The position numbers and the translations under genes were made by a program. From Thauera sedimentorum (GTDB lineage Bacteria; Pseudomonadota; Gammaproteobacteria; Burkholderiales; Rhodocyclaceae): a DNA stretch of 64,000 bases. Where the stretch lies: assembly GCF_014489115.1 (NCBI RefSeq), contig NZ_JACTAH010000001.1:248001-312000 (forward strand), in the 5' to 3' direction. Under the pieces are notes generated by a model. That model did no database searches. It saw nothing but the letters and a program-made list of their open reading frames with translations, and was not told the origin of the DNA. Below are positions 1 to 64,000 of the stretch, piece by piece (position 1 is the first letter of the stretch; each line of letters opens with the position of its first letter).

Positions 1-1522
<1,522 letters not shown>

Positions 1523-1547
1523 CTTGCTTGTCTTCGGTCCTGTTGGT

Positions 1548-2018
1548 TCAACGGGGTACTGCGCTCAGACGTTCTCGCGCCGTGGCGATCGCCTGTTCCA
1601 GGTACTGGCCGTAAAAGTCGGCCAGCCGCATGCCGACGATCGGTTCAGCCAGCCGCTCGCCGCGCGGGCCGTACACCACCACCGTGGGGGTGAAGCGGAC
1701 CCGTTCGCGCTCGGCAAAACTGCGCTGCGTGCCGCGGCGCCCCTGGAAGTCCACCAGCGGTGCGTCCGAGTCGAGGTCGATCTGGCGGTACAGCGCCGCA
1801 TCGCGGCTGCCTGTCTCGCGTGACATCGGCACCAGGTAGGTGCGCGCCTCTTCGCACCAATGGCAGCCCGACTGGCTGTAGAGCACCACCATCGGCTTGT
1901 CGCTGCGTGCCATCTCCACCGCCTCCAGCTGCAGGTTGCGTGGCGCGGGCAGCTCCAGCGGCGCAGCGCGGAGGGCGAGCGGCATGCATGCTAGAATCGC
2001 GGCCAGCCACCGCGCCAT
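1548..2018 (-). CDS. Exported thioredoxin-fold protein with CHWC motif
   Basis: A 156-aa protein beginning [20 protein letters not shown], a clear Sec signal peptide, so the product is probably periplasmic. The mature part has [19 protein letters not shown], a thioredoxin-fold CxxC redox site, and later [19 protein letters not shown], which contains the cis-proline region typical of the fold. It resembles SoxW/TlpA-type thiol-disulphide proteins, but the exact partner is not visible. The start at 2018 was chosen because it is the ATG directly before the signal peptide; the open frame continues upstream to 2534 but that part is antisense to hemC. It is divergent from hemC with 66 bases between the starts, so the two share a promoter region. 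Function beyond thiol redox is inference. Confidence 0.8.
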
Positions 2019-2084
2019 GGGTGTCAACCCTGATGCTGCGCTGCGGCGAAAGACTGCTTCAGGCATGTATCCCGTTCTCCTTGC

Positions 2085-3047
2085 ATGAGTTTCCCGACCG
2101 TGACCCGTATCGAATCCGGTAGTGCCGCGCCCGAGCGCATCGTCATCGCCACCCGCGAAAGCCGCCTGGCCCTGTGGCAGGCCGAGCATGTCAAGGCACG
2201 GCTCGAGGCATTGTATCCCGCGTGCCGGGTGGAGTTGCTGGGCATGACCACGCGTGGCGACCAGATCCTCGACCGCCCGCTGGCCAAGGTCGGCGGCAAG
2301 GGGCTGTTCGTCAAGGAACTGGAAACCGCGCTGCTCGACGGGCGTGCCGACATCGCGGTGCATTCCATGAAGGACGTGCCGATGGAAATGGCCGAACCCT
2401 TCGCGTTGCCGTGCATCTCGGCGCGCGAGGTGCCGCTCGACGCCCTCGTCTCCAACCGCTACGCCAGCCTGGACGACATGCCGCCGGGGGCGGTGGTCGG
2501 CACCTCCTCGCTGCGCCGCGAGTCGCAGCTGCACATGAGCTATCCCTACCTGTCGGTGACCAGCCTGCGCGGCAACCTCGACACCCGCCTGCGCAAGCTC
2601 GACGAAGGCCAGTACGACGCGATCATCCTCGCCGCCGCCGGCCTCAAGCGCCTGGGCCTGGGCGAACGCATCCGCGCGGTGCTGCCGTCCGAGGTCTCGC
2701 TGCCGGCCGCCGGCCAGGGCGCGCTGGGCATCGAGTGCCTGGCCAGCCGTCCGGAAGTGGCGGCCTGGCTGGCGCCGCTCAACGACGCCGACACCTCGGC
2801 CTGCGTGCGTGCCGAGCGCGCCGTGGCCCGCGCGCTGGCTGGCAGCTGCGAGGTGCCGCTGGGGGCCTACGCCGAGATCCGCGGCGGGCGCCTGTGGCTG
2901 CGCGGCTTCGTCGCGCTGCCCGACGGCAGCCGCATGGTGCGCGCCGAACTCGAGGGCGACCCGGCCGAGGCCGAAACGCTCGGGCGTGCCCTGGCCGAGG
3001 ATCTGCGGGCCCAGGGCGCCGAAGCGATCCTCGCCGAACTCGGCTGA
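2085..3047 (+). CDS. hemC: Hydroxymethylbilane synthase (porphobilinogen deaminase)
   Basis: Polymerises four porphobilinogens into hydroxymethylbilane in tetrapyrrole synthesis. The 320-aa product has the N-terminal [17 protein letters not shown] and [13 protein letters not shown] segments and the cofactor-binding cysteine in [12 protein letters not shown] (Cys about 255), which carries the dipyrromethane cofactor. Length fits the family (about 310-320 aa). The ATG at 2085 is followed by a short variable N-terminus before the conserved domain at about residue 18. It is the first gene of hemC-hemD-hemX-hemY on the plus strand, with hemD starting 14 bases after the stop. Only ordinary family features are seen. 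Confidence 0.97.
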
Positions 3048-3061
3048 GCGCGCCGCCGCTG

Positions 3062-3856
3062 ATGTCTGCGAGCGCAGCCCAGTCCCTGGCCGGCCGTCGC
3101 ATCGTCGTGACCCGGCCGGCCGAGCAGGCCGATGCGCTGTGCGAAGAGATCGCCCGGCGCGGCGGGACGCCGATACGTTTCCCGGTCATGGCCATCGAGC
3201 CGCTGGATGACCCCTCAGCTTTGCGTGAGCTGGCCGCGCGCCTGGACGGTTTCGACTACGCTTTTTTCGTCAGCCCCAACGCGGTGCGGCATGCGCTCAA
3301 GTTGCTGCTCGCCGAGCGCGGCTGGCCCGCGCGGGTGGCGGTGTCCACGGTCGGCAAGGGCAGCGAGCGCGCCCTGGCCGAACATGGTTTCGACAAGGTC
3401 ATCGCCCCCCAGGCCGGCTTCGACAGCGAGTCGGTCCTTGCCCTGCCGGCCTTTGCGCCGGAGGCGATACGCGGACGGCGCGTCGTGGTTTTCCGTGGCG
3501 ATGGCGGGCGCGAACTGTTCGGCGACACCCTGCGCGAGCGCGGGGCTGAAGTCGAGTACGTCACCTGTTACCGCCGCAGCCTGCCGCAGGCCGCGCCGCG
3601 TGTGCTGCTGGACCTCGCCGCGCGCGCCGAACTGGATGCCCTGAGCCTCACCAGCAGCGAGGGGGTGCGCAACCTGGTTGCCCTGCTGGGCGGCGATGTG
3701 CCTCCTGAGCTGGCCGGCGTGCCGGTGTTCGCACCTCATCCGCGCATCGTGGAGCAGGCCAGGCTGGCGGGCTTCACCCGCGTCATCGAGACCGCGCCGG
3801 GTGACGCCGGCCTGCTCGACGCGCTGGAGGCGCATTTCGACAACAGCCTCGGTTAA
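3062..3856 (+). CDS. hemD: Uroporphyrinogen-III synthase
   Basis: Cyclises hydroxymethylbilane, inverting ring D, to uroporphyrinogen III. The 264-aa protein starts MSASAAQSLAGRRIVVTRPA and contains the family landmarks FFVSPNAVRHAL, VSTVGKGSERALAEHG and LDALSLTSSEGVRNL. The family is poorly conserved, so position between hemC and hemX is strong supporting evidence. The open frame extends far upstream through hemC in another reading frame; the ATG at 3062, 14 bases after the hemC stop, is the only start that gives a normal N-terminus. Confidence 0.93.
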   Translation: MSASAAQSLAGRRIVVTRPAEQADALCEEIARRGGTPIRFPVMAIEPLDDPSALRELAARLDGFDYAFFVSPNAVRHALKLLLAERGWPARVAVSTVGKGSERALAEHGFDKVIAPQAGFDSESVLALPAFAPEAIRGRRVVVFRGDGGRELFGDTLRERGAEVEYVTCYRRSLPQAAPRVLLDLAARAELDALSLTSSEGVRNLVALLGGDVPPELAGVPVFAPHPRIVEQARLAGFTRVIETAPGDAGLLDALEAHFDNSLG

Positions 3857-3865
3857 ACTGAACGC

Positions 3866-5092
3866 ATGAAAGAAGAAATCCCTGCGCTCACGCTCCCCCC
3901 TGCATCCGAGGATGCGGGTGGCAAGACCGCCGATCCGGCTCCCGCGTCCGCCGCTGCGTCCGAAACGGGTGGCGAGACCCCCAATCGTTCGGCGCCGCCG
4001 GTACGTAGCGGCTCTGCCGGAATTGCCCTGTTGCTCGCGGCGATCGCCGCGGCCGGCGCGGCCGTGGTCGGCTGGCAGGCCTGGCAGACCCGCGGACAGG
4101 TAGCCGACTTGCGCGACGAGCTGGCCCGCAGGCTCTCGGGCGCGGATGCGGTGGCGACCGAGGCGCGGGCCTTGACCCGCCAGCAGCAGGAAGCCATCGC
4201 CACGCTGCAGGGCAAGCTTGGCGCGCTGGAATCCAAGGTCGCGGCCACCGAGGGGCAGGCCTCGGCGCTCGAGGCGCTGTACCAGGAGTTTTCCCGGTCC
4301 CGCGAGGACCGTGTGATGGCCGAGGTCGAGCAAGCCGTCACCATTGCCGGGCAGCAACTGATGCTCGCAGGCAATGTCGAGGCTGCGCTGATCGCCCTGC
4401 AGGGTGCGGAGAGCCGCCTCGCGGCGCAGGATCGCGGGCAACTGGCACCGCTGCGTCGTGCGATCGTGCGTGACATCGAGCAATTGCGCACTATGCCGCA
4501 GGTCGATGTGCAGGGCATCGCGCTGCGTCTCGAGGTGATGCTCGAAGGTGTCGATGCCTTGCCCCTGGCCTATGCCGGCGAGCTTGAGACGCCGGCGCAG
4601 GCCGAGGAGGCACCGGCCGAGCCCGCGTCGCAGGGCTCGGCGGCGCTCGATTTTGCCGCGGGCCTGGCGCGCGATGTGTGGAACGAGCTCAAGACCCTGG
4701 TGCGGGTCGAGCGTCTGGACCAGGCCGAACCGGTGCTGCTGGCCCCTGCCCAGAGCACCTTCCTGCGTGAAAACGTCAAGATCCGCCTGCTCACCGCGCG
4801 GCTTGCGCTGCTGGCGCGCGACGGCCGCAACTTCGAAGCCGATCTCTCCCAGGCGCGTGGCTGGGTCGAGCGCTTCTTCGATGCGCGCGACGAGCGCGTG
4901 CAGACGATGCTGGCCGAACTGAAGAAGCTGGAAGCGACGCCGGTCGTGGTCGATCACGGGGTGACGCTGGACAGCGTCGCCGCATTGCGTCTCCTGCAGG
5001 CGAGACCCGGAAACGCTGCCGTCGACGGCACGCCTGCTGGCGACAAGCAAGCCGGGGCCGGCGCCGATGGCGCCGCTCCGGGCGAGCGCTGA
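3866..5092 (+). CDS. hemX: HemX, inner-membrane protein (uroporphyrinogen-III methyltransferase-like annotation)
   Basis: A 408-aa protein with a proline/alanine-rich cytoplasmic N-terminus (1-50), one membrane segment around residues 52-72 (GIALLLAAIAAAGAAVVGWQ), then a coiled-coil-prone stretch (LRDELARRLSG to residue about 150) and the HemX domain. HemX is often labelled a uroporphyrin-III C-methyltransferase, but the E. coli protein is not shown to methylate; it more likely acts as a membrane scaffold in haem synthesis. It lies 9 bases after hemD and 9 bases before hemY, consistent with one transcript. Enzymatic activity should not be assumed. Confidence 0.9.
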   Translation: MKEEIPALTLPPASEDAGGKTADPAPASAAASETGGETPNRSAPPVRSGSAGIALLLAAIAAAGAAVVGWQAWQTRGQVADLRDELARRLSGADAVATEARALTRQQQEAIATLQGKLGALESKVAATEGQASALEALYQEFSRSREDRVMAEVEQAVTIAGQQLMLAGNVEAALIALQGAESRLAAQDRGQLAPLRRAIVRDIEQLRTMPQVDVQGIALRLEVMLEGVDALPLAYAGELETPAQAEEAPAEPASQGSAALDFAAGLARDVWNELKTLVRVERLDQAEPVLLAPAQSTFLRENVKIRLLTARLALLARDGRNFEADLSQARGWVERFFDARDERVQTMLAELKKLEATPVVVDHGVTLDSVAALRLLQARPGNAAVDGTPAGDKQAGAGADGAAPGER

Positions 5093-5101
5093 GGTCGGCC
5101 C

Positions 5102-6313
5102 ATGCGTGCCCTGATCTGGCTCATCGGCATCTTCGCCCTTGCCGCGGCGCTGGCGACCGCAGCGAGCATCAATACCGGTTACGTGCTGCTCGTGGCGCCG
5201 CCCTATCGTGTGCAGCTGTCGCTCAACCTGGTGATCATCGGCCTGCTGGCGGCCTTCTTCCTCGCCTACCTGCTGGTCAGGGTGGTGCGGCGCACCCTCG
5301 CGCTGCCCGGTGCGGTCGGAGCCTTCCGCGAACGCCGGCGGCGCGAGAAGGCCGGGCGTGCGCTGCGCGACGCGCTGCGCACCCTGTTCGAGGGGCGTTA
5401 CGCACAGGCGGTCAAGTTTGCCGACAAGGCCTACAGCAATGGCGAGAGCCCCGCCATGGCCGCGCTGGTGGCGGCCCGTGCGGCGCACGCCATGCGCGAC
5501 GAGACCCGCTACAAGACCTGGCTGGGCCGGGTGGCCGAGCACGGTGACGAGGCCCGCGCCGCGCGCCTTATGAGCGAAGCCGAGCTGGCGGTCGAGGACC
5601 GCAACTTCGAACTCGCCGCCGAGCGCCTGGAAACCCTGCGTCTGCTCGGCAACCGGCAGATCGCCGCGCTGCGCCTGTCCCTGCGGGTGGCCTCGGCGCT
5701 GCGCCGCTGGGACGAGGTGCTCAAGCTTGCGCGTCAGCTCTACAAGCACAAGGCCTTGTCGGACGAGCAGGTGGCGCCGGTGATCCGCCGGGCGCATGTC
5801 GAGCGGATGCGGGAGCTGGTCGGCGACGGCAAGGCCCTGGCCGACTACTGGAAGGCGATTCCGTCGACTGAGATGAAGGATCGCCGGATGGTCGAGCGCG
5901 CCGTGCCGCTGCTGGTCGCCGGCGGGCAGGGGGCGCTGGCGCGCCGCAAGGTGGAGCAGTTGCTCGACGCCGAATGGGATACCGAACTGGCCCGGCTGTA
6001 TGCCCTGTGCGGCCAGGACGATGCGGTGGCCTGCCTGGCCAAGGCCGAGGGCTGGCTCAAGCAGCACCCCAAGGATGCCGGCCTGCTGCACGCGCTGGGT
6101 CGCCTGTGCCTGCAGGCGCAATTGTGGGGCAAGGCGCAGAGCTACCTGGAAGTGTCCCTGGGCCTCGATCCGGCGGTGGAGACGCATCTTGCGCTGGCCG
6201 GCCTGCTCGAGCAGCTCGGACGTGGCGAAGAAGCGCAGGACCACTACCGCGCGGCCGCCAAGGTGTCGGCGGAGCCGGCGGCGGCGCAGGGCGGTCTTCC
6301 GGTCGCCGTTTGA
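5102..6313 (+). CDS. hemY: HemY, TPR-containing inner-membrane protein of haem synthesis
   Basis: A 403-aa protein with two N-terminal membrane segments (LIWLIGIFALAAALATAA and LNLVIIGLLAAFFLAYLLV) followed by the HemY-N domain and TPR-like helical repeats toward the C-terminus, for example LLHALGRLCLQAQLWGKAQ and LALAGLLEQLGRGEEAQDHY. The proteobacterial HemY is unrelated to the protoporphyrinogen oxidase called HemY in Bacillus. It closes the hemCDXY run; a REP pair follows and then the convergent hemF. The TPR part suggests a protein-interaction role alongside HemX; this is family knowledge, not something the sequence proves. Confidence 0.92.
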   Translation: MRALIWLIGIFALAAALATAASINTGYVLLVAPPYRVQLSLNLVIIGLLAAFFLAYLLVRVVRRTLALPGAVGAFRERRRREKAGRALRDALRTLFEGRYAQAVKFADKAYSNGESPAMAALVAARAAHAMRDETRYKTWLGRVAEHGDEARAARLMSEAELAVEDRNFELAAERLETLRLLGNRQIAALRLSLRVASALRRWDEVLKLARQLYKHKALSDEQVAPVIRRAHVERMRELVGDGKALADYWKAIPSTEMKDRRMVERAVPLLVAGGQGALARRKVEQLLDAEWDTELARLYALCGQDDAVACLAKAEGWLKQHPKDAGLLHALGRLCLQAQLWGKAQSYLEVSLGLDPAVETHLALAGLLEQLGRGEEAQDHYRAAAKVSAEPAAAQGGLPVAV

Positions 6314-6347
6314 CGCAAGGGGCATGCGCGGCCTGCATGAAGGCCGC

Positions 6348-6409
6348 ATCGCGGGCAAGCCCGCTCCTATGCCCGCAGAGCCTGTTGTAGGAGCGGCCTT
6401 GGCCGCGAT
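6348..6409. repeat. REP-like palindrome pair, copy 1
   Basis: Two inverted copies of a 23-bp unit. The right copy (6387-6409) reads GTAGGAGCGGCCTTGGCC followed by GCGAT. The left copy (6348-6370) is its reverse complement with the central bases changed to GGGCTTGCCC, keeping the palindrome. It lies between the convergent ends of hemY and hemF. The form (a self-complementary core with a fixed GTAGGAG head, in head-to-head pairs) matches REP/BIME elements mobilised by RAYT transposases. Confidence 0.85.
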
Positions 6410-6421
6410 CCCACGGTTTCC

Positions 6422-7336
6422 CTACACCCAGTCCTGCGGTTTCAGATAACGCTCGTAGAGCGCCGCTTCGGCGCTGCCGGCTTCCGGATGCCAGTCGTAG
6501 CGCCATTTGACGATGGGCGGCAGCGACATCAGGATGGATTCGGTGCGTCCGCCCGACTGCAGGCCGAACAGCGTACCGCGGTCGAACACCAGGTTGAACT
6601 CCACGTAGCGTCCGCGGCGGTAGGCCTGGAAGTCGCGCTCGCGCTCGCCATAGGGCGTGTCGCGGCGGCGCTCGACGATGGGCAGATAGGCGTCGAGGAA
6701 GGCGTCTCCGACCGAGCGGGTGAGGCCGAACGCGGTGTCGAAGGAGGTCTGGCCGTCGGCGCCGAGGTCGTCGAAGAACAGCCCGCCGACGCCGCGCGGC
6801 TCGTTGCGGTGCTTGAGGAAGAAGTAGCGGTCGCACCAGTCCTTGAGCCGGCGGTACTCCGCCTCGCCGCCGAAGGGCAGTACCGCTGCCTTGCAGCTGG
6901 CGTGGAAGTGGCGCACGTCCTCGTCATTGCCGTAATAGGGCGTGAGGTCCATGCCGCCGCCGAACCACCACACCGGGTCCTTGCCCTCGGCCAGTGCGAC
7001 GAAGCAGCGCACGTTCATGTGCACCGTCGGGCAGTAGGGGTTGCGCGGGTGCAGTACCAGCGACACGCCCATGGCCTCGAAGCGTCGCCCGGCCAGTTCC
7101 GGGCGGTGCGCGGTGGCCGAGGCCGGCATGGCCTCGCCCATGACGTGCGAGAAATTGACTCCGCCGCGCTCGAAGAAGCCGCCCTCCTCGATGACACGGG
7201 TCAGGCCGCCGCCGCCCGCGGGGCGCTCCCAGGCGTCGGCACGGAAGGCCTGACCGTCGAAGGCCTCCAGGCGCTCGACGATGCGTGCCTGCAGGCCGGT
7301 GAAATAGTGCTTGATGGCGGCGAGGTCGGGGGTCAT
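6422..7336 (-). CDS. hemF: Oxygen-dependent coproporphyrinogen III oxidase
   Basis: Converts coproporphyrinogen III to protoporphyrinogen IX using O2. The 304-aa product has the signatures [58 protein letters not shown] and [12 protein letters not shown], all standard for HemF. The ATG at 7336 ([16 protein letters not shown]) gives the family's usual length; the open frame continues upstream into a REP element, which is not coding. Although a haem gene, it is on the strand opposite to hemCDXY and is separated from purD upstream by a REP pair, so it probably has its own promoter or relies on read-through from purD. Confidence 0.97.
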
Positions 7337-7356
7337 GGCAGGGTGGAGAGATTGTC

Positions 7357-7427
7357 GTAGGAGCGGGCTTGCCCGCGATTGCTGCCTCGTTCGAGGCCGG
7401 CGCAATCGCGGCCAAGGTCGCTCCTAC
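7357..7427. repeat. REP-like palindrome pair, copy 2
   Basis: Head-to-head units at 7357-7379 (core GGGCTTGCCC) and 7405-7427 (core GGCCAAGGTC in the inverted sense, with one mismatch in the palindrome). It lies between purD and hemF and reaches to within 8 bases of the purD stop at 7435. Confidence 0.85.
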
Positions 7428-7434
7428 ATGGAGA

Positions 7435-8709
7435 TCAGCCCTTGCGGGCCACGGCGCGGTGGCCGATGTCGCGGCGGTACTGGCGGCCGGCGAACTGGAT
7501 CTGGTCGGCGACCTCGTAGGCGGCCTTCTGCGCGCTGCGCACGTTGTCGCCCAGCGCGGTGACGCACAGCACGCGTCCGCCGGCGGTGACGACCTGGCCG
7601 TCCTGCTCGGTGGTGCCGGCGTGAAAGACGTGTACGTCTTCGCTGTCGGCCGGCAGGTGGGTGATCGCATCGCCCTTGCGCGGGCTGTCGGGATAGCCTT
7701 CGGCGGCCATCACCACGCCGAGCGCGACGCGGCGGTCCCATTCGGCCTCGATCTGGTCGAGCTTGCCGGCGATCGCCGCTTCCACCAGGTCGGCCAGGTC
7801 GGTCTTCAGGCGCATCATGATGGGCTGGGTTTCCGGGTCGCCCATGCGGCAGTTGAATTCGACCACGCGCGGCTTGCCGGCCTCGTCGATCATCAGGCCG
7901 GCATAGAGGAAGCCGGTGTAGGGGCTGCCGTCGGCGGCCATGCCGGCGAGCGTGGGCTGGATGACCTCGCGCATCACCCGCGCGTGCACTTCCGGGGTGA
8001 CCACCGGGGCGGGGGAGTAGGCGCCCATGCCGCCGGTGTTGGGGCCCTCGTCGCCGTCCTTGAGGCGCTTGTGGTCCTGGCTGGTGGCGAGCGCCAGCGC
8101 GTTCTTGCCGTCGGCCATGACGATGAAGCTGGCTTCCTCGCCCTGCATGAACTCCTCGATGACCACGCGCGCACCCGCATCGCCCATCTTGTTGTCGAGC
8201 AGCATCATGTCGATGGCCGCGTGCGCTTCGTCCAGCGTCATGGCGACGACCACGCCCTTGCCGGCAGCCAGGCCGTCGGCCTTGATGACGATGGGTGCGC
8301 CCTCGGCATCGACGTAGGCGTGCGCTTGCGCCGCATCCGCGAAGGTCTGGTACTTCGCCGTCGGGATGTTGTGGCGGATCATGAACTGCTTGGCGAAGTC
8401 CTTCGAACTTTCCAGGCGGGCGGCGGCCTGCAGCGGGCCGAATACCGGCAGCCCGGCAGCGCGGAAGGCATCGACCACGCCGGCGGCGAGCGGGGCTTCG
8501 GGGCCGACGACGGTGAAGGCGACCTTTTCGTTGCGCGCCAGATCGACCAGTTCCGGGATCGCCGTGACCGGCACGTTCTCCAGCAGCGGTTCGCGTGCGG
8601 TGCCGGCATTGCCGGGCGCGACCAGTACGCGGGTGATCTTGGGCGACTGGGCCAGCCGCCAGGCCAGCGCGTGTTCGCGTCCGCCCGAGCCGATGACGAG
8701 GACTTTCAT
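7435..8709 (-). CDS. purD: Phosphoribosylamine-glycine ligase (GAR synthetase)
   Basis: Second step of de novo purine synthesis: joins glycine to phosphoribosylamine with ATP. The 424-aa protein begins MKVLVIGSGGREHALAWRLA and carries the ATP-grasp segments VIKADGLAAGKGVVVAMTL and GPNTGGMGAYSPAPV, plus RVVEFNCRMGDPETQP near residue 290. Length is normal. It follows purH by 24 bases on the minus strand, so both are likely on one transcript with fis and dusB upstream. Confidence 0.97.
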   Translation of the reverse strand: MKVLVIGSGGREHALAWRLAQSPKITRVLVAPGNAGTAREPLLENVPVTAIPELVDLARNEKVAFTVVGPEAPLAAGVVDAFRAAGLPVFGPLQAAARLESSKDFAKQFMIRHNIPTAKYQTFADAAQAHAYVDAEGAPIVIKADGLAAGKGVVVAMTLDEAHAAIDMMLLDNKMGDAGARVVIEEFMQGEEASFIVMADGKNALALATSQDHKRLKDGDEGPNTGGMGAYSPAPVVTPEVHARVMREVIQPTLAGMAADGSPYTGFLYAGLMIDEAGKPRVVEFNCRMGDPETQPIMMRLKTDLADLVEAAIAGKLDQIEAEWDRRVALGVVMAAEGYPDSPRKGDAITHLPADSEDVHVFHAGTTEQDGQVVTAGGRVLCVTALGDNVRSAQKAAYEVADQIQFAGRQYRRDIGHRAVARKG

Positions 8710-8733
8710 ATAGGCGCTCCGATCAGTGGCGGC

Positions 8734-10317
8734 TTAGTGGCGGAAATGGCGGAAGCCGGTGAACACCATGGCGATGTCCTGCTCGTCGGCCGCGGCGATC
8801 ACCTCGGCGTCGCGCATCGAGCCGCCCGGCTGGATCACCGCGGTGGCGCCGGCCTGGGCCAGCACGTCAAGGCCGTCGCGGAAGGGGAAGAAGGCGTCCG
8901 AGGCGACCACGCAGCCGGCGATCTGCAGGCCGGCGTTCTCGGCCTTGATCTTGGCGATGCGGGCGGAATCGACGCGGCTCATCTGGCCGGCACCGACACC
9001 GACGGTCATGCCGTCCTTACAGTAGACGATGGCGTTGGACTTGACGTACTTGGCCACGCGCCAGGCGAACAGCATGTCACGCATCTCGGCCTCGGTGGGC
9101 GCACGCTTGGTCACCACCTTGAGGTCGGCGAGCGCGATGCGCGCTTCGTCGGCGCTTTGCACCAGCAGGCCACCGCCCACGCGCTTGTAGTCGAGCGCGC
9201 CGGCAGGCTGGCCGAGCGGGCAGGTGAGCACGCGCACGTTCTGCTTGGCGCGCAGCAGTTCCAGCGCGTCGGCCGTGTAGGCGGGGGCGATCAGCACTTC
9301 GAGGAACTGCGCGGAGACCGCTTCGGCGGCGGCGCGGTCGACCTCGCCGTTGAAGGCGATGATGCCGCCGAAGGCCGAGGTCGGGTCGGTGGAGAAGGCC
9401 TTCTTGTACGCTTCCAGCGGGCTGGCGCCGAGCGCCACGCCACAGGGGTTGGCGTGCTTGACGATCACACAGGCCGTGGTGTCGAAGGCCTTGACGCACT
9501 CCCAGGCGGCGTCCGCGTCGGCGATGTTGTTGTAGGACAGCTCCTTGCCCTGCAGCTGGGTGTAGCTGGCGATGCCGCCTTCCGGCGCGTTGGGTTCCTT
9601 GTAGAAGGCCGCGCTCTGGTGCGGATTTTCGCCGTAGCGCAGGTTCTGCACCTTGTCGAAGGCGAGCTGGAAGCGCTCCGGGTAGGCCTGCTTGGACACG
9701 TCGCCGGCTTCGTTGCTGACCAGCGCGGTGAGGTGGTTGGAGATCGCCGAGTCGTAGCGCGCGGTGTGGGTGAAGGCCTTCACCGCCAGCGCGAAGCGGG
9801 TCTTGTAGGAAAGCGTCTTGGCGTTGGCCTTGAGCTCGGCGACGATGCCGGCGTAGTCCTCGGGATCGGTGACGATGCCCACGCCACCGGCCTCGTTACC
9901 GTGGTTCTTGGCCGCGGCGCGCACCATGGTCGGGCCGCCGATGTCGATGTTCTCGATGGCGTCTTCCAGGGTGCAGTCCGGGCGGGCCACGGTGGCCTGG
10001 AAGGGGTAGAGGTTCACCACCACCAGGTCGATGCGGCTGATGTCGTGCGCGGCGATGGTGTCCATGTGCTCGGCGAGGTCGCGGCGCGCGAGGATGCCGC
10101 CATGGACCTTGGGATGCAGGGTCTTCACCCGGCCGTCGAGCATTTCGGGGAAGCCGGTGTGCTCGGAGACGTCGGTGACGGCGAGGCCGGCATCGCGCAG
10201 CAGTGCGGCGGTGCCGCCGGTCGACAGCAGCTTGACGCCGAGGGCGGACAGTTCGCGGGCGAAGTCGAGCACGCCGCGCTTGTCGGACACGCTGATCAGG
10301 GCTTGGGTGACGGTCAT
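8734..10317 (-). CDS. purH: Bifunctional AICAR formyltransferase / IMP cyclohydrolase
   Basis: Carries out the last two steps of IMP synthesis. The 527-aa protein has an N-terminal MGS-like cyclohydrolase domain ([20 protein letters not shown], then [19 protein letters not shown]) and a C-terminal formyltransferase domain with the [11 protein letters not shown] catalytic segment near residue 275. The end reads [12 protein letters not shown], the conserved C-terminus of the family. It lies 61 bases after fis and 24 bases before purD. Confidence 0.97.
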
Positions 10318-10378
10318 GTGAAGCTCTGCAACAGGAAGTGGGAAAGACGGTACGCGGCGCGCGATGCGCCGCGGGCGA

Positions 10379-10615
10379 TCACAGCAGATCGTATTCGGTG
10401 AGCTTGCGGCGCAGGGTGTTGCGGTTGATGCCGAGCATGTCGGCCGCGGCGGTCTGGTTGCCGCCGGCCTGGCGCAGGACGAATTCGAGCATCGGGCGTT
10501 CGACGTTGCGGATCACCATCTCGTAGATGGCCGCCGGCCGTTCGCCGTCCAGGTCGCGGAAGTACTGGTCTAGGGTGCGCTGGATGGAATCGGCGATGTC
10601 GTTGCTACGGCTCAT
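10379..10615 (-). CDS. fis: Fis-family nucleoid DNA-binding protein
   Basis: A 78-aa protein whose C-terminal half, [20 protein letters not shown], is the Fis helix-turn-helix. Fis bends DNA and modulates growth-phase expression. The ATG at 10615 sits in an ATGA overlap with the dusB stop, so translation is coupled to dusB. The dusB-fis pair is the same arrangement as in enterobacteria. The betaproteobacterial form is shorter at the N-terminus than E. coli Fis (98 aa), which is usual for this group. Confidence 0.95.
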
Positions 10616-11634
10616 GCTGCGAGCTCCTGCGGGAAGTCTTCTTCGTAACGCAGGCGGGCGTCGGCCTCGGCGAGCTGGCCGAAGAAGGCGTCCACCGCGT
10701 CGAGCTGGGTGGGGATGGTGGGCAGCTGGTTCATCGTGCGGCGGAAGGCCGCCGAGCCGACCAGGCCCTTGGTGTACCAGGAGATGTGCTTGCGCGCGAT
10801 CTTCAGGCCGGTGTCTTCGCCGTAGAAGGCGTAGAGATCGGCGAGGTGCTCGCGGCAGACCTGGTGTATCTCGCTGACCAGCGGCGCGGCGAGCAATTCG
10901 CCGGTGGCCAGGTAGTGTTCGATCTCGCGGAAGATCCACGGCCGGCCCTGCGCCGCACGGCCGATCATCACGCCGTCGGCGCCGGTGTAGTCGAGCACGT
11001 GCTTGGCCTTCTGCGGGCTGTCGATGTCGCCGTTGGCGATCACCGGGATGTTCACCAGCGTCTTGACGTGGGCAATGGTGTCGTACTCCGCCTCGCCCAT
11101 GTACTGGTCGGCGCGCGTGCGGCCGTGGATGGCGATGGCGCGGATGCCGGACGCTTCGGCGATGCGCGCGACCGTGGGGGCGTTCTTGTTGTCGCGGTTC
11201 CAGCCGGTGCGGAATTTCAGCGTCACCGGGGTGTCGGGCACCGCCTTGACCACTGCTTCGAGGATGCGCGCGATCAGCGGCTCGTCCTGCATCAGCGCGG
11301 AGCCGGCCATCACGTTGCACACTTTCTTGGCCGGGCAGCCCATGTTGATGTCGATGATCTGTGCGCCGCGCTCGGCGTTGTAGCGCGCGGCCTCGGCCAT
11401 CATCGCCGGATCGGCGCCGGCGATCTGCACCGAAATCGGCGCCACCTCACCCTCGTGGTTGGCCCGCCGGCGGGTCTTGGCGCTGCCGTAGAGCAACGAA
11501 TTGGAGGTCACCATCTCGCTCACCGCGAGTCCGGCCCCCAGCTTCTTGCACAGCTGGCGGAAAGGACGGTCCGTCACCCCGGCCATGGGGGCGACGAAAA
11601 GGTTGTTGCGCAGGGTGAAACCGGCGAACTGCAT
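10612..11634 (-). CDS. dusB: tRNA-dihydrouridine synthase B
   Basis: Reduces uridine to dihydrouridine in the tRNA D-loop using FMN and NADPH. The 340-aa protein begins MQFAGFTLRNNLFVAPMAGV and has IIDINMGCPAKKVCNVMAGS, the family motif with the catalytic cysteine, then GADGVMIGRAAQGRPWIF in the phosphate-binding region. It is the promoter-proximal gene of dusB-fis-purH-purD and overlaps fis by four bases (ATGA). A REP pair lies upstream. Confidence 0.97.
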   Translation of the reverse strand: MQFAGFTLRNNLFVAPMAGVTDRPFRQLCKKLGAGLAVSEMVTSNSLLYGSAKTRRRANHEGEVAPISVQIAGADPAMMAEAARYNAERGAQIIDINMGCPAKKVCNVMAGSALMQDEPLIARILEAVVKAVPDTPVTLKFRTGWNRDNKNAPTVARIAEASGIRAIAIHGRTRADQYMGEAEYDTIAHVKTLVNIPVIANGDIDSPQKAKHVLDYTGADGVMIGRAAQGRPWIFREIEHYLATGELLAAPLVSEIHQVCREHLADLYAFYGEDTGLKIARKHISWYTKGLVGSAAFRRTMNQLPTIPTQLDAVDAFFGQLAEADARLRYEEDFPQELAA

Positions 11635-11726
11635 GGGGTGGTCGGGCGTGGGGGAAAGGGCGGCATTTTACCCCATGCGGCGTAGGGGTGGGGGAGTGGT
11701 GCACGGGCCCGTCGCGACGGAGTTCC

Positions 11727-11801
11727 GTCGGAGCGGCCTTGGCCGCGATGCGGCGATGCCGGGTGTCAAACAGGCCCCATCGCGGCCAAGGCCGCTCCTA
11801 C
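11727..11801. repeat. REP-like palindrome pair, copy 3
   Basis: Units at 11727-11749 (head altered to GTCGGAG) and 11779-11801 (perfect inverted copy), in the 171-bp space between ubiH and dusB. No other feature is seen in that space. Confidence 0.85.
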
Positions 11802-11805
11802 ACGC

Positions 11806-12951
11806 TCACGGCCAGGCGCGGGCGCCGAACATCATGCGCTTGGCGACGAAGTGGCGCAGCGGCGGCAGCATGTCCAGCGCGAACAGGCCGGCGCCGCGCA
11901 GATGACGCAGCGGCGGCAGGTCGTTGCTGAACAGGCGCACCAGGGTGTCGGTGAAGCGCACCGTGCCGAAACGGTCCGCGCTGCGGCGGCGGGCGTAGGC
12001 GGCCAGGGTGGCGGGTGCGCCGGGGTCGCCGGGGTGGCGCAGCAGGGTGTCGGCCAGCGCCCATACGTCGCGCAGCGCGAGGTTGAAACCCTGGCCGGCC
12101 ACCGGGTGCAGGGTCTGGGCGGCATTGCCGAGCCAGACGGTGCGCGGCCCCACCGGGCTGCGCCGCACGCGCAGGCCGAGCGGGTAGCGCAGGCGTTCGC
12201 TGACCGCAGTGAGGGTGAGGCGGGTGCCGAGGTGGGCCTGCAGGCGGGCCAGATAGGCGGCGTCGTCCAGGGCGAGGAGTTCGTCGGCCTGTTGCGGCGA
12301 CGCAACATGGACCAGCGCGTAGGCCTCGCCGCAGGGCAGCAGGGCCACCGGGCCGGCCGGCGTGAAGCGCTCGAAGGCGGTGCCGCGCGCTGCGCCGGTG
12401 GCCTGCACCATGGCGATCAGCGCGTGCTGGCCGTAGTCGCGGGTCATCGTCTCTGTGGGGTCGGCGTTGATGCTGCCTTCGGCGCACACCGCAAGACGGG
12501 CGCGGCAGCTGCCTGCGTGGCGGCCGGCGAGTTCGATGGCGACGCCGTCCGCGTCCGGGTTGAGGCTGCGCACCTCGGTTTCGTCCAGCACGCTGATGCC
12601 GGCGCGGTCGAGCGCCCGGCGCAGCGCGGCGGCCAGCGCGCCGGCGGGGGCGACGTGGCCGAGGGCCGGCACGCCGTAGTCGGTGGCGTGGATCAGCGTG
12701 CGGCCGAAGCCGCCCTGCTGGGAGACGTGGATGGTGTCGATCGGTGTGGCGGGCAGGGCCTGCCATACGCCCAGGCGCTCCAGGGTGAGGCGGGTGCCGT
12801 GGGAGAGCGCGAGCACGCGCGGGTCGGCCGCGGTGGCTTCGGCCGGGCGGGCGTCGGCCAGCACCACGTCCAGCCCGCTGTCCTTGAGCGCGAGGGCGAG
12901 CGCCATGCCCACCGGGCCGGCACCGACCACCAGCAGGTCGTGGGTCGTCAT
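11806..12951 (-). CDS. ubiH: 2-octaprenyl-6-methoxyphenol hydroxylase, FAD-dependent (ubiquinone synthesis)
   Basis: A 381-aa flavoprotein monooxygenase of the UbiH/UbiF/VisC family. The N-terminal dinucleotide-binding segment is LLVVGAGPVGMALALALKDS. The second FAD motif reads WLGNAAQTLHPVAGQGFNLA; the GNAAQTLHP form is characteristic of UbiH rather than other family members. Overlap with pepP is four bases (ATGA), so translation is coupled, and pepP-ubiH is a well-known neighbour pair. The UbiF/UbiI alternatives are possible because these paralogues are easily confused. Confidence 0.88.
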   Translation of the reverse strand: MTTHDLLVVGAGPVGMALALALKDSGLDVVLADARPAEATAADPRVLALSHGTRLTLERLGVWQALPATPIDTIHVSQQGGFGRTLIHATDYGVPALGHVAPAGALAAALRRALDRAGISVLDETEVRSLNPDADGVAIELAGRHAGSCRARLAVCAEGSINADPTETMTRDYGQHALIAMVQATGAARGTAFERFTPAGPVALLPCGEAYALVHVASPQQADELLALDDAAYLARLQAHLGTRLTLTAVSERLRYPLGLRVRRSPVGPRTVWLGNAAQTLHPVAGQGFNLALRDVWALADTLLRHPGDPGAPATLAAYARRRSADRFGTVRFTDTLVRLFSNDLPPLRHLRGAGLFALDMLPPLRHFVAKRMMFGARAWP

Positions 12952-14288
12952 GCCTGCGCCTCGCGCATCACCGCTTCGATGTCGGCCACGCTGCGCGGGG
13001 CGTCTTCGGTGATGAACTCGCAGCCGTCGGCGGTGACTACGGCATCGTCCTCGATGCGCACGCCGATGTTCCAGAAGGCCTCGGGCACCTTGTCGTCCGG
13101 GCGGATGTAGCAGCCGGGTTCCACGGTGAGCACCATGCCGGGGGCGAGCAGGCGCCAGTCGCCGTCCTGCTTGTATTCGCCCGCGTCGTGCACATCCATG
13201 CCCAGCCAGTGGCCGGTGCGGTGCATGTAGAAGCGGCGGTAATCACCGTTTTCCAGCACGCCGTCGAGGCTGCCGCCGAGCAGCTTCAGGTCCAGCATGC
13301 CCTGGGCGAGCACGCGCACCGCGGCTTCGTGCGGTGCGTTCCAGTGTGCGCCGGGGCGGATGGCGGCCTTGGCCGCGCCCTGGGCGGCGAGCACCAGTTC
13401 GTAGATGTCGCGCTGCGGGCCGGAGAAGCGGCCATTGACCGGGAAGGTACGGGTGATGTCGGAGGCGTAGCCGTCGAGCTCGCAGCCGGCATCGATCAAC
13501 AGCAGGTCGCCGTCGGCCATGCGGCAGTCGTTTTCCACGTAGTGCAGCACGCAGGCGTTGCGGCCGCTGGCGACGATGCTGGTGTAGGCCGGGGCCTGGC
13601 TGCCGGCGGCGCGGAAGGCGTGCAGCAGTTCGGCCTCGATCTCGTATTCGAAGCGTCCCGGGCGGGTAGCGGCCATGGCGCGGCGGTGGGCGCCGGCCGA
13701 GATGCTGGCGGCGCGGCGCATGGTGGCCAGTTCGAAGTCGTCCTTGATGAGGCGCATCTCGTCCAGTTCGGCACGGATGTCGCGTACCGAGTGCGGCGGC
13801 ACCACGCCGCTGCGGGCGTTGGCGCGCACCGTGTTGAGCGCGGCCATGACCTTGCCGTCCCATTCGCCGTCGTAGCCCAGGCCGCTCCATAGCACCGGCT
13901 GGTTGGCGAGCAGGTCGGGCAGGCGGCGCTCGAGGTCGCCGATGGTCCACGCCTCGTCGAAGCCGAAGGCGGCCTGCGCGGCCTCGGGGCCGTAGCGGTA
14001 GCCGTCCCAGATCTCGCGCTCTTCGTCCTTGGCGCGGCAGAACAGGATGCTGCGGTTCTCGGCGCCGGCGACCAGCACCACCACGGCCTCCGGCTCGCGA
14101 AAGCCGGTGAGGTAGTAGAAGTAGCTGTCGTGCCGGTAGGGGTAGTGGGCATCGCGGTTGCGCGCGCGCTCCGGGGCGGTGGGCAGGACGGCGACGCCGC
14201 CGCCCAGCGCATGCATGCGGGCGAGCAGGCGCTCGCGACGGGCACGGAAGGGGGTGATGTCGAGGACGTGTTGGGTGGGCGCGTTCAT
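12948..14288 (-). CDS. pepP: Xaa-Pro aminopeptidase (aminopeptidase P)
   Basis: Removes an N-terminal residue next to proline. The 446-aa protein has an N-terminal AMP_N domain (RARRERLLARMHALGGGVAV, YPYRHDSYFYYLTGF) and a C-terminal metallopeptidase M24 domain with metal ligands visible in LLIDAGCELDGYASDITRTF, HRTGHWLGMDVHD, GMVLTVEPGCY and GVRIEDDAVV. Length matches E. coli PepP (441 aa). It starts 8 bases after the murU stop and overlaps ubiH, giving an amgK-murU-pepP-ubiH run. Confidence 0.96.
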   Translation of the reverse strand: MNAPTQHVLDITPFRARRERLLARMHALGGGVAVLPTAPERARNRDAHYPYRHDSYFYYLTGFREPEAVVVLVAGAENRSILFCRAKDEEREIWDGYRYGPEAAQAAFGFDEAWTIGDLERRLPDLLANQPVLWSGLGYDGEWDGKVMAALNTVRANARSGVVPPHSVRDIRAELDEMRLIKDDFELATMRRAASISAGAHRRAMAATRPGRFEYEIEAELLHAFRAAGSQAPAYTSIVASGRNACVLHYVENDCRMADGDLLLIDAGCELDGYASDITRTFPVNGRFSGPQRDIYELVLAAQGAAKAAIRPGAHWNAPHEAAVRVLAQGMLDLKLLGGSLDGVLENGDYRRFYMHRTGHWLGMDVHDAGEYKQDGDWRLLAPGMVLTVEPGCYIRPDDKVPEAFWNIGVRIEDDAVVTADGCEFITEDAPRSVADIEAVMREAQA

Positions 14289-14296
14289 GGCGGGGA

Positions 14297-18636
<4,340 letters not shown>

Positions 18637-18654
18637 CAAACAAGACGAGACACC

Positions 18655-19965
18655 ATGAATCGACTGATTTCCCGACTTGCCCTGGCGCTGCTCGCCTGCA
18701 CCGCCGGCATGGCTTCGTCGCTGCAGGCCGCGCCGCGCGTGGTGGAAGTGGATCGCATCATCGCGGTGGTGAACAACGAGGTGATCACTGCCCTGCAGTT
18801 GCGCGAAAGCCTCGACCAGGCTGTGCGCCGGCTCGAGCGGCAGGGCACCGAACTGCCGCCGCGCGAGGTGCTCGAGCGCCAGATGCTCGAACGCCTGATC
18901 CTCGAGCGTGCCCAGTTGCAGCTCGCGCGCGAGAGCGCCATCCGCGTGGACGAGACCATGCTCGAGCGTGCCATCGCGCGCATCGCCGAGAACAACGGCA
19001 TGACGGTGGACGGCCTGCGCGACACCCTGACCAGGGACGGCATCCCCTGGAGCCGCTTCCGCGACGAAATCCGCACCGAACTGTTGCTCACCCGCCTGCG
19101 CGAGCGCGAGGTGGACAGCCGAATCGTGGTCACCGAAGCCGAGGTGGATAACTTCATCGCCACCAATCCGGACGCCTTCTCCGGTCGCGAGTACCGTCTG
19201 GCGCACATCCTGCTGCGCGCGCCGGAAGGCGCCTCGCCGGAACAGATCGATGCCCTGATTGCCCGGGCCAATGACGTGATGCGCCGGCTGGGTGGGGGCG
19301 AGGATTTCGCCGCGGTCGCCGCCAGCGTATCGGACGCCCCGGATGCGATGAACGGCGGAGAGCTCGGCTGGCGCAGCCGCGACCGCCTGCCGGCCATCTT
19401 CGCCGAGGCGGTGGATGCCCTCCGCCCCGGGCAGGTCGCTCCGGTGATGCGCAGCGCCGCCGGCCTGCACGTGCTCAAGCTGCTGGACGTGCGCGGCGGC
19501 GATGCCGGGGCGGACAGCGTGGAGCAGACGCGGGTCAGCCATATCCTGATCCGCACCTCCGAAGTGCTCTCCGATGCCGAGGCCGAAAGCCGCCTGAACG
19601 GCCTGCGCGAGCGTGTCATCCACGGCAAGGCCGACTTTGCCGAACTCGCCAAGGCGCATTCGGCCGACCTCTCGGCGGCCAAGGGCGGCGAGCTGGGCTG
19701 GGTCTATCCGGGTGACACCGTGCCCGAGTTCGAGCGCGCGATGGACGCGCTGGCGCCCGGGCAGGTCAGCGAGCCGGTGCGCTCGCCCTTCGGCTGGCAC
19801 CTGATCAAGGTGCACGAGCGCCGGGTGCAGGACGTCTCCGAGGAGCGCAAGCGTGCCATGGCACGTGCCGCGCTGCGCCAGCGCAAATCGGAGGACGCCT
19901 TCGAGGATTGGGTCCGCCAGCTGCGCGACAGCACCTATGTCGAATACCGCCTCGACCAGGAGTGA
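18655..19965 (+). CDS. surA: Periplasmic chaperone and peptidyl-prolyl isomerase SurA
   Basis: The 436-aa protein has a signal peptide ([20 protein letters not shown]), the SurA N-domain ([20 protein letters not shown]) and two parvulin domains: the first from about residue 180 ([14 protein letters not shown] to [10 protein letters not shown]), the second from about 290 ([14 protein letters not shown] to [11 protein letters not shown]). It folds outer-membrane barrels including LptD. The end overlaps the pdxA start by 29 bases. Confidence 0.97.
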
Positions 19966-20947
19966 GCTGCCGCTGCTCGCCGTCACCAGCGGCGAGCCGG
20001 CCGGGGTAGGCCCGGAGCTGTGCGCCCATCTGGCCGCGCGTGACTGGCCGCTGCGCCTCGTGGTGCTTGGTGATGCGGCCTTGATCGAGGAAAGGGCCGC
20101 GCGTAGCGGCGTGGACGTGCTGGTGCGCGAATACCTGCCGGGTGAGCCGGCGCGGGCCGGCGTGCTCGATGTCCTGCACTGCCCGCTGGCCGCCCCCGCG
20201 CAGGCCGGCACGCTAGACCCGGCCAACGCCGCCTACGTGCTCGGCCTGCTCGACTGCGCGATCGAGGGTTGCCGTTCGGGCGAATTTGCCGGCATGGTCA
20301 CCGCCCCGGTGCACAAGGGCGTAATCAACGACGCCGGCGTGCCCTTCTCGGGACACACCGAGTATCTGGCTGACAAGACCGGCACTCCGCGGGTGGTGAT
20401 GATGCTGGTCGGCGGCGGCCTGCGGGTGGCGCTGGCCACCACCCATCTGCCGCTGTCGGCGGTACCCGCGGCGATCACCCCCGCATTGCTGGAAGACACC
20501 CTGCGCATCCTGCACCGCGACCTGGTGGCGCGTTTTGGTCTGGCTGCGCCGCGCATCCTGGTGGCCGGGCTCAATCCGCATGCCGGCGAAGGCGGCCACA
20601 TGGGGCGCGAGGAGATCGACGTGATCATCCCGGTGCTCGAACGCCTGCGCGCCGAAGGCATGCAACTGGCCGGCCCGCTGCCCGCCGACACCCTGTTCGT
20701 GCCCCACACCCTGCAGCAGGGCGACGCGGTGCTGGCCATGTACCACGATCAGGGCCTGCCGGTACTCAAGCATGCGAGCTTCGGCGGCGGCGTGAACGTC
20801 ACCCTCGGCCTGCCCATCGTGCGCACCTCGGTCGACCACGGCACCGCGCTGGACCTGGCCGGCACCGGGCGTGCCGATCCGGGCAGCCTGTTTGCCGCGG
20901 TGGAGCTGGCCGCACAGATGGCGCGTGCGGGCCGCGCGCATCCCTGA
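19937..20947 (+). CDS. pdxA: 4-hydroxythreonine-4-phosphate dehydrogenase
   Basis: Pyridoxal-phosphate synthesis: NAD-dependent oxidation of 4-phosphohydroxy-threonine. The 336-aa protein starts [20 protein letters not shown] and carries [46 protein letters not shown] and [13 protein letters not shown], the metal and substrate sites of PdxA. The start at 19937 lies inside the end of surA; the next alternatives fall inside the conserved domain. lptD-surA-pdxA-rsmA is the same order as in many gamma- and betaproteobacteria. Confidence 0.96.
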
Positions 20948-20973
20948 ACCCACCTCTTTTTCACGGGCCGCAC

Positions 20974-21768
20974 ATGGAACACCGCGCACGCAAGCGCTTC
21001 GGGCAGAACTTTCTGTCCGACCCGAACATCATCCGCAAGATCGTCGACGCCATCCGTCCGCTGCCCGACGACCTGATGGTGGAGATCGGCCCCGGCCTCG
21101 GGGCGATGACCGAGCCGCTGCTCGAGCGCCTCGACCACCTGCACGTGGTCGAGATCGACCGCGACCTGATCGCCCGCCTGCACCAGCGCTGGACGCCCGA
21201 GCGGCTCACGGTGCACGAGGGCGACGCGCTCAAGTTCGATTTCGGCTCCCTCGCCGGCGACGGCTGCCCGCTGCGCATCGTCGGCAACTTGCCGTACAAC
21301 ATCTCCACGCCCATTCTCTTTCACCTCGCGGAGTTCGCCGAACAGGTGCGCGACATGAGCTTCATGCTGCAGAAGGAGGTGGTGATGCGCATGGTGGCCG
21401 AGCCGGGCAGCGAGGAGTACGGGCGCCTGTCGGTGATGCTGCAATACCGCTTCCGCATGGGGCGGCTGTTCGACGTGCCGCCCGGCGCCTTCCGTCCGGC
21501 GCCCAAGGTGATGTCGAGCATCGTGCGCATGATCCCGCTGCCGCGCGAGGCGCTCGGTGCGCACGATGAGGCGTTGCTTGGCGAGGTGGTCACCGCCGCC
21601 TTCGGTCAGCGTCGCAAGACCCTGCGAAACACGCTGCGCGAGTATCTCGGCGAGGCGGATTTCGCCGCCCTGGGCATCGACCCCGGCCTGCGGGCCGAGC
21701 GTCTGGCGGTGGCCGACTACGTGGCCATCGCCAATCACGTGGCGGACAAACGAAAAGGGCCGGGATGA
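20974..21768 (+). CDS. rsmA: 16S rRNA dimethyladenosine transferase (KsgA)
   Basis: Dimethylates A1518 and A1519 of 16S rRNA, a late ribosome assembly step. The 264-aa protein has [20 protein letters not shown], the SAM-binding [17 protein letters not shown] and the catalytic [17 protein letters not shown]. Its stop codon lies inside a strong hairpin that serves as a terminator (see 21753-21776). Confidence 0.97.
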
Positions 21769-21776
21769 CCCGGCCC
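21753..21776 (-). terminator. Hairpin terminator between rsmA and the DUF2892 gene
   Basis: Perfect 8-bp stem GGGCCGGG-ATGA-CCCGGCCC (21757-21776). On the minus strand it is followed by TTTTC, so it is a Rho-independent terminator for the minus-strand DUF2892 gene. The rsmA stop codon is in the loop, so it may also stop plus-strand transcription, though no T-run follows on that side. Confidence 0.75.
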
Positions 21777-21796
21777 TGGCATTCAGGCGATGCGCC

Positions 21797-21988
21797 TCAC
21801 TGCTTCTTCAGCGGGCAGGTGTTCATGCCGAGCAGGGTGTAGGCCGGGCACCAGCCCATCAGGCCGGTAGCCAGCGGCACCACGCCGATCCAGGCCCACA
21901 CCGGACCGCCCATCAGCGCCCAGGCGATCAGCGCGATGCCGACCACGATGCGCAGGATCTTGTCGATTCCGCCGACGTTCGCTTTCAT
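21797..21988 (-). CDS. Small DUF2892 inner-membrane protein
   Basis: A 63-aa protein, MKANVGGIDKILRIVVGIAL, with two short hydrophobic segments and a C-terminal WCPAYTLLGMNTC. This matches the DUF2892 (YgaP-like membrane) family, often found near rhodanese or sulphur and anaerobic-stress genes. The start at 21988 follows an AAGGAGAGC ribosome site. A CRP-type palindrome lies about 60 bases upstream and a Crp/Fnr-family gene is the next gene upstream, so it may be a direct target. Biochemical role unknown. Confidence 0.85.
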   Translation of the reverse strand: MKANVGGIDKILRIVVGIALIAWALMGGPVWAWIGVVPLATGLMGWCPAYTLLGMNTCPLKKQ

Positions 21989-22047
21989 GATGCTCTCCTT
22001 GTGTGTTCGAGTGAGCAGCATTTCAGCATAGTGCGGTAGCGCGGGTC

Positions 22048-22063
22048 TGTAACCGCGGTCACA
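22048..22063 (-). promoter_or_regulatory. CRP/FNR-family operator upstream of the DUF2892 gene
   Basis: The 16-bp sequence TGTAACCGCGGTCACA matches TGTGA-N6-TCACA with one mismatch. On the minus strand a TATGCT -10-like hexamer lies at 22025-22030, placing the operator centre about 38-41 bases from the expected start, the class II activation distance. The neighbouring regulator has a CRP-like recognition helix (SVREIVSRLL), which fits TGTGA half-sites. Confidence 0.5.
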
Positions 22064-22134
22064 TAGGTCGCGATGCGTGCCGGGAAGGCCTGGGCGCACG
22101 GCGCCTGGGCCGTTTCGCCGGCACTGCGCTACTT

Positions 22135-22157
22135 GTAGGAGCGGCCTTGGCCGCGAT
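22135..22157 (+). repeat. REP-like palindrome, single copy
   Basis: One perfect unit of the family found in pairs elsewhere (GTAGGAG head, GGCCTTGGCC core). It lies 11 bases beyond the stop of the Crp/Fnr gene. It is the only unpaired copy seen. Confidence 0.8.
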
Positions 22158-22168
22158 TTCCCGCCGGG

Positions 22169-22834
22169 TCAGCTGCTCTTGCCCGCGCTCGCCAGCCGGC
22201 GCAGCCCGGCCGGATCGAGGATCTCCACCTGCTCGCGCGCCAGGCGCACCAGGCCGTCGGCGGCAAAACCCTTGAGCAGGCGGCTGACGATCTCGCGCAC
22301 GCTGCCCAGTTCGTCGGCCAGTTGCTGGTGGGTGACGTGCAGCACGCGGCCCTTGCCGAGCAGCAGGGCGGCCAGACGCTGGTCCAGCCTGCGGAAGGCC
22401 ACCTCCTCGATCAACTGCATCAGGTCGGCGATGCGCTCGGCGAACAGGTGGAAGACGAAGCCGCGAAAGGCCGGTTCGCCCAGCAGTTCGTCGAACACCG
22501 CCTTGGGCAGCAGCATCAGCAGGGTGTCGGATTCGGTGACGCCGCGGGCGTTGTAATCCTCGTGGCCGAGCAGGCAGGACGAGGAAATGATGCAGGTCTC
22601 TCCCGGGGCGACGCGGTAGAGCGGCAGTTCGCGCCCGCTGGGCGCGCACTTCGACACCCGCACCGAGCCTTCGACCACGAAGGGGAAACCCTCGCAGGCC
22701 TGGTGGTCGTCGAACAGCAACTGGCCGGCGGGCACGCGCATCCAGCGTGCGGCGGCCTCCAGCCGGTCGCGCGCGGCCGGCGGCAGGGCGTCGAGCACCG
22801 GATAGCGGGCGGCGAGGCTTTCGCTGTCGTTCAT
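22169..22834 (-). CDS. Crp/Fnr-family transcriptional regulator
   Basis: A 221-aa regulator with an N-terminal cyclic-nucleotide-binding-like beta barrel (FPFVVEGSVRVSKCAPSGRE, LYRVAPGETCIISSSCLLG), a dimerisation helix (FAERIADLMQLIEEVAF) and a C-terminal winged helix (THQQLADELGSVREIVSRLL). The N-terminus lacks the cysteine cluster of FNR, so it is not an Fe-S oxygen sensor. The recognition helix has the R-E-x-x-x-R pattern of CRP. It ends 180 bases before the DUF2892 start, with the CRP-like operator in between. The xthA stop (22841) lies 6 bases before its start, so it may be transcribed with xthA. The effector is unknown. Confidence 0.9.
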   Translation of the reverse strand: MNDSESLAARYPVLDALPPAARDRLEAAARWMRVPAGQLLFDDHQACEGFPFVVEGSVRVSKCAPSGRELPLYRVAPGETCIISSSCLLGHEDYNARGVTESDTLLMLLPKAVFDELLGEPAFRGFVFHLFAERIADLMQLIEEVAFRRLDQRLAALLLGKGRVLHVTHQQLADELGSVREIVSRLLKGFAADGLVRLAREQVEILDPAGLRRLASAGKSS

Positions 22835-22840
22835 CGGCGT

Positions 22841-23602
22841 TCAGGCGTCCACGTCGAGGACCACCGGCGCATGGTCCGACGGGCGTTCCAGGCGGCGCGG
22901 CGCCTTGTCCACCGCGCAGCTGCGGCAGGCGGCGCGCAGCGGCTCGGACACCAGGATGTGGTCGATGCGCAGGCCGAAGTTGCGCCGGAAGGCGAGCATG
23001 CGGTAGTCCCACCACGAGAAGCTGCGCTCGGGCTGCTCGAACAGGCGGAAGGCGTCCACCAGGCCGAGATCGGTCAGCGCGCGGAAGGCGGCGCGCTCGG
23101 GCTCGGAGACGTGGATCTCGTCGGTCCACTCGGGGTGGGCGTCGCGCGCTTCCGGGGCGATGTTGAAGTCGCCGGTGAGCACCAGCTTCGGATGGCGGGC
23201 CATCTCCTCGCGCACCCATTCGGTGAGTGCGGCCAGCCAGCGCAGCTTGTACTCGAACTTCTCCGAGCCCACCGCCTGGCCATTGGGGAAGTAGCCGCAG
23301 ATCACCCGCACGCCGTCCACGCTTGCGGCGATGATGCGCTTCTGCTCGTCCGCGAAGCCGGGAAGGTCGCGCACGATGTCGCTGGCCGCCGTCGGCGTCA
23401 GGATGGCAACCCCGTTGTAGGTCTTCTGCCCGTTGGTCGCCGCCTGGTAGCCGGCCTCGGCCAGCGCCTCATGCGGAAAGGCCTTGTCCTCCATCTTCAG
23501 TTCCTGCAGGCACAACGCATCGGGCTTGTGCTCGGCGAGCCAGTCGAGCACGTGGGGCAGGCGGATCTTGAGCGAGTTGACGTTCCAGGTGGCGATTTTC
23601 AC
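22841..23602 (-). CDS. xthA: Exodeoxyribonuclease III
   Basis: AP endonuclease and 3'-5' exonuclease of base-excision repair. The 253-aa protein has KIATWNVNSLKIRLPHVLDW, LCLQELKMEDKAFP (metal-binding Glu), VLTGDFNIAPEARDAHP, FSWWDYRMLAFRRNFGLRID and PSDHAPVVLDVDA (catalytic His), all standard. It is divergent from the ammonium-transporter fusion across 204 bases that hold sigma-54-like and NtrC-like sites for that gene. Confidence 0.95.
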   Translation of the reverse strand: MKIATWNVNSLKIRLPHVLDWLAEHKPDALCLQELKMEDKAFPHEALAEAGYQAATNGQKTYNGVAILTPTAASDIVRDLPGFADEQKRIIAASVDGVRVICGYFPNGQAVGSEKFEYKLRWLAALTEWVREEMARHPKLVLTGDFNIAPEARDAHPEWTDEIHVSEPERAAFRALTDLGLVDAFRLFEQPERSFSWWDYRMLAFRRNFGLRIDHILVSEPLRAACRSCAVDKAPRRLERPSDHAPVVLDVDA

Positions 23603-23666
23603 GGGTCATACCAGTGGCGCGGGGAGCCCCAAGTGTACTCAGGATCGGCCCCCAGCGCGCGTCTCC

Positions 23667-23680
23667 GGCACTCTTCTTGC
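23667..23680 (+). promoter_or_regulatory. Sigma-54 (-24/-12) promoter candidate
   Basis: GGCAC-TCTTC-TTGC matches the sigma-54 core (GGCAC-N5-TTGC) exactly, with GG and GC ten bases apart. It would start transcription near 23692, about 115 bases before the Amt-GGDEF-EAL start codon. Confidence 0.5.
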
Positions 23681-23726
23681 GATGCAGCATGCGTTGCCCC
23701 TTTTCGCCAGAGTCCTCGGCCCGCGC

Positions 23727-23743
23727 TGCACCAATGCGGTGCC
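23727..23743. promoter_or_regulatory. NtrC-type enhancer site candidate
   Basis: TGCACC-AATGC-GGTGCC closely matches the NtrC palindrome TGCACC-N5-GGTGCA (last base differs). It lies between the sigma-54-like promoter and the start codon, an unusual downstream position, though NtrC sites can act from a distance. It fits nitrogen control of an ammonium transporter. Confidence 0.5.
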
Positions 23744-23806
23744 AGGCGGCGCGGCCGTGCGCCGGGATGGTGATTGCGGGGCTGAACCCGAACCGAAAGG
23801 CGTCCG

Positions 23807-26800
23807 ATGGGTGCGAGCGCGATCGACATCTTGTGGGTGGTGTTCTGTGCCGGGCTGGTATTCCTCATGCAGGCCGGCTTCCTGTGCCTCGAGTCTGGGC
23901 TCACGCGCAGCAAGAACGCGATCAACGTGGCGATCAAGAACGTGGTCGACTTCGCGGTCGCGGTGGCCCTGTACTGGGGCTTCGGCTTCGCGCTGATGTT
24001 CGGGCTGAGCGCCGGCGGCGTGTTCGGCACCAGCCACTTCATGGTGCCGGTCGGGCTGGGCAGCGAGCCCGGCCTTGCGACCTTCTTCCTCTTCCAGGCG
24101 ATGTTCTGCTCCACCGCGGCCACCATCGTCTCCGGCGCGGTGGCCGAACGCATGCGCTTCTCCGCCTACCTCGCGGTGGCGGCGCTGATCGCCGCGCTCA
24201 TCTACCCGGTGTTCGGCCACTGGGCCTGGGGCGGTGCGCTGGGCGATGGCGAAGCCGGGGGCGGCTGGCTGGCGGAACTCGGCTTCGTCGATTTCGCCGG
24301 TTCCACGGTGGTGCATTCGGTGGGTGGCTGGGTGGCGCTCGCAGCGGTGCTGATCATCGGTCCGCGCAGCGGACGCTTCGATGCGCAGGACCGCGTGCAG
24401 CCGATCTCCGGCGGCAACCTGCCGCTCGCGATGCTGGGCGTGCTGCTGCTGTTCTTCGGCTGGTTCGGCTTCAACGGCGGCAGTACGCTGGCGCTGGATG
24501 CGCGGGTGCCGGGCATCCTCGGCAACACTGTGCTCGGCGCGGTGGCGGGGGTGTTGACGGCGCTGGCGCTGGGCTGGGCACTGCGCGGCTATGCGGACGT
24601 GGTCCATACGCTCAACGGCGCGATCGCCGGCCTGGTGGCGATCACCGCCGGCGCCCACGCGGTGAGCGCCGCGGCCGCCGTGCTGATTGGCGCGCTGGGG
24701 GCGGCGGTCATGGTGGCCAGCCAGGAATGGTTGCTGCGCCGGCGCATCGACGACGCGGTCGGGGCCATTCCCGCCCACCTGTGCGCAGGCATCTGGGGCA
24801 CGCTGGCGGTGGCCTTGTTCGGCGACCTGCAGGCACTGGGCACCGGCCACGGCCGCCTGGCGCAGTTGGGCGTGCAGCTGCTCGGCGTGGGCGCCTGTGG
24901 GGCGTGGTCCTTCGGCATCGCCTGGCTGGTGCTGCGCCGCCTCGACCGCGTGCTGCCGCTGCGCGTGCCGCCGGACCACGAGCTGAGCGGCCTCAATGTC
25001 TCCGAGCATGGCGCGCGCACCGAGCTGATCGAACTGCTGCAAGTCATGGAAGTGCAGGAGAAGACCGGCCAGCTCTCGGTGCGCGTGCCGGTGGAGCCGT
25101 TCACCGAGGTCGGCCAGATCGCCGCAGCCTACAACCGCATGATGGATGCGCTGGAGCGCGCGGTGGGGCAGACCCGCGCGATCATCCGCGACGTGCGCGA
25201 CGGCATCATCACCTTCACCCGCGAGGGGCTGCTGCGCAGCCTCAACCCGGGTGCCGAAAAGCTGTTCGACGTGCCCGCGGCCGAGGTGGTCGGCCAGCCC
25301 ATCGTGCGGCTGATGGGCGAGGCGCCGGCGGTGGCGCCGGTGCATCTGGTCGGCCTGCTCACCCCGGGCGACAAGACCGAGCTGCGCCTGCGCCGGCGCG
25401 GCGCAGAGCCGCGCGTGCTGGAGGTGTCGGTGAGCGAGAGCGAGCATGGCGGCGAGTCGCTGCTCACCGGGCTGGTGCGCGACGTCACCGAACGCCGGCA
25501 GATGGAGGAGCAGATCCAGCGCGAGCGCGATCTCGCCCAGGTCACGCTGGCGTCGATCGGCGACGGGGTGATCACCACCGACGAGCGCGGCACGGTGAAG
25601 TACCTCAACCCGATGGCCGAGCGCCTGACCGGCTGGAGCCAGGAGGAGGCGGTGGGGCGCAACATCGCCACGCTCTACCGCCTGGTCGACGAGGCCAGCG
25701 GGGAGCCGCTCGACAACCCGGTGCGCGCGGTGCTCGCCAGCGGCCGCGAGACGCGCTGCCACGACCACGGCCTGTTGCTGCGCCGTGATGGCGACGCGGT
25801 GCCGGTGCAGGACACCGCGGCGCCGATCCGCAGCCGTGCCGGCTACCTGATCGGCGTGGTGCTGGTGTTCCACGACGTGACCCTGACCCTGCAGCTCACC
25901 CGCGAACTCACGCACCAGGCGAGCCACGACGCGCTCACCGGCATTCCCAACCGGCGCGAGTTCGAGCGCCGCCTGGGCGACCTGCTCGAGCAGTCGCGCA
26001 CCGCCGACGCCGCCCACGTGCTGTGCTATCTCGACCTCGACCAGTTCAAGGTGGTGAATGACACCTGCGGGCATGTCGCCGGCGACGAGTTGCTGCGCCA
26101 GGTCACCGCCCTGTTGCGCGAGCACCTGCGCAAGTCCGACCTGCTCGCCCGCCTCGGCGGCGACGAGTTCGGGGTGATCTTCCACGACTGCCCGGTGGAC
26201 AAGGCCGAGGAAATGGCCGACGGCATGCGCGAGACCATCCGCGCCTTCCGCTTCGCCTGGGAGGGCAAGAGCTTCTCGATCGGGGTGAGCATCGGCCTGG
26301 TGCCGGTGGCGCCGACCGACCGCGACCTCGCACGCCTGCTGTCGGCGGCGGACGCGGCCTGTTACGCGGCCAAGGAGGCCGGACGCAACCGGGTGAATGT
26401 GTACCGCCAGGACGACGACCGCCTGCTCGAGCGCCATGGGCAGATGCAGTGGGTGGCCCGCCTGAACCGCGCGCTGGACGAGGACCGCCTGCGCCTCTTC
26501 GTCCAGCCGCTGGTGCCGCTGGCGGTCGGCGGGACGGTGCATTACGAGATCCTGGTGCGCCTGGAGGAGGAGGGACGGCTGATCGGCCCGGGCAGCTTCA
26601 TCCCGGCGGCCGAGCGCTACAACCTGATGCCGCAGATCGACCGCTGGGTGTTCCGCAACGTGCTGGCCTGGGTGGGCGACACCTGTCGCAAGCTCGGCCG
26701 GGTGGACGGCACCTGGTGCGTGAACCTGTCCGGCACCTCGCTCAACGACGAGCGCCTGCTCGACGAGATCCGCAGCGGGCTCGCGCAAGCGGCGCTGCCG

Positions 26801-27208
26801 CCGGGCACGCTCTGCCTTGAGATCACCGAGAGCTCGGCGGTGGCCAACCTGTCACGGGTGGTGGGCTTCATCGGCGAGGTCAAGGCGCTGGGCTGCAGCT
26901 TCGCGCTGGACGACTTCGGCAGCGGGCTGTCGTCCTTCGCCTATCTCAAGACCCTGCCGGTGGACTACCTCAAGATAGACGGCAGCTTCATCCGCGACAT
27001 CGCCCGCGATCCCACCAGCCGGGCAATGGTCGAGGCGATCAACACCATCGGCCACACCATGCGGCTGGAGACGGTGGCCGAATTCGTGGAGAACGAGGCC
27101 ATCCTGCAGGTGTTGCGCGAGATCGGCGTGGATTACGCGCAGGGCTACCACACCGGCATTCCGCGGCCGCTCACCGACTTCGGCGCGGTGCGGGTGATGC
27201 CGCGCTGA
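23807..27208 (+). CDS. Ammonium-transporter domain fused to PAS-PAS-GGDEF-EAL (ammonium sensor / c-di-GMP enzyme)
   Basis: A 1,133-aa single polypeptide. Residues 1 to about 395 are an Amt/Rh channel domain: VFLMQAGFLCLESGLTRSKN, then the twin histidines at about 170 (GSTVVHSVGGW) and 324 (PAHLCAGIWGTLAV), so the pore chemistry looks intact. A HAMP-like linker follows (EPFTEVGQIAAAYNRMMDAL), then two PAS segments (about 450-560 and 570-700), a GGDEF domain with an intact LGGDEF (784-788) and an EAL domain with YEILVRL (Glu about 914), DDFGSGLSSFAYLK and KIDGSFI. EIL replaces EAL, a tolerated variant. It is likely a membrane receptor or transporter that links ammonium to c-di-GMP turnover. Whether it still transports, and which enzymatic direction dominates, cannot be read. 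The start at 23807 follows a GAAAGGCG site. Confidence 0.9.
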   Translation: MGASAIDILWVVFCAGLVFLMQAGFLCLESGLTRSKNAINVAIKNVVDFAVAVALYWGFGFALMFGLSAGGVFGTSHFMVPVGLGSEPGLATFFLFQAMFCSTAATIVSGAVAERMRFSAYLAVAALIAALIYPVFGHWAWGGALGDGEAGGGWLAELGFVDFAGSTVVHSVGGWVALAAVLIIGPRSGRFDAQDRVQPISGGNLPLAMLGVLLLFFGWFGFNGGSTLALDARVPGILGNTVLGAVAGVLTALALGWALRGYADVVHTLNGAIAGLVAITAGAHAVSAAAAVLIGALGAAVMVASQEWLLRRRIDDAVGAIPAHLCAGIWGTLAVALFGDLQALGTGHGRLAQLGVQLLGVGACGAWSFGIAWLVLRRLDRVLPLRVPPDHELSGLNVSEHGARTELIELLQVMEVQEKTGQLSVRVPVEPFTEVGQIAAAYNRMMDALERAVGQTRAIIRDVRDGIITFTREGLLRSLNPGAEKLFDVPAAEVVGQPIVRLMGEAPAVAPVHLVGLLTPGDKTELRLRRRGAEPRVLEVSVSESEHGGESLLTGLVRDVTERRQMEEQIQRERDLAQVTLASIGDGVITTDERGTVKYLNPMAERLTGWSQEEAVGRNIATLYRLVDEASGEPLDNPVRAVLASGRETRCHDHGLLLRRDGDAVPVQDTAAPIRSRAGYLIGVVLVFHDVTLTLQLTRELTHQASHDALTGIPNRREFERRLGDLLEQSRTADAAHVLCYLDLDQFKVVNDTCGHVAGDELLRQVTALLREHLRKSDLLARLGGDEFGVIFHDCPVDKAEEMADGMRETIRAFRFAWEGKSFSIGVSIGLVPVAPTDRDLARLLSAADAACYAAKEAGRNRVNVYRQDDDRLLERHGQMQWVARLNRALDEDRLRLFVQPLVPLAVGGTVHYEILVRLEEEGRLIGPGSFIPAAERYNLMPQIDRWVFRNVLAWVGDTCRKLGRVDGTWCVNLSGTSLNDERLLDEIRSGLAQAALPPGTLCLEITESSAVANLSRVVGFIGEVKALGCSFALDDFGSGLSSFAYLKTLPVDYLKIDGSFIRDIARDPTSRAMVEAINTIGHTMRLETVAEFVENEAILQVLREIGVDYAQGYHTGIPRPLTDFGAVRVMPR

Positions 27209-27260
27209 GCGCGCCGGAAGCGCCGCCGCGTTTCGATGGCGAGCAGCGCCCCGGACGCGT

Positions 27261-27335
27261 GTAGGAGCGGTCTTGGCCGCGATCGCCGCACGTGCGTTTT
27301 GGCAGCTTCCGTATCGCGGCCAAGGCCGCTCCTAC
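27261..27335. repeat. REP-like palindrome pair, copy 4
   Basis: Units at 27261-27283 (one core mismatch, GGTCTTGGCC) and 27313-27335 (perfect inverted copy), between the convergent ends of the Amt fusion and the DUF4124 gene. Confidence 0.85.
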
Positions 27336-27369
27336 ATGCGCTTTCGCCGACTTTGAGCAGGCGGGCGCT

Positions 27370-27846
27370 TCAGCGCGCCGACAGCGGGGGCGGGTAGCCG
27401 GCGTCGTCGATCAGGCGCTGCCAGCCGGCCGCCTGGAAGCCCTTGAAAGGCTGCCGCCCGACCAGCAGGGCGGGCACTTCCTCGGGCTGCTCGAAGGCCT
27501 GGCGGTAGGCGGCGAGGTCGTTGTCGTCCTTCATCGGGCGTTCGTTGAAGGGCACGCCGCGCTCGTTGAGCCAGGTCCTGGCGCGGGCGCAGGGCTCGCC
27601 GCACTGTTCGGAAGTGAACAGGGTCACCGGGAAGTCCGCCATCGCCTTGCGCACCGTGTAGGGCAGTGAGGGGTCGGCGCGTCCCGGCACGAAGCTGCGC
27701 TGATCCAGTTCGCGGATGTGTTGCGGCGGCGGCTGGTCGGAATAGTGCACCACGCCGCGCTCGTCCACCCAGCGGTAGGTGGTCTGGGCGAGCAGCGCGG
27801 GGGTGGCGGCGAGCAGGGCGGCGGCAAGCAGGATGCGTGGGGTCAT
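27370..27846 (-). CDS. Exported DUF4124 plus glutaredoxin-like protein
   Basis: A 158-aa protein: signal peptide (MTPRILLAAALLAATPALLA), a DUF4124 segment (TTYRWVDERGVVHYSDQPPP) and a glutaredoxin-like fold starting VTLFTSEQCGEPCARARTWL. The cysteine pair is spaced C-G-E-P-C rather than CxxC, which is common in this DUF4124-linked subgroup. The start overlaps the prlC stop by four bases (ATGA), so it is translationally coupled to prlC. Periplasmic thiol function is likely but not proven. Confidence 0.82.
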   Translation of the reverse strand: MTPRILLAAALLAATPALLAQTTYRWVDERGVVHYSDQPPPQHIRELDQRSFVPGRADPSLPYTVRKAMADFPVTLFTSEQCGEPCARARTWLNERGVPFNERPMKDDNDLAAYRQAFEQPEEVPALLVGRQPFKGFQAAGWQRLIDDAGYPPPLSAR

Positions 27847-29900
27847 GTGGTCACCATTCCGTTGTGGCGCAGCAGGGCGTCCACCCGCGGCTCGCGGCCG
27901 CGGAAGGCCTTGAAGGACTCCAGTGCCGGGCGGCTGCCGCCCACCGCGAGGATCTCGCGCCAGAAGCGCTCGCCGGTTTCGCGGTCGAGCAGGCTGCCGC
28001 GTCCCGCGCCGGCTTCCTCGAAGGCCTCGAAGGCGTCCGCGGAGAGCACCTCGGCCCACTTGTAACTGTAGTAGCCCGCGGCATAGCCGCCCGAGAAGAT
28101 GTGCGAGAAGCTGTGCGGGAAGCGGTGCCATGCCGGCGGGATGATCACCGCCACTTCGCGGCGCACCTCGTCGAGCAGGCGCAGCACGACATCCACCGGC
28201 ACCGGGCCGGTGGTGGCGTCCACCTCGCTGTGCAGGCGCAGGTCGAACATGGCGAACTCGAGCTGGCGCACGGTCTGCATGCCGCTCTGGAAGTTCTTGG
28301 CGGCGATCATCTTGTCGTACAGCGCACGTGGCAGCGGCTCGCCGGTGTCCACGTGGGCGGTCATCGCGCTGAGCACGTCCCATTCCCAGCAGAAGTTCTC
28401 CATGAACTGGCTGGGCAGTTCCACCGCGTCCCACTCCACGCCGTGGATGCCGGAGACCGCCAGCTCATCCACCCGGGTGAGCAGGTGGTGCAGGCCATGG
28501 CCGGCTTCGTGGAACAGGGTGAGCACGTCGTCGTGGGTGAAGGTGGCCGGTTTGCCGTTCACCGGGCCGGGGAAGTTGCACACCAGATAGGCCACCGGGG
28601 TGGAGACCCCGGCCGGGCCGCGGTAGCGGCTGCGCGCCGAGTCCATCCAGGCGCCGCCGCGCTTGGTGTCGCGGGCGTGCAGGTCGAGGTAGAAGTGGCC
28701 GATGGTCTCGCCGTCGCGCTCGATGCGGAAGAAGCGGGTGTCCGGGTCCCAGCGCGGCGCTTCGTCCGGCAGGATGTCCACGCCGTACAGGGTGCGCACC
28801 ACACCGAACAGGCCGTCGAGCACCTTGGGCTCGGGGAAGTACTGCTTCACTTCCTGGTCGGAGTAGTCGTAGCGCTTCACGCGCAGCTTTTCAGAGGCCC
28901 AGGCGATGTCCCAGGGCTGCAGCTCGGGCAGGCCCAGTTCCTCGCGCGCGAAGGCCTGCAGTTCCGCCAGGTCGCGTTCGGCGAAGGGCTTGGCCTTGGC
29001 GGCCAGCTCGCGCAGGAAGGCGAGCACCTCGGCCGGGTTGTCGGCCATCTTCGGCACCAGCGAGATTTCGGCGAAGTTGCGGTAGCCCAGCATGCGCGCT
29101 TCCTCGTCGCGCAGCGCGAGGATGCGCCCGATCAGCGGGCCATTGTCCCATTCCGGCTTGCCGGCCTCCGAGGCGCGGGTGGCGTAGGCGCGGTACATGC
29201 GCTCGCGCAGGCCGCGGTCGTCGGCGTACTGCAGCACCGGCAGGTAGGAGGGCATCTGCAGGGTGAACTTCCAGCCGGCCTGACCGTCGCGCTCGGCGGC
29301 GGCGCGCGCGGCCTCCAGCGCGTCGGCCGGGATGCCGGCCACGCCGGTTTCGTCGCGCACGTACTCGGCGTGCGCGTTGGTGGCATCCAGCAGGTTCTCG
29401 GAGAACTTCGCCGCCAGTTGCGACTGCTCTTCCTGGATGGCCTGGAAGCGCGGCTTGAGTTCATCCGGCAGTTCCGCGCCGGAGAGACGGAAGTCGCGCA
29501 GTTCGTGCTCGACGATGCGCCGGCGCACCGGCGACAGGTCCGCAAAGGCGGGGCCTTCGGCCAGCGCCTTGTACTTGTCGAACAGCGCCAGGTTCTGCCC
29601 CACCTCGGCGTAGAAGCGGGAGACCTCGGGCAGCATGCCGTTGTAGGCCTCGCGCCATTCGGGCACGTCCTTGACGCTGTGCAGGTGGCCGACCACGCCC
29701 CAGGCGCGGCCGAGCCGCTCGCCCGCCTCGGTGAGCGGCACCACGAAGCCGTCCCACTCGGGCGTGCCCGGCTCGGCGGTGAGCCGGGCGATCAGCGCGC
29801 GGTTCTCCTCGATCAGCTCGCGGATCGCGGGGGCGACATGTTCCGGGCGAATGGCGTCGAAATCGGGCAGGGCTTGCAGGTGCAGCAGCGGATTGCTCAT
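27843..29900 (-). CDS. prlC: Oligopeptidase A (M3 metallopeptidase)
   Basis: Degrades short peptides, including released signal peptides, in the cytosol. The 685-aa protein carries the zinc-binding HEXXH in DVLTLFHEAGHGLHHLLTR (about residues 455-473) and downstream family segments VEWDAVELPSQFMENFCWEW and SHIFSGGYAAGYYSYKWAE. Length agrees with E. coli PrlC (680 aa). It precedes and overlaps the DUF4124 gene. Confidence 0.96.
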   Translation of the reverse strand: MSNPLLHLQALPDFDAIRPEHVAPAIRELIEENRALIARLTAEPGTPEWDGFVVPLTEAGERLGRAWGVVGHLHSVKDVPEWREAYNGMLPEVSRFYAEVGQNLALFDKYKALAEGPAFADLSPVRRRIVEHELRDFRLSGAELPDELKPRFQAIQEEQSQLAAKFSENLLDATNAHAEYVRDETGVAGIPADALEAARAAAERDGQAGWKFTLQMPSYLPVLQYADDRGLRERMYRAYATRASEAGKPEWDNGPLIGRILALRDEEARMLGYRNFAEISLVPKMADNPAEVLAFLRELAAKAKPFAERDLAELQAFAREELGLPELQPWDIAWASEKLRVKRYDYSDQEVKQYFPEPKVLDGLFGVVRTLYGVDILPDEAPRWDPDTRFFRIERDGETIGHFYLDLHARDTKRGGAWMDSARSRYRGPAGVSTPVAYLVCNFPGPVNGKPATFTHDDVLTLFHEAGHGLHHLLTRVDELAVSGIHGVEWDAVELPSQFMENFCWEWDVLSAMTAHVDTGEPLPRALYDKMIAAKNFQSGMQTVRQLEFAMFDLRLHSEVDATTGPVPVDVVLRLLDEVRREVAVIIPPAWHRFPHSFSHIFSGGYAAGYYSYKWAEVLSADAFEAFEEAGAGRGSLLDRETGERFWREILAVGGSRPALESFKAFRGREPRVDALLRHNGMVTT

Positions 29901-29945
29901 GGCTGGGGTATTCCGTCGGGGTGTGTATCGGTCGCTATTGTGCCG

Positions 29946-29977
29946 AAAAAGCAGCGGGGGCGCCCGCGGGCGCCCCC
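29946..29977 (-). terminator. Rho-independent terminator of the DUF2189 gene
   Basis: A 22-base perfect palindrome (29956-29977, GGGGGCGCCC-GC-GGGCGCCCCC) followed on the minus strand by GCTGC and TTTTT. It lies 20 bases after the DUF2189 stop. Confidence 0.8.
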
Positions 29978-29997
29978 TATCACCGCGATGGAGCCGC

Positions 29998-30771
29998 TCA
30001 ATCGATCAGCTCGCGGTAGGCGTGCCAGGTGGCGTGGCCGAGCAGCGGCAGCAGCACGACCATGCCGATCATCATGGTGGCGAAGCCGATGGCCATGGCG
30101 AGCACGATGATCGCCGCCCACAGCGCCATCGCGGCCGGGCTGCCGCTGACCGCGCGCAGGCTGGTCATCATCGCGGTGGCGATGTCGGTGTCGCGCGCCA
30201 TCAGCATCGGGATGGCGATCACCATCAGGGAGAACACCAGTGCGGCCATCACCCCGCCGGCAGCCAGCCAGGTGACGGTGAACTGCAGTTGCTCGCCGTT
30301 GAGGAACACGTCGCGCATCAGGTTCGACACCTCCGGCACGTTGCCGGTGTACAGCAGCGCGAACAGGATGGCCGAGACCCGCTCCCAGGCGATCAGCATG
30401 AAGGCGAGCATGATGCCGCAGTAGAACAGGCTTTCGCGGTGGCGGCCCAGCCCGCGCATCGATTCGGCCCAGCCGATGCGCTCTCCGGCCTCGCGCCGGT
30501 GCGAGATCTCGTACAGCCCGGCGGCGGCCAGCGGGCCGATCAGCAGGAAACCCGAGATCGCCGCGGTGAACAGATAGGGCATGTTCGCCGCGTAGGCGAG
30601 GATCAGGTAGCCGATGACCGCAAGGATCGCGCCGTGGGTCAGGCTGGCGAGCGGGTTGGCGCGCAGGTCGTCCCAGCCCATGCGCAGCCATTGCAGCGGA
30701 CGTCCGGCGTCCACGTGGTGGACGTGCGGCAGTTGGAAATGGTGGTCCAGCGGGTGGTAGGAGTGGTCCAT
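29998..30771 (-). CDS. DUF2189 multi-pass membrane protein
   Basis: A 257-aa protein with a histidine-rich N-terminus (MDHSYHPLDHHFQLPHVHHV) and about six hydrophobic segments, for example LTHGAILAVIGYLILAYA, AISGFLLIGPLAAAGLYEIS and MALWAAIIVLAMAIGFATMM. This is the DUF2189 family, function unknown. The ATG at 30771 was preferred over that at 30783 because a GGAGG lies 5-10 bases upstream of it. The N-terminal histidines might bind metal, but that is only a suggestion. Confidence 0.85.
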   Translation of the reverse strand: MDHSYHPLDHHFQLPHVHHVDAGRPLQWLRMGWDDLRANPLASLTHGAILAVIGYLILAYAANMPYLFTAAISGFLLIGPLAAAGLYEISHRREAGERIGWAESMRGLGRHRESLFYCGIMLAFMLIAWERVSAILFALLYTGNVPEVSNLMRDVFLNGEQLQFTVTWLAAGGVMAALVFSLMVIAIPMLMARDTDIATAMMTSLRAVSGSPAAMALWAAIIVLAMAIGFATMMIGMVVLLPLLGHATWHAYRELID

Positions 30772-30892
30772 GGCAGCCTCCATCGTTCTCTCTGACGGGA
30801 TGGGGCGGCGCCCGTGCATGGGCTCGCAGCCGGCCCCGTGCTGCATTTGATCGGCGCCGGCGGAGGGAGTTCGCAAACGGGATGCGTCGGCG

Positions 30893-32164
30893 TCAGCCCG
30901 CCGGCCGGACCTCCTGCCACACGTTGCGGCAGCCGGTCTCGCGCACGCGGAAGCTCCACAGCGCACCGAACAGCCCGGCGCCGAACAGCAGGCCGATCCC
31001 CAGGCGGAAGGTATCGACCGAGTAGATGCGCACCCCGTCGACCATCGTGCCGTCCCAGTTCAGATCCATCACCAGGCCCACCGCCGGCTGCAGCAATGCG
31101 CCGGCGAGGAAGCCGCCCATGTTGGTGACGCTGGTGCTCATGCCCGAGAGCTGGGGCGGGTTCACCTCCTTGGCGCAGGCCCAGGTCAGCGAGAAACTGG
31201 AGGTGGTGAAACCCATCAGCGCGAACAGCGCATAGGACAGCCCGACCGGCATGCGCAGCGCGGAGAGCCACACCAGCCACAGCAGGCAGTAGGCCAGGCT
31301 GGCGGCGATCAGCACCGGCTTGCGGCGGCCGATGCGGTCGGACAGCGTGCCGATGGCCAGGCAGCCGATGGCGAAGCCGGCGAAGAACAGCGACAGGTGG
31401 CTGGCCGCCTCCACCCGGGTGAGGCCGTGCACCTGCACCAGGTAGGGCGTGGCCCACAGGCCGGCGAAGGCGAAGAAGCTGCCGGCCAGGCCGAAGTTCA
31501 CCCACACCGCGGGCCAGGTGGCGCGGTTCTTCAGCACGCCGAGCAGGCCGTTCAGCACCACCGTGCGGTCGAAGCGCGGACGCGGCGCTTCGGCGCTGCG
31601 CCCGTCCTTGATGAACACCCAGCAGGCGACCGCCAGCAGGGCGGAGATCACCGCGGCGGCAAAGAACACCCCGCGCCAGGAGGTGACTTGCGCGAGCGAG
31701 GCCAGCGGGGTGCCGGCCAGCATCGAGCCGAGGTTGCCGAGCAGCATGGCCACGCCCACCATCGTGGCGAAGCGCCGCTCGTCGAACCACACCGCGATCA
31801 GCTTCAGCATGGCGATGAACACCACCGACACGCCCAGCCCGATCAGGGTGCGGCCCACCAGGGCCACGTCTAGGTCCGGCGCGAGGCCGAACAGCAGGCT
31901 GCCGCCGGAGGCGATCAGGCCACCGATCAGCAGGATGCGGCGCGGCCCGAGGGTGTCCACCAGGATGCCGGTAGGCACCTGCATGATGGTGTACACATAA
32001 AAGTAGGTTGCCGCCAGCACGCCCAGCGAGGCCGCACTGGTCTGGAAGGCCAGCGCCAGGTCTTGCGCGATGCCGGCGGGGGCGAAACGGTGGAAGAAGG
32101 ACATGACGTAGGCGGCGATGACCACGGCCATCGCCAGCCCGCGTCCGGTGGCGGGAACCTGCAT
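30893..32164 (-). CDS. Major facilitator superfamily transporter
   Basis: A 423-aa protein with the twelve-helix pattern of MFS carriers. The motif between helices 2 and 3 is GILVDTLGPRRILLIGGLIA, and a weaker repeat occurs mid-protein (GTLSDRIGRRKPVLIAASLA). The substrate cannot be inferred from sequence or neighbours. A REP pair lies upstream; 121 bases without clear features separate it from the DUF2189 start. Confidence 0.9.
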   Translation of the reverse strand: MQVPATGRGLAMAVVIAAYVMSFFHRFAPAGIAQDLALAFQTSAASLGVLAATYFYVYTIMQVPTGILVDTLGPRRILLIGGLIASGGSLLFGLAPDLDVALVGRTLIGLGVSVVFIAMLKLIAVWFDERRFATMVGVAMLLGNLGSMLAGTPLASLAQVTSWRGVFFAAAVISALLAVACWVFIKDGRSAEAPRPRFDRTVVLNGLLGVLKNRATWPAVWVNFGLAGSFFAFAGLWATPYLVQVHGLTRVEAASHLSLFFAGFAIGCLAIGTLSDRIGRRKPVLIAASLAYCLLWLVWLSALRMPVGLSYALFALMGFTTSSFSLTWACAKEVNPPQLSGMSTSVTNMGGFLAGALLQPAVGLVMDLNWDGTMVDGVRIYSVDTFRLGIGLLFGAGLFGALWSFRVRETGCRNVWQEVRPAG

Positions 32165-32250
32165 GGGGCTGTCTCCTGAGCTGCGCCCGCTCGTGTCGGG
32201 CTGTTGTGCTTTTGTGTGCAGGGCTGTCCTGCGTCGACCCTGGGGCGTCC

Positions 32251-32323
32251 GTAGGAGCGGCCTTGGCCGCGATCACGGCAGTGGTGTTGGCCACGGCCTG
32301 ATCGCGGCCAAGGCCGCTCCTAC
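32251..32323. repeat. REP-like palindrome pair, copy 5
   Basis: Two perfect inverted units, 32251-32273 and 32301-32323, 27 bases apart, between the purC stop and the MFS start. Confidence 0.88.
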
Positions 32324-32352
32324 ATATCTGTGGGGGGTGTCCCCCGCGCTTC

Positions 32353-33288
32353 TCAGCCCAGCAGGTTACCGGTGAGGCGCTCGTAGGCCTCGCGGTACTT
32401 GGCCGCGGTGTGCTCGATGACCTCCGCCGGCAGGCGTGGGCCGGGCGCCTTCTTGTCCCAGTCCAGGGTCTCCAGGTAGTCGCGCACGTACTGCTTGTCG
32501 AAGGACGGCGGGCTGATGCCCTCGCGGTAGCTGTCGGCCGGCCAGAAGCGCGAGGAGTCGGGGGTGAGCGCCTCGTCGATCAGATGCAGGGTGCCGGCCG
32601 CATCCACGCCGAACTCGAACTTGGTGTCGGCGATGATGATGCCGCGCCCGGCGGCGTATTCGGCTGCCTCGGAGTACAGCGCGATGGCCGCGTCGCGGGC
32701 TTCTTCGGCCAGCCCGGCGCCGGTCTTGCCGGTGCCGGCGAGCGCCTCGGCCAGCGTGGCCTCGCAGTTGGCCTGGGCGACCGCGAAGGAGACGTTCTCG
32801 TCGTGGTCGCCCACTTCCGCCTTGGTGGCCGGGGTGAAAATCGGCGCCGGCAGCTTGGCGGCCTGCTTGAGGCCCGCCGGCAGGGCGATGCCGCAGATTG
32901 CGCCGGTGGCCTGGTAGTCCTTCCAGCCCGAGCCGATCACGTAGCCGCGCACCACCGCCTCGATGGGCAGCGGCTTCAGGCGCTTGACCACCAGCGCGCG
33001 GCCGCGCACCTGATCGCGCTCGTCGGCGGCCACCACGGTTTCCGGGTCGATGCCGGTGAGCTGGTTGGGGACGATGTGGCCGAGGCGGTCGAACCAGAAG
33101 TTGGCCAGCGCGGAGAGCACCCGGCCCTTGTCCGGAATCGGGTCCGGCAGGATCACGTCGAAGGCGGACAGCCGGTCGCTGGTGACGATCAGCAGCTTGT
33201 CGGCATCGACCGCGTAGATGTCGCGCACCTTGCCGCGGCCGAGCAGCGGCAGGCTCTTGATGGAGGATTCGAAAAGGGGAGTGCTCAC
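32353..33288 (-). CDS. purC: SAICAR synthase
   Basis: Adds aspartate to CAIR in purine synthesis. The 311-aa protein contains [40 protein letters not shown] and [20 protein letters not shown], and it is about 60-70 residues longer than E. coli PurC (237 aa), the usual size of the longer PurC type. It stands apart from purH/purD. Confidence 0.96.
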
Positions 33289-33360
33289 GGTGACGGTACC
33301 GGTCGAGGTAAAAGCGGAATTATAGGTGCGGAAGCGGCGCGGCAGGGATGGCAGATCCGC

Positions 33361-34296
33361 TCACATCAGCGCGTGGCCGAGCGTGCGCAGCGCGATGCCC
33401 ACCGCGGCGCCGGCCAGCGCCGGGCGCAGCACGCCGGCCACCCGCCGCCCGGCGGAGATCAGCACCGCCACCCCGGCCACGTCCAGCGGGTGGATCAGGA
33501 AGCCGGCGCTGGCGTTGAGCACCTCGGCGCTGGCGCTGCCTTCGCGCAGCATCTCGTCCATCACCCCCATCATCGCGGTGCCGCCGGCGATGTACTTGGT
33601 CAGCGTCGGCAGGATCAGCGCGGGGTCGATGGCCAGCAGGGCGAGCAGCGGGGTCAGCAGCGCGGTCAGGGCGTCGATCGCCCCGGTGGCGCGCAAGGTC
33701 ATCACCGCCACCAGGGCCAGCACCAGCATGGGGATGGCGCCCACGGCGATCTTGAAGGCTTCCGCGCCGGCGCGGTTGATCACGTCGAGCACGCCCTTGG
33801 CGTCCTCGGCGGTGCGGTGGTGCAGGGTCTCGTCCACCGGCCCTTCGACCGCGGACAGTCCGCGCCCGAACAGATGCCAGGTGGCCGCCGCGGCGAGCAG
33901 GCCGCCGGCGAACGAGAGCGCCAGGGTGAGCGCGAAGTCCAGCCCCATGGCCGCCATCGGGAAGGTGACGTTGGCCTGCGCCATGGCCATCACCATGGCC
34001 AGCGTGGCCGCCAGGTGGCGGTCGGAGGCGCCGCGGCCTTCCATCATGGTCAGCGTGGCCACCGGGGCGGCGAAGCTGACGAAGTTGATCTGCAGCGCGG
34101 CGAAGGCGCCCAGGCCGGTGAGGCCCGCCGGGCGCAGCAGCGGCGTGGCGCGCTGCACCACCCAGTCGATCACCCCGCGCGCTTCGAGCAGGCGCATCAG
34201 CGACAGCATGACCACCATGATGGGCAGCAGCACGAAGAGCGCGAGTTCGACCGCGGAGCGGCCGGCGCGCAGGACGATGTCGGTGATCAGATCCAT
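33361..34296 (-). CDS. Nucleoside-recognition (Gate) domain membrane protein, SpmA-like
   Basis: A 311-aa hydrophobic protein with two Gate-type repeats: the first near ALFVLLPIMVVMLSLMRLLE to GLGAFAALQINFVSFAAP, the second near AVGAIPMLVLALVAVMTLRA. It resembles the SpmA/SpmB and YjiH nucleoside-recognition families, for which no substrate is firmly established. The ATG at 34296 gives a normal amphipathic start. The aceB terminator lies upstream, so it has its own promoter. Confidence 0.78.
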   Translation of the reverse strand: MDLITDIVLRAGRSAVELALFVLLPIMVVMLSLMRLLEARGVIDWVVQRATPLLRPAGLTGLGAFAALQINFVSFAAPVATLTMMEGRGASDRHLAATLAMVMAMAQANVTFPMAAMGLDFALTLALSFAGGLLAAAATWHLFGRGLSAVEGPVDETLHHRTAEDAKGVLDVINRAGAEAFKIAVGAIPMLVLALVAVMTLRATGAIDALTALLTPLLALLAIDPALILPTLTKYIAGGTAMMGVMDEMLREGSASAEVLNASAGFLIHPLDVAGVAVLISAGRRVAGVLRPALAGAAVGIALRTLGHALM

Positions 34297-34378
34297 GGTC
34301 GGGGGGAACTCGGGGCGAGCATTGGAGGGCAGGCGTCCGGATGGTAGCGGATGACGGGCGTGTTTGCTGCGTTGCGAC

Positions 34379-34409
34379 AAAAACAACAACGGCGCCCGGA
34401 GGCGCCGTT
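34379..34409 (-). terminator. Rho-independent terminator of aceB
   Basis: On the minus strand: AACGGCGCC-TCCG-GGCGCCGTT stem (34388-34409), then GTTGTTTTTG. It sits 22 bases after the aceB stop at 34432. Confidence 0.8.
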
Positions 34410-34431
34410 GCGGTTGCAGCCCGGGCGGTGT

Positions 34432-36030
34432 TCAGTCCATCGCCTCGTACAGCGGCAGGGTGAGGAACTCGGGGAAGTCCTCGGAGAGCGACATCTCCTC
34501 GAAGATCTTCGCCGCCTGGTCGTAGGTGGCGGTGTCCTCGCCCTGGGCGGCGACGGTGGCCTTGACCTTGGCGAGTTCCTCGGGGATCAGCGCGCGCACC
34601 ATGTCGGCGGTGACCTTGCGGCCGTCGTCGAGCTTGCCCTTCGGGCTCACCACCCACTGCCATATCTGCGAGCGCGAGATCTCCGCGGTGGCGGCGTCTT
34701 CCATCAGGTTGTGGATGGGCACGCAGCCGTTGCCGGCCAGCCAGGAGCCGAGGTAGTGGATGCCGACGTTGATGTTGTTGCGCACGCCCACTTCGGTGAT
34801 CGGCTGCTCGGGCTGGAAGTTCATCCAGTCCTTCGGGCCGAAGCTGTCGGACACCTGCTTGTCCCACTGGTTGGGGCGGTTGCCCAGCACCTTGACGAAC
34901 TCTTCCATGGCGATCGACACCAGGCCCGGGTGGGCCACCCAGCCGCCGTCGTAGCCGTCGTTGGCGTCGCGGGTCTTGTCGTGGCGGATGCCGGCCAGCG
35001 CCTTCTCGTTGGCGGCCGGGTCGTTCTTGATCGGGATCAGCGCGCTCATGCCGCCCATGGCCGGGGCGCCGCGCTTGTGGCAGGCCTGCACCAGGGCCAG
35101 CGCGTAGGAGCGCATGAAGGGCACTTCCATGGTGATGGCGCCACGGTTGGCCAGGCAGAAGTCCTTGTTCTTCTTGAACTTCTTGATGCAGGAGAAGATG
35201 TAGTCCCAGCGGCCCGCGTTGAGACCGGCGGAGTGGTTGCGCAGCTCGTACAGGATCTCTTCCATCTCGAAGGTGGCGAGGATGGTCTCGACCAGCACGG
35301 TGGCCTTGATGGTGCCCTGCGGCAGGCCGATGTGGTCCTGCGCCATCACGAAGATGTCGTTCCACAGGCGCGCTTCGAGGTGGCTCTCCATCTTCGGCAG
35401 GTAGAAGAAGGGGCCGGCGCCGCGGGCGATCTGTTCCTTGGCGTTGTGGAAGAGGAAAAGCGCGAAGTCGAAGATGCCGCCGGAGACGCGCTGGCCGTCG
35501 ACCAGCACGTGCTTCTCGTCCAGGTGCCAGCCGCGCGGGCGCACCTGCAGGGTGGCGATCTTGTCGGCGAGCTTGTACTCCTTGCCGTTCTCGGCGACGA
35601 AGTCGATCTGGCGGCGGATCGCGTCATAGAGGTTCACCTGGCCCTGGATCTGGTTGTACCAGTTGGGGCTGTTGGAATCCTCGAAGTCGGTCATGTAGGA
35701 GTCGGCGCCCGAGTTGAAGGCGTTGATGATCATCTTGCGCTCGACCGGGCCGGTGATCTCCACGCGGCGGCATTCCAGGGCCTTGGGCAGCGGGGCGATC
35801 TTCCAGTCGCCTTCGCGCACCGACTTGGTCTCCGGCAGGAAGTCGGGCAGCTCGCCGGCGTCGATGCGTGCCTGGCGGGCGACGCGGGCGGCCAGCAGTT
35901 CCTGACGGCTCGGCTCGAAGGCGCGGTGCAGCTTGGCCACGAGTTCCAGCGCCTCGCGGGTGAGGATCTGGTCGAAGCGGGGGTGCAGGGGGGCATTGAT
36001 CTGCATGCCCTGGGGCAGGTCGAGGCTCAT
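34432..36030 (-). CDS. aceB: Malate synthase A
   Basis: Condenses glyoxylate with acetyl-CoA in the glyoxylate shunt. The 532-aa protein has ITGPVERKMIINAFNSGADS, DFEDSNSPNWYNQIQGQVNL, FYLPKMESHLEARLWNDIF and ELRNHSAGLNAGRWDYIFS, the A-form active-site segments. The ATG at 36030 (MSLDLPQGMQINAPLHPRFD) has an AGGAG five bases upstream; the open frame extends to 36159 without a family N-terminus. Isocitrate lyase is not in the window. The divergent LysR gene probably regulates it. Confidence 0.97.
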   Translation of the reverse strand: MSLDLPQGMQINAPLHPRFDQILTREALELVAKLHRAFEPSRQELLAARVARQARIDAGELPDFLPETKSVREGDWKIAPLPKALECRRVEITGPVERKMIINAFNSGADSYMTDFEDSNSPNWYNQIQGQVNLYDAIRRQIDFVAENGKEYKLADKIATLQVRPRGWHLDEKHVLVDGQRVSGGIFDFALFLFHNAKEQIARGAGPFFYLPKMESHLEARLWNDIFVMAQDHIGLPQGTIKATVLVETILATFEMEEILYELRNHSAGLNAGRWDYIFSCIKKFKKNKDFCLANRGAITMEVPFMRSYALALVQACHKRGAPAMGGMSALIPIKNDPAANEKALAGIRHDKTRDANDGYDGGWVAHPGLVSIAMEEFVKVLGNRPNQWDKQVSDSFGPKDWMNFQPEQPITEVGVRNNINVGIHYLGSWLAGNGCVPIHNLMEDAATAEISRSQIWQWVVSPKGKLDDGRKVTADMVRALIPEELAKVKATVAAQGEDTATYDQAAKIFEEMSLSEDFPEFLTLPLYEAMD

Positions 36031-36218
36031 GACAACTCCTGTAAACAAGCGGTTTTTGCGAATCGTGGATGTCCTGGTGCAGCGCCGGGGCCGGCGGGCC
36101 GCCGCGCGCGGGGTTGCCCCGTCTGAGTGCGTGCGTGCCGCGGGCGGTGTCTCCTCCACCCGGCATAAGATGGACCCGAGTCTATTGCGTCACAAAAGAA
36201 AATAGAAGATAAGGCTTA

Positions 36219-36245
36219 ATCAATTGATCTTTTACTTTGAGTAAA
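36219..36245. promoter_or_regulatory. Palindromic sites in the aceB-LysR divergent region
   Basis: The 217-bp divergent region turns AT-rich near the LysR start. It contains a perfect 10-bp palindrome ATCAATTGAT (36219-36228) and an inverted repeat TTTACT-TTG-AGTAAA (36231-36245) that ends three bases before the LysR ATG. Either could be the LysR autoregulatory site. No clear Shine-Dalgarno precedes the LysR start. Confidence 0.4.
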
Positions 36246-36247
36246 AA

Positions 36248-37144
36248 ATGGATCAACTCAAGCAGATCGAGAGCTTCGTCAGCGTGGCCACCCGCGGTTC
36301 GCTCTCGGCCGCGGCGCGCGAGGCCGGCGTGACCCCGGCGGTGATCGGCCGCCGGCTCGACGCCCTGGAGGCGCGCCTGGGGGTGAAGCTCCTGCTGCGC
36401 ACCACCCGGCGCATCACGCTCACCTTCGAGGGTAGTGCGTTTCTCGAGGACTGCCAGCGCATCCTCAACGATCTGGCCAATGCCGAGGCTTCGGTGAGTC
36501 TGGGCGGCATCAAGCCCAGCGGGCATCTGCGCCTGACCGCGCCGGCCGGTTTCGGCCGGCGCCACGTGGCGCCGGTGGTGATGCGCTTCCTGCAGGACAA
36601 CCCGGAGGTGAGCTGCACCCTGGAACTGTCGGACCGCATGGTCGATCTGCTCAATGAAGGCTTCGACTGCGCGATCCGCATCGGCGAACTGCCCGATTCC
36701 AGCCTGGTGTCGGTGCGTCTGGCAGAGAACCGGCGGGTGGTGATCGCCAGTCGCGAGTATCTGGCGCGCCACGGCACCCCGCGGACCCCGCAGGACCTGC
36801 TGGCACACAACTGCCTGTGCCTGGCGCAACAGCGCGGCTGGCAGTTCACCGGTGAGGACGGCGCCCCCATGCTGCTGCGCGTGGCCGGCAACCTGGAGTG
36901 CAACGACGGCGCGGTGCTGCGCGACTGGACCCTGGCCGGCCTGGGCCTGGCCTGGCGATCCTTGTGGGAGGTGGGCGAGGACCTGCGCAGCGGCCGCCTG
37001 GTGCAGGTGCTGGAGGACTGGGCGGCGGCGCCGCTGGGCATCTACGCGGTGTTCCCGCAGCGCCGCCACCTCGCCCTGCGCATGCGCCTGCTGCTGGATC
37101 ATTTCCGCGACACCTACGCGCGGGCGGAGTACTGGGGGGCTTGA
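36248..37144 (+). CDS. LysR-family transcriptional regulator
   Basis: A 298-aa regulator with the N-terminal winged helix (MDQLKQIESFVSVATRGSLS, AAREAGVTPAVIGRRLDALE) and a periplasmic-binding-like effector domain from about residue 90. It is divergent from aceB and followed by the aldehyde dehydrogenase gene on the same strand (66 bases), so it may control one or both. The effector is not evident. Confidence 0.92.
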   Translation: MDQLKQIESFVSVATRGSLSAAAREAGVTPAVIGRRLDALEARLGVKLLLRTTRRITLTFEGSAFLEDCQRILNDLANAEASVSLGGIKPSGHLRLTAPAGFGRRHVAPVVMRFLQDNPEVSCTLELSDRMVDLLNEGFDCAIRIGELPDSSLVSVRLAENRRVVIASREYLARHGTPRTPQDLLAHNCLCLAQQRGWQFTGEDGAPMLLRVAGNLECNDGAVLRDWTLAGLGLAWRSLWEVGEDLRSGRLVQVLEDWAAAPLGIYAVFPQRRHLALRMRLLLDHFRDTYARAEYWGA

Positions 37145-37210
37145 CTCGCCCGGTGCCCGGCAGCCGGCAACCGGGCTACTACACTCTTATGGTCAGGGAG
37201 GATGCCTGTC

Positions 37211-38710
37211 ATGGATATCGATACCGTACTCGCCGACCTGGGGCTCGCGCCCGGCGATCTGCAAGCCGGCGCGCTCACCGTCCGCTCGCCGATCGACGGC
37301 AGCGTGCTGGCGCGCCTCGCACCACATTCGGCGCAGGGGATCGACGCCGCGCTCGCCCGTGCGCAAGCCGCCTTCCTGCGCTGGCGCGATATGCCCGCGC
37401 CGCGGCGGGGCGAACTGGTACGCCTGTTCGGCGAGGAGTTGCGCGCCAACAAGACGGTGCTCGGCCGCCTGGTGAGCATGGAGAGCGGCAAGATCCTTGC
37501 GGAAGGCGAAGGCGAGGTGCAGGAGATGATCGACATCTGCGACTTCGCCGTGGGCCTGTCGCGTCAGTTGCACGGCCTGACCATCGCCTCGGAGCGCCCC
37601 GGGCACCGCATGATGGAGACCTGGCACCCGCTGGGCGTGGTCGGCGTGGTGTCGGCCTTCAACTTCCCGGTCGCGGTGTGGGCGTGGAATGCGGCACTTG
37701 CGCTGGTGTGTGGCGATGCCCTGGTGTGGAAGCCTTCCGACAAGACGCCGCTCTGCGCGCTTGCCTGCCGGGCCTTGTTCCTGCGTGCGTGCGCGCGTTT
37801 CGGCGAGGTGCCCGAGGGCTTGCTGGAGGTGGTGATCGGTGGGCGCGAGGCTGCCGAAAACCTGGCCGACGACCGCCGCATCGCGCTGCTCTCGGCCACC
37901 GGCTCGTGCGCCATGGGGCGGGCGCTGGCGCCGCGGGTGGCGGCGCGCCTGGGGCGCTCCTTGCTGGAACTGGGCGGCAACAACGCCATCGTGGTCGCGC
38001 CCAGCGCGGACCCCGACCTGGCCGTGCGCGCCATCCTGTTTTCTGCTGTCGGCACCGCCGGCCAGCGCTGCACCAGCGCGCGCCGGCTGATCGTGCACGC
38101 TTCGCTGCGCGAGACGCTGCTCGTCCGCCTGCGCAAGGCCTACGACAGCGTGCGAATCGGCGACCCGCTCGATCCGGAAACGCTGATGGGGCCGCTGATC
38201 GGCCGCGACGCGTTCGACGCGATGCAGGCTGCGCTGGCCGCGGCGCGAGGCGAGGGCGGTTCGGTGTCCGGCGGCGAGCGGGTGCTGGCCGAGCGCTGGC
38301 CGGATGCCTGGTACGTGCGCCCCGCCCTGGTGGACATGCCGGCGCAGACCGATACCGTGTGCCGCGAGACCTTCGCCCCCATCCTCTACGTGCTCGGCTA
38401 CACCGAGCTGGACCAGGCAATCGCGCTGCACAACGCGGTGCCGCAGGGCCTGTCCTCGGCGATCTTCACCAATGAGCTGCGCGAGGCCGAGCGCTTCCTG
38501 TCCGCGGCCGGCTCGGACTGCGGCATTGTCAACGTGAACATCGGCACCTCGGGCGCCGAGATCGGCGGCGCCTTCGGCGGCGAGAAGGACACCGGCGGCG
38601 GGCGCGAATCCGGCTCGGACGCATGGCGGGCCTACATGCGCCGCGCCACCAACACCATCAACTACTCAACCGAGCTGCCGCTGGCGCAGGGCATCCGCTT
38701 CGGCGACTGA
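37211..38710 (+). CDS. Aldehyde dehydrogenase of the ALDH7 / aminoadipate-semialdehyde type
   Basis: A 499-aa NAD(P)-dependent dehydrogenase. Landmarks: GVVGVVSAFNFPVAVWAWNA, ALALVCGDALVWKPSDKTPL, SLLELGGNNAIVVAPSAD (catalytic Glu) and GTAGQRCTSARRLIVH (catalytic Cys). The combination and the ELGGNN form fit the ALDH7 family, whose bacterial members (AmaB) oxidise 2-aminoadipate semialdehyde in lysine breakdown. No other lysine gene is nearby, so the substrate is inference. The ATG at 37211 is chosen over 37202 because AGGGAGG directly abuts 37202 but is correctly spaced for 37211. Confidence 0.85.
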   Translation: MDIDTVLADLGLAPGDLQAGALTVRSPIDGSVLARLAPHSAQGIDAALARAQAAFLRWRDMPAPRRGELVRLFGEELRANKTVLGRLVSMESGKILAEGEGEVQEMIDICDFAVGLSRQLHGLTIASERPGHRMMETWHPLGVVGVVSAFNFPVAVWAWNAALALVCGDALVWKPSDKTPLCALACRALFLRACARFGEVPEGLLEVVIGGREAAENLADDRRIALLSATGSCAMGRALAPRVAARLGRSLLELGGNNAIVVAPSADPDLAVRAILFSAVGTAGQRCTSARRLIVHASLRETLLVRLRKAYDSVRIGDPLDPETLMGPLIGRDAFDAMQAALAAARGEGGSVSGGERVLAERWPDAWYVRPALVDMPAQTDTVCRETFAPILYVLGYTELDQAIALHNAVPQGLSSAIFTNELREAERFLSAAGSDCGIVNVNIGTSGAEIGGAFGGEKDTGGGRESGSDAWRAYMRRATNTINYSTELPLAQGIRFGD

Positions 38711-38725
38711 GGAGGCGCCGCATCT

Positions 38726-38798
38726 GTAGGGGCGGCCTTGGCCGCGATTTCTGCCTCCGCTCATGGCAGGACCGCATCGCGCCCAAGGCCGCTTCTAC
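38726..38798. repeat. REP-like palindrome pair, copy 6 (diverged)
   Basis: Units at 38726-38748 (head GTAGGGG) and 38776-38798 (several changes, GGGCGCG region and GTAGAAG head in the inverted sense). It is the last copy before the tRNA; no copy was seen in the island. Confidence 0.75.
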
Positions 38799-38807
38799 CC
38801 GAGGCGA

Positions 38808-38836
38808 TTGAAGAATTGCCGACTATCCGCTATAGT
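38808..38836 (+). promoter_or_regulatory. Sigma-70 promoter of tRNA-Thr
   Basis: TTGAAG (38808-38813), a 17-base spacer, then TATAGT (38831-38836). The expected start is about five bases before the mature tRNA 5' end. Confidence 0.75.
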
Positions 38837-38847
38837 CCGACGCCTTC

Positions 38848-38923
38848 GCCGGCATAGCTCAGTTGGTAGAGCAGCGCATTCGTAATGCGAAGGTCGGGGG
38901 TTCGACTCCTCTTGCCGGCACCA
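38848..38923 (+). tRNA. tRNA-Thr (anticodon CGT)
   Basis: 76 bases including an encoded CCA. The acceptor stem GCCGGCA pairs with TGCCGGC; the D arm is GCTC-AGTTGGTA-GAGC; the anticodon loop is TTCGTAA with CGT; the T arm is GGGGG-TTCGACT-CCTCT with two G-U pairs. It closely resembles E. coli thrW, a frequent integration target for phages and islands. The sequence after it changes character, so it is the likely attB/attL locus. Confidence 0.96.
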
Positions 38924-38940
38924 GTAAATTCAAGCACTTA

Positions 38941-38967
38941 GGCCAGTCCTCCGGGGCTGGCCTTTTT
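38941..38967 (+). terminator. Terminator of tRNA-Thr
   Basis: GGCCAG, a ten-base loop, CTGGCC (38957-38962), then TTTTT. It lies 17 bases after the CCA end. Confidence 0.8.
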
Positions 38968-38980
38968 GCTTCTCGGCTTC

Positions 38981-39019
38981 GTGTAGCCACGGTGTAGCCA
39001 AAATTGGACGGTGTAGCCA
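38981..39019 (+). repeat. Three 9-bp direct repeats, candidate integrase arm sites
   Basis: GTGTAGCCA occurs at 38981-38989, 38992-39000 and 39011-39019. Clustered short direct repeats 60-100 bases inside the tRNA junction are typical of tyrosine-integrase arm-type binding sites. No integrase gene is in the window. Confidence 0.5.
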
Positions 39020-39048
39020 CAGCTGCTGCGGGGCCGTCCCACCCCAGG

Positions 39049-39077
39049 AAAAACAAAAAAAACCGTCACGAGGACGG
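39049..39077 (-). terminator. Terminator of the 68-aa gene at the island's left end
   Basis: On the minus strand: CCGTC-CTCGT-GACGG (39063-39077) followed by TTTTTTTTGTTTTT. The stop codon at 39066-39068 lies within the hairpin. Confidence 0.65.
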
Positions 39078-39272
39078 GTCCATTCTCGGCACTGACAGTG
39101 TGGCGGTGCTGGGCGTATTGTCGGTCTCGCTGGCCGCACCTGAAGAGAAGCCTCCGGGCTGGCTCGCGCGGTCGGGCTGGACTGGGCCGAGGCGAACACG
39201 ATCTGTACATTCCCTCGCGCGCGCGTATTGGTCGCACAAATCCCCTTGTGGTCGGGCAATCCCATGCCACAT
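39066..39272 (-). CDS. Small unknown protein (68 aa) next to the attachment site
   Basis: Not recognised. The ATG at 39272 is preceded by a full AAAGGAGG six bases upstream, and the frame ends at a hairpin with a long T-run, which together make it more credible than the longer overlapping open frames on the same strand. The protein starts MWHGIARPQGDLCDQYARAR and ends in a serine/threonine-rich tail (GAASETDNTPSTATLSV). It points toward the tRNA. It could be an excisionase-type or cargo protein, but no helix-turn-helix is obvious. Confidence 0.4.
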   Translation of the reverse strand: MWHGIARPQGDLCDQYARARECTDRVRLGPVQPDRASQPGGFSSGAASETDNTPSTATLSVPRMDPSS

Positions 39273-39583
39273 GAGTGCCCTCCTTTACGCAAGAACGTTG
39301 CGTATCGAAGCGGGTTGCCGCGTGTCCTGAAGTCCTCGGGCGCTTGCTGTTTGCTCACGGCCCGATCCTGCAACGCCGGGGGAAAGGGAAAGCCGCTTTT
39401 CGTGCCGTTGCCCTGATGGTCGAGTAAGCCAAAGGACATAAGCCTAGCGATCGAATGTCATTCGACTGCGTTCGTGCCAAGGGTTGCTGCCACGAATCCA
39501 CGTACAATTGCACGCCAAATACGTATGAATGCCGATGCTCCTTTCTATGGGGCTTGATGGGCAAGGGCTTTAGGGAGGCTTGA
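39273..39583. other. Intergenic region upstream of the defence operon
   Basis: No convincing gene. It holds an inverted repeat CGAATG-T-CATTCG (39452-39464), a possible operator, and a TACAAT hexamer (39503-39508) that could be a -10 box, though no good -35 is 15-19 bases upstream. AGGGAGG at 39572-39578 serves the helicase TTG start. Confidence 0.4.
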
Positions 39584-42500
39584 TTGGACGTCTTCGAGTT
39601 CCGCGGAAAACTTGTTGCCGACTACGCGGCCTTCACCCGCAGCTTCACCCGTATCCACGCCGAAGACATCAAGCGCTTCGTCGACGACGCCTACAACTCC
39701 GGGCGCTATTGGCCGGCACCGCTCGTCCAGGTCAATCCCAACTTCAAGGCGGGCGGCACCGTTGAAGCACTGGTGACCGCTGGCGCGCTGCACCCGGAGT
39801 GCGGGCGCATCTTCCGCGCCGGCAAGTCGGCTTCGAGCCTGGGTGTGTCGCTCACCCTCTTCAAGCACCAGGAAGAGGCGATCGGATTCGCACAGAGTGG
39901 TGAGAGCTACGTCCTGACCACGGGTACCGGTTCGGGCAAGTCGCTGGCCTACTTCATCCCAGTCGTCGACGCCATCCTCAAGGCCAAGGTAGCTGACCCC
40001 ACGCCGCGCACCCGCGCCATCGTCATCTACCCGATGAACGCGCTCGCCAATAGCCAGCTTGAGGAACTTGGCAAATTTCTTGGTGACTACGGTGACCATC
40101 CGCCCGTGACCTACGGTCGCTATACCGGCCAGGAGAGCGATGAAGAGCGGCAGAGGCTGGCAGCGAACCCGCCGGACATCCTGCTCACCAACTTCATGAT
40201 GCTCGAACTGCTCATGACGCGGCAGGATGACAAGGACAAGGCCGTCATCCGCAACGCCAAGGGCCTGCGCTTCCTGGTGCTGGATGAGTTGCACACCTAC
40301 CGTGGTCGCCAGGGGGCGGATGTTGCGCTCCTCGTGCGTCGGGTACGCGAGGCGCTCTCCGACAACCTGCAGTGCATCGGCACTTCGGCAACGATGGCAA
40401 CCGAAGGCACCGAGCAGGCCAAGAACGAAAAGGTTGCTGAGGTGGCCAGCCGCCTGTTTGGTACCCGCATCACGGCCGCCAGTGTCATCACCGAAACCTT
40501 GCAGCGGGTCACGCCCGAGCAGTTGCTGGTCGAGCACGTGCGACCACAACTTGCCGAAGCCGTCCGTGCTGGGGTACCCGAGTCCGCCTCCTACGGGGTG
40601 CTCGCCCAGCACCCGCTTGCCGTCTGGGTGGAACTCACGCTGGGGCTGACCCGCGACGAGGGGAAGTGGCGCCGCGCCCGTCCCATTACGCTGGATGTTG
40701 CCGCCGACCTGTTGGCAGCGGATGCCGGTGTTGATATCGGCCAGGCCAGAACGGTGTTGGCAGACTTCCTGCTGCTCGCCTACCGCACCACCGACAAGCC
40801 GCCCTCCGAGGGCGGGCGCAGCCTCTTTGCATTCAAGCTCCACCAGTTCATCTCGGGCGGCAGCAAGGTCTACGGCACCCTCGAACCTGCCGGGCGGCGC
40901 TACCTCACCCTGGAGGGTAGCCAGTTCGTCCCGGGCGACCGCGCACGCCGGCTCTATGCGCTGCATTTCTGCCGGGAATGTGGGCAGGAGTACATCCCGG
41001 TCTGGGACGAGAACAGCTCAAACGGTCGCGTGTTCAATCCGCGCAACATCGAGGAGCGCAGCCACGATGACGAAGACGTCAAGAACGGCTATTTCATGCC
41101 AGACACGACGGGCGTCTGGAACGACACGCTGGACCGCTATCCTGAGACCTGGCTGGAGCCCAAGAAAGACGGCGACCTGAAGCTGCGCTCCAACTACAAG
41201 AAGCGCCAGCCCCATCATGTCAGGGTCGATGCTGAAGGCCGGCACACCGGCGACGGTATGACCGGTTGGTTCATCCCGGGCAATTTCGGCTTCTGCCTGC
41301 GCTGCGGAGTGGTACATCCGACCGCAGGCAAGGAGTCGCTGCGGCTCACCGGCTTGTCTGGCGAGGGGCGCAGTTCGGCGACCACCATGCTCACGTTGTC
41401 GGCGCTGCGTTACCTCTACGAGGAAGACGAGCAACTCAAGGAAGAGGCCAAGAAGGTCCTGGGCTTCACCGACAACCGACAGGATGCAGCGCTGCAGGTC
41501 GGACACTTCAACGATTTCCTGCAGGTACTGCTGCAGCGAGCCGCGCTCTTCGCAGCAGTCCAGAAGGCTGGCGGCAGCCTGAACGAGGGTGAGGTTGCCG
41601 AGGCCGTATTCAAGTCGCTTGGCTTTGACCGCGATGACCCGGGCGTGCGTGCCGAGTACATGCAGGAGCCCGATATCAAGGGCAACGCCCGGCGTCAGGT
41701 GCAGGACATCATGCGCGCCATTCTTGGCTACCGGGTGTACTTCGACCTGCGCCGTGGCTGGCGCTTCAACAACCCCAATCTTGAGCAATTGGGCCTGGTT
41801 CATATCGAATATCAGGACCTCGACGAACTGGCGGCTGACGCGGGGGAATGGTCTGAGGCGCCGATCGCCTTGCAGGCGGCGTCGCCCGACGTCCGCAAAC
41901 GGCTCCTGGTCATGCTTTTCGACGCCATGCGCCAAGGGCTTTGCCTTGCGTCGCGCTACCTCGACCGCAGTGAGCTGGACCGCCTCAAGACCTCCAGCTA
42001 CGCCAACCTGCGTGAGCCCTGGGGTTTCTCCGAGGACGAGAATCCCATCTCCTCGAACTGGTTCATCGTCGGCGCCAAGCCCCGTGACGAAGACCGTCGG
42101 AACGTCGAGTATCTCGTTTCCGGCAGTGCCCGCTCCAAACTTGGCCGGGAGCTGAAACGCCCGAGCAACTGGCGCGAAGCCGACGAGAGTGACAACCCGC
42201 ATGCCGCCAAGCTCAAGGACGAGCAATGCGAAGAGGTCATCAAGGCGCTGCTCAAGGCGGCCAAGTCCTATGGTCTGGTGGTGTCCGAGGAGACCGAGTT
42301 CGGCATTACCGGCTATCAGCTCAATGGCACCGGCCTGTTATGGACGCTTGGTGAGGGCAAGAGCAAGAAGGGCGCGGATGACAACGCCTTCTTCCGCAGC
42401 CTGTACGGCAACATCGCCGGCATGCTGGCAGACCCGGTGCATCGCCTTTTCGATTTCGAGGCGCGCGAACACACCGCCCAGGTCGAGCAGGATGAGCGCC

Positions 42501-44878
42501 TGGAGCGCGAGGCCCGCTTCCGCTTCACCCAGAAAGACCGCGACGATTGGCAGGCCGCGAATAACAAGCCGCTGGAATGGCTGCCGGTGCTGTTCTGCTC
42601 GCCGACCATGGAACTAGGCGTCGATATCTCCTCGCTCAATACCGTTTACATGCGCAATGTCCCGCCCACGCCGGCCAATTACGCGCAACGCAGCGGCCGG
42701 GCAGGGCGTGCGGGCCAGCCTGCGCTGGTCATCACCTATTGCGCCGCCCAGTCACCGCACGACCAGTATTTCTTCCGCGATCCGGTGCGCATGGTCCATG
42801 GCCAGGTCAATCCGCCCACGCTCGACCTCGCCAACCGCGAACTCATCCAGAGCCACCTGCACGCCATCTGGCTGGCAGAAACCGGCAAGAAGCTCGACAA
42901 CAGCGTGCGCGGTCTGCTCGATATGAACGACCCCGCCGCACCGCTGACCGACGACTACCGGCAGCAGATGGATGCGGATGCGCCGCAGAAGCGGGCGCAT
43001 GAGCGCGGCCTGCGTGTGCTGGCCATGCTCAAGGACGAACTCACCGAAGAGAAGGCCCCCTGGCATACGCCGACCTTTGCCGATGAGGTGTTCCGTCGCG
43101 CCTTCCAGTCCTTTGACCGGGCGCTCGACCGCTGGCGCGACCTCTTCGCCGCCACCAAGCGGCAGATGGAAATCAACCAGAAGGTGATGAACAACCCGGC
43201 CGCGAGCGAACGTGACCGGCGCGATGCCAAGCAACGCCACGACGAAGCCTTCCGCCAGCAGACCCTGCTGCTGCAGGAATCGGGCTCAGCCAACTCCGAC
43301 TTCTACACCTACCGCTATCTGGCGAGTCAGGGTTTCCTGCCCGGCTACAACTTCCCCCGCTTGCCGTTGATGGCCTACATCCCGGCGCGCAAAGGCAAGA
43401 TTGGCCGCGAGAACTTCCTTTCCCGCCCGCGCTTCCTGGCCCTGTCCGAGTTCGGTCCCTACAGCCTCATCTACCACGAGGGCAGCCAGTACCGCGTCGT
43501 GCGAGCCATGCTTTCGGTCGGCGCGGAAGACCAGGTCTCGGTCGGCGCCAAGCTCAGCACCGAAGTGGCGCGCATCTGCCCCGCCTGCGGTTACGGCCAC
43601 TTCCGCAACCAGCGGGATGCCGACCGCTGCGTGTCCTGCAACGCCCCGCTGGCCGACTCCGTCGCCGTGCAGAACCTCTACCGCATCGAAAACGTCTCGA
43701 CCAAACGTGCCGAGCGCATTACCGCCAACGAGGAAGAGCGCACCCGACAGGGCTACGAGATGCAGACCACCATCCAGTTCGGCGAGCAGGATGGACGCCT
43801 GCAGGTCATGCACGCAGTCATGAAGGAAGGTGACACGCCGGTGCTGGAGCTCCAGTACGGCCCCGCTGCGACCGTGTGGCGCATGAATCTGGGCTGGCGG
43901 CGCCGCAAGGAGAAAAGCCTCCTCGGTTTCATGATTAACCCGGTAACCGGCCACTGGGTCGGCGGCGCGGAAGAGGCTGGCGAGCCCGACCCGGACACCC
44001 CACCGGACAAGACCCCGCCGCAGCGCATCGTTCCCTACGTGGAAGACCGGCGCAACGTGCTCATCGTGCGTCCGCTCGAAGAACTTGACATCAAGACCAT
44101 GGCGACGCTGCAGTACGCCTTGAAGCGCGGCATCGAGGCGGTCTATCAGCTCGAAGAGAGCGAGCTGATGGCCGAACCGCTGCCCAAGGCCGACCTGCGC
44201 CGTTCAATCCTGTTCTACGAATCGGCCGAAGGCGGGGCCGGTGTGCTGACCCGCCTCGCGACCGAGCCCGATGCGCTGGCCAGGGTCGCTGGCGAAGCGC
44301 TCGCCATCATGCACTTCCGCCGCCCCGAGTCGGGAGCCTGGAACAGAGAGCAGTTGGATGAAGAGTTCGACGCCGATGGCAAGCCCATCTGCGAGGCTGG
44401 TTGCTACCGCTGCTTGCTCTCCTACTACAACCAACCCGATCACGTGAACATCGACCGGCAGGACGCCGACAACGACGGCAAGGTGCTCGACATCCTCTGC
44501 CAGCTTTCGAAGGCCCGGGGCGAAGCAGGCAGCTTCGGGCGTACGGCAGAGGCGCAGCTTGGTGAGCTGGAACGCGTTTCCGGAAGTTCTCTGGAGCAGA
44601 CGTGGCTGAGCTATGTCCGTGAGCACGGCTATCGCCTGCCCGACCAGGGGCAGCACACCATCGAGCGTTGCCAGGCTTCGGCGGACTTCTTCTACGAGGA
44701 CTGGAAGGCCGCGGTCTTCATCGATGGACCGCATCATGAGACGGCCTCTCAGGCCGAGGGTGATGCCGCCATCAACGCATGCCTGGAAGCCGCCGGTTAT
44801 TACGTTGTTCGCTTCCCCAAGGATACCCACCACTGGCCTGAGGTCTTCAAGGCTCATGCTGGCCTTTTTGGAGCTTAG
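39584..44878 (+). CDS. DEAD-box/DUF1998 helicase with probable C-terminal nuclease domain (DISARM/Druantia-like)
   Basis: A 1,764-aa protein. N-terminal superfamily 2 helicase: LTTGTGSGKSLAYF (Walker A Lys about 119), VLDELHTYRGRQGADVALLV (DELH 234-237) and GTSATMATEGTEQ. Helicase C-terminal half: TMELGVDISSLNTVYMRNVP and YAQRSGRAGRAGQPALV. A four-cysteine cluster (ICPACGYGHF and CVSCNAPLADS) and the DUF1998 region (FYESAEGGAGVLTRL, CEAGCYRCLLSYYNQPDH) follow. The last 90 residues (ADFFYEDWKAAVFIDGPHHE, YYVVRFPKD) look like a Vsr/DUF559-type PD-(D/E)xK nuclease. The start is TTG at 39584, with AGGGAGG five bases upstream. Helicase plus DUF1998 occurs in DruE of Druantia and, split in two, as DrmA/DrmB of DISARM. 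Likely anti-phage DNA translocation or degradation with the SNF2 and methyltransferase downstream. Confidence 0.85.
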   Translation: MDVFEFRGKLVADYAAFTRSFTRIHAEDIKRFVDDAYNSGRYWPAPLVQVNPNFKAGGTVEALVTAGALHPECGRIFRAGKSASSLGVSLTLFKHQEEAIGFAQSGESYVLTTGTGSGKSLAYFIPVVDAILKAKVADPTPRTRAIVIYPMNALANSQLEELGKFLGDYGDHPPVTYGRYTGQESDEERQRLAANPPDILLTNFMMLELLMTRQDDKDKAVIRNAKGLRFLVLDELHTYRGRQGADVALLVRRVREALSDNLQCIGTSATMATEGTEQAKNEKVAEVASRLFGTRITAASVITETLQRVTPEQLLVEHVRPQLAEAVRAGVPESASYGVLAQHPLAVWVELTLGLTRDEGKWRRARPITLDVAADLLAADAGVDIGQARTVLADFLLLAYRTTDKPPSEGGRSLFAFKLHQFISGGSKVYGTLEPAGRRYLTLEGSQFVPGDRARRLYALHFCRECGQEYIPVWDENSSNGRVFNPRNIEERSHDDEDVKNGYFMPDTTGVWNDTLDRYPETWLEPKKDGDLKLRSNYKKRQPHHVRVDAEGRHTGDGMTGWFIPGNFGFCLRCGVVHPTAGKESLRLTGLSGEGRSSATTMLTLSALRYLYEEDEQLKEEAKKVLGFTDNRQDAALQVGHFNDFLQVLLQRAALFAAVQKAGGSLNEGEVAEAVFKSLGFDRDDPGVRAEYMQEPDIKGNARRQVQDIMRAILGYRVYFDLRRGWRFNNPNLEQLGLVHIEYQDLDELAADAGEWSEAPIALQAASPDVRKRLLVMLFDAMRQGLCLASRYLDRSELDRLKTSSYANLREPWGFSEDENPISSNWFIVGAKPRDEDRRNVEYLVSGSARSKLGRELKRPSNWREADESDNPHAAKLKDEQCEEVIKALLKAAKSYGLVVSEETEFGITGYQLNGTGLLWTLGEGKSKKGADDNAFFRSLYGNIAGMLADPVHRLFDFEAREHTAQVEQDERLEREARFRFTQKDRDDWQAANNKPLEWLPVLFCSPTMELGVDISSLNTVYMRNVPPTPANYAQRSGRAGRAGQPALVITYCAAQSPHDQYFFRDPVRMVHGQVNPPTLDLANRELIQSHLHAIWLAETGKKLDNSVRGLLDMNDPAAPLTDDYRQQMDADAPQKRAHERGLRVLAMLKDELTEEKAPWHTPTFADEVFRRAFQSFDRALDRWRDLFAATKRQMEINQKVMNNPAASERDRRDAKQRHDEAFRQQTLLLQESGSANSDFYTYRYLASQGFLPGYNFPRLPLMAYIPARKGKIGRENFLSRPRFLALSEFGPYSLIYHEGSQYRVVRAMLSVGAEDQVSVGAKLSTEVARICPACGYGHFRNQRDADRCVSCNAPLADSVAVQNLYRIENVSTKRAERITANEEERTRQGYEMQTTIQFGEQDGRLQVMHAVMKEGDTPVLELQYGPAATVWRMNLGWRRRKEKSLLGFMINPVTGHWVGGAEEAGEPDPDTPPDKTPPQRIVPYVEDRRNVLIVRPLEELDIKTMATLQYALKRGIEAVYQLEESELMAEPLPKADLRRSILFYESAEGGAGVLTRLATEPDALARVAGEALAIMHFRRPESGAWNREQLDEEFDADGKPICEAGCYRCLLSYYNQPDHVNIDRQDADNDGKVLDILCQLSKARGEAGSFGRTAEAQLGELERVSGSSLEQTWLSYVREHGYRLPDQGQHTIERCQASADFFYEDWKAAVFIDGPHHETASQAEGDAAINACLEAAGYYVVRFPKDTHHWPEVFKAHAGLFGA

Positions 44879-44928
44879 CTCTTCGGGGATGCGTGTTGGT
44901 GTCGGTCCAATTGGGATTGGAGGGGCGT

Positions 44929-45642
44929 GTGACTACCTCTATTGAGAATTGTCAGCGAGTCCTGTCTGCTGTCGGCACGTTGCACCGTCATGGTTATGAG
45001 GGGCTTCGTGTTATGCCTGTTCTGGATGAAGAGCGGTGGATTGCCTTTATTGGGCCAAGACTGGCGTTTTCCTCGCTCGATGGCGCTTACGCGGCTCCAG
45101 ACCTACGCGGACGTTGTGTGCGGTTCTCAATGGGGTATAGCCTTCCCGAAACGAATGATTGCTTCGAGCTCTTGAGGGCGCTTTATGCCGGGGTATGCGT
45201 TCAGGCAGATGTTGGGAGTGCCATGCAGCTTTCCCCCGAAGCTGACAAGAGATTCAGGGAGTGGTTGGAGCACTCTAGGCTACGTGACCCAGAGTACAGC
45301 GCATGGTACTTCTCACTGGGAGGAAGGCTATTTTTCGCCAGAGATGCCCTGCCATACCGAGAAGACGTTGAAGTTCCCGCATCACGGCGTGGCCCCGTGT
45401 TCTTTGCAGAGTTTCGCCCATCTGAGAACGGAATTGAGCGATACCGTCGTGATGAGTCTCTATCTCGGCCGCCTGGTGGGAAGGCGTTTTCTGACGGAGG
45501 AAGGAGGATTGCCAATCCGGAACTAAGACTTGCGGAAGCGCGCCCGACAGACGCGCCAAGCCTGCGGTGGAGTTCCTCTGGAAGCTCGGGAAATGAGAGG
45601 GCTCTCGATGAGTGGTATGAAGATTATGTGCATCGAGATTGA
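44929..45642 (+). CDS. Unknown 237-aa protein within the defence operon
   Basis: Not recognised. The GTG at 44929 is preferred (GGAGGGG just upstream; the frame extends to a GTG at 44893). The protein is soluble-looking with ALDEWYEDYVHRD at the C-terminus; no HKD, Walker or helix-turn-helix motif is seen. It lies between the helicase and SNF2 genes, 50 bases after the first and 42 before the second. Its GC is lower (31 of 60 bases at 45001-45060 against 37 of 60 at 46021-46080 in SNF2), suggesting separate acquisition. Specificity or anti-toxicity partner roles are guesses. Confidence 0.7.
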   Translation: MTTSIENCQRVLSAVGTLHRHGYEGLRVMPVLDEERWIAFIGPRLAFSSLDGAYAAPDLRGRCVRFSMGYSLPETNDCFELLRALYAGVCVQADVGSAMQLSPEADKRFREWLEHSRLRDPEYSAWYFSLGGRLFFARDALPYREDVEVPASRRGPVFFAEFRPSENGIERYRRDESLSRPPGGKAFSDGGRRIANPELRLAEARPTDAPSLRWSSSGSSGNERALDEWYEDYVHRD

Positions 45643-45684
45643 GTATCGAGTTCTCGGGCACGATTTGCATGATTTTGGGTTTTG

Positions 45685-48534
45685 ATGATGACCTTTCAGT
45701 ACCAACCCGGCTCCCTCGTCTCGGCCCGTGGCCGCGAGTGGATAGTCCTTCCACAGTCCTCCGACGACACCCTGCATCTTCGCCCGCTCGGCGCTACCGA
45801 CGACGACGCCACGCTCATCTACCTGCCCATCGAACCTGGGCCGGTAGGGCCGGCGACCTTCCCCTGGCCCACGGCTGAGCAGGCATCGAATTTCGCCGCA
45901 GGCCAACTTCTCCGTGATGCACTGCAACTTAAGCTGCGCACCGGCGCAGGCCCGTTCCGCAGCTTCGGCAACATCGCTGTCGAGCCGCGCGCCTACCAGC
46001 TGGTGCCCTTGCTGATGGCGCTCAAGCACGAGGTGGTGCGCCTGCTGATTGCGGACGACGTGGGTATCGGCAAGACCATCGAAGCCGCGCTCATCGTCCG
46101 TGAGTTGCTCGACCGTGGCGAAATCAATCGCATGGCCGTGCTGTGCCCACCGCACCTGTGCGAGCAATGGCAGCGCGAGCTGAAGGAGCGCTTCCACATC
46201 AATGCGGTTGTGGTGCGCAACACCACCGCCAACCGCCTGGAGCGCGGCTTGCCAGCGAACCAGTCGGTGTTCGAAGCCTATCCCTTCACCGTGGTCAGCC
46301 TGGACTACATCAAGTCCGACCGCCGTCGGGACGAGTTTCAGCGCGCCTGCCCGGAGTGCGTGATTGTTGATGAAGCGCACACCTGCACCTTCAGCGGCCA
46401 GGGCAAGCAGAAGCGCTACACCCTGCTGAAGGGGCTGGCAGAAGACAGGTCGCGCCACATGGTGCTGCTTACCGCCACGCCACACTCGGGCGACGAGGAA
46501 GCCTTCTACAACCTGCTCGGGCTGCTTCACCCGGAGTTCCGTGAACTCAAGGACATCCCCCCGGACGCCCGCCGTCCGCTGCGCGAGCAGCTCGCCAACC
46601 ACTTCGTACAGCGCCGCCGCCCGGACATCGAAGAGTGGAATGACCGCAATGTCTTTCCCGAGCGCTTTTCGGCTGAAATCACCTACAAGCTCACCGGTGA
46701 GTGGGGGCGGTTGTTCGATGAGGTGCTCGACTACGCCCGCGACCTGGTCGAGCGAGCCGAGGGCAAGGGACTCCTGCAGCAACGCATGAGCTGGTGGGCT
46801 GCGCTTGCCCTGCTGCGCTGCATCTCCTCTTCGCCAGCCGCGGCCGTCAATGCCCTGCGCACACGCTTGCAGGGCACTGCCCCGAGTGAGGACACTGACG
46901 CTGCGGAGATCGAACTCACGCAGGAAGAGGCAGAGGAGCAGGGCCGCGAGCGGGTGCTCGACGGTGTCGAGGACGACCTCTCCACCCAGGACATCGAACC
47001 GGGAGCCCGCACCGAAGACGGCGCCCGTCTTGCCGAATTGATTGAGCGTGCCGCGGGCTTGGCCGGCCCATCCAAGGACCCCAAGCTCAAGAACCTCATC
47101 GAACACCTCAAGGAGCTCACCGAAGCCGGGTTTCAACCGGTGGTGTTCTGCCGTTACATCGCTACCGCGCACTACGTGGCCGAGCATCTGCGCACTGTCT
47201 TCCGCAACCATCAGGTCACGCCGGTAACTGGGCAGTTTGCCCCTGCCGAGCGCGAAGCCGCCGTCGAAGCCATGGGTGAAGCCGAGCAGCGCATTCTGGT
47301 GGCAACGGATTGCCTGTCCGAAGGCATCAACCTGCAGAACCTCTTCACCGCCGTGGTGCACTACGACCTGTCGTGGAACCCCACCCGCCACGAGCAGCGA
47401 GAAGGCCGTGTGGACCGCTTCGGCCAGAAGGCGCGCGAAGTGCGCACCACCATGCTCTACGGCCAGGACAACCCGGTCGATGGTGCGGTGCTGCAGGTCA
47501 TCCTGCGCAAGGCCGAGAGCATCCGCAAGGAGCTCGGCGTGCTGGTGCCCATGCCCGACGACGAAGGCAAACTCACCCAGGCTCTGGTCGGCGCCGTGTT
47601 GTTGCGCAAAGGCACAACGACTAACCGCATGCCGCAATTGGGCCTCGACTTTGGAGACCCCGAGCAGTCCATCGACACCGCGTGGACCTCGGCGCGCGAC
47701 AAGGCTGCCAAGAACCGCACCCTGTTCGCGCAACGCCGCCTCAAGCCCGAGGATGTGCTGCCCGAATGGCAGAAGACGCTGGCCGTGCTCGGTGGCGAGG
47801 CCGATGTGGCGCGCTTCGTCAAACGGGCCGCCCAGCAGCTCGGCGCCCCGCCGGAAGAGACCACCAAGGCCGGCGTGACGCACTGGAAACTCCACGCCTC
47901 CAGCCTGCCCTCGGCAGTGCGTGAGCGCCTGGAGGGCGAGGGGCTCGCGGGTACGCTGCGCATCGACTTCCATCAGCCGCCGGCGCCGGGCACGCAGTTC
48001 ATCCATCGCACCCATCCGCTCGTCTCGGTGCTGGCGGATTTCCTGCTCGAGACTGCGCTGGACGATGCCGCCGTCGAAACCGACAGCGCACTCGACGCAG
48101 TCGCCCGTGCGGGCGCCATCTTCACCGAGGCCGTCGAGACACGCACCACCGTCCTGCTGGTCCGCCTGCGCCACCAGCTCACCGTCAGCCACCGGGGTCA
48201 GTCCCGCCTGCTGCTGTGTGAGGAAACCCTCACGGTCGGTCTGGAGGCCGGTAGCGAAGCGACTCCGCTGGCGGAGGCTACCGCCCGCGCCCTGATGGCC
48301 GCCGAGCCTGCCCGCAACATGCCGCCGCCGCTGCGCGACCAGCACATCCAGCGCGCGCTGGCGCAGTTGCCGGAGCTTCAGCCCACGCTGGAAACACTCG
48401 CCCGTGCCCGCGCCCAGCAGCTGCTCGACGACCATCGTCGTGTGCGGGTGGCGTCCGATGCGCGCGGTGAATACCGGGTCACGCCCAGCCTGCCGGTGGA
48501 CGTCATGGGTGTCTTCGTTCTCATCCCGGCCTGA
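45685..48534 (+). CDS. SNF2-family helicase/translocase (DrmD-like)
   Basis: A 949-aa SNF2 ATPase. ADDVGIGKTIEAALIVREL (Walker A Lys about 130), IVDEAHTCTFSGQGKQ (DEAH 229-232) and LTATPHSGDEEAFYNLLGLL (motif III), then helicase C with VATDCLSEGINLQNLF and NPTRHEQREGRVDRFGQ (motif VI). A C-terminal ~300 residues lack recognised motifs. A SNF2 enzyme of this size directly before an Eco57I-class methyltransferase is the arrangement of drmD-drmMI in class 1 DISARM. Three start codons occur in a row (TTG-ATG-ATG at 45682, 45685 and 45688); the ribosome site is weak. Likely a DNA translocase acting on unmodified DNA. Confidence 0.88.
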   Translation: MMTFQYQPGSLVSARGREWIVLPQSSDDTLHLRPLGATDDDATLIYLPIEPGPVGPATFPWPTAEQASNFAAGQLLRDALQLKLRTGAGPFRSFGNIAVEPRAYQLVPLLMALKHEVVRLLIADDVGIGKTIEAALIVRELLDRGEINRMAVLCPPHLCEQWQRELKERFHINAVVVRNTTANRLERGLPANQSVFEAYPFTVVSLDYIKSDRRRDEFQRACPECVIVDEAHTCTFSGQGKQKRYTLLKGLAEDRSRHMVLLTATPHSGDEEAFYNLLGLLHPEFRELKDIPPDARRPLREQLANHFVQRRRPDIEEWNDRNVFPERFSAEITYKLTGEWGRLFDEVLDYARDLVERAEGKGLLQQRMSWWAALALLRCISSSPAAAVNALRTRLQGTAPSEDTDAAEIELTQEEAEEQGRERVLDGVEDDLSTQDIEPGARTEDGARLAELIERAAGLAGPSKDPKLKNLIEHLKELTEAGFQPVVFCRYIATAHYVAEHLRTVFRNHQVTPVTGQFAPAEREAAVEAMGEAEQRILVATDCLSEGINLQNLFTAVVHYDLSWNPTRHEQREGRVDRFGQKAREVRTTMLYGQDNPVDGAVLQVILRKAESIRKELGVLVPMPDDEGKLTQALVGAVLLRKGTTTNRMPQLGLDFGDPEQSIDTAWTSARDKAAKNRTLFAQRRLKPEDVLPEWQKTLAVLGGEADVARFVKRAAQQLGAPPEETTKAGVTHWKLHASSLPSAVRERLEGEGLAGTLRIDFHQPPAPGTQFIHRTHPLVSVLADFLLETALDDAAVETDSALDAVARAGAIFTEAVETRTTVLLVRLRHQLTVSHRGQSRLLLCEETLTVGLEAGSEATPLAEATARALMAAEPARNMPPPLRDQHIQRALAQLPELQPTLETLARARAQQLLDDHRRVRVASDARGEYRVTPSLPVDVMGVFVLIPA

Positions 48535-48561
48535 TGCCAGCAAACAGGAATCGACAAGAAG

Positions 48562-51500
48562 ATGGCTCGCCGTAACAACCACGAACTCGCCTTTGCCGCC
48601 CTGTCCATCGAAGGCGCGCTGCTCGCACCGGACTTCCTCAACAAGGTCGCCCACCTGGACGCGAAGTCCGACCAGAACGAAACCGACTACGACATCCCCC
48701 GCGGTCTCAAGCTGCGCGACGAAGTCGGTCGCTACTGGAAGATTGCCCAGAACCTCTGGCAGGATTTTTCTGTCCGGCGCGAACGGTCGGACGTGGACAG
48801 CCACGCGGTCACGGTGCGCGATTTCCTCGAACCCTTCTGCCGCCAGGTGCTGGGCTTTGCAGACATGCGCCCGGTGGGGCAAGTGACCCTGGATGAGCGC
48901 ATCTTTCCAATTGGCTTTGCAGCCGGCGAGGGCAGGGTACCGCTGGTTTTCGCCGCCCACGACCAGGGGCTGGACAAACCCAGCACCCGCCATGGCGATG
49001 GCGTGCGCCGCCGCTCGCCCTTCCTGCTCGCCCAGGAATATCTAAACGCCAGCAGCGACTGCCTGTGGGCCGTGGTCAGCAACGGCCTCAAGCTGCGCAT
49101 CCTGCGCGACAACCCCAGCCTCACCCGCCCGGCCTACATCGAGGCCGACCTGGAAGCCATCTTAAATGAGGGCCTCTACCCGGATTTCACCGCCCTGTGG
49201 CTGCTCGCCCATGCCTCGCGCTTCGGCAAGGTCGGCGCCGAGCCCGCCGACTGCGCCCTGGAGCGCTGGCGCAACACCGCGCAGGAAGACGGCATCCGCG
49301 CCCGCGACCGCCTGCGGGTAGGCGTTACCGAAGCCCTGCGCGCGCTTGGCACCGGTTTCCTCGCCCACAAGGACAACGCCGAGCTGCGCCGCCGCATCGA
49401 GGCCGGCGAACTCAGCACCCAAGCCTATTTCGAGCAACTGCTGCGCCTCATCTACCGCTTCATCTTCCTCGCCACCATCGAAGACCGCGAACTCGTCTTC
49501 GCCCCGGACGCCACCCCGGAAGCCCGCGAACGCTACTTGTCCGGCTACAGCCTGACCCGCCTGCGTCAGCTCGCCGCCCGCCGTCGCAGTTACGACCGCC
49601 ACGCCGACCTGTGGCAGGTACTCACCATCACCTTCGCTGGCCTGGGCCGCGGTCAGCCGGCGCTGGGCCTGCCCGCCCTCGGCGGGCTTTTCGAAGCCGC
49701 CCAATGCCCGGACCTGGACTGCGCCCGCCTGGAAAACCAGGCCCTGCTGTCTGCCCTCTTCAGCCTGTGCTTCTTCCGCGATGGGGCGGCGCTCTCGCGG
49801 GTGAACTATCGCGACATGGACTCCGAAGAGCTCGGCAGCGTGTATGAGAGCCTGCTGGAGCTCGTACCCCAGGTCACACTCACCGGCGGCGCGCGCCGTT
49901 TCGGCTTCGTCGGCGACGAGGAAGAGGGCAGTACCAAAGGCAACGCCCGCAAGCTCACCGGCTCCTACTACACCCCGGACAGCCTGGTGCAGGAACTCAT
50001 CAAGAGCGCCCTGGAGCCGGTCATCGCCCGCACCTTGGCGGAGAACCCGCAGGAGCCGGTCCAGGCCCTGCTGGCACTCACCGTCTGCGACCCGGCCTGC
50101 GGCTCCGGCCACTTCCTGCTCGCAGCCGCCCGCCGCATCGCCGATGAAGTCGCCCTGCTGCGCGCCCCGGAAGGCAACCCCAGCCAGCAGGACTTCCGCC
50201 ATGCCCTGCGCGACGTGGTGGCCCACTGCATCTACGGCGTGGACAAGAACCCCATGGCGGTGGAACTCGCCCGCACCGCCCTCTGGCTGGAAGCCTACAC
50301 CCCCGACCGGCCGCTCACCTTCCTCGATGCCCACCTGCGCTGCGGCGATGCCCTGCTCGGCGTGCTGGATGAAGCCATCCTGCAAGACGGCATCCCGGAC
50401 AAAGCCTTCAATGCACTTTCCGGCGACGACAAGGAGGTGGTCAAGCGCATCAAGAAGGCCAACCGTGACGCGCTGAAGAGCATCGTCAAGGCGAAGGAGA
50501 GATCCCGCCAGATGCTGAGCCTGGACCTGGACGAAAACGTCGACGCCGCCAGCTTCGAGGCCCTGCCGGACGATACGCTGGAAGCTCTGCAGGCCAAGCG
50601 CGCCGCCCATGCGGCGCTGGAAGCAAGCATTGCTGCCTCCAAAGCCCGGCTGGCGGCGGATATTTTTGTAGCCGCCTTCGTGCTGCCCAAGACCGTGGAG
50701 ACGGAAGCCCGCATGCCGACCAGTCAGGACCTGTGGTTAGTGCTGAACGGCGATGCCCCGCGCCCCGGCATCGCCGAGTCGGCCCATGCGGCCGCCCAGT
50801 CCGCGCAAGCCTTCCACTGGTGGCAGGCGTTTCCTCAGGTCAAGGCCCGGGGTGGCTTCGATGTGCTGCTGGGAAATCCGCCGTGGGAGGTCTCGCAATT
50901 CACTGATGAAGAGTACTTCGGCGCGACTTTGCCCTCCATTTCTGGAATGCGTTCTGACCACAGAAAGCGAGCGATTTCTGAACTGAGGGTGGGGAATCCC
51001 AGGCTTTGGTCGGCATATCAGAAGGCCCGCCGCTTTCAAGAGTCCTTAAATGTCTTCTTCAAGGAGTCAGGTAGATACCCTAAAGCAGGCATCGGTCGGA
51101 GTAATCTTTTCGGCCTCTTTGTGGAGTCTATTGCGCACCTGATGGATGCTAAAGGGCGCTCTGGCTTTATCGTCCCTACCGGATTTGCAACTGACGACAG
51201 TAGCAAATTTCTATTCGAGAGTATTATCGAGCGCAAGCTTCTTGTAAGTTTGTTTGACTTTGAGAATCGGGATGGGATTTTCCAAGAGGTCCATCGGAGC
51301 TATAAGTTTAGTCTCGTGACGCTAGGGAGTTCTGAAGCAACAGAGCTTGCCTGTTTCGCAACGCGTGTTTCCGATTTGGCTGACGGCAGAAGACGTTTTG
51401 TTTTGAGGGCACAGGATTTTTCCCTGATTAATCCTAATACTATGAATTTGCCTGTTTTTAGAACGCAGCGAGATTCAGAGCTGACAATGGCCATCTATCG

Positions 51501-52419
51501 TAAATGGCCAGTTTTGTCGAATAAAAACTCTCTGGAGAATCCTTGGTGCATTGATATAAAAAGAATATTCAATATGGGTGTTCCGGAGGTTGCTGCTCTT
51601 TGCTCGAATAGCCCGGGAAGCTCGAGGGTTCGAATGTTTGAAGCGAAAATGTTTCACCAGTACGATCATCGCTGGTTTGGCTATGGTGCGGGATCTGATG
51701 ATAGAGGTAAGACTGACCCATCCTTTCTTGTTGCTGGTCGGTATTATATTGACAGGTCTGTCGTTGAGTCAGAGTTGCACGGGCGCGATGGATCCAGGCA
51801 GTGGCTGCTTGCGTGGCGGGACGTCTGTCGCTCGACCGATGAGCGAACTGTAATTGCTTCTGTCATCCCAAGGGTTGCAACCGACTTCACCATCCGTGTC
51901 GGTTTTCTTAATCACGGTGCGGAGTTCTCGGCTTGCTTTCTCGCAAACTTGAATTCACTGGTGCTTGACTTCATTGCGAGGCAGAAGATTGGCTCAATAC
52001 ATCTGTCGGATTACATAACGTACCAGCTCCCGTTTATTTCGCGTTCTGCATATGGTGAGGGTGAAATAGCATTTATTCTCCCCCGCGTCCTCGAACTCAC
52101 CTACACCGCTCACGACCTGAAGCCCTGGGCGGCAGACCTCGGCTACGACGGTCCGCCTTTCCCCTGGAACGTTGAGCGCCGCGCCCAACTGCGCGCCGAA
52201 CTCGACGCCTACTATGCCCGTCTCTACGGCCTGACCCGCGACGAACTCCGCTACATCCTCGACCCCGCCGACGTCATGGGCGAGGACTACCCCAGCGAGA
52301 CTTTCCGGGTGCTCAAGAACAATGAGTTGCGCGAGTTCGGCGAGTACCGCACGCGGCGACTGGTTTTGGCGGCGTGGGATGCAATGGAACAGGACTGGGC
52401 GGGGCGGACAGCTGCATGA
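48562..52419 (+). CDS. Eco57I-class N6-adenine DNA methyltransferase (DrmMI/PglX-like)
   Basis: A 1,285-aa protein. SAM-binding motif I is VCDPACGSGHFLLAAARRIA (Asp about 510) and the catalytic motif IV is LLGNPPWEVSQF (NPPW 772-775), so an active adenine methyltransferase is expected. The large N-terminal part (1-480) has no visible PD-(D/E)xK site, so it is more like DrmMI or PglX than a type IIG restriction enzyme. Residues about 785-1170 (50,900-52,080) contain the presumed target-recognition segment and are markedly AT-richer than the flanks. Probably marks self DNA for the SNF2 and DUF1998 helicases. It overlaps the RT-nitrilase start by ATGA. Confidence 0.9.
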   Translation: MARRNNHELAFAALSIEGALLAPDFLNKVAHLDAKSDQNETDYDIPRGLKLRDEVGRYWKIAQNLWQDFSVRRERSDVDSHAVTVRDFLEPFCRQVLGFADMRPVGQVTLDERIFPIGFAAGEGRVPLVFAAHDQGLDKPSTRHGDGVRRRSPFLLAQEYLNASSDCLWAVVSNGLKLRILRDNPSLTRPAYIEADLEAILNEGLYPDFTALWLLAHASRFGKVGAEPADCALERWRNTAQEDGIRARDRLRVGVTEALRALGTGFLAHKDNAELRRRIEAGELSTQAYFEQLLRLIYRFIFLATIEDRELVFAPDATPEARERYLSGYSLTRLRQLAARRRSYDRHADLWQVLTITFAGLGRGQPALGLPALGGLFEAAQCPDLDCARLENQALLSALFSLCFFRDGAALSRVNYRDMDSEELGSVYESLLELVPQVTLTGGARRFGFVGDEEEGSTKGNARKLTGSYYTPDSLVQELIKSALEPVIARTLAENPQEPVQALLALTVCDPACGSGHFLLAAARRIADEVALLRAPEGNPSQQDFRHALRDVVAHCIYGVDKNPMAVELARTALWLEAYTPDRPLTFLDAHLRCGDALLGVLDEAILQDGIPDKAFNALSGDDKEVVKRIKKANRDALKSIVKAKERSRQMLSLDLDENVDAASFEALPDDTLEALQAKRAAHAALEASIAASKARLAADIFVAAFVLPKTVETEARMPTSQDLWLVLNGDAPRPGIAESAHAAAQSAQAFHWWQAFPQVKARGGFDVLLGNPPWEVSQFTDEEYFGATLPSISGMRSDHRKRAISELRVGNPRLWSAYQKARRFQESLNVFFKESGRYPKAGIGRSNLFGLFVESIAHLMDAKGRSGFIVPTGFATDDSSKFLFESIIERKLLVSLFDFENRDGIFQEVHRSYKFSLVTLGSSEATELACFATRVSDLADGRRRFVLRAQDFSLINPNTMNLPVFRTQRDSELTMAIYRKWPVLSNKNSLENPWCIDIKRIFNMGVPEVAALCSNSPGSSRVRMFEAKMFHQYDHRWFGYGAGSDDRGKTDPSFLVAGRYYIDRSVVESELHGRDGSRQWLLAWRDVCRSTDERTVIASVIPRVATDFTIRVGFLNHGAEFSACFLANLNSLVLDFIARQKIGSIHLSDYITYQLPFISRSAYGEGEIAFILPRVLELTYTAHDLKPWAADLGYDGPPFPWNVERRAQLRAELDAYYARLYGLTRDELRYILDPADVMGEDYPSETFRVLKNNELREFGEYRTRRLVLAAWDAMEQDWAGRTAA

Positions 52420-55400
52420 CTATCGTTCGTGATAAATATCGGGTTCTGGCCCCGCGAGCGAGCTTGCTACACGATGTGGTGGTGCTCGCGCAGGCGTGGA
52501 AGAAGTCTCACACATACATCCGCCGACACAACTGGTACGCCGATACCCTTGAGCTGGATTGTTCGGCATTCGACCTGGACTCGAAACTGGGGCAATGGTC
52601 GAATGAGCTAAAAGATGGGGGTTATCGTCCGAACCCAGCCTGGTTGGTTCCTTCCCCAAAGAATGGCGCATGGGGATTCGGTGCCGAGTTCTCTGGCGGC
52701 TGGGGAGCTGCGCCGACCAAAGATGGTGGTCGTCCCGTTCTTCGCCCACTCGCCCACCTTGGCATCCGCGAGCAGACTGTTTCCACCGCTGCGATGCTGT
52801 GTCTTGCAGATTGCATCGAAAGCGCACAGGGGAACACGACCTTGTCAGCTGAGGAAGCCCTCTCCGCCGGGGTGTTCAGTTACGGCAACAGGCTCTACTG
52901 CAGATGGTCGGATGACAACCGGCGAGCCCACTTCTCTTGGGGCAACGCAACGTCCTACAGTCGATACTTCCAAGACTACCAACAGTTCGTTGAGCGCCCA
53001 AATGTACTGGCGCGCAAGGCTGAAAGCGAGCATCGCGATGCTGCCGTCTTCATCGTCAAGTTGGACCTCAGCGCCTTCTATGACAACGTAGATTTAGGCT
53101 TGTTGGTCGACAAGCTCAAGAAAACCTATTCCAGCTATCGTCGACGCCATCCGGATGTTCCGGCTGCGGACACTCGGTTTTGGCGCTTGCTGAGGAGAAT
53201 TCTAAGCTTTACGTGGAGAGAAGCAGACCGTGACCTGCAGGGACTCTTCCGAGACTCTGTTCTTCCTGCTGGTTTGCCTCAAGGACTTCTGGCCAGCGGG
53301 TTTCTGGCGAATGCCTACATGCTGGAGTTCGATGAAGCAGTGGGGGCGATTGCCAGTGCGGGTGGCTCCGTTGGTGAACATGAACCCGTAACAGTTCACG
53401 ATTACTGCCGGTACGTTGATGACCTGCGTCTGGTCGTCTCAGTGAGAGACTGGCCAACTCCTGAAGCATTGATTCGGGAGGTCATCCCCCAATGGGTCCA
53501 AGCTCAACTGGAAGCGACGACTGGCGCGGGGCGTCTCCGTATCAATCCGGAAAAGACCGAGGTTGAGCCATACCGGGCTGTGGGCGGCGACGCAGGGACC
53601 GCTGCACGCATGAAACTGCTTCAACATCAGTTGAGTGGGCCCTTCGATGTGGTCGCGCTGCAACAGGTCGAGGCTGGGTTGAATGGCCTTCTTGCCTTGG
53701 CGGAGCTCGGCGCGGCAACTGCGAGTTCGCCGGGCGACTCCGCTGCATCACCTCTCTTGGAGTCCGTGGCGCGACCCAAGCTGGAAGTCCGGGACGACAC
53801 GCTGACTCGGTTCTCGGCGTATCGCCTGACAAGGTCCCTCCGCATGCGTCGGAGCATGACCAACCTTGCGGAAGCATTGCCGGAGGGCGGAACGGCGAAG
53901 GATGCGTTGCTTCATGACTTCGAGGTAACCGCGCGCCGGTTGGTTGCCGCTTGGTCGGTCAATCCTTCTCTTGTTCAGGTATTGCGGTATGCGATGGACC
54001 TTTTCCCCAGCCCCACGTTGTTGGAGCCGGTCATTGAGGGCATCACGAGCAAACTAAACCAGCAAGACGTACCGGAGGACGAAGAGCGGGTCGTCTACTA
54101 CGTGCTTGCTGAACTGTTCAAGGCAGGGGCGACGGAAACGGGTAGGAGGGCTTCCCGTGATGCTGCGTTCGAAATCGGCGATGCTCAGGCTTATCGGGCT
54201 ACCCTTGTTCGTCTAGCGCGGAGGCTTCTTGAGACCGGTTCGAGAGTGCCTTGGTACGTCAACCAACAGGCTGCACTGTTGCTGGCCTCGTCTGGCATCC
54301 CGATGGATGAGCTGCCCTCCATATGCGAGTTGTGCTTTCATCGTGCGCTCAACGACTACGTGGCGGGAGAAAGCCGCTGTCGAGAATTGCCCGCGCGCGA
54401 TGAGGTCGCTGTTTCATTGGTCGGGTTTCAGCTTGCGCCGGACCACAAACGCTACGTTGCTTGGTTCCGAAATTTTTCAAGAGACCGCCCACGGCTGCAG
54501 GTGGCTGAAGCAGTTCGGCTGATAGGGCATGCTGACCACGACCTCCTCGCAGCACTTGTGCGGAGCGGAAGACGCCGTTCTGTGCCTGAATACCTCCGGG
54601 CTTATCTCGACTCCCGCCGGTCATCCTCTTCAACTCAACTTGATACGGATACATGGATTCCGTTCCTCAAGGTTATTACACATCCGTGTGCGGTCTTTTC
54701 CGAAGAGAACGCTCTCCTGCAACTCGCAAGGCAGCTGACCAGTTTGCCGAAGGCTGCTCTGAAGAATCCCCATAAGCTAACGCCGGCAAGCCTCCGTGTG
54801 TGTTGCAGTGATTGGGACAGGCTCAAGGACCCAAGAGAAGATGTGCTGCGACTCGAATGGTTGGATACGTCTAATCCTGACCCGGCTTACGAAACACCAG
54901 CGTGGTGTGCGAAAGGTCAGGGGTGGATGTACGCCTTTGGGAGACTCCTGAGGGCCGCAGCGACAGGGCAGCCGGACTTCACCGCACGAAACTGGCTCCT
55001 TAGCGAGGATGCGGCGGGTTGGTATCGTGGCATCCGGAGTACTTGGCAAAGTCGGCGGACAGGCATGCTCCACACTTCGACCGCGCTGGTAGGGACGACC
55101 TCTGCCATCACGCCTTGGTTTTCCGCTCTATTGCTGGAACTGCTAAGGTGGCCAGGCATAGCGGAGGTGAATGGAGCGAGTCTCTTCTCTGACCGTGACA
55201 GTGTCGAGAGCTTCGCAAGCTTGGTTTCGGCGCGATTAGAGGTGCAGTCGGAAATCTACGGTCGCAGTTCAGATATTCCAGTTTATCGATACCCTGTCGA
55301 ATGGCCGCTCCGGGATAACCGTTGCCTGAGAGTCGTTCAAGTGCAGGGTCTAATGCCCGCGAGTTCGGATTTCGGAGATGGGCTTGAGGGGCTCAGCGTT

Positions 55401-56213
55401 GCAGCCTACCGGGAGCGTCATCGTAATCACACTGCGACGCTATTGCATCTCGCGTACCGTCACATCCAAGCCCGCGATGCGGTTTTGGGGCCTCAAACCA
55501 GTCCACGAGTTGATTTGGTCATCTTTCCTGAGTTTGCAGTCCATGTCGATGACCAAGACATCATGCGTGCATTCTCGGATGCCACGGGGGCGATGTTGTT
55601 CTATGGCCTAGTGGGTGCGACGACCGCTGGAACAGCGGGCACTGTCAATGCTGCTCGATGGCTTGTTCCGCAAAGGCGTGGTGGGAGGCGTTCATGGGTC
55701 GAGGTAGACCAAGGGAAGTGGCATCTCACAGAGGAGGAGGGCTATTTGGGCGTGTCTCCATGGAGGCCGCATCAGGTGGTTATCGAGTTACAGAGCCAAA
55801 GGGAACGACCATATCGAATCTCTGGCGCGATTTGTTACGACGCTACCGACCTTGCGCTAGCCGCGGACCTGCGGGACGAAACGCATATGTTTGTCGTCGC
55901 GGCGATGAACAAGGACGTGAAAACCTTCGACAGCATGGTCTCGGCACTTCGTTATCACATGTACCAGCACGTACTTATTGCGAACTGTGGCGAATATGGT
56001 GGCTCGACGGCCCAGGCGCCGTATGACATCGAACACAAGCGATTGATTGCTCACTCTCATGGGGGCAATCAACTTGTGATTGCGGTGTTCGATGTCGAGA
56101 TGGATGACTTTGGTCCCGCGCTAAGGGCTGCAGTTTCGCCAGTAACGGTAATGAAGCGGGTGAAGGAGAGAATTGGCAAGACGCCGCCGGCAGGGTTAGG
56201 TCGGCGCCCTTGA
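52416..56213 (+). CDS. Reverse transcriptase-nitrilase fusion (DRT1 / UG1-like)
   Basis: A 1,265-aa protein. RT domain: FIVKLDLSAFYDNVD (motif A, Asp about 217), LPAGLPQGLLASGFLANAYM (motif B, PQG 288-290) and YCRYVDDLRLVV (YVDD 333-336), so the polymerase metal ligands are intact. The middle (about 420-1000) is probably helical repeats with no recognised motif. The C-terminal nitrilase fold has the full Glu-Lys-Cys triad: VDLVIFPEFAVHVDD (Glu 1039), DQGKWHLTEEEGYLG (Lys 1101) and SGAICYDATDLAL (Cys 1140). RT-nitrilase fusions are DRT type 1 (unknown-group RT UG1), known anti-phage proteins. The ATG at 52416 overlaps the methyltransferase stop (ATGA); the longer frame start at 52374 lies inside that gene. 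GC about 50% (30 of 60 at 53041-53100), lower than the neighbours. Confidence 0.9.
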   Translation: MTIVRDKYRVLAPRASLLHDVVVLAQAWKKSHTYIRRHNWYADTLELDCSAFDLDSKLGQWSNELKDGGYRPNPAWLVPSPKNGAWGFGAEFSGGWGAAPTKDGGRPVLRPLAHLGIREQTVSTAAMLCLADCIESAQGNTTLSAEEALSAGVFSYGNRLYCRWSDDNRRAHFSWGNATSYSRYFQDYQQFVERPNVLARKAESEHRDAAVFIVKLDLSAFYDNVDLGLLVDKLKKTYSSYRRRHPDVPAADTRFWRLLRRILSFTWREADRDLQGLFRDSVLPAGLPQGLLASGFLANAYMLEFDEAVGAIASAGGSVGEHEPVTVHDYCRYVDDLRLVVSVRDWPTPEALIREVIPQWVQAQLEATTGAGRLRINPEKTEVEPYRAVGGDAGTAARMKLLQHQLSGPFDVVALQQVEAGLNGLLALAELGAATASSPGDSAASPLLESVARPKLEVRDDTLTRFSAYRLTRSLRMRRSMTNLAEALPEGGTAKDALLHDFEVTARRLVAAWSVNPSLVQVLRYAMDLFPSPTLLEPVIEGITSKLNQQDVPEDEERVVYYVLAELFKAGATETGRRASRDAAFEIGDAQAYRATLVRLARRLLETGSRVPWYVNQQAALLLASSGIPMDELPSICELCFHRALNDYVAGESRCRELPARDEVAVSLVGFQLAPDHKRYVAWFRNFSRDRPRLQVAEAVRLIGHADHDLLAALVRSGRRRSVPEYLRAYLDSRRSSSSTQLDTDTWIPFLKVITHPCAVFSEENALLQLARQLTSLPKAALKNPHKLTPASLRVCCSDWDRLKDPREDVLRLEWLDTSNPDPAYETPAWCAKGQGWMYAFGRLLRAAATGQPDFTARNWLLSEDAAGWYRGIRSTWQSRRTGMLHTSTALVGTTSAITPWFSALLLELLRWPGIAEVNGASLFSDRDSVESFASLVSARLEVQSEIYGRSSDIPVYRYPVEWPLRDNRCLRVVQVQGLMPASSDFGDGLEGLSVAAYRERHRNHTATLLHLAYRHIQARDAVLGPQTSPRVDLVIFPEFAVHVDDQDIMRAFSDATGAMLFYGLVGATTAGTAGTVNAARWLVPQRRGGRRSWVEVDQGKWHLTEEEGYLGVSPWRPHQVVIELQSQRERPYRISGAICYDATDLALAADLRDETHMFVVAAMNKDVKTFDSMVSALRYHMYQHVLIANCGEYGGSTAQAPYDIEHKRLIAHSHGGNQLVIAVFDVEMDDFGPALRAAVSPVTVMKRVKERIGKTPPAGLGRRP

Positions 56214-56249
56214 CATAGCGCTTGGTGTTCTGGTTTCAAGGAGAGGCAA

Positions 56250-57608
56250 TTGGCTGGCAACTCTTGGTTGGCGTTGATGTCGGGGCGCCGGATAGGTCGT
56301 CTCGACGAAAGTGTTGAGTTCTGTGGGCCTCGCTCCCCCTTTCAACGTGATTATGACCGAATTCTTTTCTCATCTGCGTTTCGGCGAATGCAGGACAAGA
56401 CGCAAGTGTTTCCTTTGGCAAAGAACGATTATGTTCGTACACGATTAACGCACAGCCTGGAAGTTTCATCTGTTGGGCGTTCTCTCGGTGTGATGGTCGG
56501 TGATGTGCTGCTAAAGAAGTATTCGGAACTGAATTCTGCGGGGCTGCAAGTTTCCGATTTCGGGACCATTGTGGCTGCTGCTTGCCTATCGCACGATATT
56601 GGCAATCCACCCTTCGGGCACGCCGGAGAGTCAGCCATCCAGGATTGGTTCCGGTCGCCCGATGTTGACGGGAGGTACGTGTCGGGGCGAGGCATGCAGG
56701 ATGCTCGTCAAGAGGACCTGAAGTCATTCGAAGGGAATGCGCAGGGATTTAGAATTCTTACGCGCCTTCAGTTCCCAAGCCAGGTTGGAGGTATGCAGCT
56801 TTCTGCTGCGGTGCTCGGAGCGTTTGCAAAGTACCCGCGCAGGTCAGTTGTCGACTTGCCGGGGACTGGCGGCATCAGCGGTAAGAAGTTCGGTTTCTTT
56901 TATGCGGACGAAGAGAGTTTTCGCCAGGTTGCCGAAGTTCTGGAACTGCCTGAAAAGGCCGACGGCGCTTGGTATCGGCACCCACTTGCGTTCCTGATGG
57001 AAGCTGCAGACGATATTTGCTATCGAATCATGGATGTCGAAGATGGCTTCCGAACGGGGTGCTTACATTTCGATGAGGTGCGGTGTTTATTTGAAGGCGT
57101 ACTCGACGAACCATCTCTCCGCCGTTTGGATGACATTCCTTCCAACAAGCACAAGGTGGAGTACCTGAGAGCCAAGGCGATTGACCTTGCTATTCGGGAA
57201 GTCGTGGCGGTATTCCTTGAGCGCGAGGAAGCCATGTTGACGGGTGAGTTCGACGACGACCTCATGAGTCACGTCGCCCACGCAGCTGAGTTTCGTGCGT
57301 TCAAAGACCTCGCTCGCGAAAAGGTCTACTCGGCTCGCGCCGTCGTTGAAGTCGAGGCGTGCGGATACAAAGTCCTGGGAGGGCTGCTTGATGCATTCTT
57401 GGCGGCCATAGACGACTATGCATCAGGGGGTGGGAAGAAAGCATCTCCCAAATCGAAGACGATGCTCAGGTTGCTTCCAGAGGGGAGCTATAGAGAGGAC
57501 TTGGATTTCTACGAACGCGCCTTGGTTGCCAGCGATGCGGTTTCTGGGATGACCGACTCGTTCGCCTTGATGATGTATCAGAGGATTCACGGCATAAGCC
57601 TGCCGTGA
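56250..57608 (+). CDS. dGTPase-like HD-domain dNTP triphosphohydrolase
   Basis: A 452-aa HD protein: PFQRDYDRILFSSAFRRMQD, then RTRLTHSLEVSSVGRSLGVM (His about 68) and AACLSHDIGNPPFGHAGESA (His 115, Asp 116), and later LMEAADDICYRIMDVEDG. These are the metal ligands and signature of deoxyguanosine triphosphate triphosphohydrolases. It starts with TTG at 56250, with AAGGAGAGG four bases upstream, and the N-terminus (WLALMSGRRIGRLDES) aligns by eye with dGTPases. It lies 36 bases after the RT gene and shares its lower GC (28 of 60 at 56401-56460). dGTPases that deplete dNTPs are known anti-phage enzymes; with an RT upstream it could tune or consume the RT's substrate pool. Confidence 0.9.
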   Translation: MAGNSWLALMSGRRIGRLDESVEFCGPRSPFQRDYDRILFSSAFRRMQDKTQVFPLAKNDYVRTRLTHSLEVSSVGRSLGVMVGDVLLKKYSELNSAGLQVSDFGTIVAAACLSHDIGNPPFGHAGESAIQDWFRSPDVDGRYVSGRGMQDARQEDLKSFEGNAQGFRILTRLQFPSQVGGMQLSAAVLGAFAKYPRRSVVDLPGTGGISGKKFGFFYADEESFRQVAEVLELPEKADGAWYRHPLAFLMEAADDICYRIMDVEDGFRTGCLHFDEVRCLFEGVLDEPSLRRLDDIPSNKHKVEYLRAKAIDLAIREVVAVFLEREEAMLTGEFDDDLMSHVAHAAEFRAFKDLAREKVYSARAVVEVEACGYKVLGGLLDAFLAAIDDYASGGGKKASPKSKTMLRLLPEGSYREDLDFYERALVASDAVSGMTDSFALMMYQRIHGISLP

Positions 57609-57736
57609 CTGATTGTATGTGGTACGTGAGCGGCTCCCCGAGAGTGTGGGCTCTGGGTGGTCGATTTGGTGAAAATGGCATAGGACAACGAACCGGCGAC
57701 AAAGGACTGGGAGTACGAGATGGAGACCGTAAGCGA

Positions 57737-59515
57737 ATGAACGAACGCCTGTTCAAGGAAGTGAACTACACGCTCAGCGTGCTGCTGAATGAAATCAAGC
57801 TTGGCGTCATCGGTCTGCCGGACATCCAGCGGCCGTTCGTGTGGCCGAACGCCAAGGTCCGTGACCTGTTCGACTCGATGTACAAGGGCTACCCGGTCGG
57901 GTATTTCCTGTTCTGGCAGACGGGGGCGGAGGAGGTTGGTACCAAGGGCATCGGCCAGGGTGAGAAGCAGAAGGCGCCGTCCCTGCTCATCGTCGACGGC
58001 CAGCAGCGCCTGACCTCGCTGTACGCGGTGGTGATGAGGGAGCCCGTCCTGCGTGACAACTTCGAGCACGAGTACATCCGGATTGCGTTCAATCCCTTGA
58101 AAGGCGAGTTTGCAGTGCCGGATGCCACCACCGAGAAGCAGCCGGAGTTCATCGCTGATATCTCCGAAGTGTTTGCGCGGCCTTCGCACAAGACCATCAA
58201 CGAATACGTCAAGCGTCTTCGGAATGCGCGCGAGGCGACCGGGGGCTCTCTGAGCGATGAAGAGGAGGAGCGAGTGGCCGATGCCATCGGTCGCTTGGTG
58301 GGTTTGAGCGGCTTCCCCTTTGTCGCCCTGGAGCTCACCCAGGCCGCCAACGAAGAGCAGGTGGCCGACGTCTTCGTGCGCATCAACAGCGAGGGCAAGA
58401 AGCTCAACCAGTCGGACTTCATTCTCACGCTGATGTCGGTGCATTGGGACGAAGGGCGCACCGACCTGGAGCGTTTCAGCGTGGCGACGCGCAAGCCGCT
58501 CGCCGGAAACGGGCCCAACCCGCTGAACCCCATCTTTCAGCCCGAGCCCGACCAACTGCTGCGGGTCGATGTCGGCGTGGCTTTCCGGCGCGGCCGGCTT
58601 GAGCACGTGTATTCGATTCTGCGCGGCAAGGATCTGCGCACCGGCGAGTTCTGCCCGCTGCGACGTGCAGAGCAGTTCGAGCGCCTGAAGGCGGCGCAGG
58701 CGAAGGTGCTGAGCCTCACCCACTGGGCCGATTTCCTTAACGTGGTGCGTGCGGCGGGCTATCGGCACCTGCGCTATGTGAGTTCGGAGGGCGCGCTCAT
58801 CTTCGCGTACCAGCTCTACCTCATCGGCCGGACTGAATTCGGCGTGGAGCCTTTTGCGCTGAAGCAGGCGGTGGCCCGGTGGCTGTTCATGTCGCTGCTG
58901 ACCGGGCGGTATACGAGCTCGCCCGAGTCCCAGTACGAAACCGACCTGAAGTTGTTGCCCGAAGGCAACGACCCCAAGGCTTTCGTGCGGGCGCTGAGCG
59001 AGGTGGAGGCGGCTACGCTGACGGACGACTACTGGGCCAAGTCGCTGCCATTGGCGCTGGCCACCTCGGCGGCGCGGGGTCCCAGCCTGTTCGCCTACTA
59101 CGCCGCGCTGGTGTTGTGCGAGGCAAAAGCGCTGTTCTCCAAAGGCAAGGTTGCCGATCTGCTCGACCCGCCGGCCATCGGCAACAAGAAACCGCTGGAG
59201 CGCCACCACCTGTTTCCGAAGCGCTACCTGCACAAGATCGGCGTCAAGGAGCTGCGGGACACCAACCAGATTGCCAACTATGCGCTGGTGGAATGGGACG
59301 ACAACATTGCCATCTCCGACATCCCGCCCAAGGAGTACTGGCCCAAGTACGCGGCCCGGTTCTCCTCGGATGAGCTCAAGGCCATGATGCACTGGCATGC
59401 CTTACCAGAGGGGTGGCAGGAGATGGACTACCAGAGCTTCCTGGTTGCCCGGCGGCCGATGATTGCGCAGGTCATCAAGCAGGGCTATCAGAAGTTGGTC
59501 GGGACGGAGGCTTGA
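57737..59515 (+). CDS. DUF262/GmrSD-type endonuclease (type IV restriction-like)
   Basis: A 592-aa protein. N-terminal DUF262 domain: IGLPDIQRPFVWPNAKVRDL, LLIVDGQQRLTSLYAV (DGQQR 87-91) and FVRINSEGKKLNQSDFILTL. C-terminal HNH-type DUF1524-like region: LERHHLFPKRYLHKIG (His 490-491) and NQIANYALVEWDDNIAISD. The combination is that of GmrSD-like NTP-dependent nucleases acting on modified phage DNA and related DUF262 defence proteins. The ATG at 57737 starts 128 bases after the dGTPase stop, so it may have its own promoter. GC returns to high values (41 of 60 at 58441-58500). Confidence 0.85.
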   Translation: MNERLFKEVNYTLSVLLNEIKLGVIGLPDIQRPFVWPNAKVRDLFDSMYKGYPVGYFLFWQTGAEEVGTKGIGQGEKQKAPSLLIVDGQQRLTSLYAVVMREPVLRDNFEHEYIRIAFNPLKGEFAVPDATTEKQPEFIADISEVFARPSHKTINEYVKRLRNAREATGGSLSDEEEERVADAIGRLVGLSGFPFVALELTQAANEEQVADVFVRINSEGKKLNQSDFILTLMSVHWDEGRTDLERFSVATRKPLAGNGPNPLNPIFQPEPDQLLRVDVGVAFRRGRLEHVYSILRGKDLRTGEFCPLRRAEQFERLKAAQAKVLSLTHWADFLNVVRAAGYRHLRYVSSEGALIFAYQLYLIGRTEFGVEPFALKQAVARWLFMSLLTGRYTSSPESQYETDLKLLPEGNDPKAFVRALSEVEAATLTDDYWAKSLPLALATSAARGPSLFAYYAALVLCEAKALFSKGKVADLLDPPAIGNKKPLERHHLFPKRYLHKIGVKELRDTNQIANYALVEWDDNIAISDIPPKEYWPKYAARFSSDELKAMMHWHALPEGWQEMDYQSFLVARRPMIAQVIKQGYQKLVGTEA

Positions 59516-60333
59516 TGGCAGCCATCCTCGGGTCTCCTGCTCAGGAAGGCTCGGCAGAGCTCTCTCTTGAGCAGACGCGTGTTGCAAAGGCAGCGGCGGA
59601 TGCGGGGTTCGACCTGACGCCCGAGCAGCAGGGAAGCTGGACACTCTTCCGTTCGACTGCCTTTCCCGCTTGGGTGGGGCTGGCCGTGCAGGAGCCCGGG
59701 ATCTACAGCCTCGGCTTGTCTGATGCAGCGGTTGGGCAGCGGCTTGGCGTTGAGCTTGGGTTGGAACCGTCTGCGGAGCCGGGGCCCTGGGCGCTGCGGT
59801 TTGATGGGGTGGAGGGGTACCTGCGGCTGCACCGCATCCTGCTGCGGGTCGCCGCCGTTTCGCGCGTCGTTCACCAGGAGGGACTGAGGGCGTTCGTCGC
59901 GGCGACTCGAACGCCTCCGAGCGGCACGGAAGCCGTCCGCGAGGTCGTTCAGCGCGTCGGTCAGGACATCTTCCGGCGGTCGCTGATTGAATACTGGGGC
60001 GGGCGGTGCGCCGTGACGGGCCTGGATGTGGTCGAGGTGCTGCGCGCATCGCACATCAAACCGTGGGCGGACTGCGAGAACGATGCCGAGCGCCTGGATG
60101 TGTTCAACGGCCTGTTGCTGGCACCGCACCTGGATGCCCTGTTCGACAGGGGCCTGGTGACCTTCTCCGATGCGGGGCAACTGTTGCGTTCTCCGCAGTT
60201 GAGTGACCGCCAATGGGGACTGCTTGGGATGGGCGGAGTGGAGGCGCGGGCGGAATCACTTGCCGACGGTCATCGGGAGTACTTGCGGTGGCACCGGTCC
60301 AGAGTGTTCCGGGGTGGCGCTGGCTGCGGTTGA
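59515..60333 (+). CDS. HNH endonuclease
   Basis: A 272-aa protein with an uncharacterised N-terminal 150 residues and a C-terminal HNH_2-type domain: CAVTGLDVVEVLRASHIKPW (His about 180), DVFNGLLLAPHLDALFDRG. The start overlaps the DUF262 stop by one base (TGATG), so translation is coupled and the two probably act together. Similar HNH proteins occur beside restriction modules. Confidence 0.85.
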   Translation: MAAILGSPAQEGSAELSLEQTRVAKAAADAGFDLTPEQQGSWTLFRSTAFPAWVGLAVQEPGIYSLGLSDAAVGQRLGVELGLEPSAEPGPWALRFDGVEGYLRLHRILLRVAAVSRVVHQEGLRAFVAATRTPPSGTEAVREVVQRVGQDIFRRSLIEYWGGRCAVTGLDVVEVLRASHIKPWADCENDAERLDVFNGLLLAPHLDALFDRGLVTFSDAGQLLRSPQLSDRQWGLLGMGGVEARAESLADGHREYLRWHRSRVFRGGAGCG

Positions 60334-60633
60334 TCTGAGTAACGCGTGGAGGCAGGCACGAGCGGCCTTGCAGAATGCACCGGTTTCAGCGGCAGTGTTA
60401 GACGCAACGCCAACGCCTGCTCGCATTGCGGGCGGCTGTTGGCGCCGGAGCTGTGCTTGTGCTGCTGCGCGGCCTGACGATCCCCGTCTTTGACACAAAC
60501 GAGTCCGGCCGAACGTTATTTCTCGTTATGGGCTTGCTGGCCCTCTCATCGTGCAAGGGATGTGGCGTCGCGTTTCATGACGTCATCGACCGCGCTACAT
60601 GTAACGCCCAAATTCCAACTTTTCCCTACTCTC
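60334..60633. other. Intergenic region between the convergent defence and replication blocks
   Basis: 300 bases between two convergent genes. No terminator with a clear T-run, no repeat and no convincing gene seen. A 43-codon plus-strand frame with two cysteine pairs (60346-60477) lacks a ribosome site and is listed as rejected. Confidence 0.5.
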
Positions 60634-60960
60634 TCATGGGGTTCGCTTACCCTTCGGTGCATTTCCGTTCAAAGCAGCCCGTGCCTTCCCCTCGACGCTC
60701 ACCGGTCCGGTGCTCAGCCCGCCGTGAAACTTGCAGCGCCCGTTCGCATAAATCACGGTGTGCTTGCAAGGTGCTCCCGCTCTGGTTCGCGCGCCACACG
60801 TCAGGTTAAGCAGATCATCCGGTATGGGCGGATAGGCCGGTGGCGGGTACTGGTAGCCGCGCTTTCGCCATTCCTCGGCAATGCGTTCGCGCTCAATGTG
60901 GTGCGCGCGCCACCGTCGGCGACGGTCGCGCTCGGGATCCTTCTTGGCTTCGGTGGTCAT
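60634..60960 (-). CDS. Small phage-type protein with HGGxSTG motif
   Basis: A 108-aa basic protein, MTTEAKKDPERDRRRRWRAH, whose C-terminal half has CGARTRAGAPCKHTVIYANG and CKFHGGLSTGP. The C-x-A-R-T-x-x-G-x-x-C ... C-x-x-H-G-G-x-S-T pattern is a small zinc-binding family common in phages and satellites. The start at 60960 has AGGAG nine bases upstream. It ends the minus-strand replication module; four bases separate it from the preceding small gene. Function unknown. Confidence 0.72.
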   Translation of the reverse strand: MTTEAKKDPERDRRRRWRAHHIERERIAEEWRKRGYQYPPPAYPPIPDDLLNLTCGARTRAGAPCKHTVIYANGRCKFHGGLSTGPVSVEGKARAALNGNAPKGKRTP

Positions 60961-60964
60961 GGTC

Positions 60965-61090
60965 TTACGCTCCTTGCACTGCCGCCTGGTACTGCAACAC
61001 GTGTCCGGATCCTCCTCGCGCCCCCATGGGCCGCCCCCTCGGGTTGCTGCGCTGGCCCTTTTCCCAGCCACTCTTCTTCGAGTCGGTCAC
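60965..61090 (-). CDS. Very small protein with DUF5681-like motif
   Basis: A 41-aa frame starting with GTG at 61090: GWEKGQRSNPRGRPMGARGG matches the GFKKGQSGNPxGRPxG motif of DUF5681, which precedes many phage small-terminase-like proteins; here only the motif and a short tail remain. GGGAG lies seven bases before the GTG. A preceding tiny frame (ending SNDGRMTGQCPVLALGETT) stops at a GTGA overlap with it, hinting at coupled translation. Upstream bases 61091-61218 hold only that fragment. Confidence 0.5.
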   Translation of the reverse strand: MTDSKKSGWEKGQRSNPRGRPMGARGGSGHVLQYQAAVQGA

Positions 61091-61218
61091 GTTGTTTCTC
61101 CCAGTGCAAGAACAGGGCATTGGCCCGTCATCCGTCCATCATTCGACATTCGCAAACGCGCCTTTTCTCGCTCGAGCTTGCGGTGTTTGCGGCGGCCGGA
61201 TAGTGTGGTTTGGGAGCC

Positions 61219-61998
61219 TTACGCATTGAGCCCTTGACCTCTGGCAGACGCCCAATCGAAGACGATCAACTGACCGCCGTCCTCGCGCAGGCGATCGAAA
61301 ATGCGCTCCCCGAGATAGCCCTTGATCGCGTCGGGCGCGAGATTCGAGAGCATCAACGTCGGCTGGCGCTGTTCGTATCGATCGTTCAACACATCGAACA
61401 GGATCAGCTTCTCGGCATCGCTACCGAACTGCATCCCGACTTCGTCGAGAATCAGGAGGTCCGGAAATGTGAGCGCACTTACGGCTTGCGCCTCGGTCTC
61501 TTCGGCTGCCTTGCCCCACGTGTCCTTGATGCGACGGATTGCCCTGAGCGTGGTGGTGAAAAGCGCCGTTCGGCCAGCGGCCATGATCTGCAACGCGATG
61601 CCGACCGCGAGGTGCGTCTTGCCGGTCCCAGGTCTGCCGACGAACAGCGCACTGCGGCCAGTCTTGAGAACGTGCTCGAAGTCGTCGGCATACTGACGTG
61701 CGAACGCCAAGGCGCGGTGCTGTCCGTCGGTGGTTGCCTGGTAGCTGTCGAGCGTACGGGTCGTGAAGCGCTCAGGAATGCCGGCATTCCCGAGCCGTTG
61801 TTGCCACGCGCGAACGCGCCGCGTCTCTTCGTCCTTCAGCTCCGCCTCGCGCCTCGCTTGCTCGTATTCCTCGGAACAGCGCGGGCACTTGCTCCAGAGC
61901 GCGCCGGCAAACTGCTTGCTCACGTAGTCGCCGTGCTTGTCGCACCGCGCGGTGCGAGTCTTCCTCTCTGCATTCAGTTGATCGGAAAAGGTCTGCAT
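61219..61998 (-). CDS. DnaC-like helicase-loader ATPase
   Basis: A 259-aa AAA+ ATPase. N-terminal cysteine pairs (ARCDKHGDYVS and WSKCPRCSEEYEQARR) resemble a zinc finger. The ATPase core has ALFVGRPGTGKTHLAVGIAL (Walker A Lys about 127) and DLLILDEVGMQFG (Walker B), with NLAPDAIKGYLGERIFDRL in the C-terminal part. This is the phage DnaC / lambda-P-type role of loading the DnaB helicase. It follows the O-like gene by 10 bases, giving the O-P order of lambdoid replication modules. The ATG at 61998 was chosen over a long upstream frame that overlaps the O-like gene. Confidence 0.88.
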   Translation of the reverse strand: MQTFSDQLNAERKTRTARCDKHGDYVSKQFAGALWSKCPRCSEEYEQARREAELKDEETRRVRAWQQRLGNAGIPERFTTRTLDSYQATTDGQHRALAFARQYADDFEHVLKTGRSALFVGRPGTGKTHLAVGIALQIMAAGRTALFTTTLRAIRRIKDTWGKAAEETEAQAVSALTFPDLLILDEVGMQFGSDAEKLILFDVLNDRYEQRQPTLMLSNLAPDAIKGYLGERIFDRLREDGGQLIVFDWASARGQGLNA

Positions 61999-62008
61999 TT
62001 CGTAGTCC

Positions 62009-62767
62009 TCAGATCGGGCCGCCTTGGCCGTAGTCGACCGAGGCAAAGTTTTCGGGGGAGGGGGTTGGGCGCGGAGCAGTGCGGTTGCCGCCCTTGCAGT
62101 GCCAATCCGCGCGGAAGGTCTGCCAGCCGCGAGCGCAGCAGATCTGCAGGACCTCGTCGAGGCTGATGCCAGCCTTGCCCGCCTCGCGCGTGATGTCCGC
62201 AACGACTGTCTTGGTCACCGGTGCGCGCTTGGCCTTGCGGAGAGCAAGGAAGTCATCTGCGGTCTGCTGATCAGCACCGAGGGCGAGAAGGTGCTGGCGC
62301 GGGTCGAATTTCGCCTTTGCCGAACCGGATTGCAGCGGTCCTTGTGTGGGCGTGTTTACATGGTTTGTTCTGGTGGTCTGTTCTTTGCGTGTTGCCCATT
62401 CGGCAACGGGTGGGGTTGCCGAGTGGGCAACCGTTGAAGTTGCCGAAGGGGCAACCGTTGCCGAATAGGCAACCGTTCCGGAGCCCTCCAGATCGGGCAC
62501 GGTGATGGTGTAGCGGGTCGCCTTGGAGTGGCCGCCTTTGCCGTCCTTACGCAACCACCCTAGGCGTTCCAGGGAACTGGTCGCGGTCGAGATGTTGCAG
62601 ACGTTCATGCCGCACCGCTCGGCGATCTGTTTGCGGGACGGCCACACCGTATCGGTGGTCTTCGCGCGGAAGGAGAGCAGCACGCCAAGCACACGGACCT
62701 GTTCCAAGGTCAGCCGCTTGTCGCGCCAGACTTCGATCGGGACGATACTGAAAATTTTCATGTTCAC
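62009..62767 (-). CDS. Phage replication initiator, lambda-O-like winged-helix protein
   Basis: A 252-aa protein. N-terminal winged helix: RLTLEQVRVLGVLLSFRAKT, WPSRKQIAERCGMNVCNIST. The middle encodes a degenerate hexapeptide repeat (VAYSAT, VAPSAT, VAHSAT, VAEWAT) from the four palindromes described under 62391-62473. The C-terminus is proline/glycine-rich. The order O-like then DnaC-like and the iteron-bearing central part match lambdoid initiators whose origin lies within the gene. The start is GTG at 62767 with GGAG seven bases upstream. Confidence 0.8.
   Translation of the reverse strand: MNMKIFSIVPIEVWRDKRLTLEQVRVLGVLLSFRAKTTDTVWPSRKQIAERCGMNVCNISTATSSLERLGWLRKDGKGGHSKATRYTITVPDLEGSGTVAYSATVAPSATSTVAHSATPPVAEWATRKEQTTRTNHVNTPTQGPLQSGSAKAKFDPRQHLLALGADQQTADDFLALRKAKRAPVTKTVVADITREAGKAGISLDEVLQICCARGWQTFRADWHCKGGNRTAPRPTPSPENFASVDYGQGGPI
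62391..62473. repeat. Four palindromic iterons, candidate replication origin inside the O-like gene
   Basis: GTTGCC-N5-GGCAAC occurs four times, each 17 bp: 62391-62407, 62415-62431, 62439-62455 and 62457-62473. The start-to-start spacings are 24, 24 and 18. The centre N5 differs (CATTC, GAGTG, GAAGG, GAATA), yet both arms are perfect in every copy. On the plus-strand side is a T/G-rich, A/T-richer stretch (about 62350-62390) like an unwinding element. Confidence 0.7.
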
Positions 62768-62770
62768 CGG

Positions 62771-63163
62771 TCAGCTCCGAACGCCCGCCCGAGCTGCCTC
62801 GACGAAGCGGCGGCCACGCTCGCCGGCCTGCTCGATCGTCAAGCGCGGCAGGCTGTACTCGGCAATGCACGCGTTGCGCCCGTCGCGGGTCGGAACGATG
62901 ATGTCGCGGGTTTCCACCGGAAAGCCGGCCTGGCGCAGCCGCAGGACATGGTGCGCGGCGCGGCTCGAACCATGCCGATTCCAGACATCCATGTGCGTGA
63001 TGTGCAGGCCGTCCAGCAGATCGGCAAGAACTCGACCCTTGACCGAGGTCGGTCGCGGGTACGAGAATTGGCCCTGAGTGGTTTCAGCAGTGCCGACTTC
63101 GCCCGCCTGGCCGCGGGCGTTGTCCAGAGACGCCGGCCTTTCTGCGAAGGTCGGCGTTTTCAT
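62771..63163 (-). CDS. Winged-helix DNA-binding protein (HTH_39 type)
   Basis: A 130-aa protein. The central ITHMDVWNRHGSSRAAHHVL followed by RLRQAGFPVETRDI is the HTH_39 winged-helix pattern often found before phage replication genes. The start overlaps the preceding small HTH gene by ATGA, and the stop lies three bases before the O-like GTG, so the module is translated as a tight series. Confidence 0.75.
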   Translation of the reverse strand: MKTPTFAERPASLDNARGQAGEVGTAETTQGQFSYPRPTSVKGRVLADLLDGLHITHMDVWNRHGSSRAAHHVLRLRQAGFPVETRDIIVPTRDGRNACIAEYSLPRLTIEQAGERGRRFVEAARAGVRS

Positions 63164-63396
63164 TTCACCACCTCACCGCGGGCCAGGGCGTCGATTTCGT
63201 TCGCGGGCCATGCAAGGAAGCGGTTGGCACGCTTGATCGGGTGCACGCCCATGTACGCGCCGTCACGGCAGAGCGCAACGCGCAGCGTGTTCGGACGAAT
63301 GTGGAGGATGGCGGCAGCCTGCTCGGTCGAGTAGGTGCTTTCCGGGGTGAGCGGCGCATCATTGCGCCAGGTCGTCTGGATGGTGTTCGTTTGCAT
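63160..63396 (-). CDS. Small helix-turn-helix DNA-binding protein (excisionase / MerR-like fold)
   Basis: A 78-aa protein: STYSTEQAAAILHIRPNTLR is a helix-turn-helix and FLAWPANEIDALARGEVVK ends it, the usual layout of AlpA/Xis-like small DNA-binding proteins. The start at 63396 (MQTNTIQ) follows AGGAG nine bases upstream. An inverted repeat of AACGTT half-sites lies in its promoter region, so it could be autoregulated. It may be the excisionase or the regulator of this module. Confidence 0.72.
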   Translation of the reverse strand: MQTNTIQTTWRNDAPLTPESTYSTEQAAAILHIRPNTLRVALCRDGAYMGVHPIKRANRFLAWPANEIDALARGEVVK

Positions 63397-63419
63397 CCGC
63401 TGGTTCTCCTTTCGGAAAA

Positions 63420-63463
63420 CCAACGTTCGCGCCTCGCGGGATTGGTTGGCTGCGGAACGTTGG
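63420..63463. promoter_or_regulatory. Inverted repeat between the HTH gene and the preceding gene
   Basis: CCAACGTTC (63420-63428) and GAACGTTGG (63455-63463) form a 9-bp inverted repeat with AACGTT itself palindromic. It lies upstream of the HTH gene start at 63396. Candidate operator for the small HTH protein; a structural role in the leader RNA is also possible. Confidence 0.45.
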
Positions 63464-63510
63464 CGGATACAACCGTATTTACTGGACTGTGTGCGCTCTA
63501 AACGATCGTA

Positions 63511-63996
63511 TCAGCGCGATATGATCGTAGTGCCCGCGGGAGCCATAGAGGCAAGGGCTTCATCGGGGAGGCTCTCGAGCACATCTCGATACTTCGCGTA
63601 GGCATCCCTGACGATTGAAGTACCCCGGTTCTCGTCCTCGAATAGCAATCCGGTCACAGCTTCCAGTGCTTCAAGCCATTTCCAGTTCTTCCTCAGGTGG
63701 AGGATGACTAGCACTGCGGCCATCACATCGCGCTCTGTAGTGTCGGGTCGGGGATGGTGACCTCGCCTCCGCTCCAGGCCGAAAGCTTGGTCTGCGCTCC
63801 ATCCGTCGTCCACTATCCTCTGAAAGGCCATCTTGACGAACGCGAGGAGCACCTCCTGGTTGTACGGCATCTCGTTGCTGAAGCGCTCGTGGAAGTACTC
63901 GATCAGGTTCCTCGCTGCATCCGGAGCATGTTGTACATGTTGGACAACATTCAGCGCACCTCGCAGGTCGGAGTCACTGACATCGGCCCACTTCAT
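63511..63996 (-). CDS. Unknown 161-aa protein at the right edge
   Basis: Not recognised. Mostly helical by eye (NLIEYFHERFSNEMPYNQEV, VILHLRKNWKWLEALEAVTG), no signal peptide or catalytic motif. The ATG at 63996 is four bases from the window end, so its true start could lie outside. It runs in the same direction as the replication module; 114 bases with an inverted repeat separate it from the HTH gene. Confidence 0.6.
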   Translation of the reverse strand: MKWADVSDSDLRGALNVVQHVQHAPDAARNLIEYFHERFSNEMPYNQEVLLAFVKMAFQRIVDDGWSADQAFGLERRRGHHPRPDTTERDVMAAVLVILHLRKNWKWLEALEAVTGLLFEDENRGTSIVRDAYAKYRDVLESLPDEALASMAPAGTTIISR

Positions 63997-64000
63997 TCTT

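What the first reader, a model, noticed from the sequence alone, without database searches (positions are those of the whole stretch)
52416..57608. RT-nitrilase paired with a dGTPase-like enzyme as a low-GC two-gene cassette
Seen: the dGTPase gene starts 36 bases after the RT, on the same strand, with a strong ribosome site. Hand counts of GC in 60-base samples are 30 for RT (53041) and 28 for dGTPase (56401), against 37 for SNF2 (46021) and 41 for DUF262 (58441). Known: dGTPases and DRTs are each anti-phage on their own. Inference: the two were acquired together and may work as one system, in which a dNTP-consuming polymerase and a dNTP hydrolase act on the same pool, or one controls the toxicity of the other. 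I do not know a described RT-nitrilase/dGTPase pair.
Basis: partly seen in the sequence, partly recalled or inferred. Interest (0 to 1): 0.9.

Follow-up and report, generated by a model that had tools for sequence, protein, structure and literature searches.

The report
Two cargo genes in ARMADA operon
The reverse transcriptase and the dGTP-destroying enzyme are real neighbours, but they look like two separate anti-phage genes lodged at the same swap-in site of a larger defence operon on a mobile element, rather than one dedicated two-gene system.

Summary
A full-length DRT1 (RT-nitrilase, 52416-56213) is followed 36 bases later by a dGTPase gene (56250-57608); both are poorer in GC than most genes around them. 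The reading as one co-acquired system is mostly unsupported. Both sit in a variable slot between methyltransferase and HNH genes of an operon with the gene order of ARMADA Type I, on an element integrated in tRNA-Thr. In 34 such operons an insert of 400 bp or more lies in this gap in 27, against 1 of 28 and 3 of 45 at the other two gaps. The slot takes DRT1 (10 of 34), dGTPase (3), HEC-03, PD-T4-4 and others. dGTPase occurs there without an RT in two genomes; none of 79 DRT1 loci viewed elsewhere (of 234 found) has an adjacent intact dGTPase. So the neighbourhood is older than this genome, but the dGTPase was lost without loss of the RT. Most likely: two independent defence enzymes, layered on ARMADA.

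The parts
38848..38923 (+). tRNA-Thr(CGT); its 3' half is repeated about 27 kb downstream, beyond the window, next to an integrase-like gene: left end (attL) of an integrative element
   Evidence: ARAGORN; exact 40-base direct repeat (45 by eye) at L181:3321, i.e. G000:C1 about 314320; ORF L181:1759-3201(-) named integrase-like from its sequence by recall, no family search
39584..44878 (+). YprA-like (DruE-like) DEAD-box helicase with MZB domain and weak C-terminal DUF559 match; ARMADA Type I first gene
   Evidence: Pfam DEAD, MZB; PADLOC DruE1 301.6 bits; gene order as described in PMC12458937 section 5
44893..45642 (+). 249-aa ORF of unknown family, low GC (55.5), between YprA-like and SNF2 genes: the only insert of 400 bp or more at this junction among 28 loci
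   Evidence: (no match in Pfam, PADLOC, NCBIfam)
45682..48534 (+). SNF2/BrxHII-like helicase (DpdE/DrmD-like), ARMADA second gene
   Evidence: PADLOC DpdE 724.8 bits; NCBIfam DISARM_DrmD 349 bits, below its cut-off of 610
48562..52419 (+). N6-adenine methyltransferase (PglX/DrmMI-like), ARMADA third gene; 50962-52041, perhaps its target-recognition part, is at 47.9% GC
52416..56213 (+). DRT1 (Drt1a): RT with YVDD (D335/D336), C-terminal nitrilase (C1140), priming-serine candidate S407; start overlaps the methyltransferase stop
56250..57608 (+). HD-type dGTP triphosphohydrolase (PRK01096 family), TTG start with AAGGAGAGG upstream
57737..59515 (+). DUF262 (GmrSD_N) protein; in two other genomes it directly follows a slot dGTPase
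59512..60333 (+). HNH endonuclease (HNH_2), 3' end gene of the operon; marks the far edge of the cargo slot
52416..59511 (+). Cargo slot between methyltransferase and HNH: here DRT1, dGTPase and DUF262

Best explanation
The window holds an ARMADA Type I-like operon on an integrative element in tRNA-Thr. The gap between its methyltransferase and HNH genes is a slot into which whole anti-phage modules come and go while staying packed on the same strand. Here the slot holds two: a DRT1 and a dGTPase. Shown: the gene order, the slot and its varied contents elsewhere, catalytic motifs in place, DRT1 without dGTPase and dGTPase without DRT1 in the same slot of other genomes, and a dGTPase scar beside a full-length DRT1 in the nearest relative. 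Inferred: each works as it does elsewhere. ARMADA restricts phage directly. DRT1 makes untemplated A-rich DNA on itself, is held quiescent in filaments, and on infection stops the phage by abortive infection through its nitrilase. The dGTPase starves phage replication of dGTP. They give layered, additive protection; neither needs the other.
For: Slot: inserts of at least 400 bp at methyltransferase-HNH in 27 of 34 loci, YprA-SNF2 1 of 28, SNF2-methyltransferase 3 of 45 (27/34 against 4/73, Fisher p 7.5e-15; with the 9 loci holding only the SMC-like gene counted as empty, 18/34 against 4/73, p 6.5e-8). Cargo: DRT1 in 10 of 34, dGTPase in 3, plus HEC-03 B/A (L115), PD-T4-4_A (L177), PDC-M04 A/B beside DRT1 (L031), helicase-nuclease beside DRT1 (L034, a locus outside the 34). 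Independence: 0 of 79 DRT1 loci with a dGTPase in the flank held; dGTPase-DUF262-HNH without RT in G261 (L105) and G924 (L176); Fisher p = 1.0 for RT with dGTPase. The ARMADA label needs at least 5 changes on the DRT1 tree (quick method; unchanged without the four rows of broken frame). Vogesella: full-length RT, dGTPase reduced to a recognisable 27 residues, score 71 against a maximum of 51 in 2000 shuffles and 53 in 3000 real tiles.
Against: The Vogesella scar shows that RT-dGTPase adjacency is older than one genome, so the pair is not a pure one-off; a small lineage could have evolved a functional link. No activity was measured. Only 79 of 234 DRT1 relatives could be viewed, and a relaxed search for scars was made in 11 DRT1-bearing ARMADA loci only. 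ARMADA membership rests on gene order and profile hits; no YprA tree was built. The ARMADA experiments I saw described were with Type II (PMC12458937). Co-transcription was inferred from packing, not measured. The tallies pool related genomes.
Confidence: 0.8

Rival explanations
1. A two-gene RT-dGTPase defence system: the dGTPase shapes the nucleotide pool that DRT1 uses, for example by removing dGTP so that the DNA adducts stay A-rich and filaments assemble properly, or it tempers DRT1 toxicity.
For: 36-base gap and strong ribosome site; scar of the same dGTPase next to the RT in Vogesella; in the DRT1 studied in E. coli, dGTP gave shorter, aggregated filaments and dATP is preferred (PMC13275509 section 6).
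Against: No other intact pair in 79 DRT1 loci; the slot dGTPase occurs without RT in two genomes; in Vogesella the RT is full length after loss of the dGTPase, so the dGTPase does not look like a required antitoxin or partner there; the DRT1 studied worked when expressed alone and did not slow growth without phage (PMC13275509).
Confidence: 0.08
2. Slot cargo is functionally tied to ARMADA: DRT1, dGTPase and the other modules are plug-in effectors triggered by ARMADA sensing or co-regulated with it.
For: Same slot, same strand, start-stop overlap (methyltransferase-RT ATGA) and dGTPase-DUF262 overlap in L105; the ARMADA label changes at least 5 times on the DRT1 tree; named defence modules in the slot.
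Against: The same kind of module occurs alone elsewhere (68 of 79 DRT1 loci have no ARMADA methyltransferase in view); ARMADA with an empty slot exists (7 of 34); co-transcription alone would explain the packing.
Confidence: 0.15
3. The dGTPase is a stray housekeeping dgt gene with no defence role.
For: It falls in the general PRK01096 family and not in the NCBIfam anti-phage dGTPase model (192.8 bits against a cut-off of 400); its nearest relatives outside the slot mostly look like ordinary chromosomal dgt genes (neighbours named by recall, no family search; one, L162, lies beside a Cas9-like ORF).
Against: The host has a second, divergent dGTPase homologue elsewhere; three slot dGTPases group together (98/97) and keep their place before DUF262, so the gene seems kept in the operon; HD region intact.
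Confidence: 0.2

Closest known systems
DRT1 / Drt1a (RT-nitrilase; PMC13275509, PDB 9YFD)
   Same: Full-length homology (phmmer E = 1.2e-170), RT YVDD, nitrilase cysteine, serine at the priming column in a six-member alignment.
   Different: No drt1b; sits in an ARMADA operon; followed by an intact dGTPase in this genome only, of those viewed.
[quoted passage not shown] 2022, as cited in a passage of PMC12489045)
   Same: An RT of this class linked to a phosphohydrolase is a described theme.
   Different: I could not read Mestre et al. (not held), so I cannot say whether any of those links is a separate dGTPase gene beside DRT1.
dGTP triphosphohydrolase, PRK01096/NF002205 (solved relatives 3bg2, 7tu0)
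   Same: Profile above cut-off, full-length alignment with the HD motif.
   Different: Not in the NCBIfam anti-phage dGTPase family by score; located in a defence operon.
ARMADA Type I (PMC12458937, Bell et al. 2025 preprint)
   Same: YprA-like, BrxHII/SNF2, PglX-like methyltransferase in that order; the reversed order in two cyanobacterial plasmids (L131, L132) also agrees with the paper.
   Different: The 3' HNH gene and the cargo slot are not named in what I read (a word search of the main text gives HNH once, in a reference, and dGTPase and reverse transcriptase 0 times); supplements were not read.
Auxiliary and backup effectors inside BREX core loci (PMC12839542, passages only)
   Same: Extra effector genes inside a core defence operon.
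   Different: The passages speak of nucleases in BREX loci; here whole named systems, including DRT1, at one fixed junction of ARMADA.

Membership tests
DRT1 (Drt1a) | Profile match over the whole protein | tested here: met
   PADLOC PDLC03745 1396.5 bits, residues 10-1261
DRT1 (Drt1a) | RT YxDD, nitrilase cysteine and conserved priming serine | tested here: met
   D335/D336, C1140, S407 invariant in the six-member MAFFT alignment; S402 of the DRT1 studied matched to S407 through L011 by eye, while the phmmer alignment places a gap there instead
DRT1 (Drt1a) | Untemplated protein-primed synthesis, filament formation, nitrilase-dependent abortive infection | not testable with these tools
   Known for the DRT1 studied in E. 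coli MG1655 from PMC13275509
dGTPase (NF002205) | Score above the curated cut-off; HD motif | tested here: met
   454.5 against 439 bits; HD region aligned to 3bg2
NCBIfam anti-phage dGTPase (NF041026) | Score above the curated cut-off | tested here: not met
   192.8 against 400 bits
ARMADA Type I | YprA homologue, then BrxHII-like helicase, then PglX-like methyltransferase | tested here: met
   order as in PMC12458937 section 5
ARMADA Type I | C-terminal Vsr-type nuclease on the YprA homologue | tested here: inconclusive
   DUF559 match at 1699-1747, 20.1 bits against a cut-off of 20.6; that DUF559 is Vsr-like is recalled
ARMADA Type I | Place in the ARMADA I clade of the YprA tree | not tested
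   No YprA tree was built
Two-gene RT-nitrilase/dGTPase system | Recurrent intact adjacency in independent genomes | tested here: not met
   0 of 79 DRT1 loci viewed, of 234 found; one scar, in the nearest relative
Two-gene RT-nitrilase/dGTPase system | Each gene depends on the other | tested here: inconclusive
   Slot dGTPase without RT in two genomes, full-length RT without dGTPase in Vogesella: argues against, but no function was measured

The most novel reading that the evidence does not exclude
ARMADA Type I operons carry a dedicated docking site, between methyltransferase and an HNH component, where complete defence modules (DRT1, dGTPase, HEC-03, PD-T4-4 and others) are swapped and put under ARMADA's expression or sensing. 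In the window two of them, DRT1 and dGTPase, are stacked and share the dNTP pool, so that removal of dGTP keeps DRT1 adducts A-rich.
Probability: 0.15. Interest if true: 0.75.

Novelty: new variant of a known kind. Interest (0 to 1): 0.45.

Why it matters
The pair itself is probably ordinary co-residence. The site is more interesting: one junction inside a conserved restriction-like operon repeatedly receives different complete anti-phage systems. That gives a way to find new defence genes (read what sits between the methyltransferase and HNH genes of ARMADA operons) and a way to test whether embedded modules are merely co-expressed or act as effectors of the host operon. It also adds an HNH gene to the neighbourhood of ARMADA Type I in Pseudomonadota (in view in 34 of 46 loci examined; the other 12 include contig ends and the reversed order of cyanobacteria). 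What is in print: a search for dGTPase with reverse transcriptase and nitrilase gave one paper, which has dGTPase only in its reference list; DRT1 with dGTPase and defense gave none; ARMADA with DISARM and reverse transcriptase gave none. A wider search (19 papers, 12 seen as a listing only) was not read through. Mestre et al. 2022, the main survey of this RT class, was not held and is cited for RT-phosphohydrolase links, so novelty of the pair cannot be claimed.

Tried and rejected
Rejected: joint acquisition inferred from shared low GC, because slot genes are low in GC in the other loci compared too. Rejected: drt1b as a missing third part; a small gene follows DRT1 in three plasmid loci of Gammaproteobacteria (L008, L010, L011; taken for drt1b by position and size only) and not here. 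Rejected: the pair as pure chance in one genome, because of the Vogesella scar.

Led nowhere: phage records (no DRT1 match); IMG/VR for DRT1 (none) and for the dGTPase (one hit at 38%, L182, not followed); 186 order-level genomes searched for DRT1 at E <= 1e-100 gave the window alone; 150 relatives gave 4 genomes with a match at E <= 0.001, the window's own, one other with a DRT1 (G001) and two short stretches. The dGTPase trio's single origin is probable, not firm: 98/97 in the careful tree, but long branches meet, quick trees with rows left out did not always star it, and AU tests against three alternatives gave p = 0.023, 0.053 and 0.019. Co-occurrence counts mix loci found through the methyltransferase with loci found through DRT1; in the methyltransferase-found part (25 slots besides the window; searches), DRT1 is in 1 and dGTPase in 2.

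What was not viewed: of genomes with a methyltransferase match besides the window's own, 18 of 21 were fetched, 5 of 6, the 4 new ones and the 1 new one; of 80 plasmid records, 13 were viewed (chosen by me from the 40 listed). Rows dropped: duplicates L001, L003, L017 (= L096), L133 (= L105), L004/L007/L013 (= L037), and L012 (partial) from the RT tree; L023 and L110 (methyltransferase score under 300 bits) and L108, L109, L111, L123, L124 (weak or partial) from the slot count; 12 loci without HNH in view from the 46. L023 (near copy of L019) and L034 (HNH not in view) carry DRT1 but are outside the 34. L094 (partial DRT1 then HNH on a 4.7-kb contig) was not counted as ARMADA. The family profiles were built from members already found by tblastn.
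Full report
What is there. The RT gene (52416-56213) and the dGTPase gene (56250-57608) are complete, on the same strand, 36 bases apart, with AAGGAGAGG before the TTG start of the second. The RT is DRT1 (Drt1a) from end to end (PADLOC 1396.5 bits; solved relative 9YFD), with YVDD, the nitrilase cysteine and a serine at the priming column. The dGTPase belongs to the general NF002205 family (454.5 bits against 439) and not to the NCBIfam anti-phage dGTPase model (192.8 against 400).

Surroundings. Upstream lie a YprA/DruE-like helicase (39584-44878), a small unknown ORF, an SNF2 helicase (45682-48534) and an N6 methyltransferase (48562-52419) whose stop overlaps the RT start; downstream lie a DUF262 gene and an HNH gene. 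Helicase, SNF2 and methyltransferase are in the order given for ARMADA Type I by Bell et al. (PMC12458937; abstract, sections 5 and 26 and passages read). A tRNA-Thr at 38848-38923 has its 3' half repeated exactly (at least 40 bases) about 27 kb downstream, next to an integrase-like ORF, so the operon seems to ride on an integrative element. The host is close to Pseudothauera: genome G001, same genus, has a contig of the same length as that of the Pseudothauera nasutitermitis locus L037.

DRT1 elsewhere. A scan of genome contigs gave 234 relatives, of which the best 79 loci could be read. None has a dGTPase in the flanks held; 72 of 79 have at least 1.5 kb downstream. Eleven of 79 sit in the same place as here, behind the methyltransferase and before DUF262 and/or HNH (L017, L018, L019, L020, L021, L023, L031, L034, L035, L046, L047). 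They form two distant groups of DRT1 (about 59-78% and 38-39% identical to the window), and the tree of 83 rows needs at least five changes of the ARMADA label (quick method; same count without four rows of broken frame).

ARMADA elsewhere. The methyltransferase was sought in 399, 369, 5, 324, 61, 28 and 64 genomes, which overlap, and in plasmids (13 of 80 matching records viewed). Of 46 loci examined, those found through DRT1 included, 34 show methyltransferase and HNH together. The gap between them holds an insert of at least 400 bp in 27 of 34; the YprA-SNF2 gap in 1 of 28 (the window) and the SNF2-methyltransferase gap in 3 of 45. Contents of the 34: DRT1 in 10; dGTPase without RT in 2; AAA ATPases of one family in 3 (L097, L102, L115; L115 scored as HEC-03 B/A); PD-T4-4_A in 1 (L177); a UvrD-like helicase in 1 (L116); DUF262 with an SMC-like gene in 1 (L178); the roughly 660-aa SMC-like gene alone in 9; nothing in 7. 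Passages of PMC12839542 describe auxiliary effectors inside BREX loci, a comparable theme.

The dGTPase. In two genomes, G261 (L105) and G924 (L176), a dGTPase 52-53% identical to the window's lies between methyltransferase and DUF262, with no RT; a relaxed search found no RT-like stretch better than E = 0.26 in either locus. These three group together (98/97), with the warning that long branches meet. Fourteen of the nearest dGTPases outside the slot were viewed: from ORF starts alone, named by recall, most look like chromosomal dgt genes in ordinary surroundings; one (L162) lies beside a Cas9-like ORF. Within the 34 slots: RT and dGTPase together 1, RT only 9, dGTPase only 2, neither 22; Fisher p = 1.0, also without the window.

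The scar. In Vogesella fluminis, whose RT is the closest (78%), the 189 bases between RT stop and HNH encode a 27-residue stretch that matches residues 368-394 of the window's dGTPase with score 71. The best of 2000 dinucleotide shuffles is 51, the best of 3000 real tiles from other loci is 53, the best of 30 other dGTPases is 40, and the best of nine other proteins used as queries is 48. It came up first at E = 0.001 over the 18.5-kb locus, in a search relaxed to E <= 1 of 11 DRT1-bearing ARMADA loci; the other 68 DRT1 loci were not searched that way, and closer looks behind the RT of seven of the other ten gave nothing comparable. It means that a dGTPase like the window's stood right behind this RT in a shared ancestor, and was then lost while the RT stayed open over 1266 codons. 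The same locus keeps a fragment of DUF262 before the RT, so this slot is reshuffled.

Mechanism. From PMC13275509 (abstract, sections 5, 6, 9, 10 and passages): the DRT1 studied there, in E. coli MG1655, adds untemplated A-rich DNA to its own serine, forms dormant filaments, and needs both RT and nitrilase activity for abortive infection; it does not slow growth without phage and protects without DRT1b; dGTP gives shorter, aggregated filaments. That dGTPases protect by depleting dGTP is recalled and was not looked up. ARMADA is reported to restrict phage by a direct, non-abortive mechanism (PMC12458937, abstract; Type II tested). The simplest account is three layers, ARMADA, DRT1 and dGTPase, each working alone. 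A shared-pool link between the last two remains possible at about 8%.

Verdict. Observation right; genes right; 'two-gene system' mostly unsupported.

Noticed in passing
window 38848-38923 and L181:3321 (about 66.3 kb in window coordinates): tRNA-Thr with a direct repeat of its 3' half next to an integrase-like ORF (named by recall): the defence island looks like an integrated element of about 27.5 kb.
   Followed up: partly
window 44893-45642: Unknown 249-aa low-GC ORF between YprA-like and SNF2 genes, no family match; the only insert of 400 bp or more at this junction among 28 loci.
   Followed up: no
window 50962-52041: A stretch of the ARMADA methyltransferase is at 47.9% GC inside a gene otherwise at 63-67%, suggesting a swapped target-recognition region.
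   Followed up: no
L021:5922-7919 and relatives: A roughly 660-aa SMC-like gene lies behind the ARMADA methyltransferase in 20 of 46 loci (weak LmuB match, 36 bits) and is missing in the window.
   Followed up: partly
L096, reverse orientation 10438-10650 and 14631-16627: In Vogesella fluminis the HNH gene is split by an IS-like insertion (named by recall), and a DUF262 fragment precedes the RT.
   Followed up: partly
L058 (Massilia sp. BSC265): The DRT1 frame carries a stop in this relative: possibly a decayed copy.
   Followed up: no
L162:10678-13746: The dGTPase of genome G124, one of the nearest relatives outside the slot, lies beside a Cas9-like ORF followed by CRISPR-like repeats (read by eye from ORF starts).
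   Followed up: no
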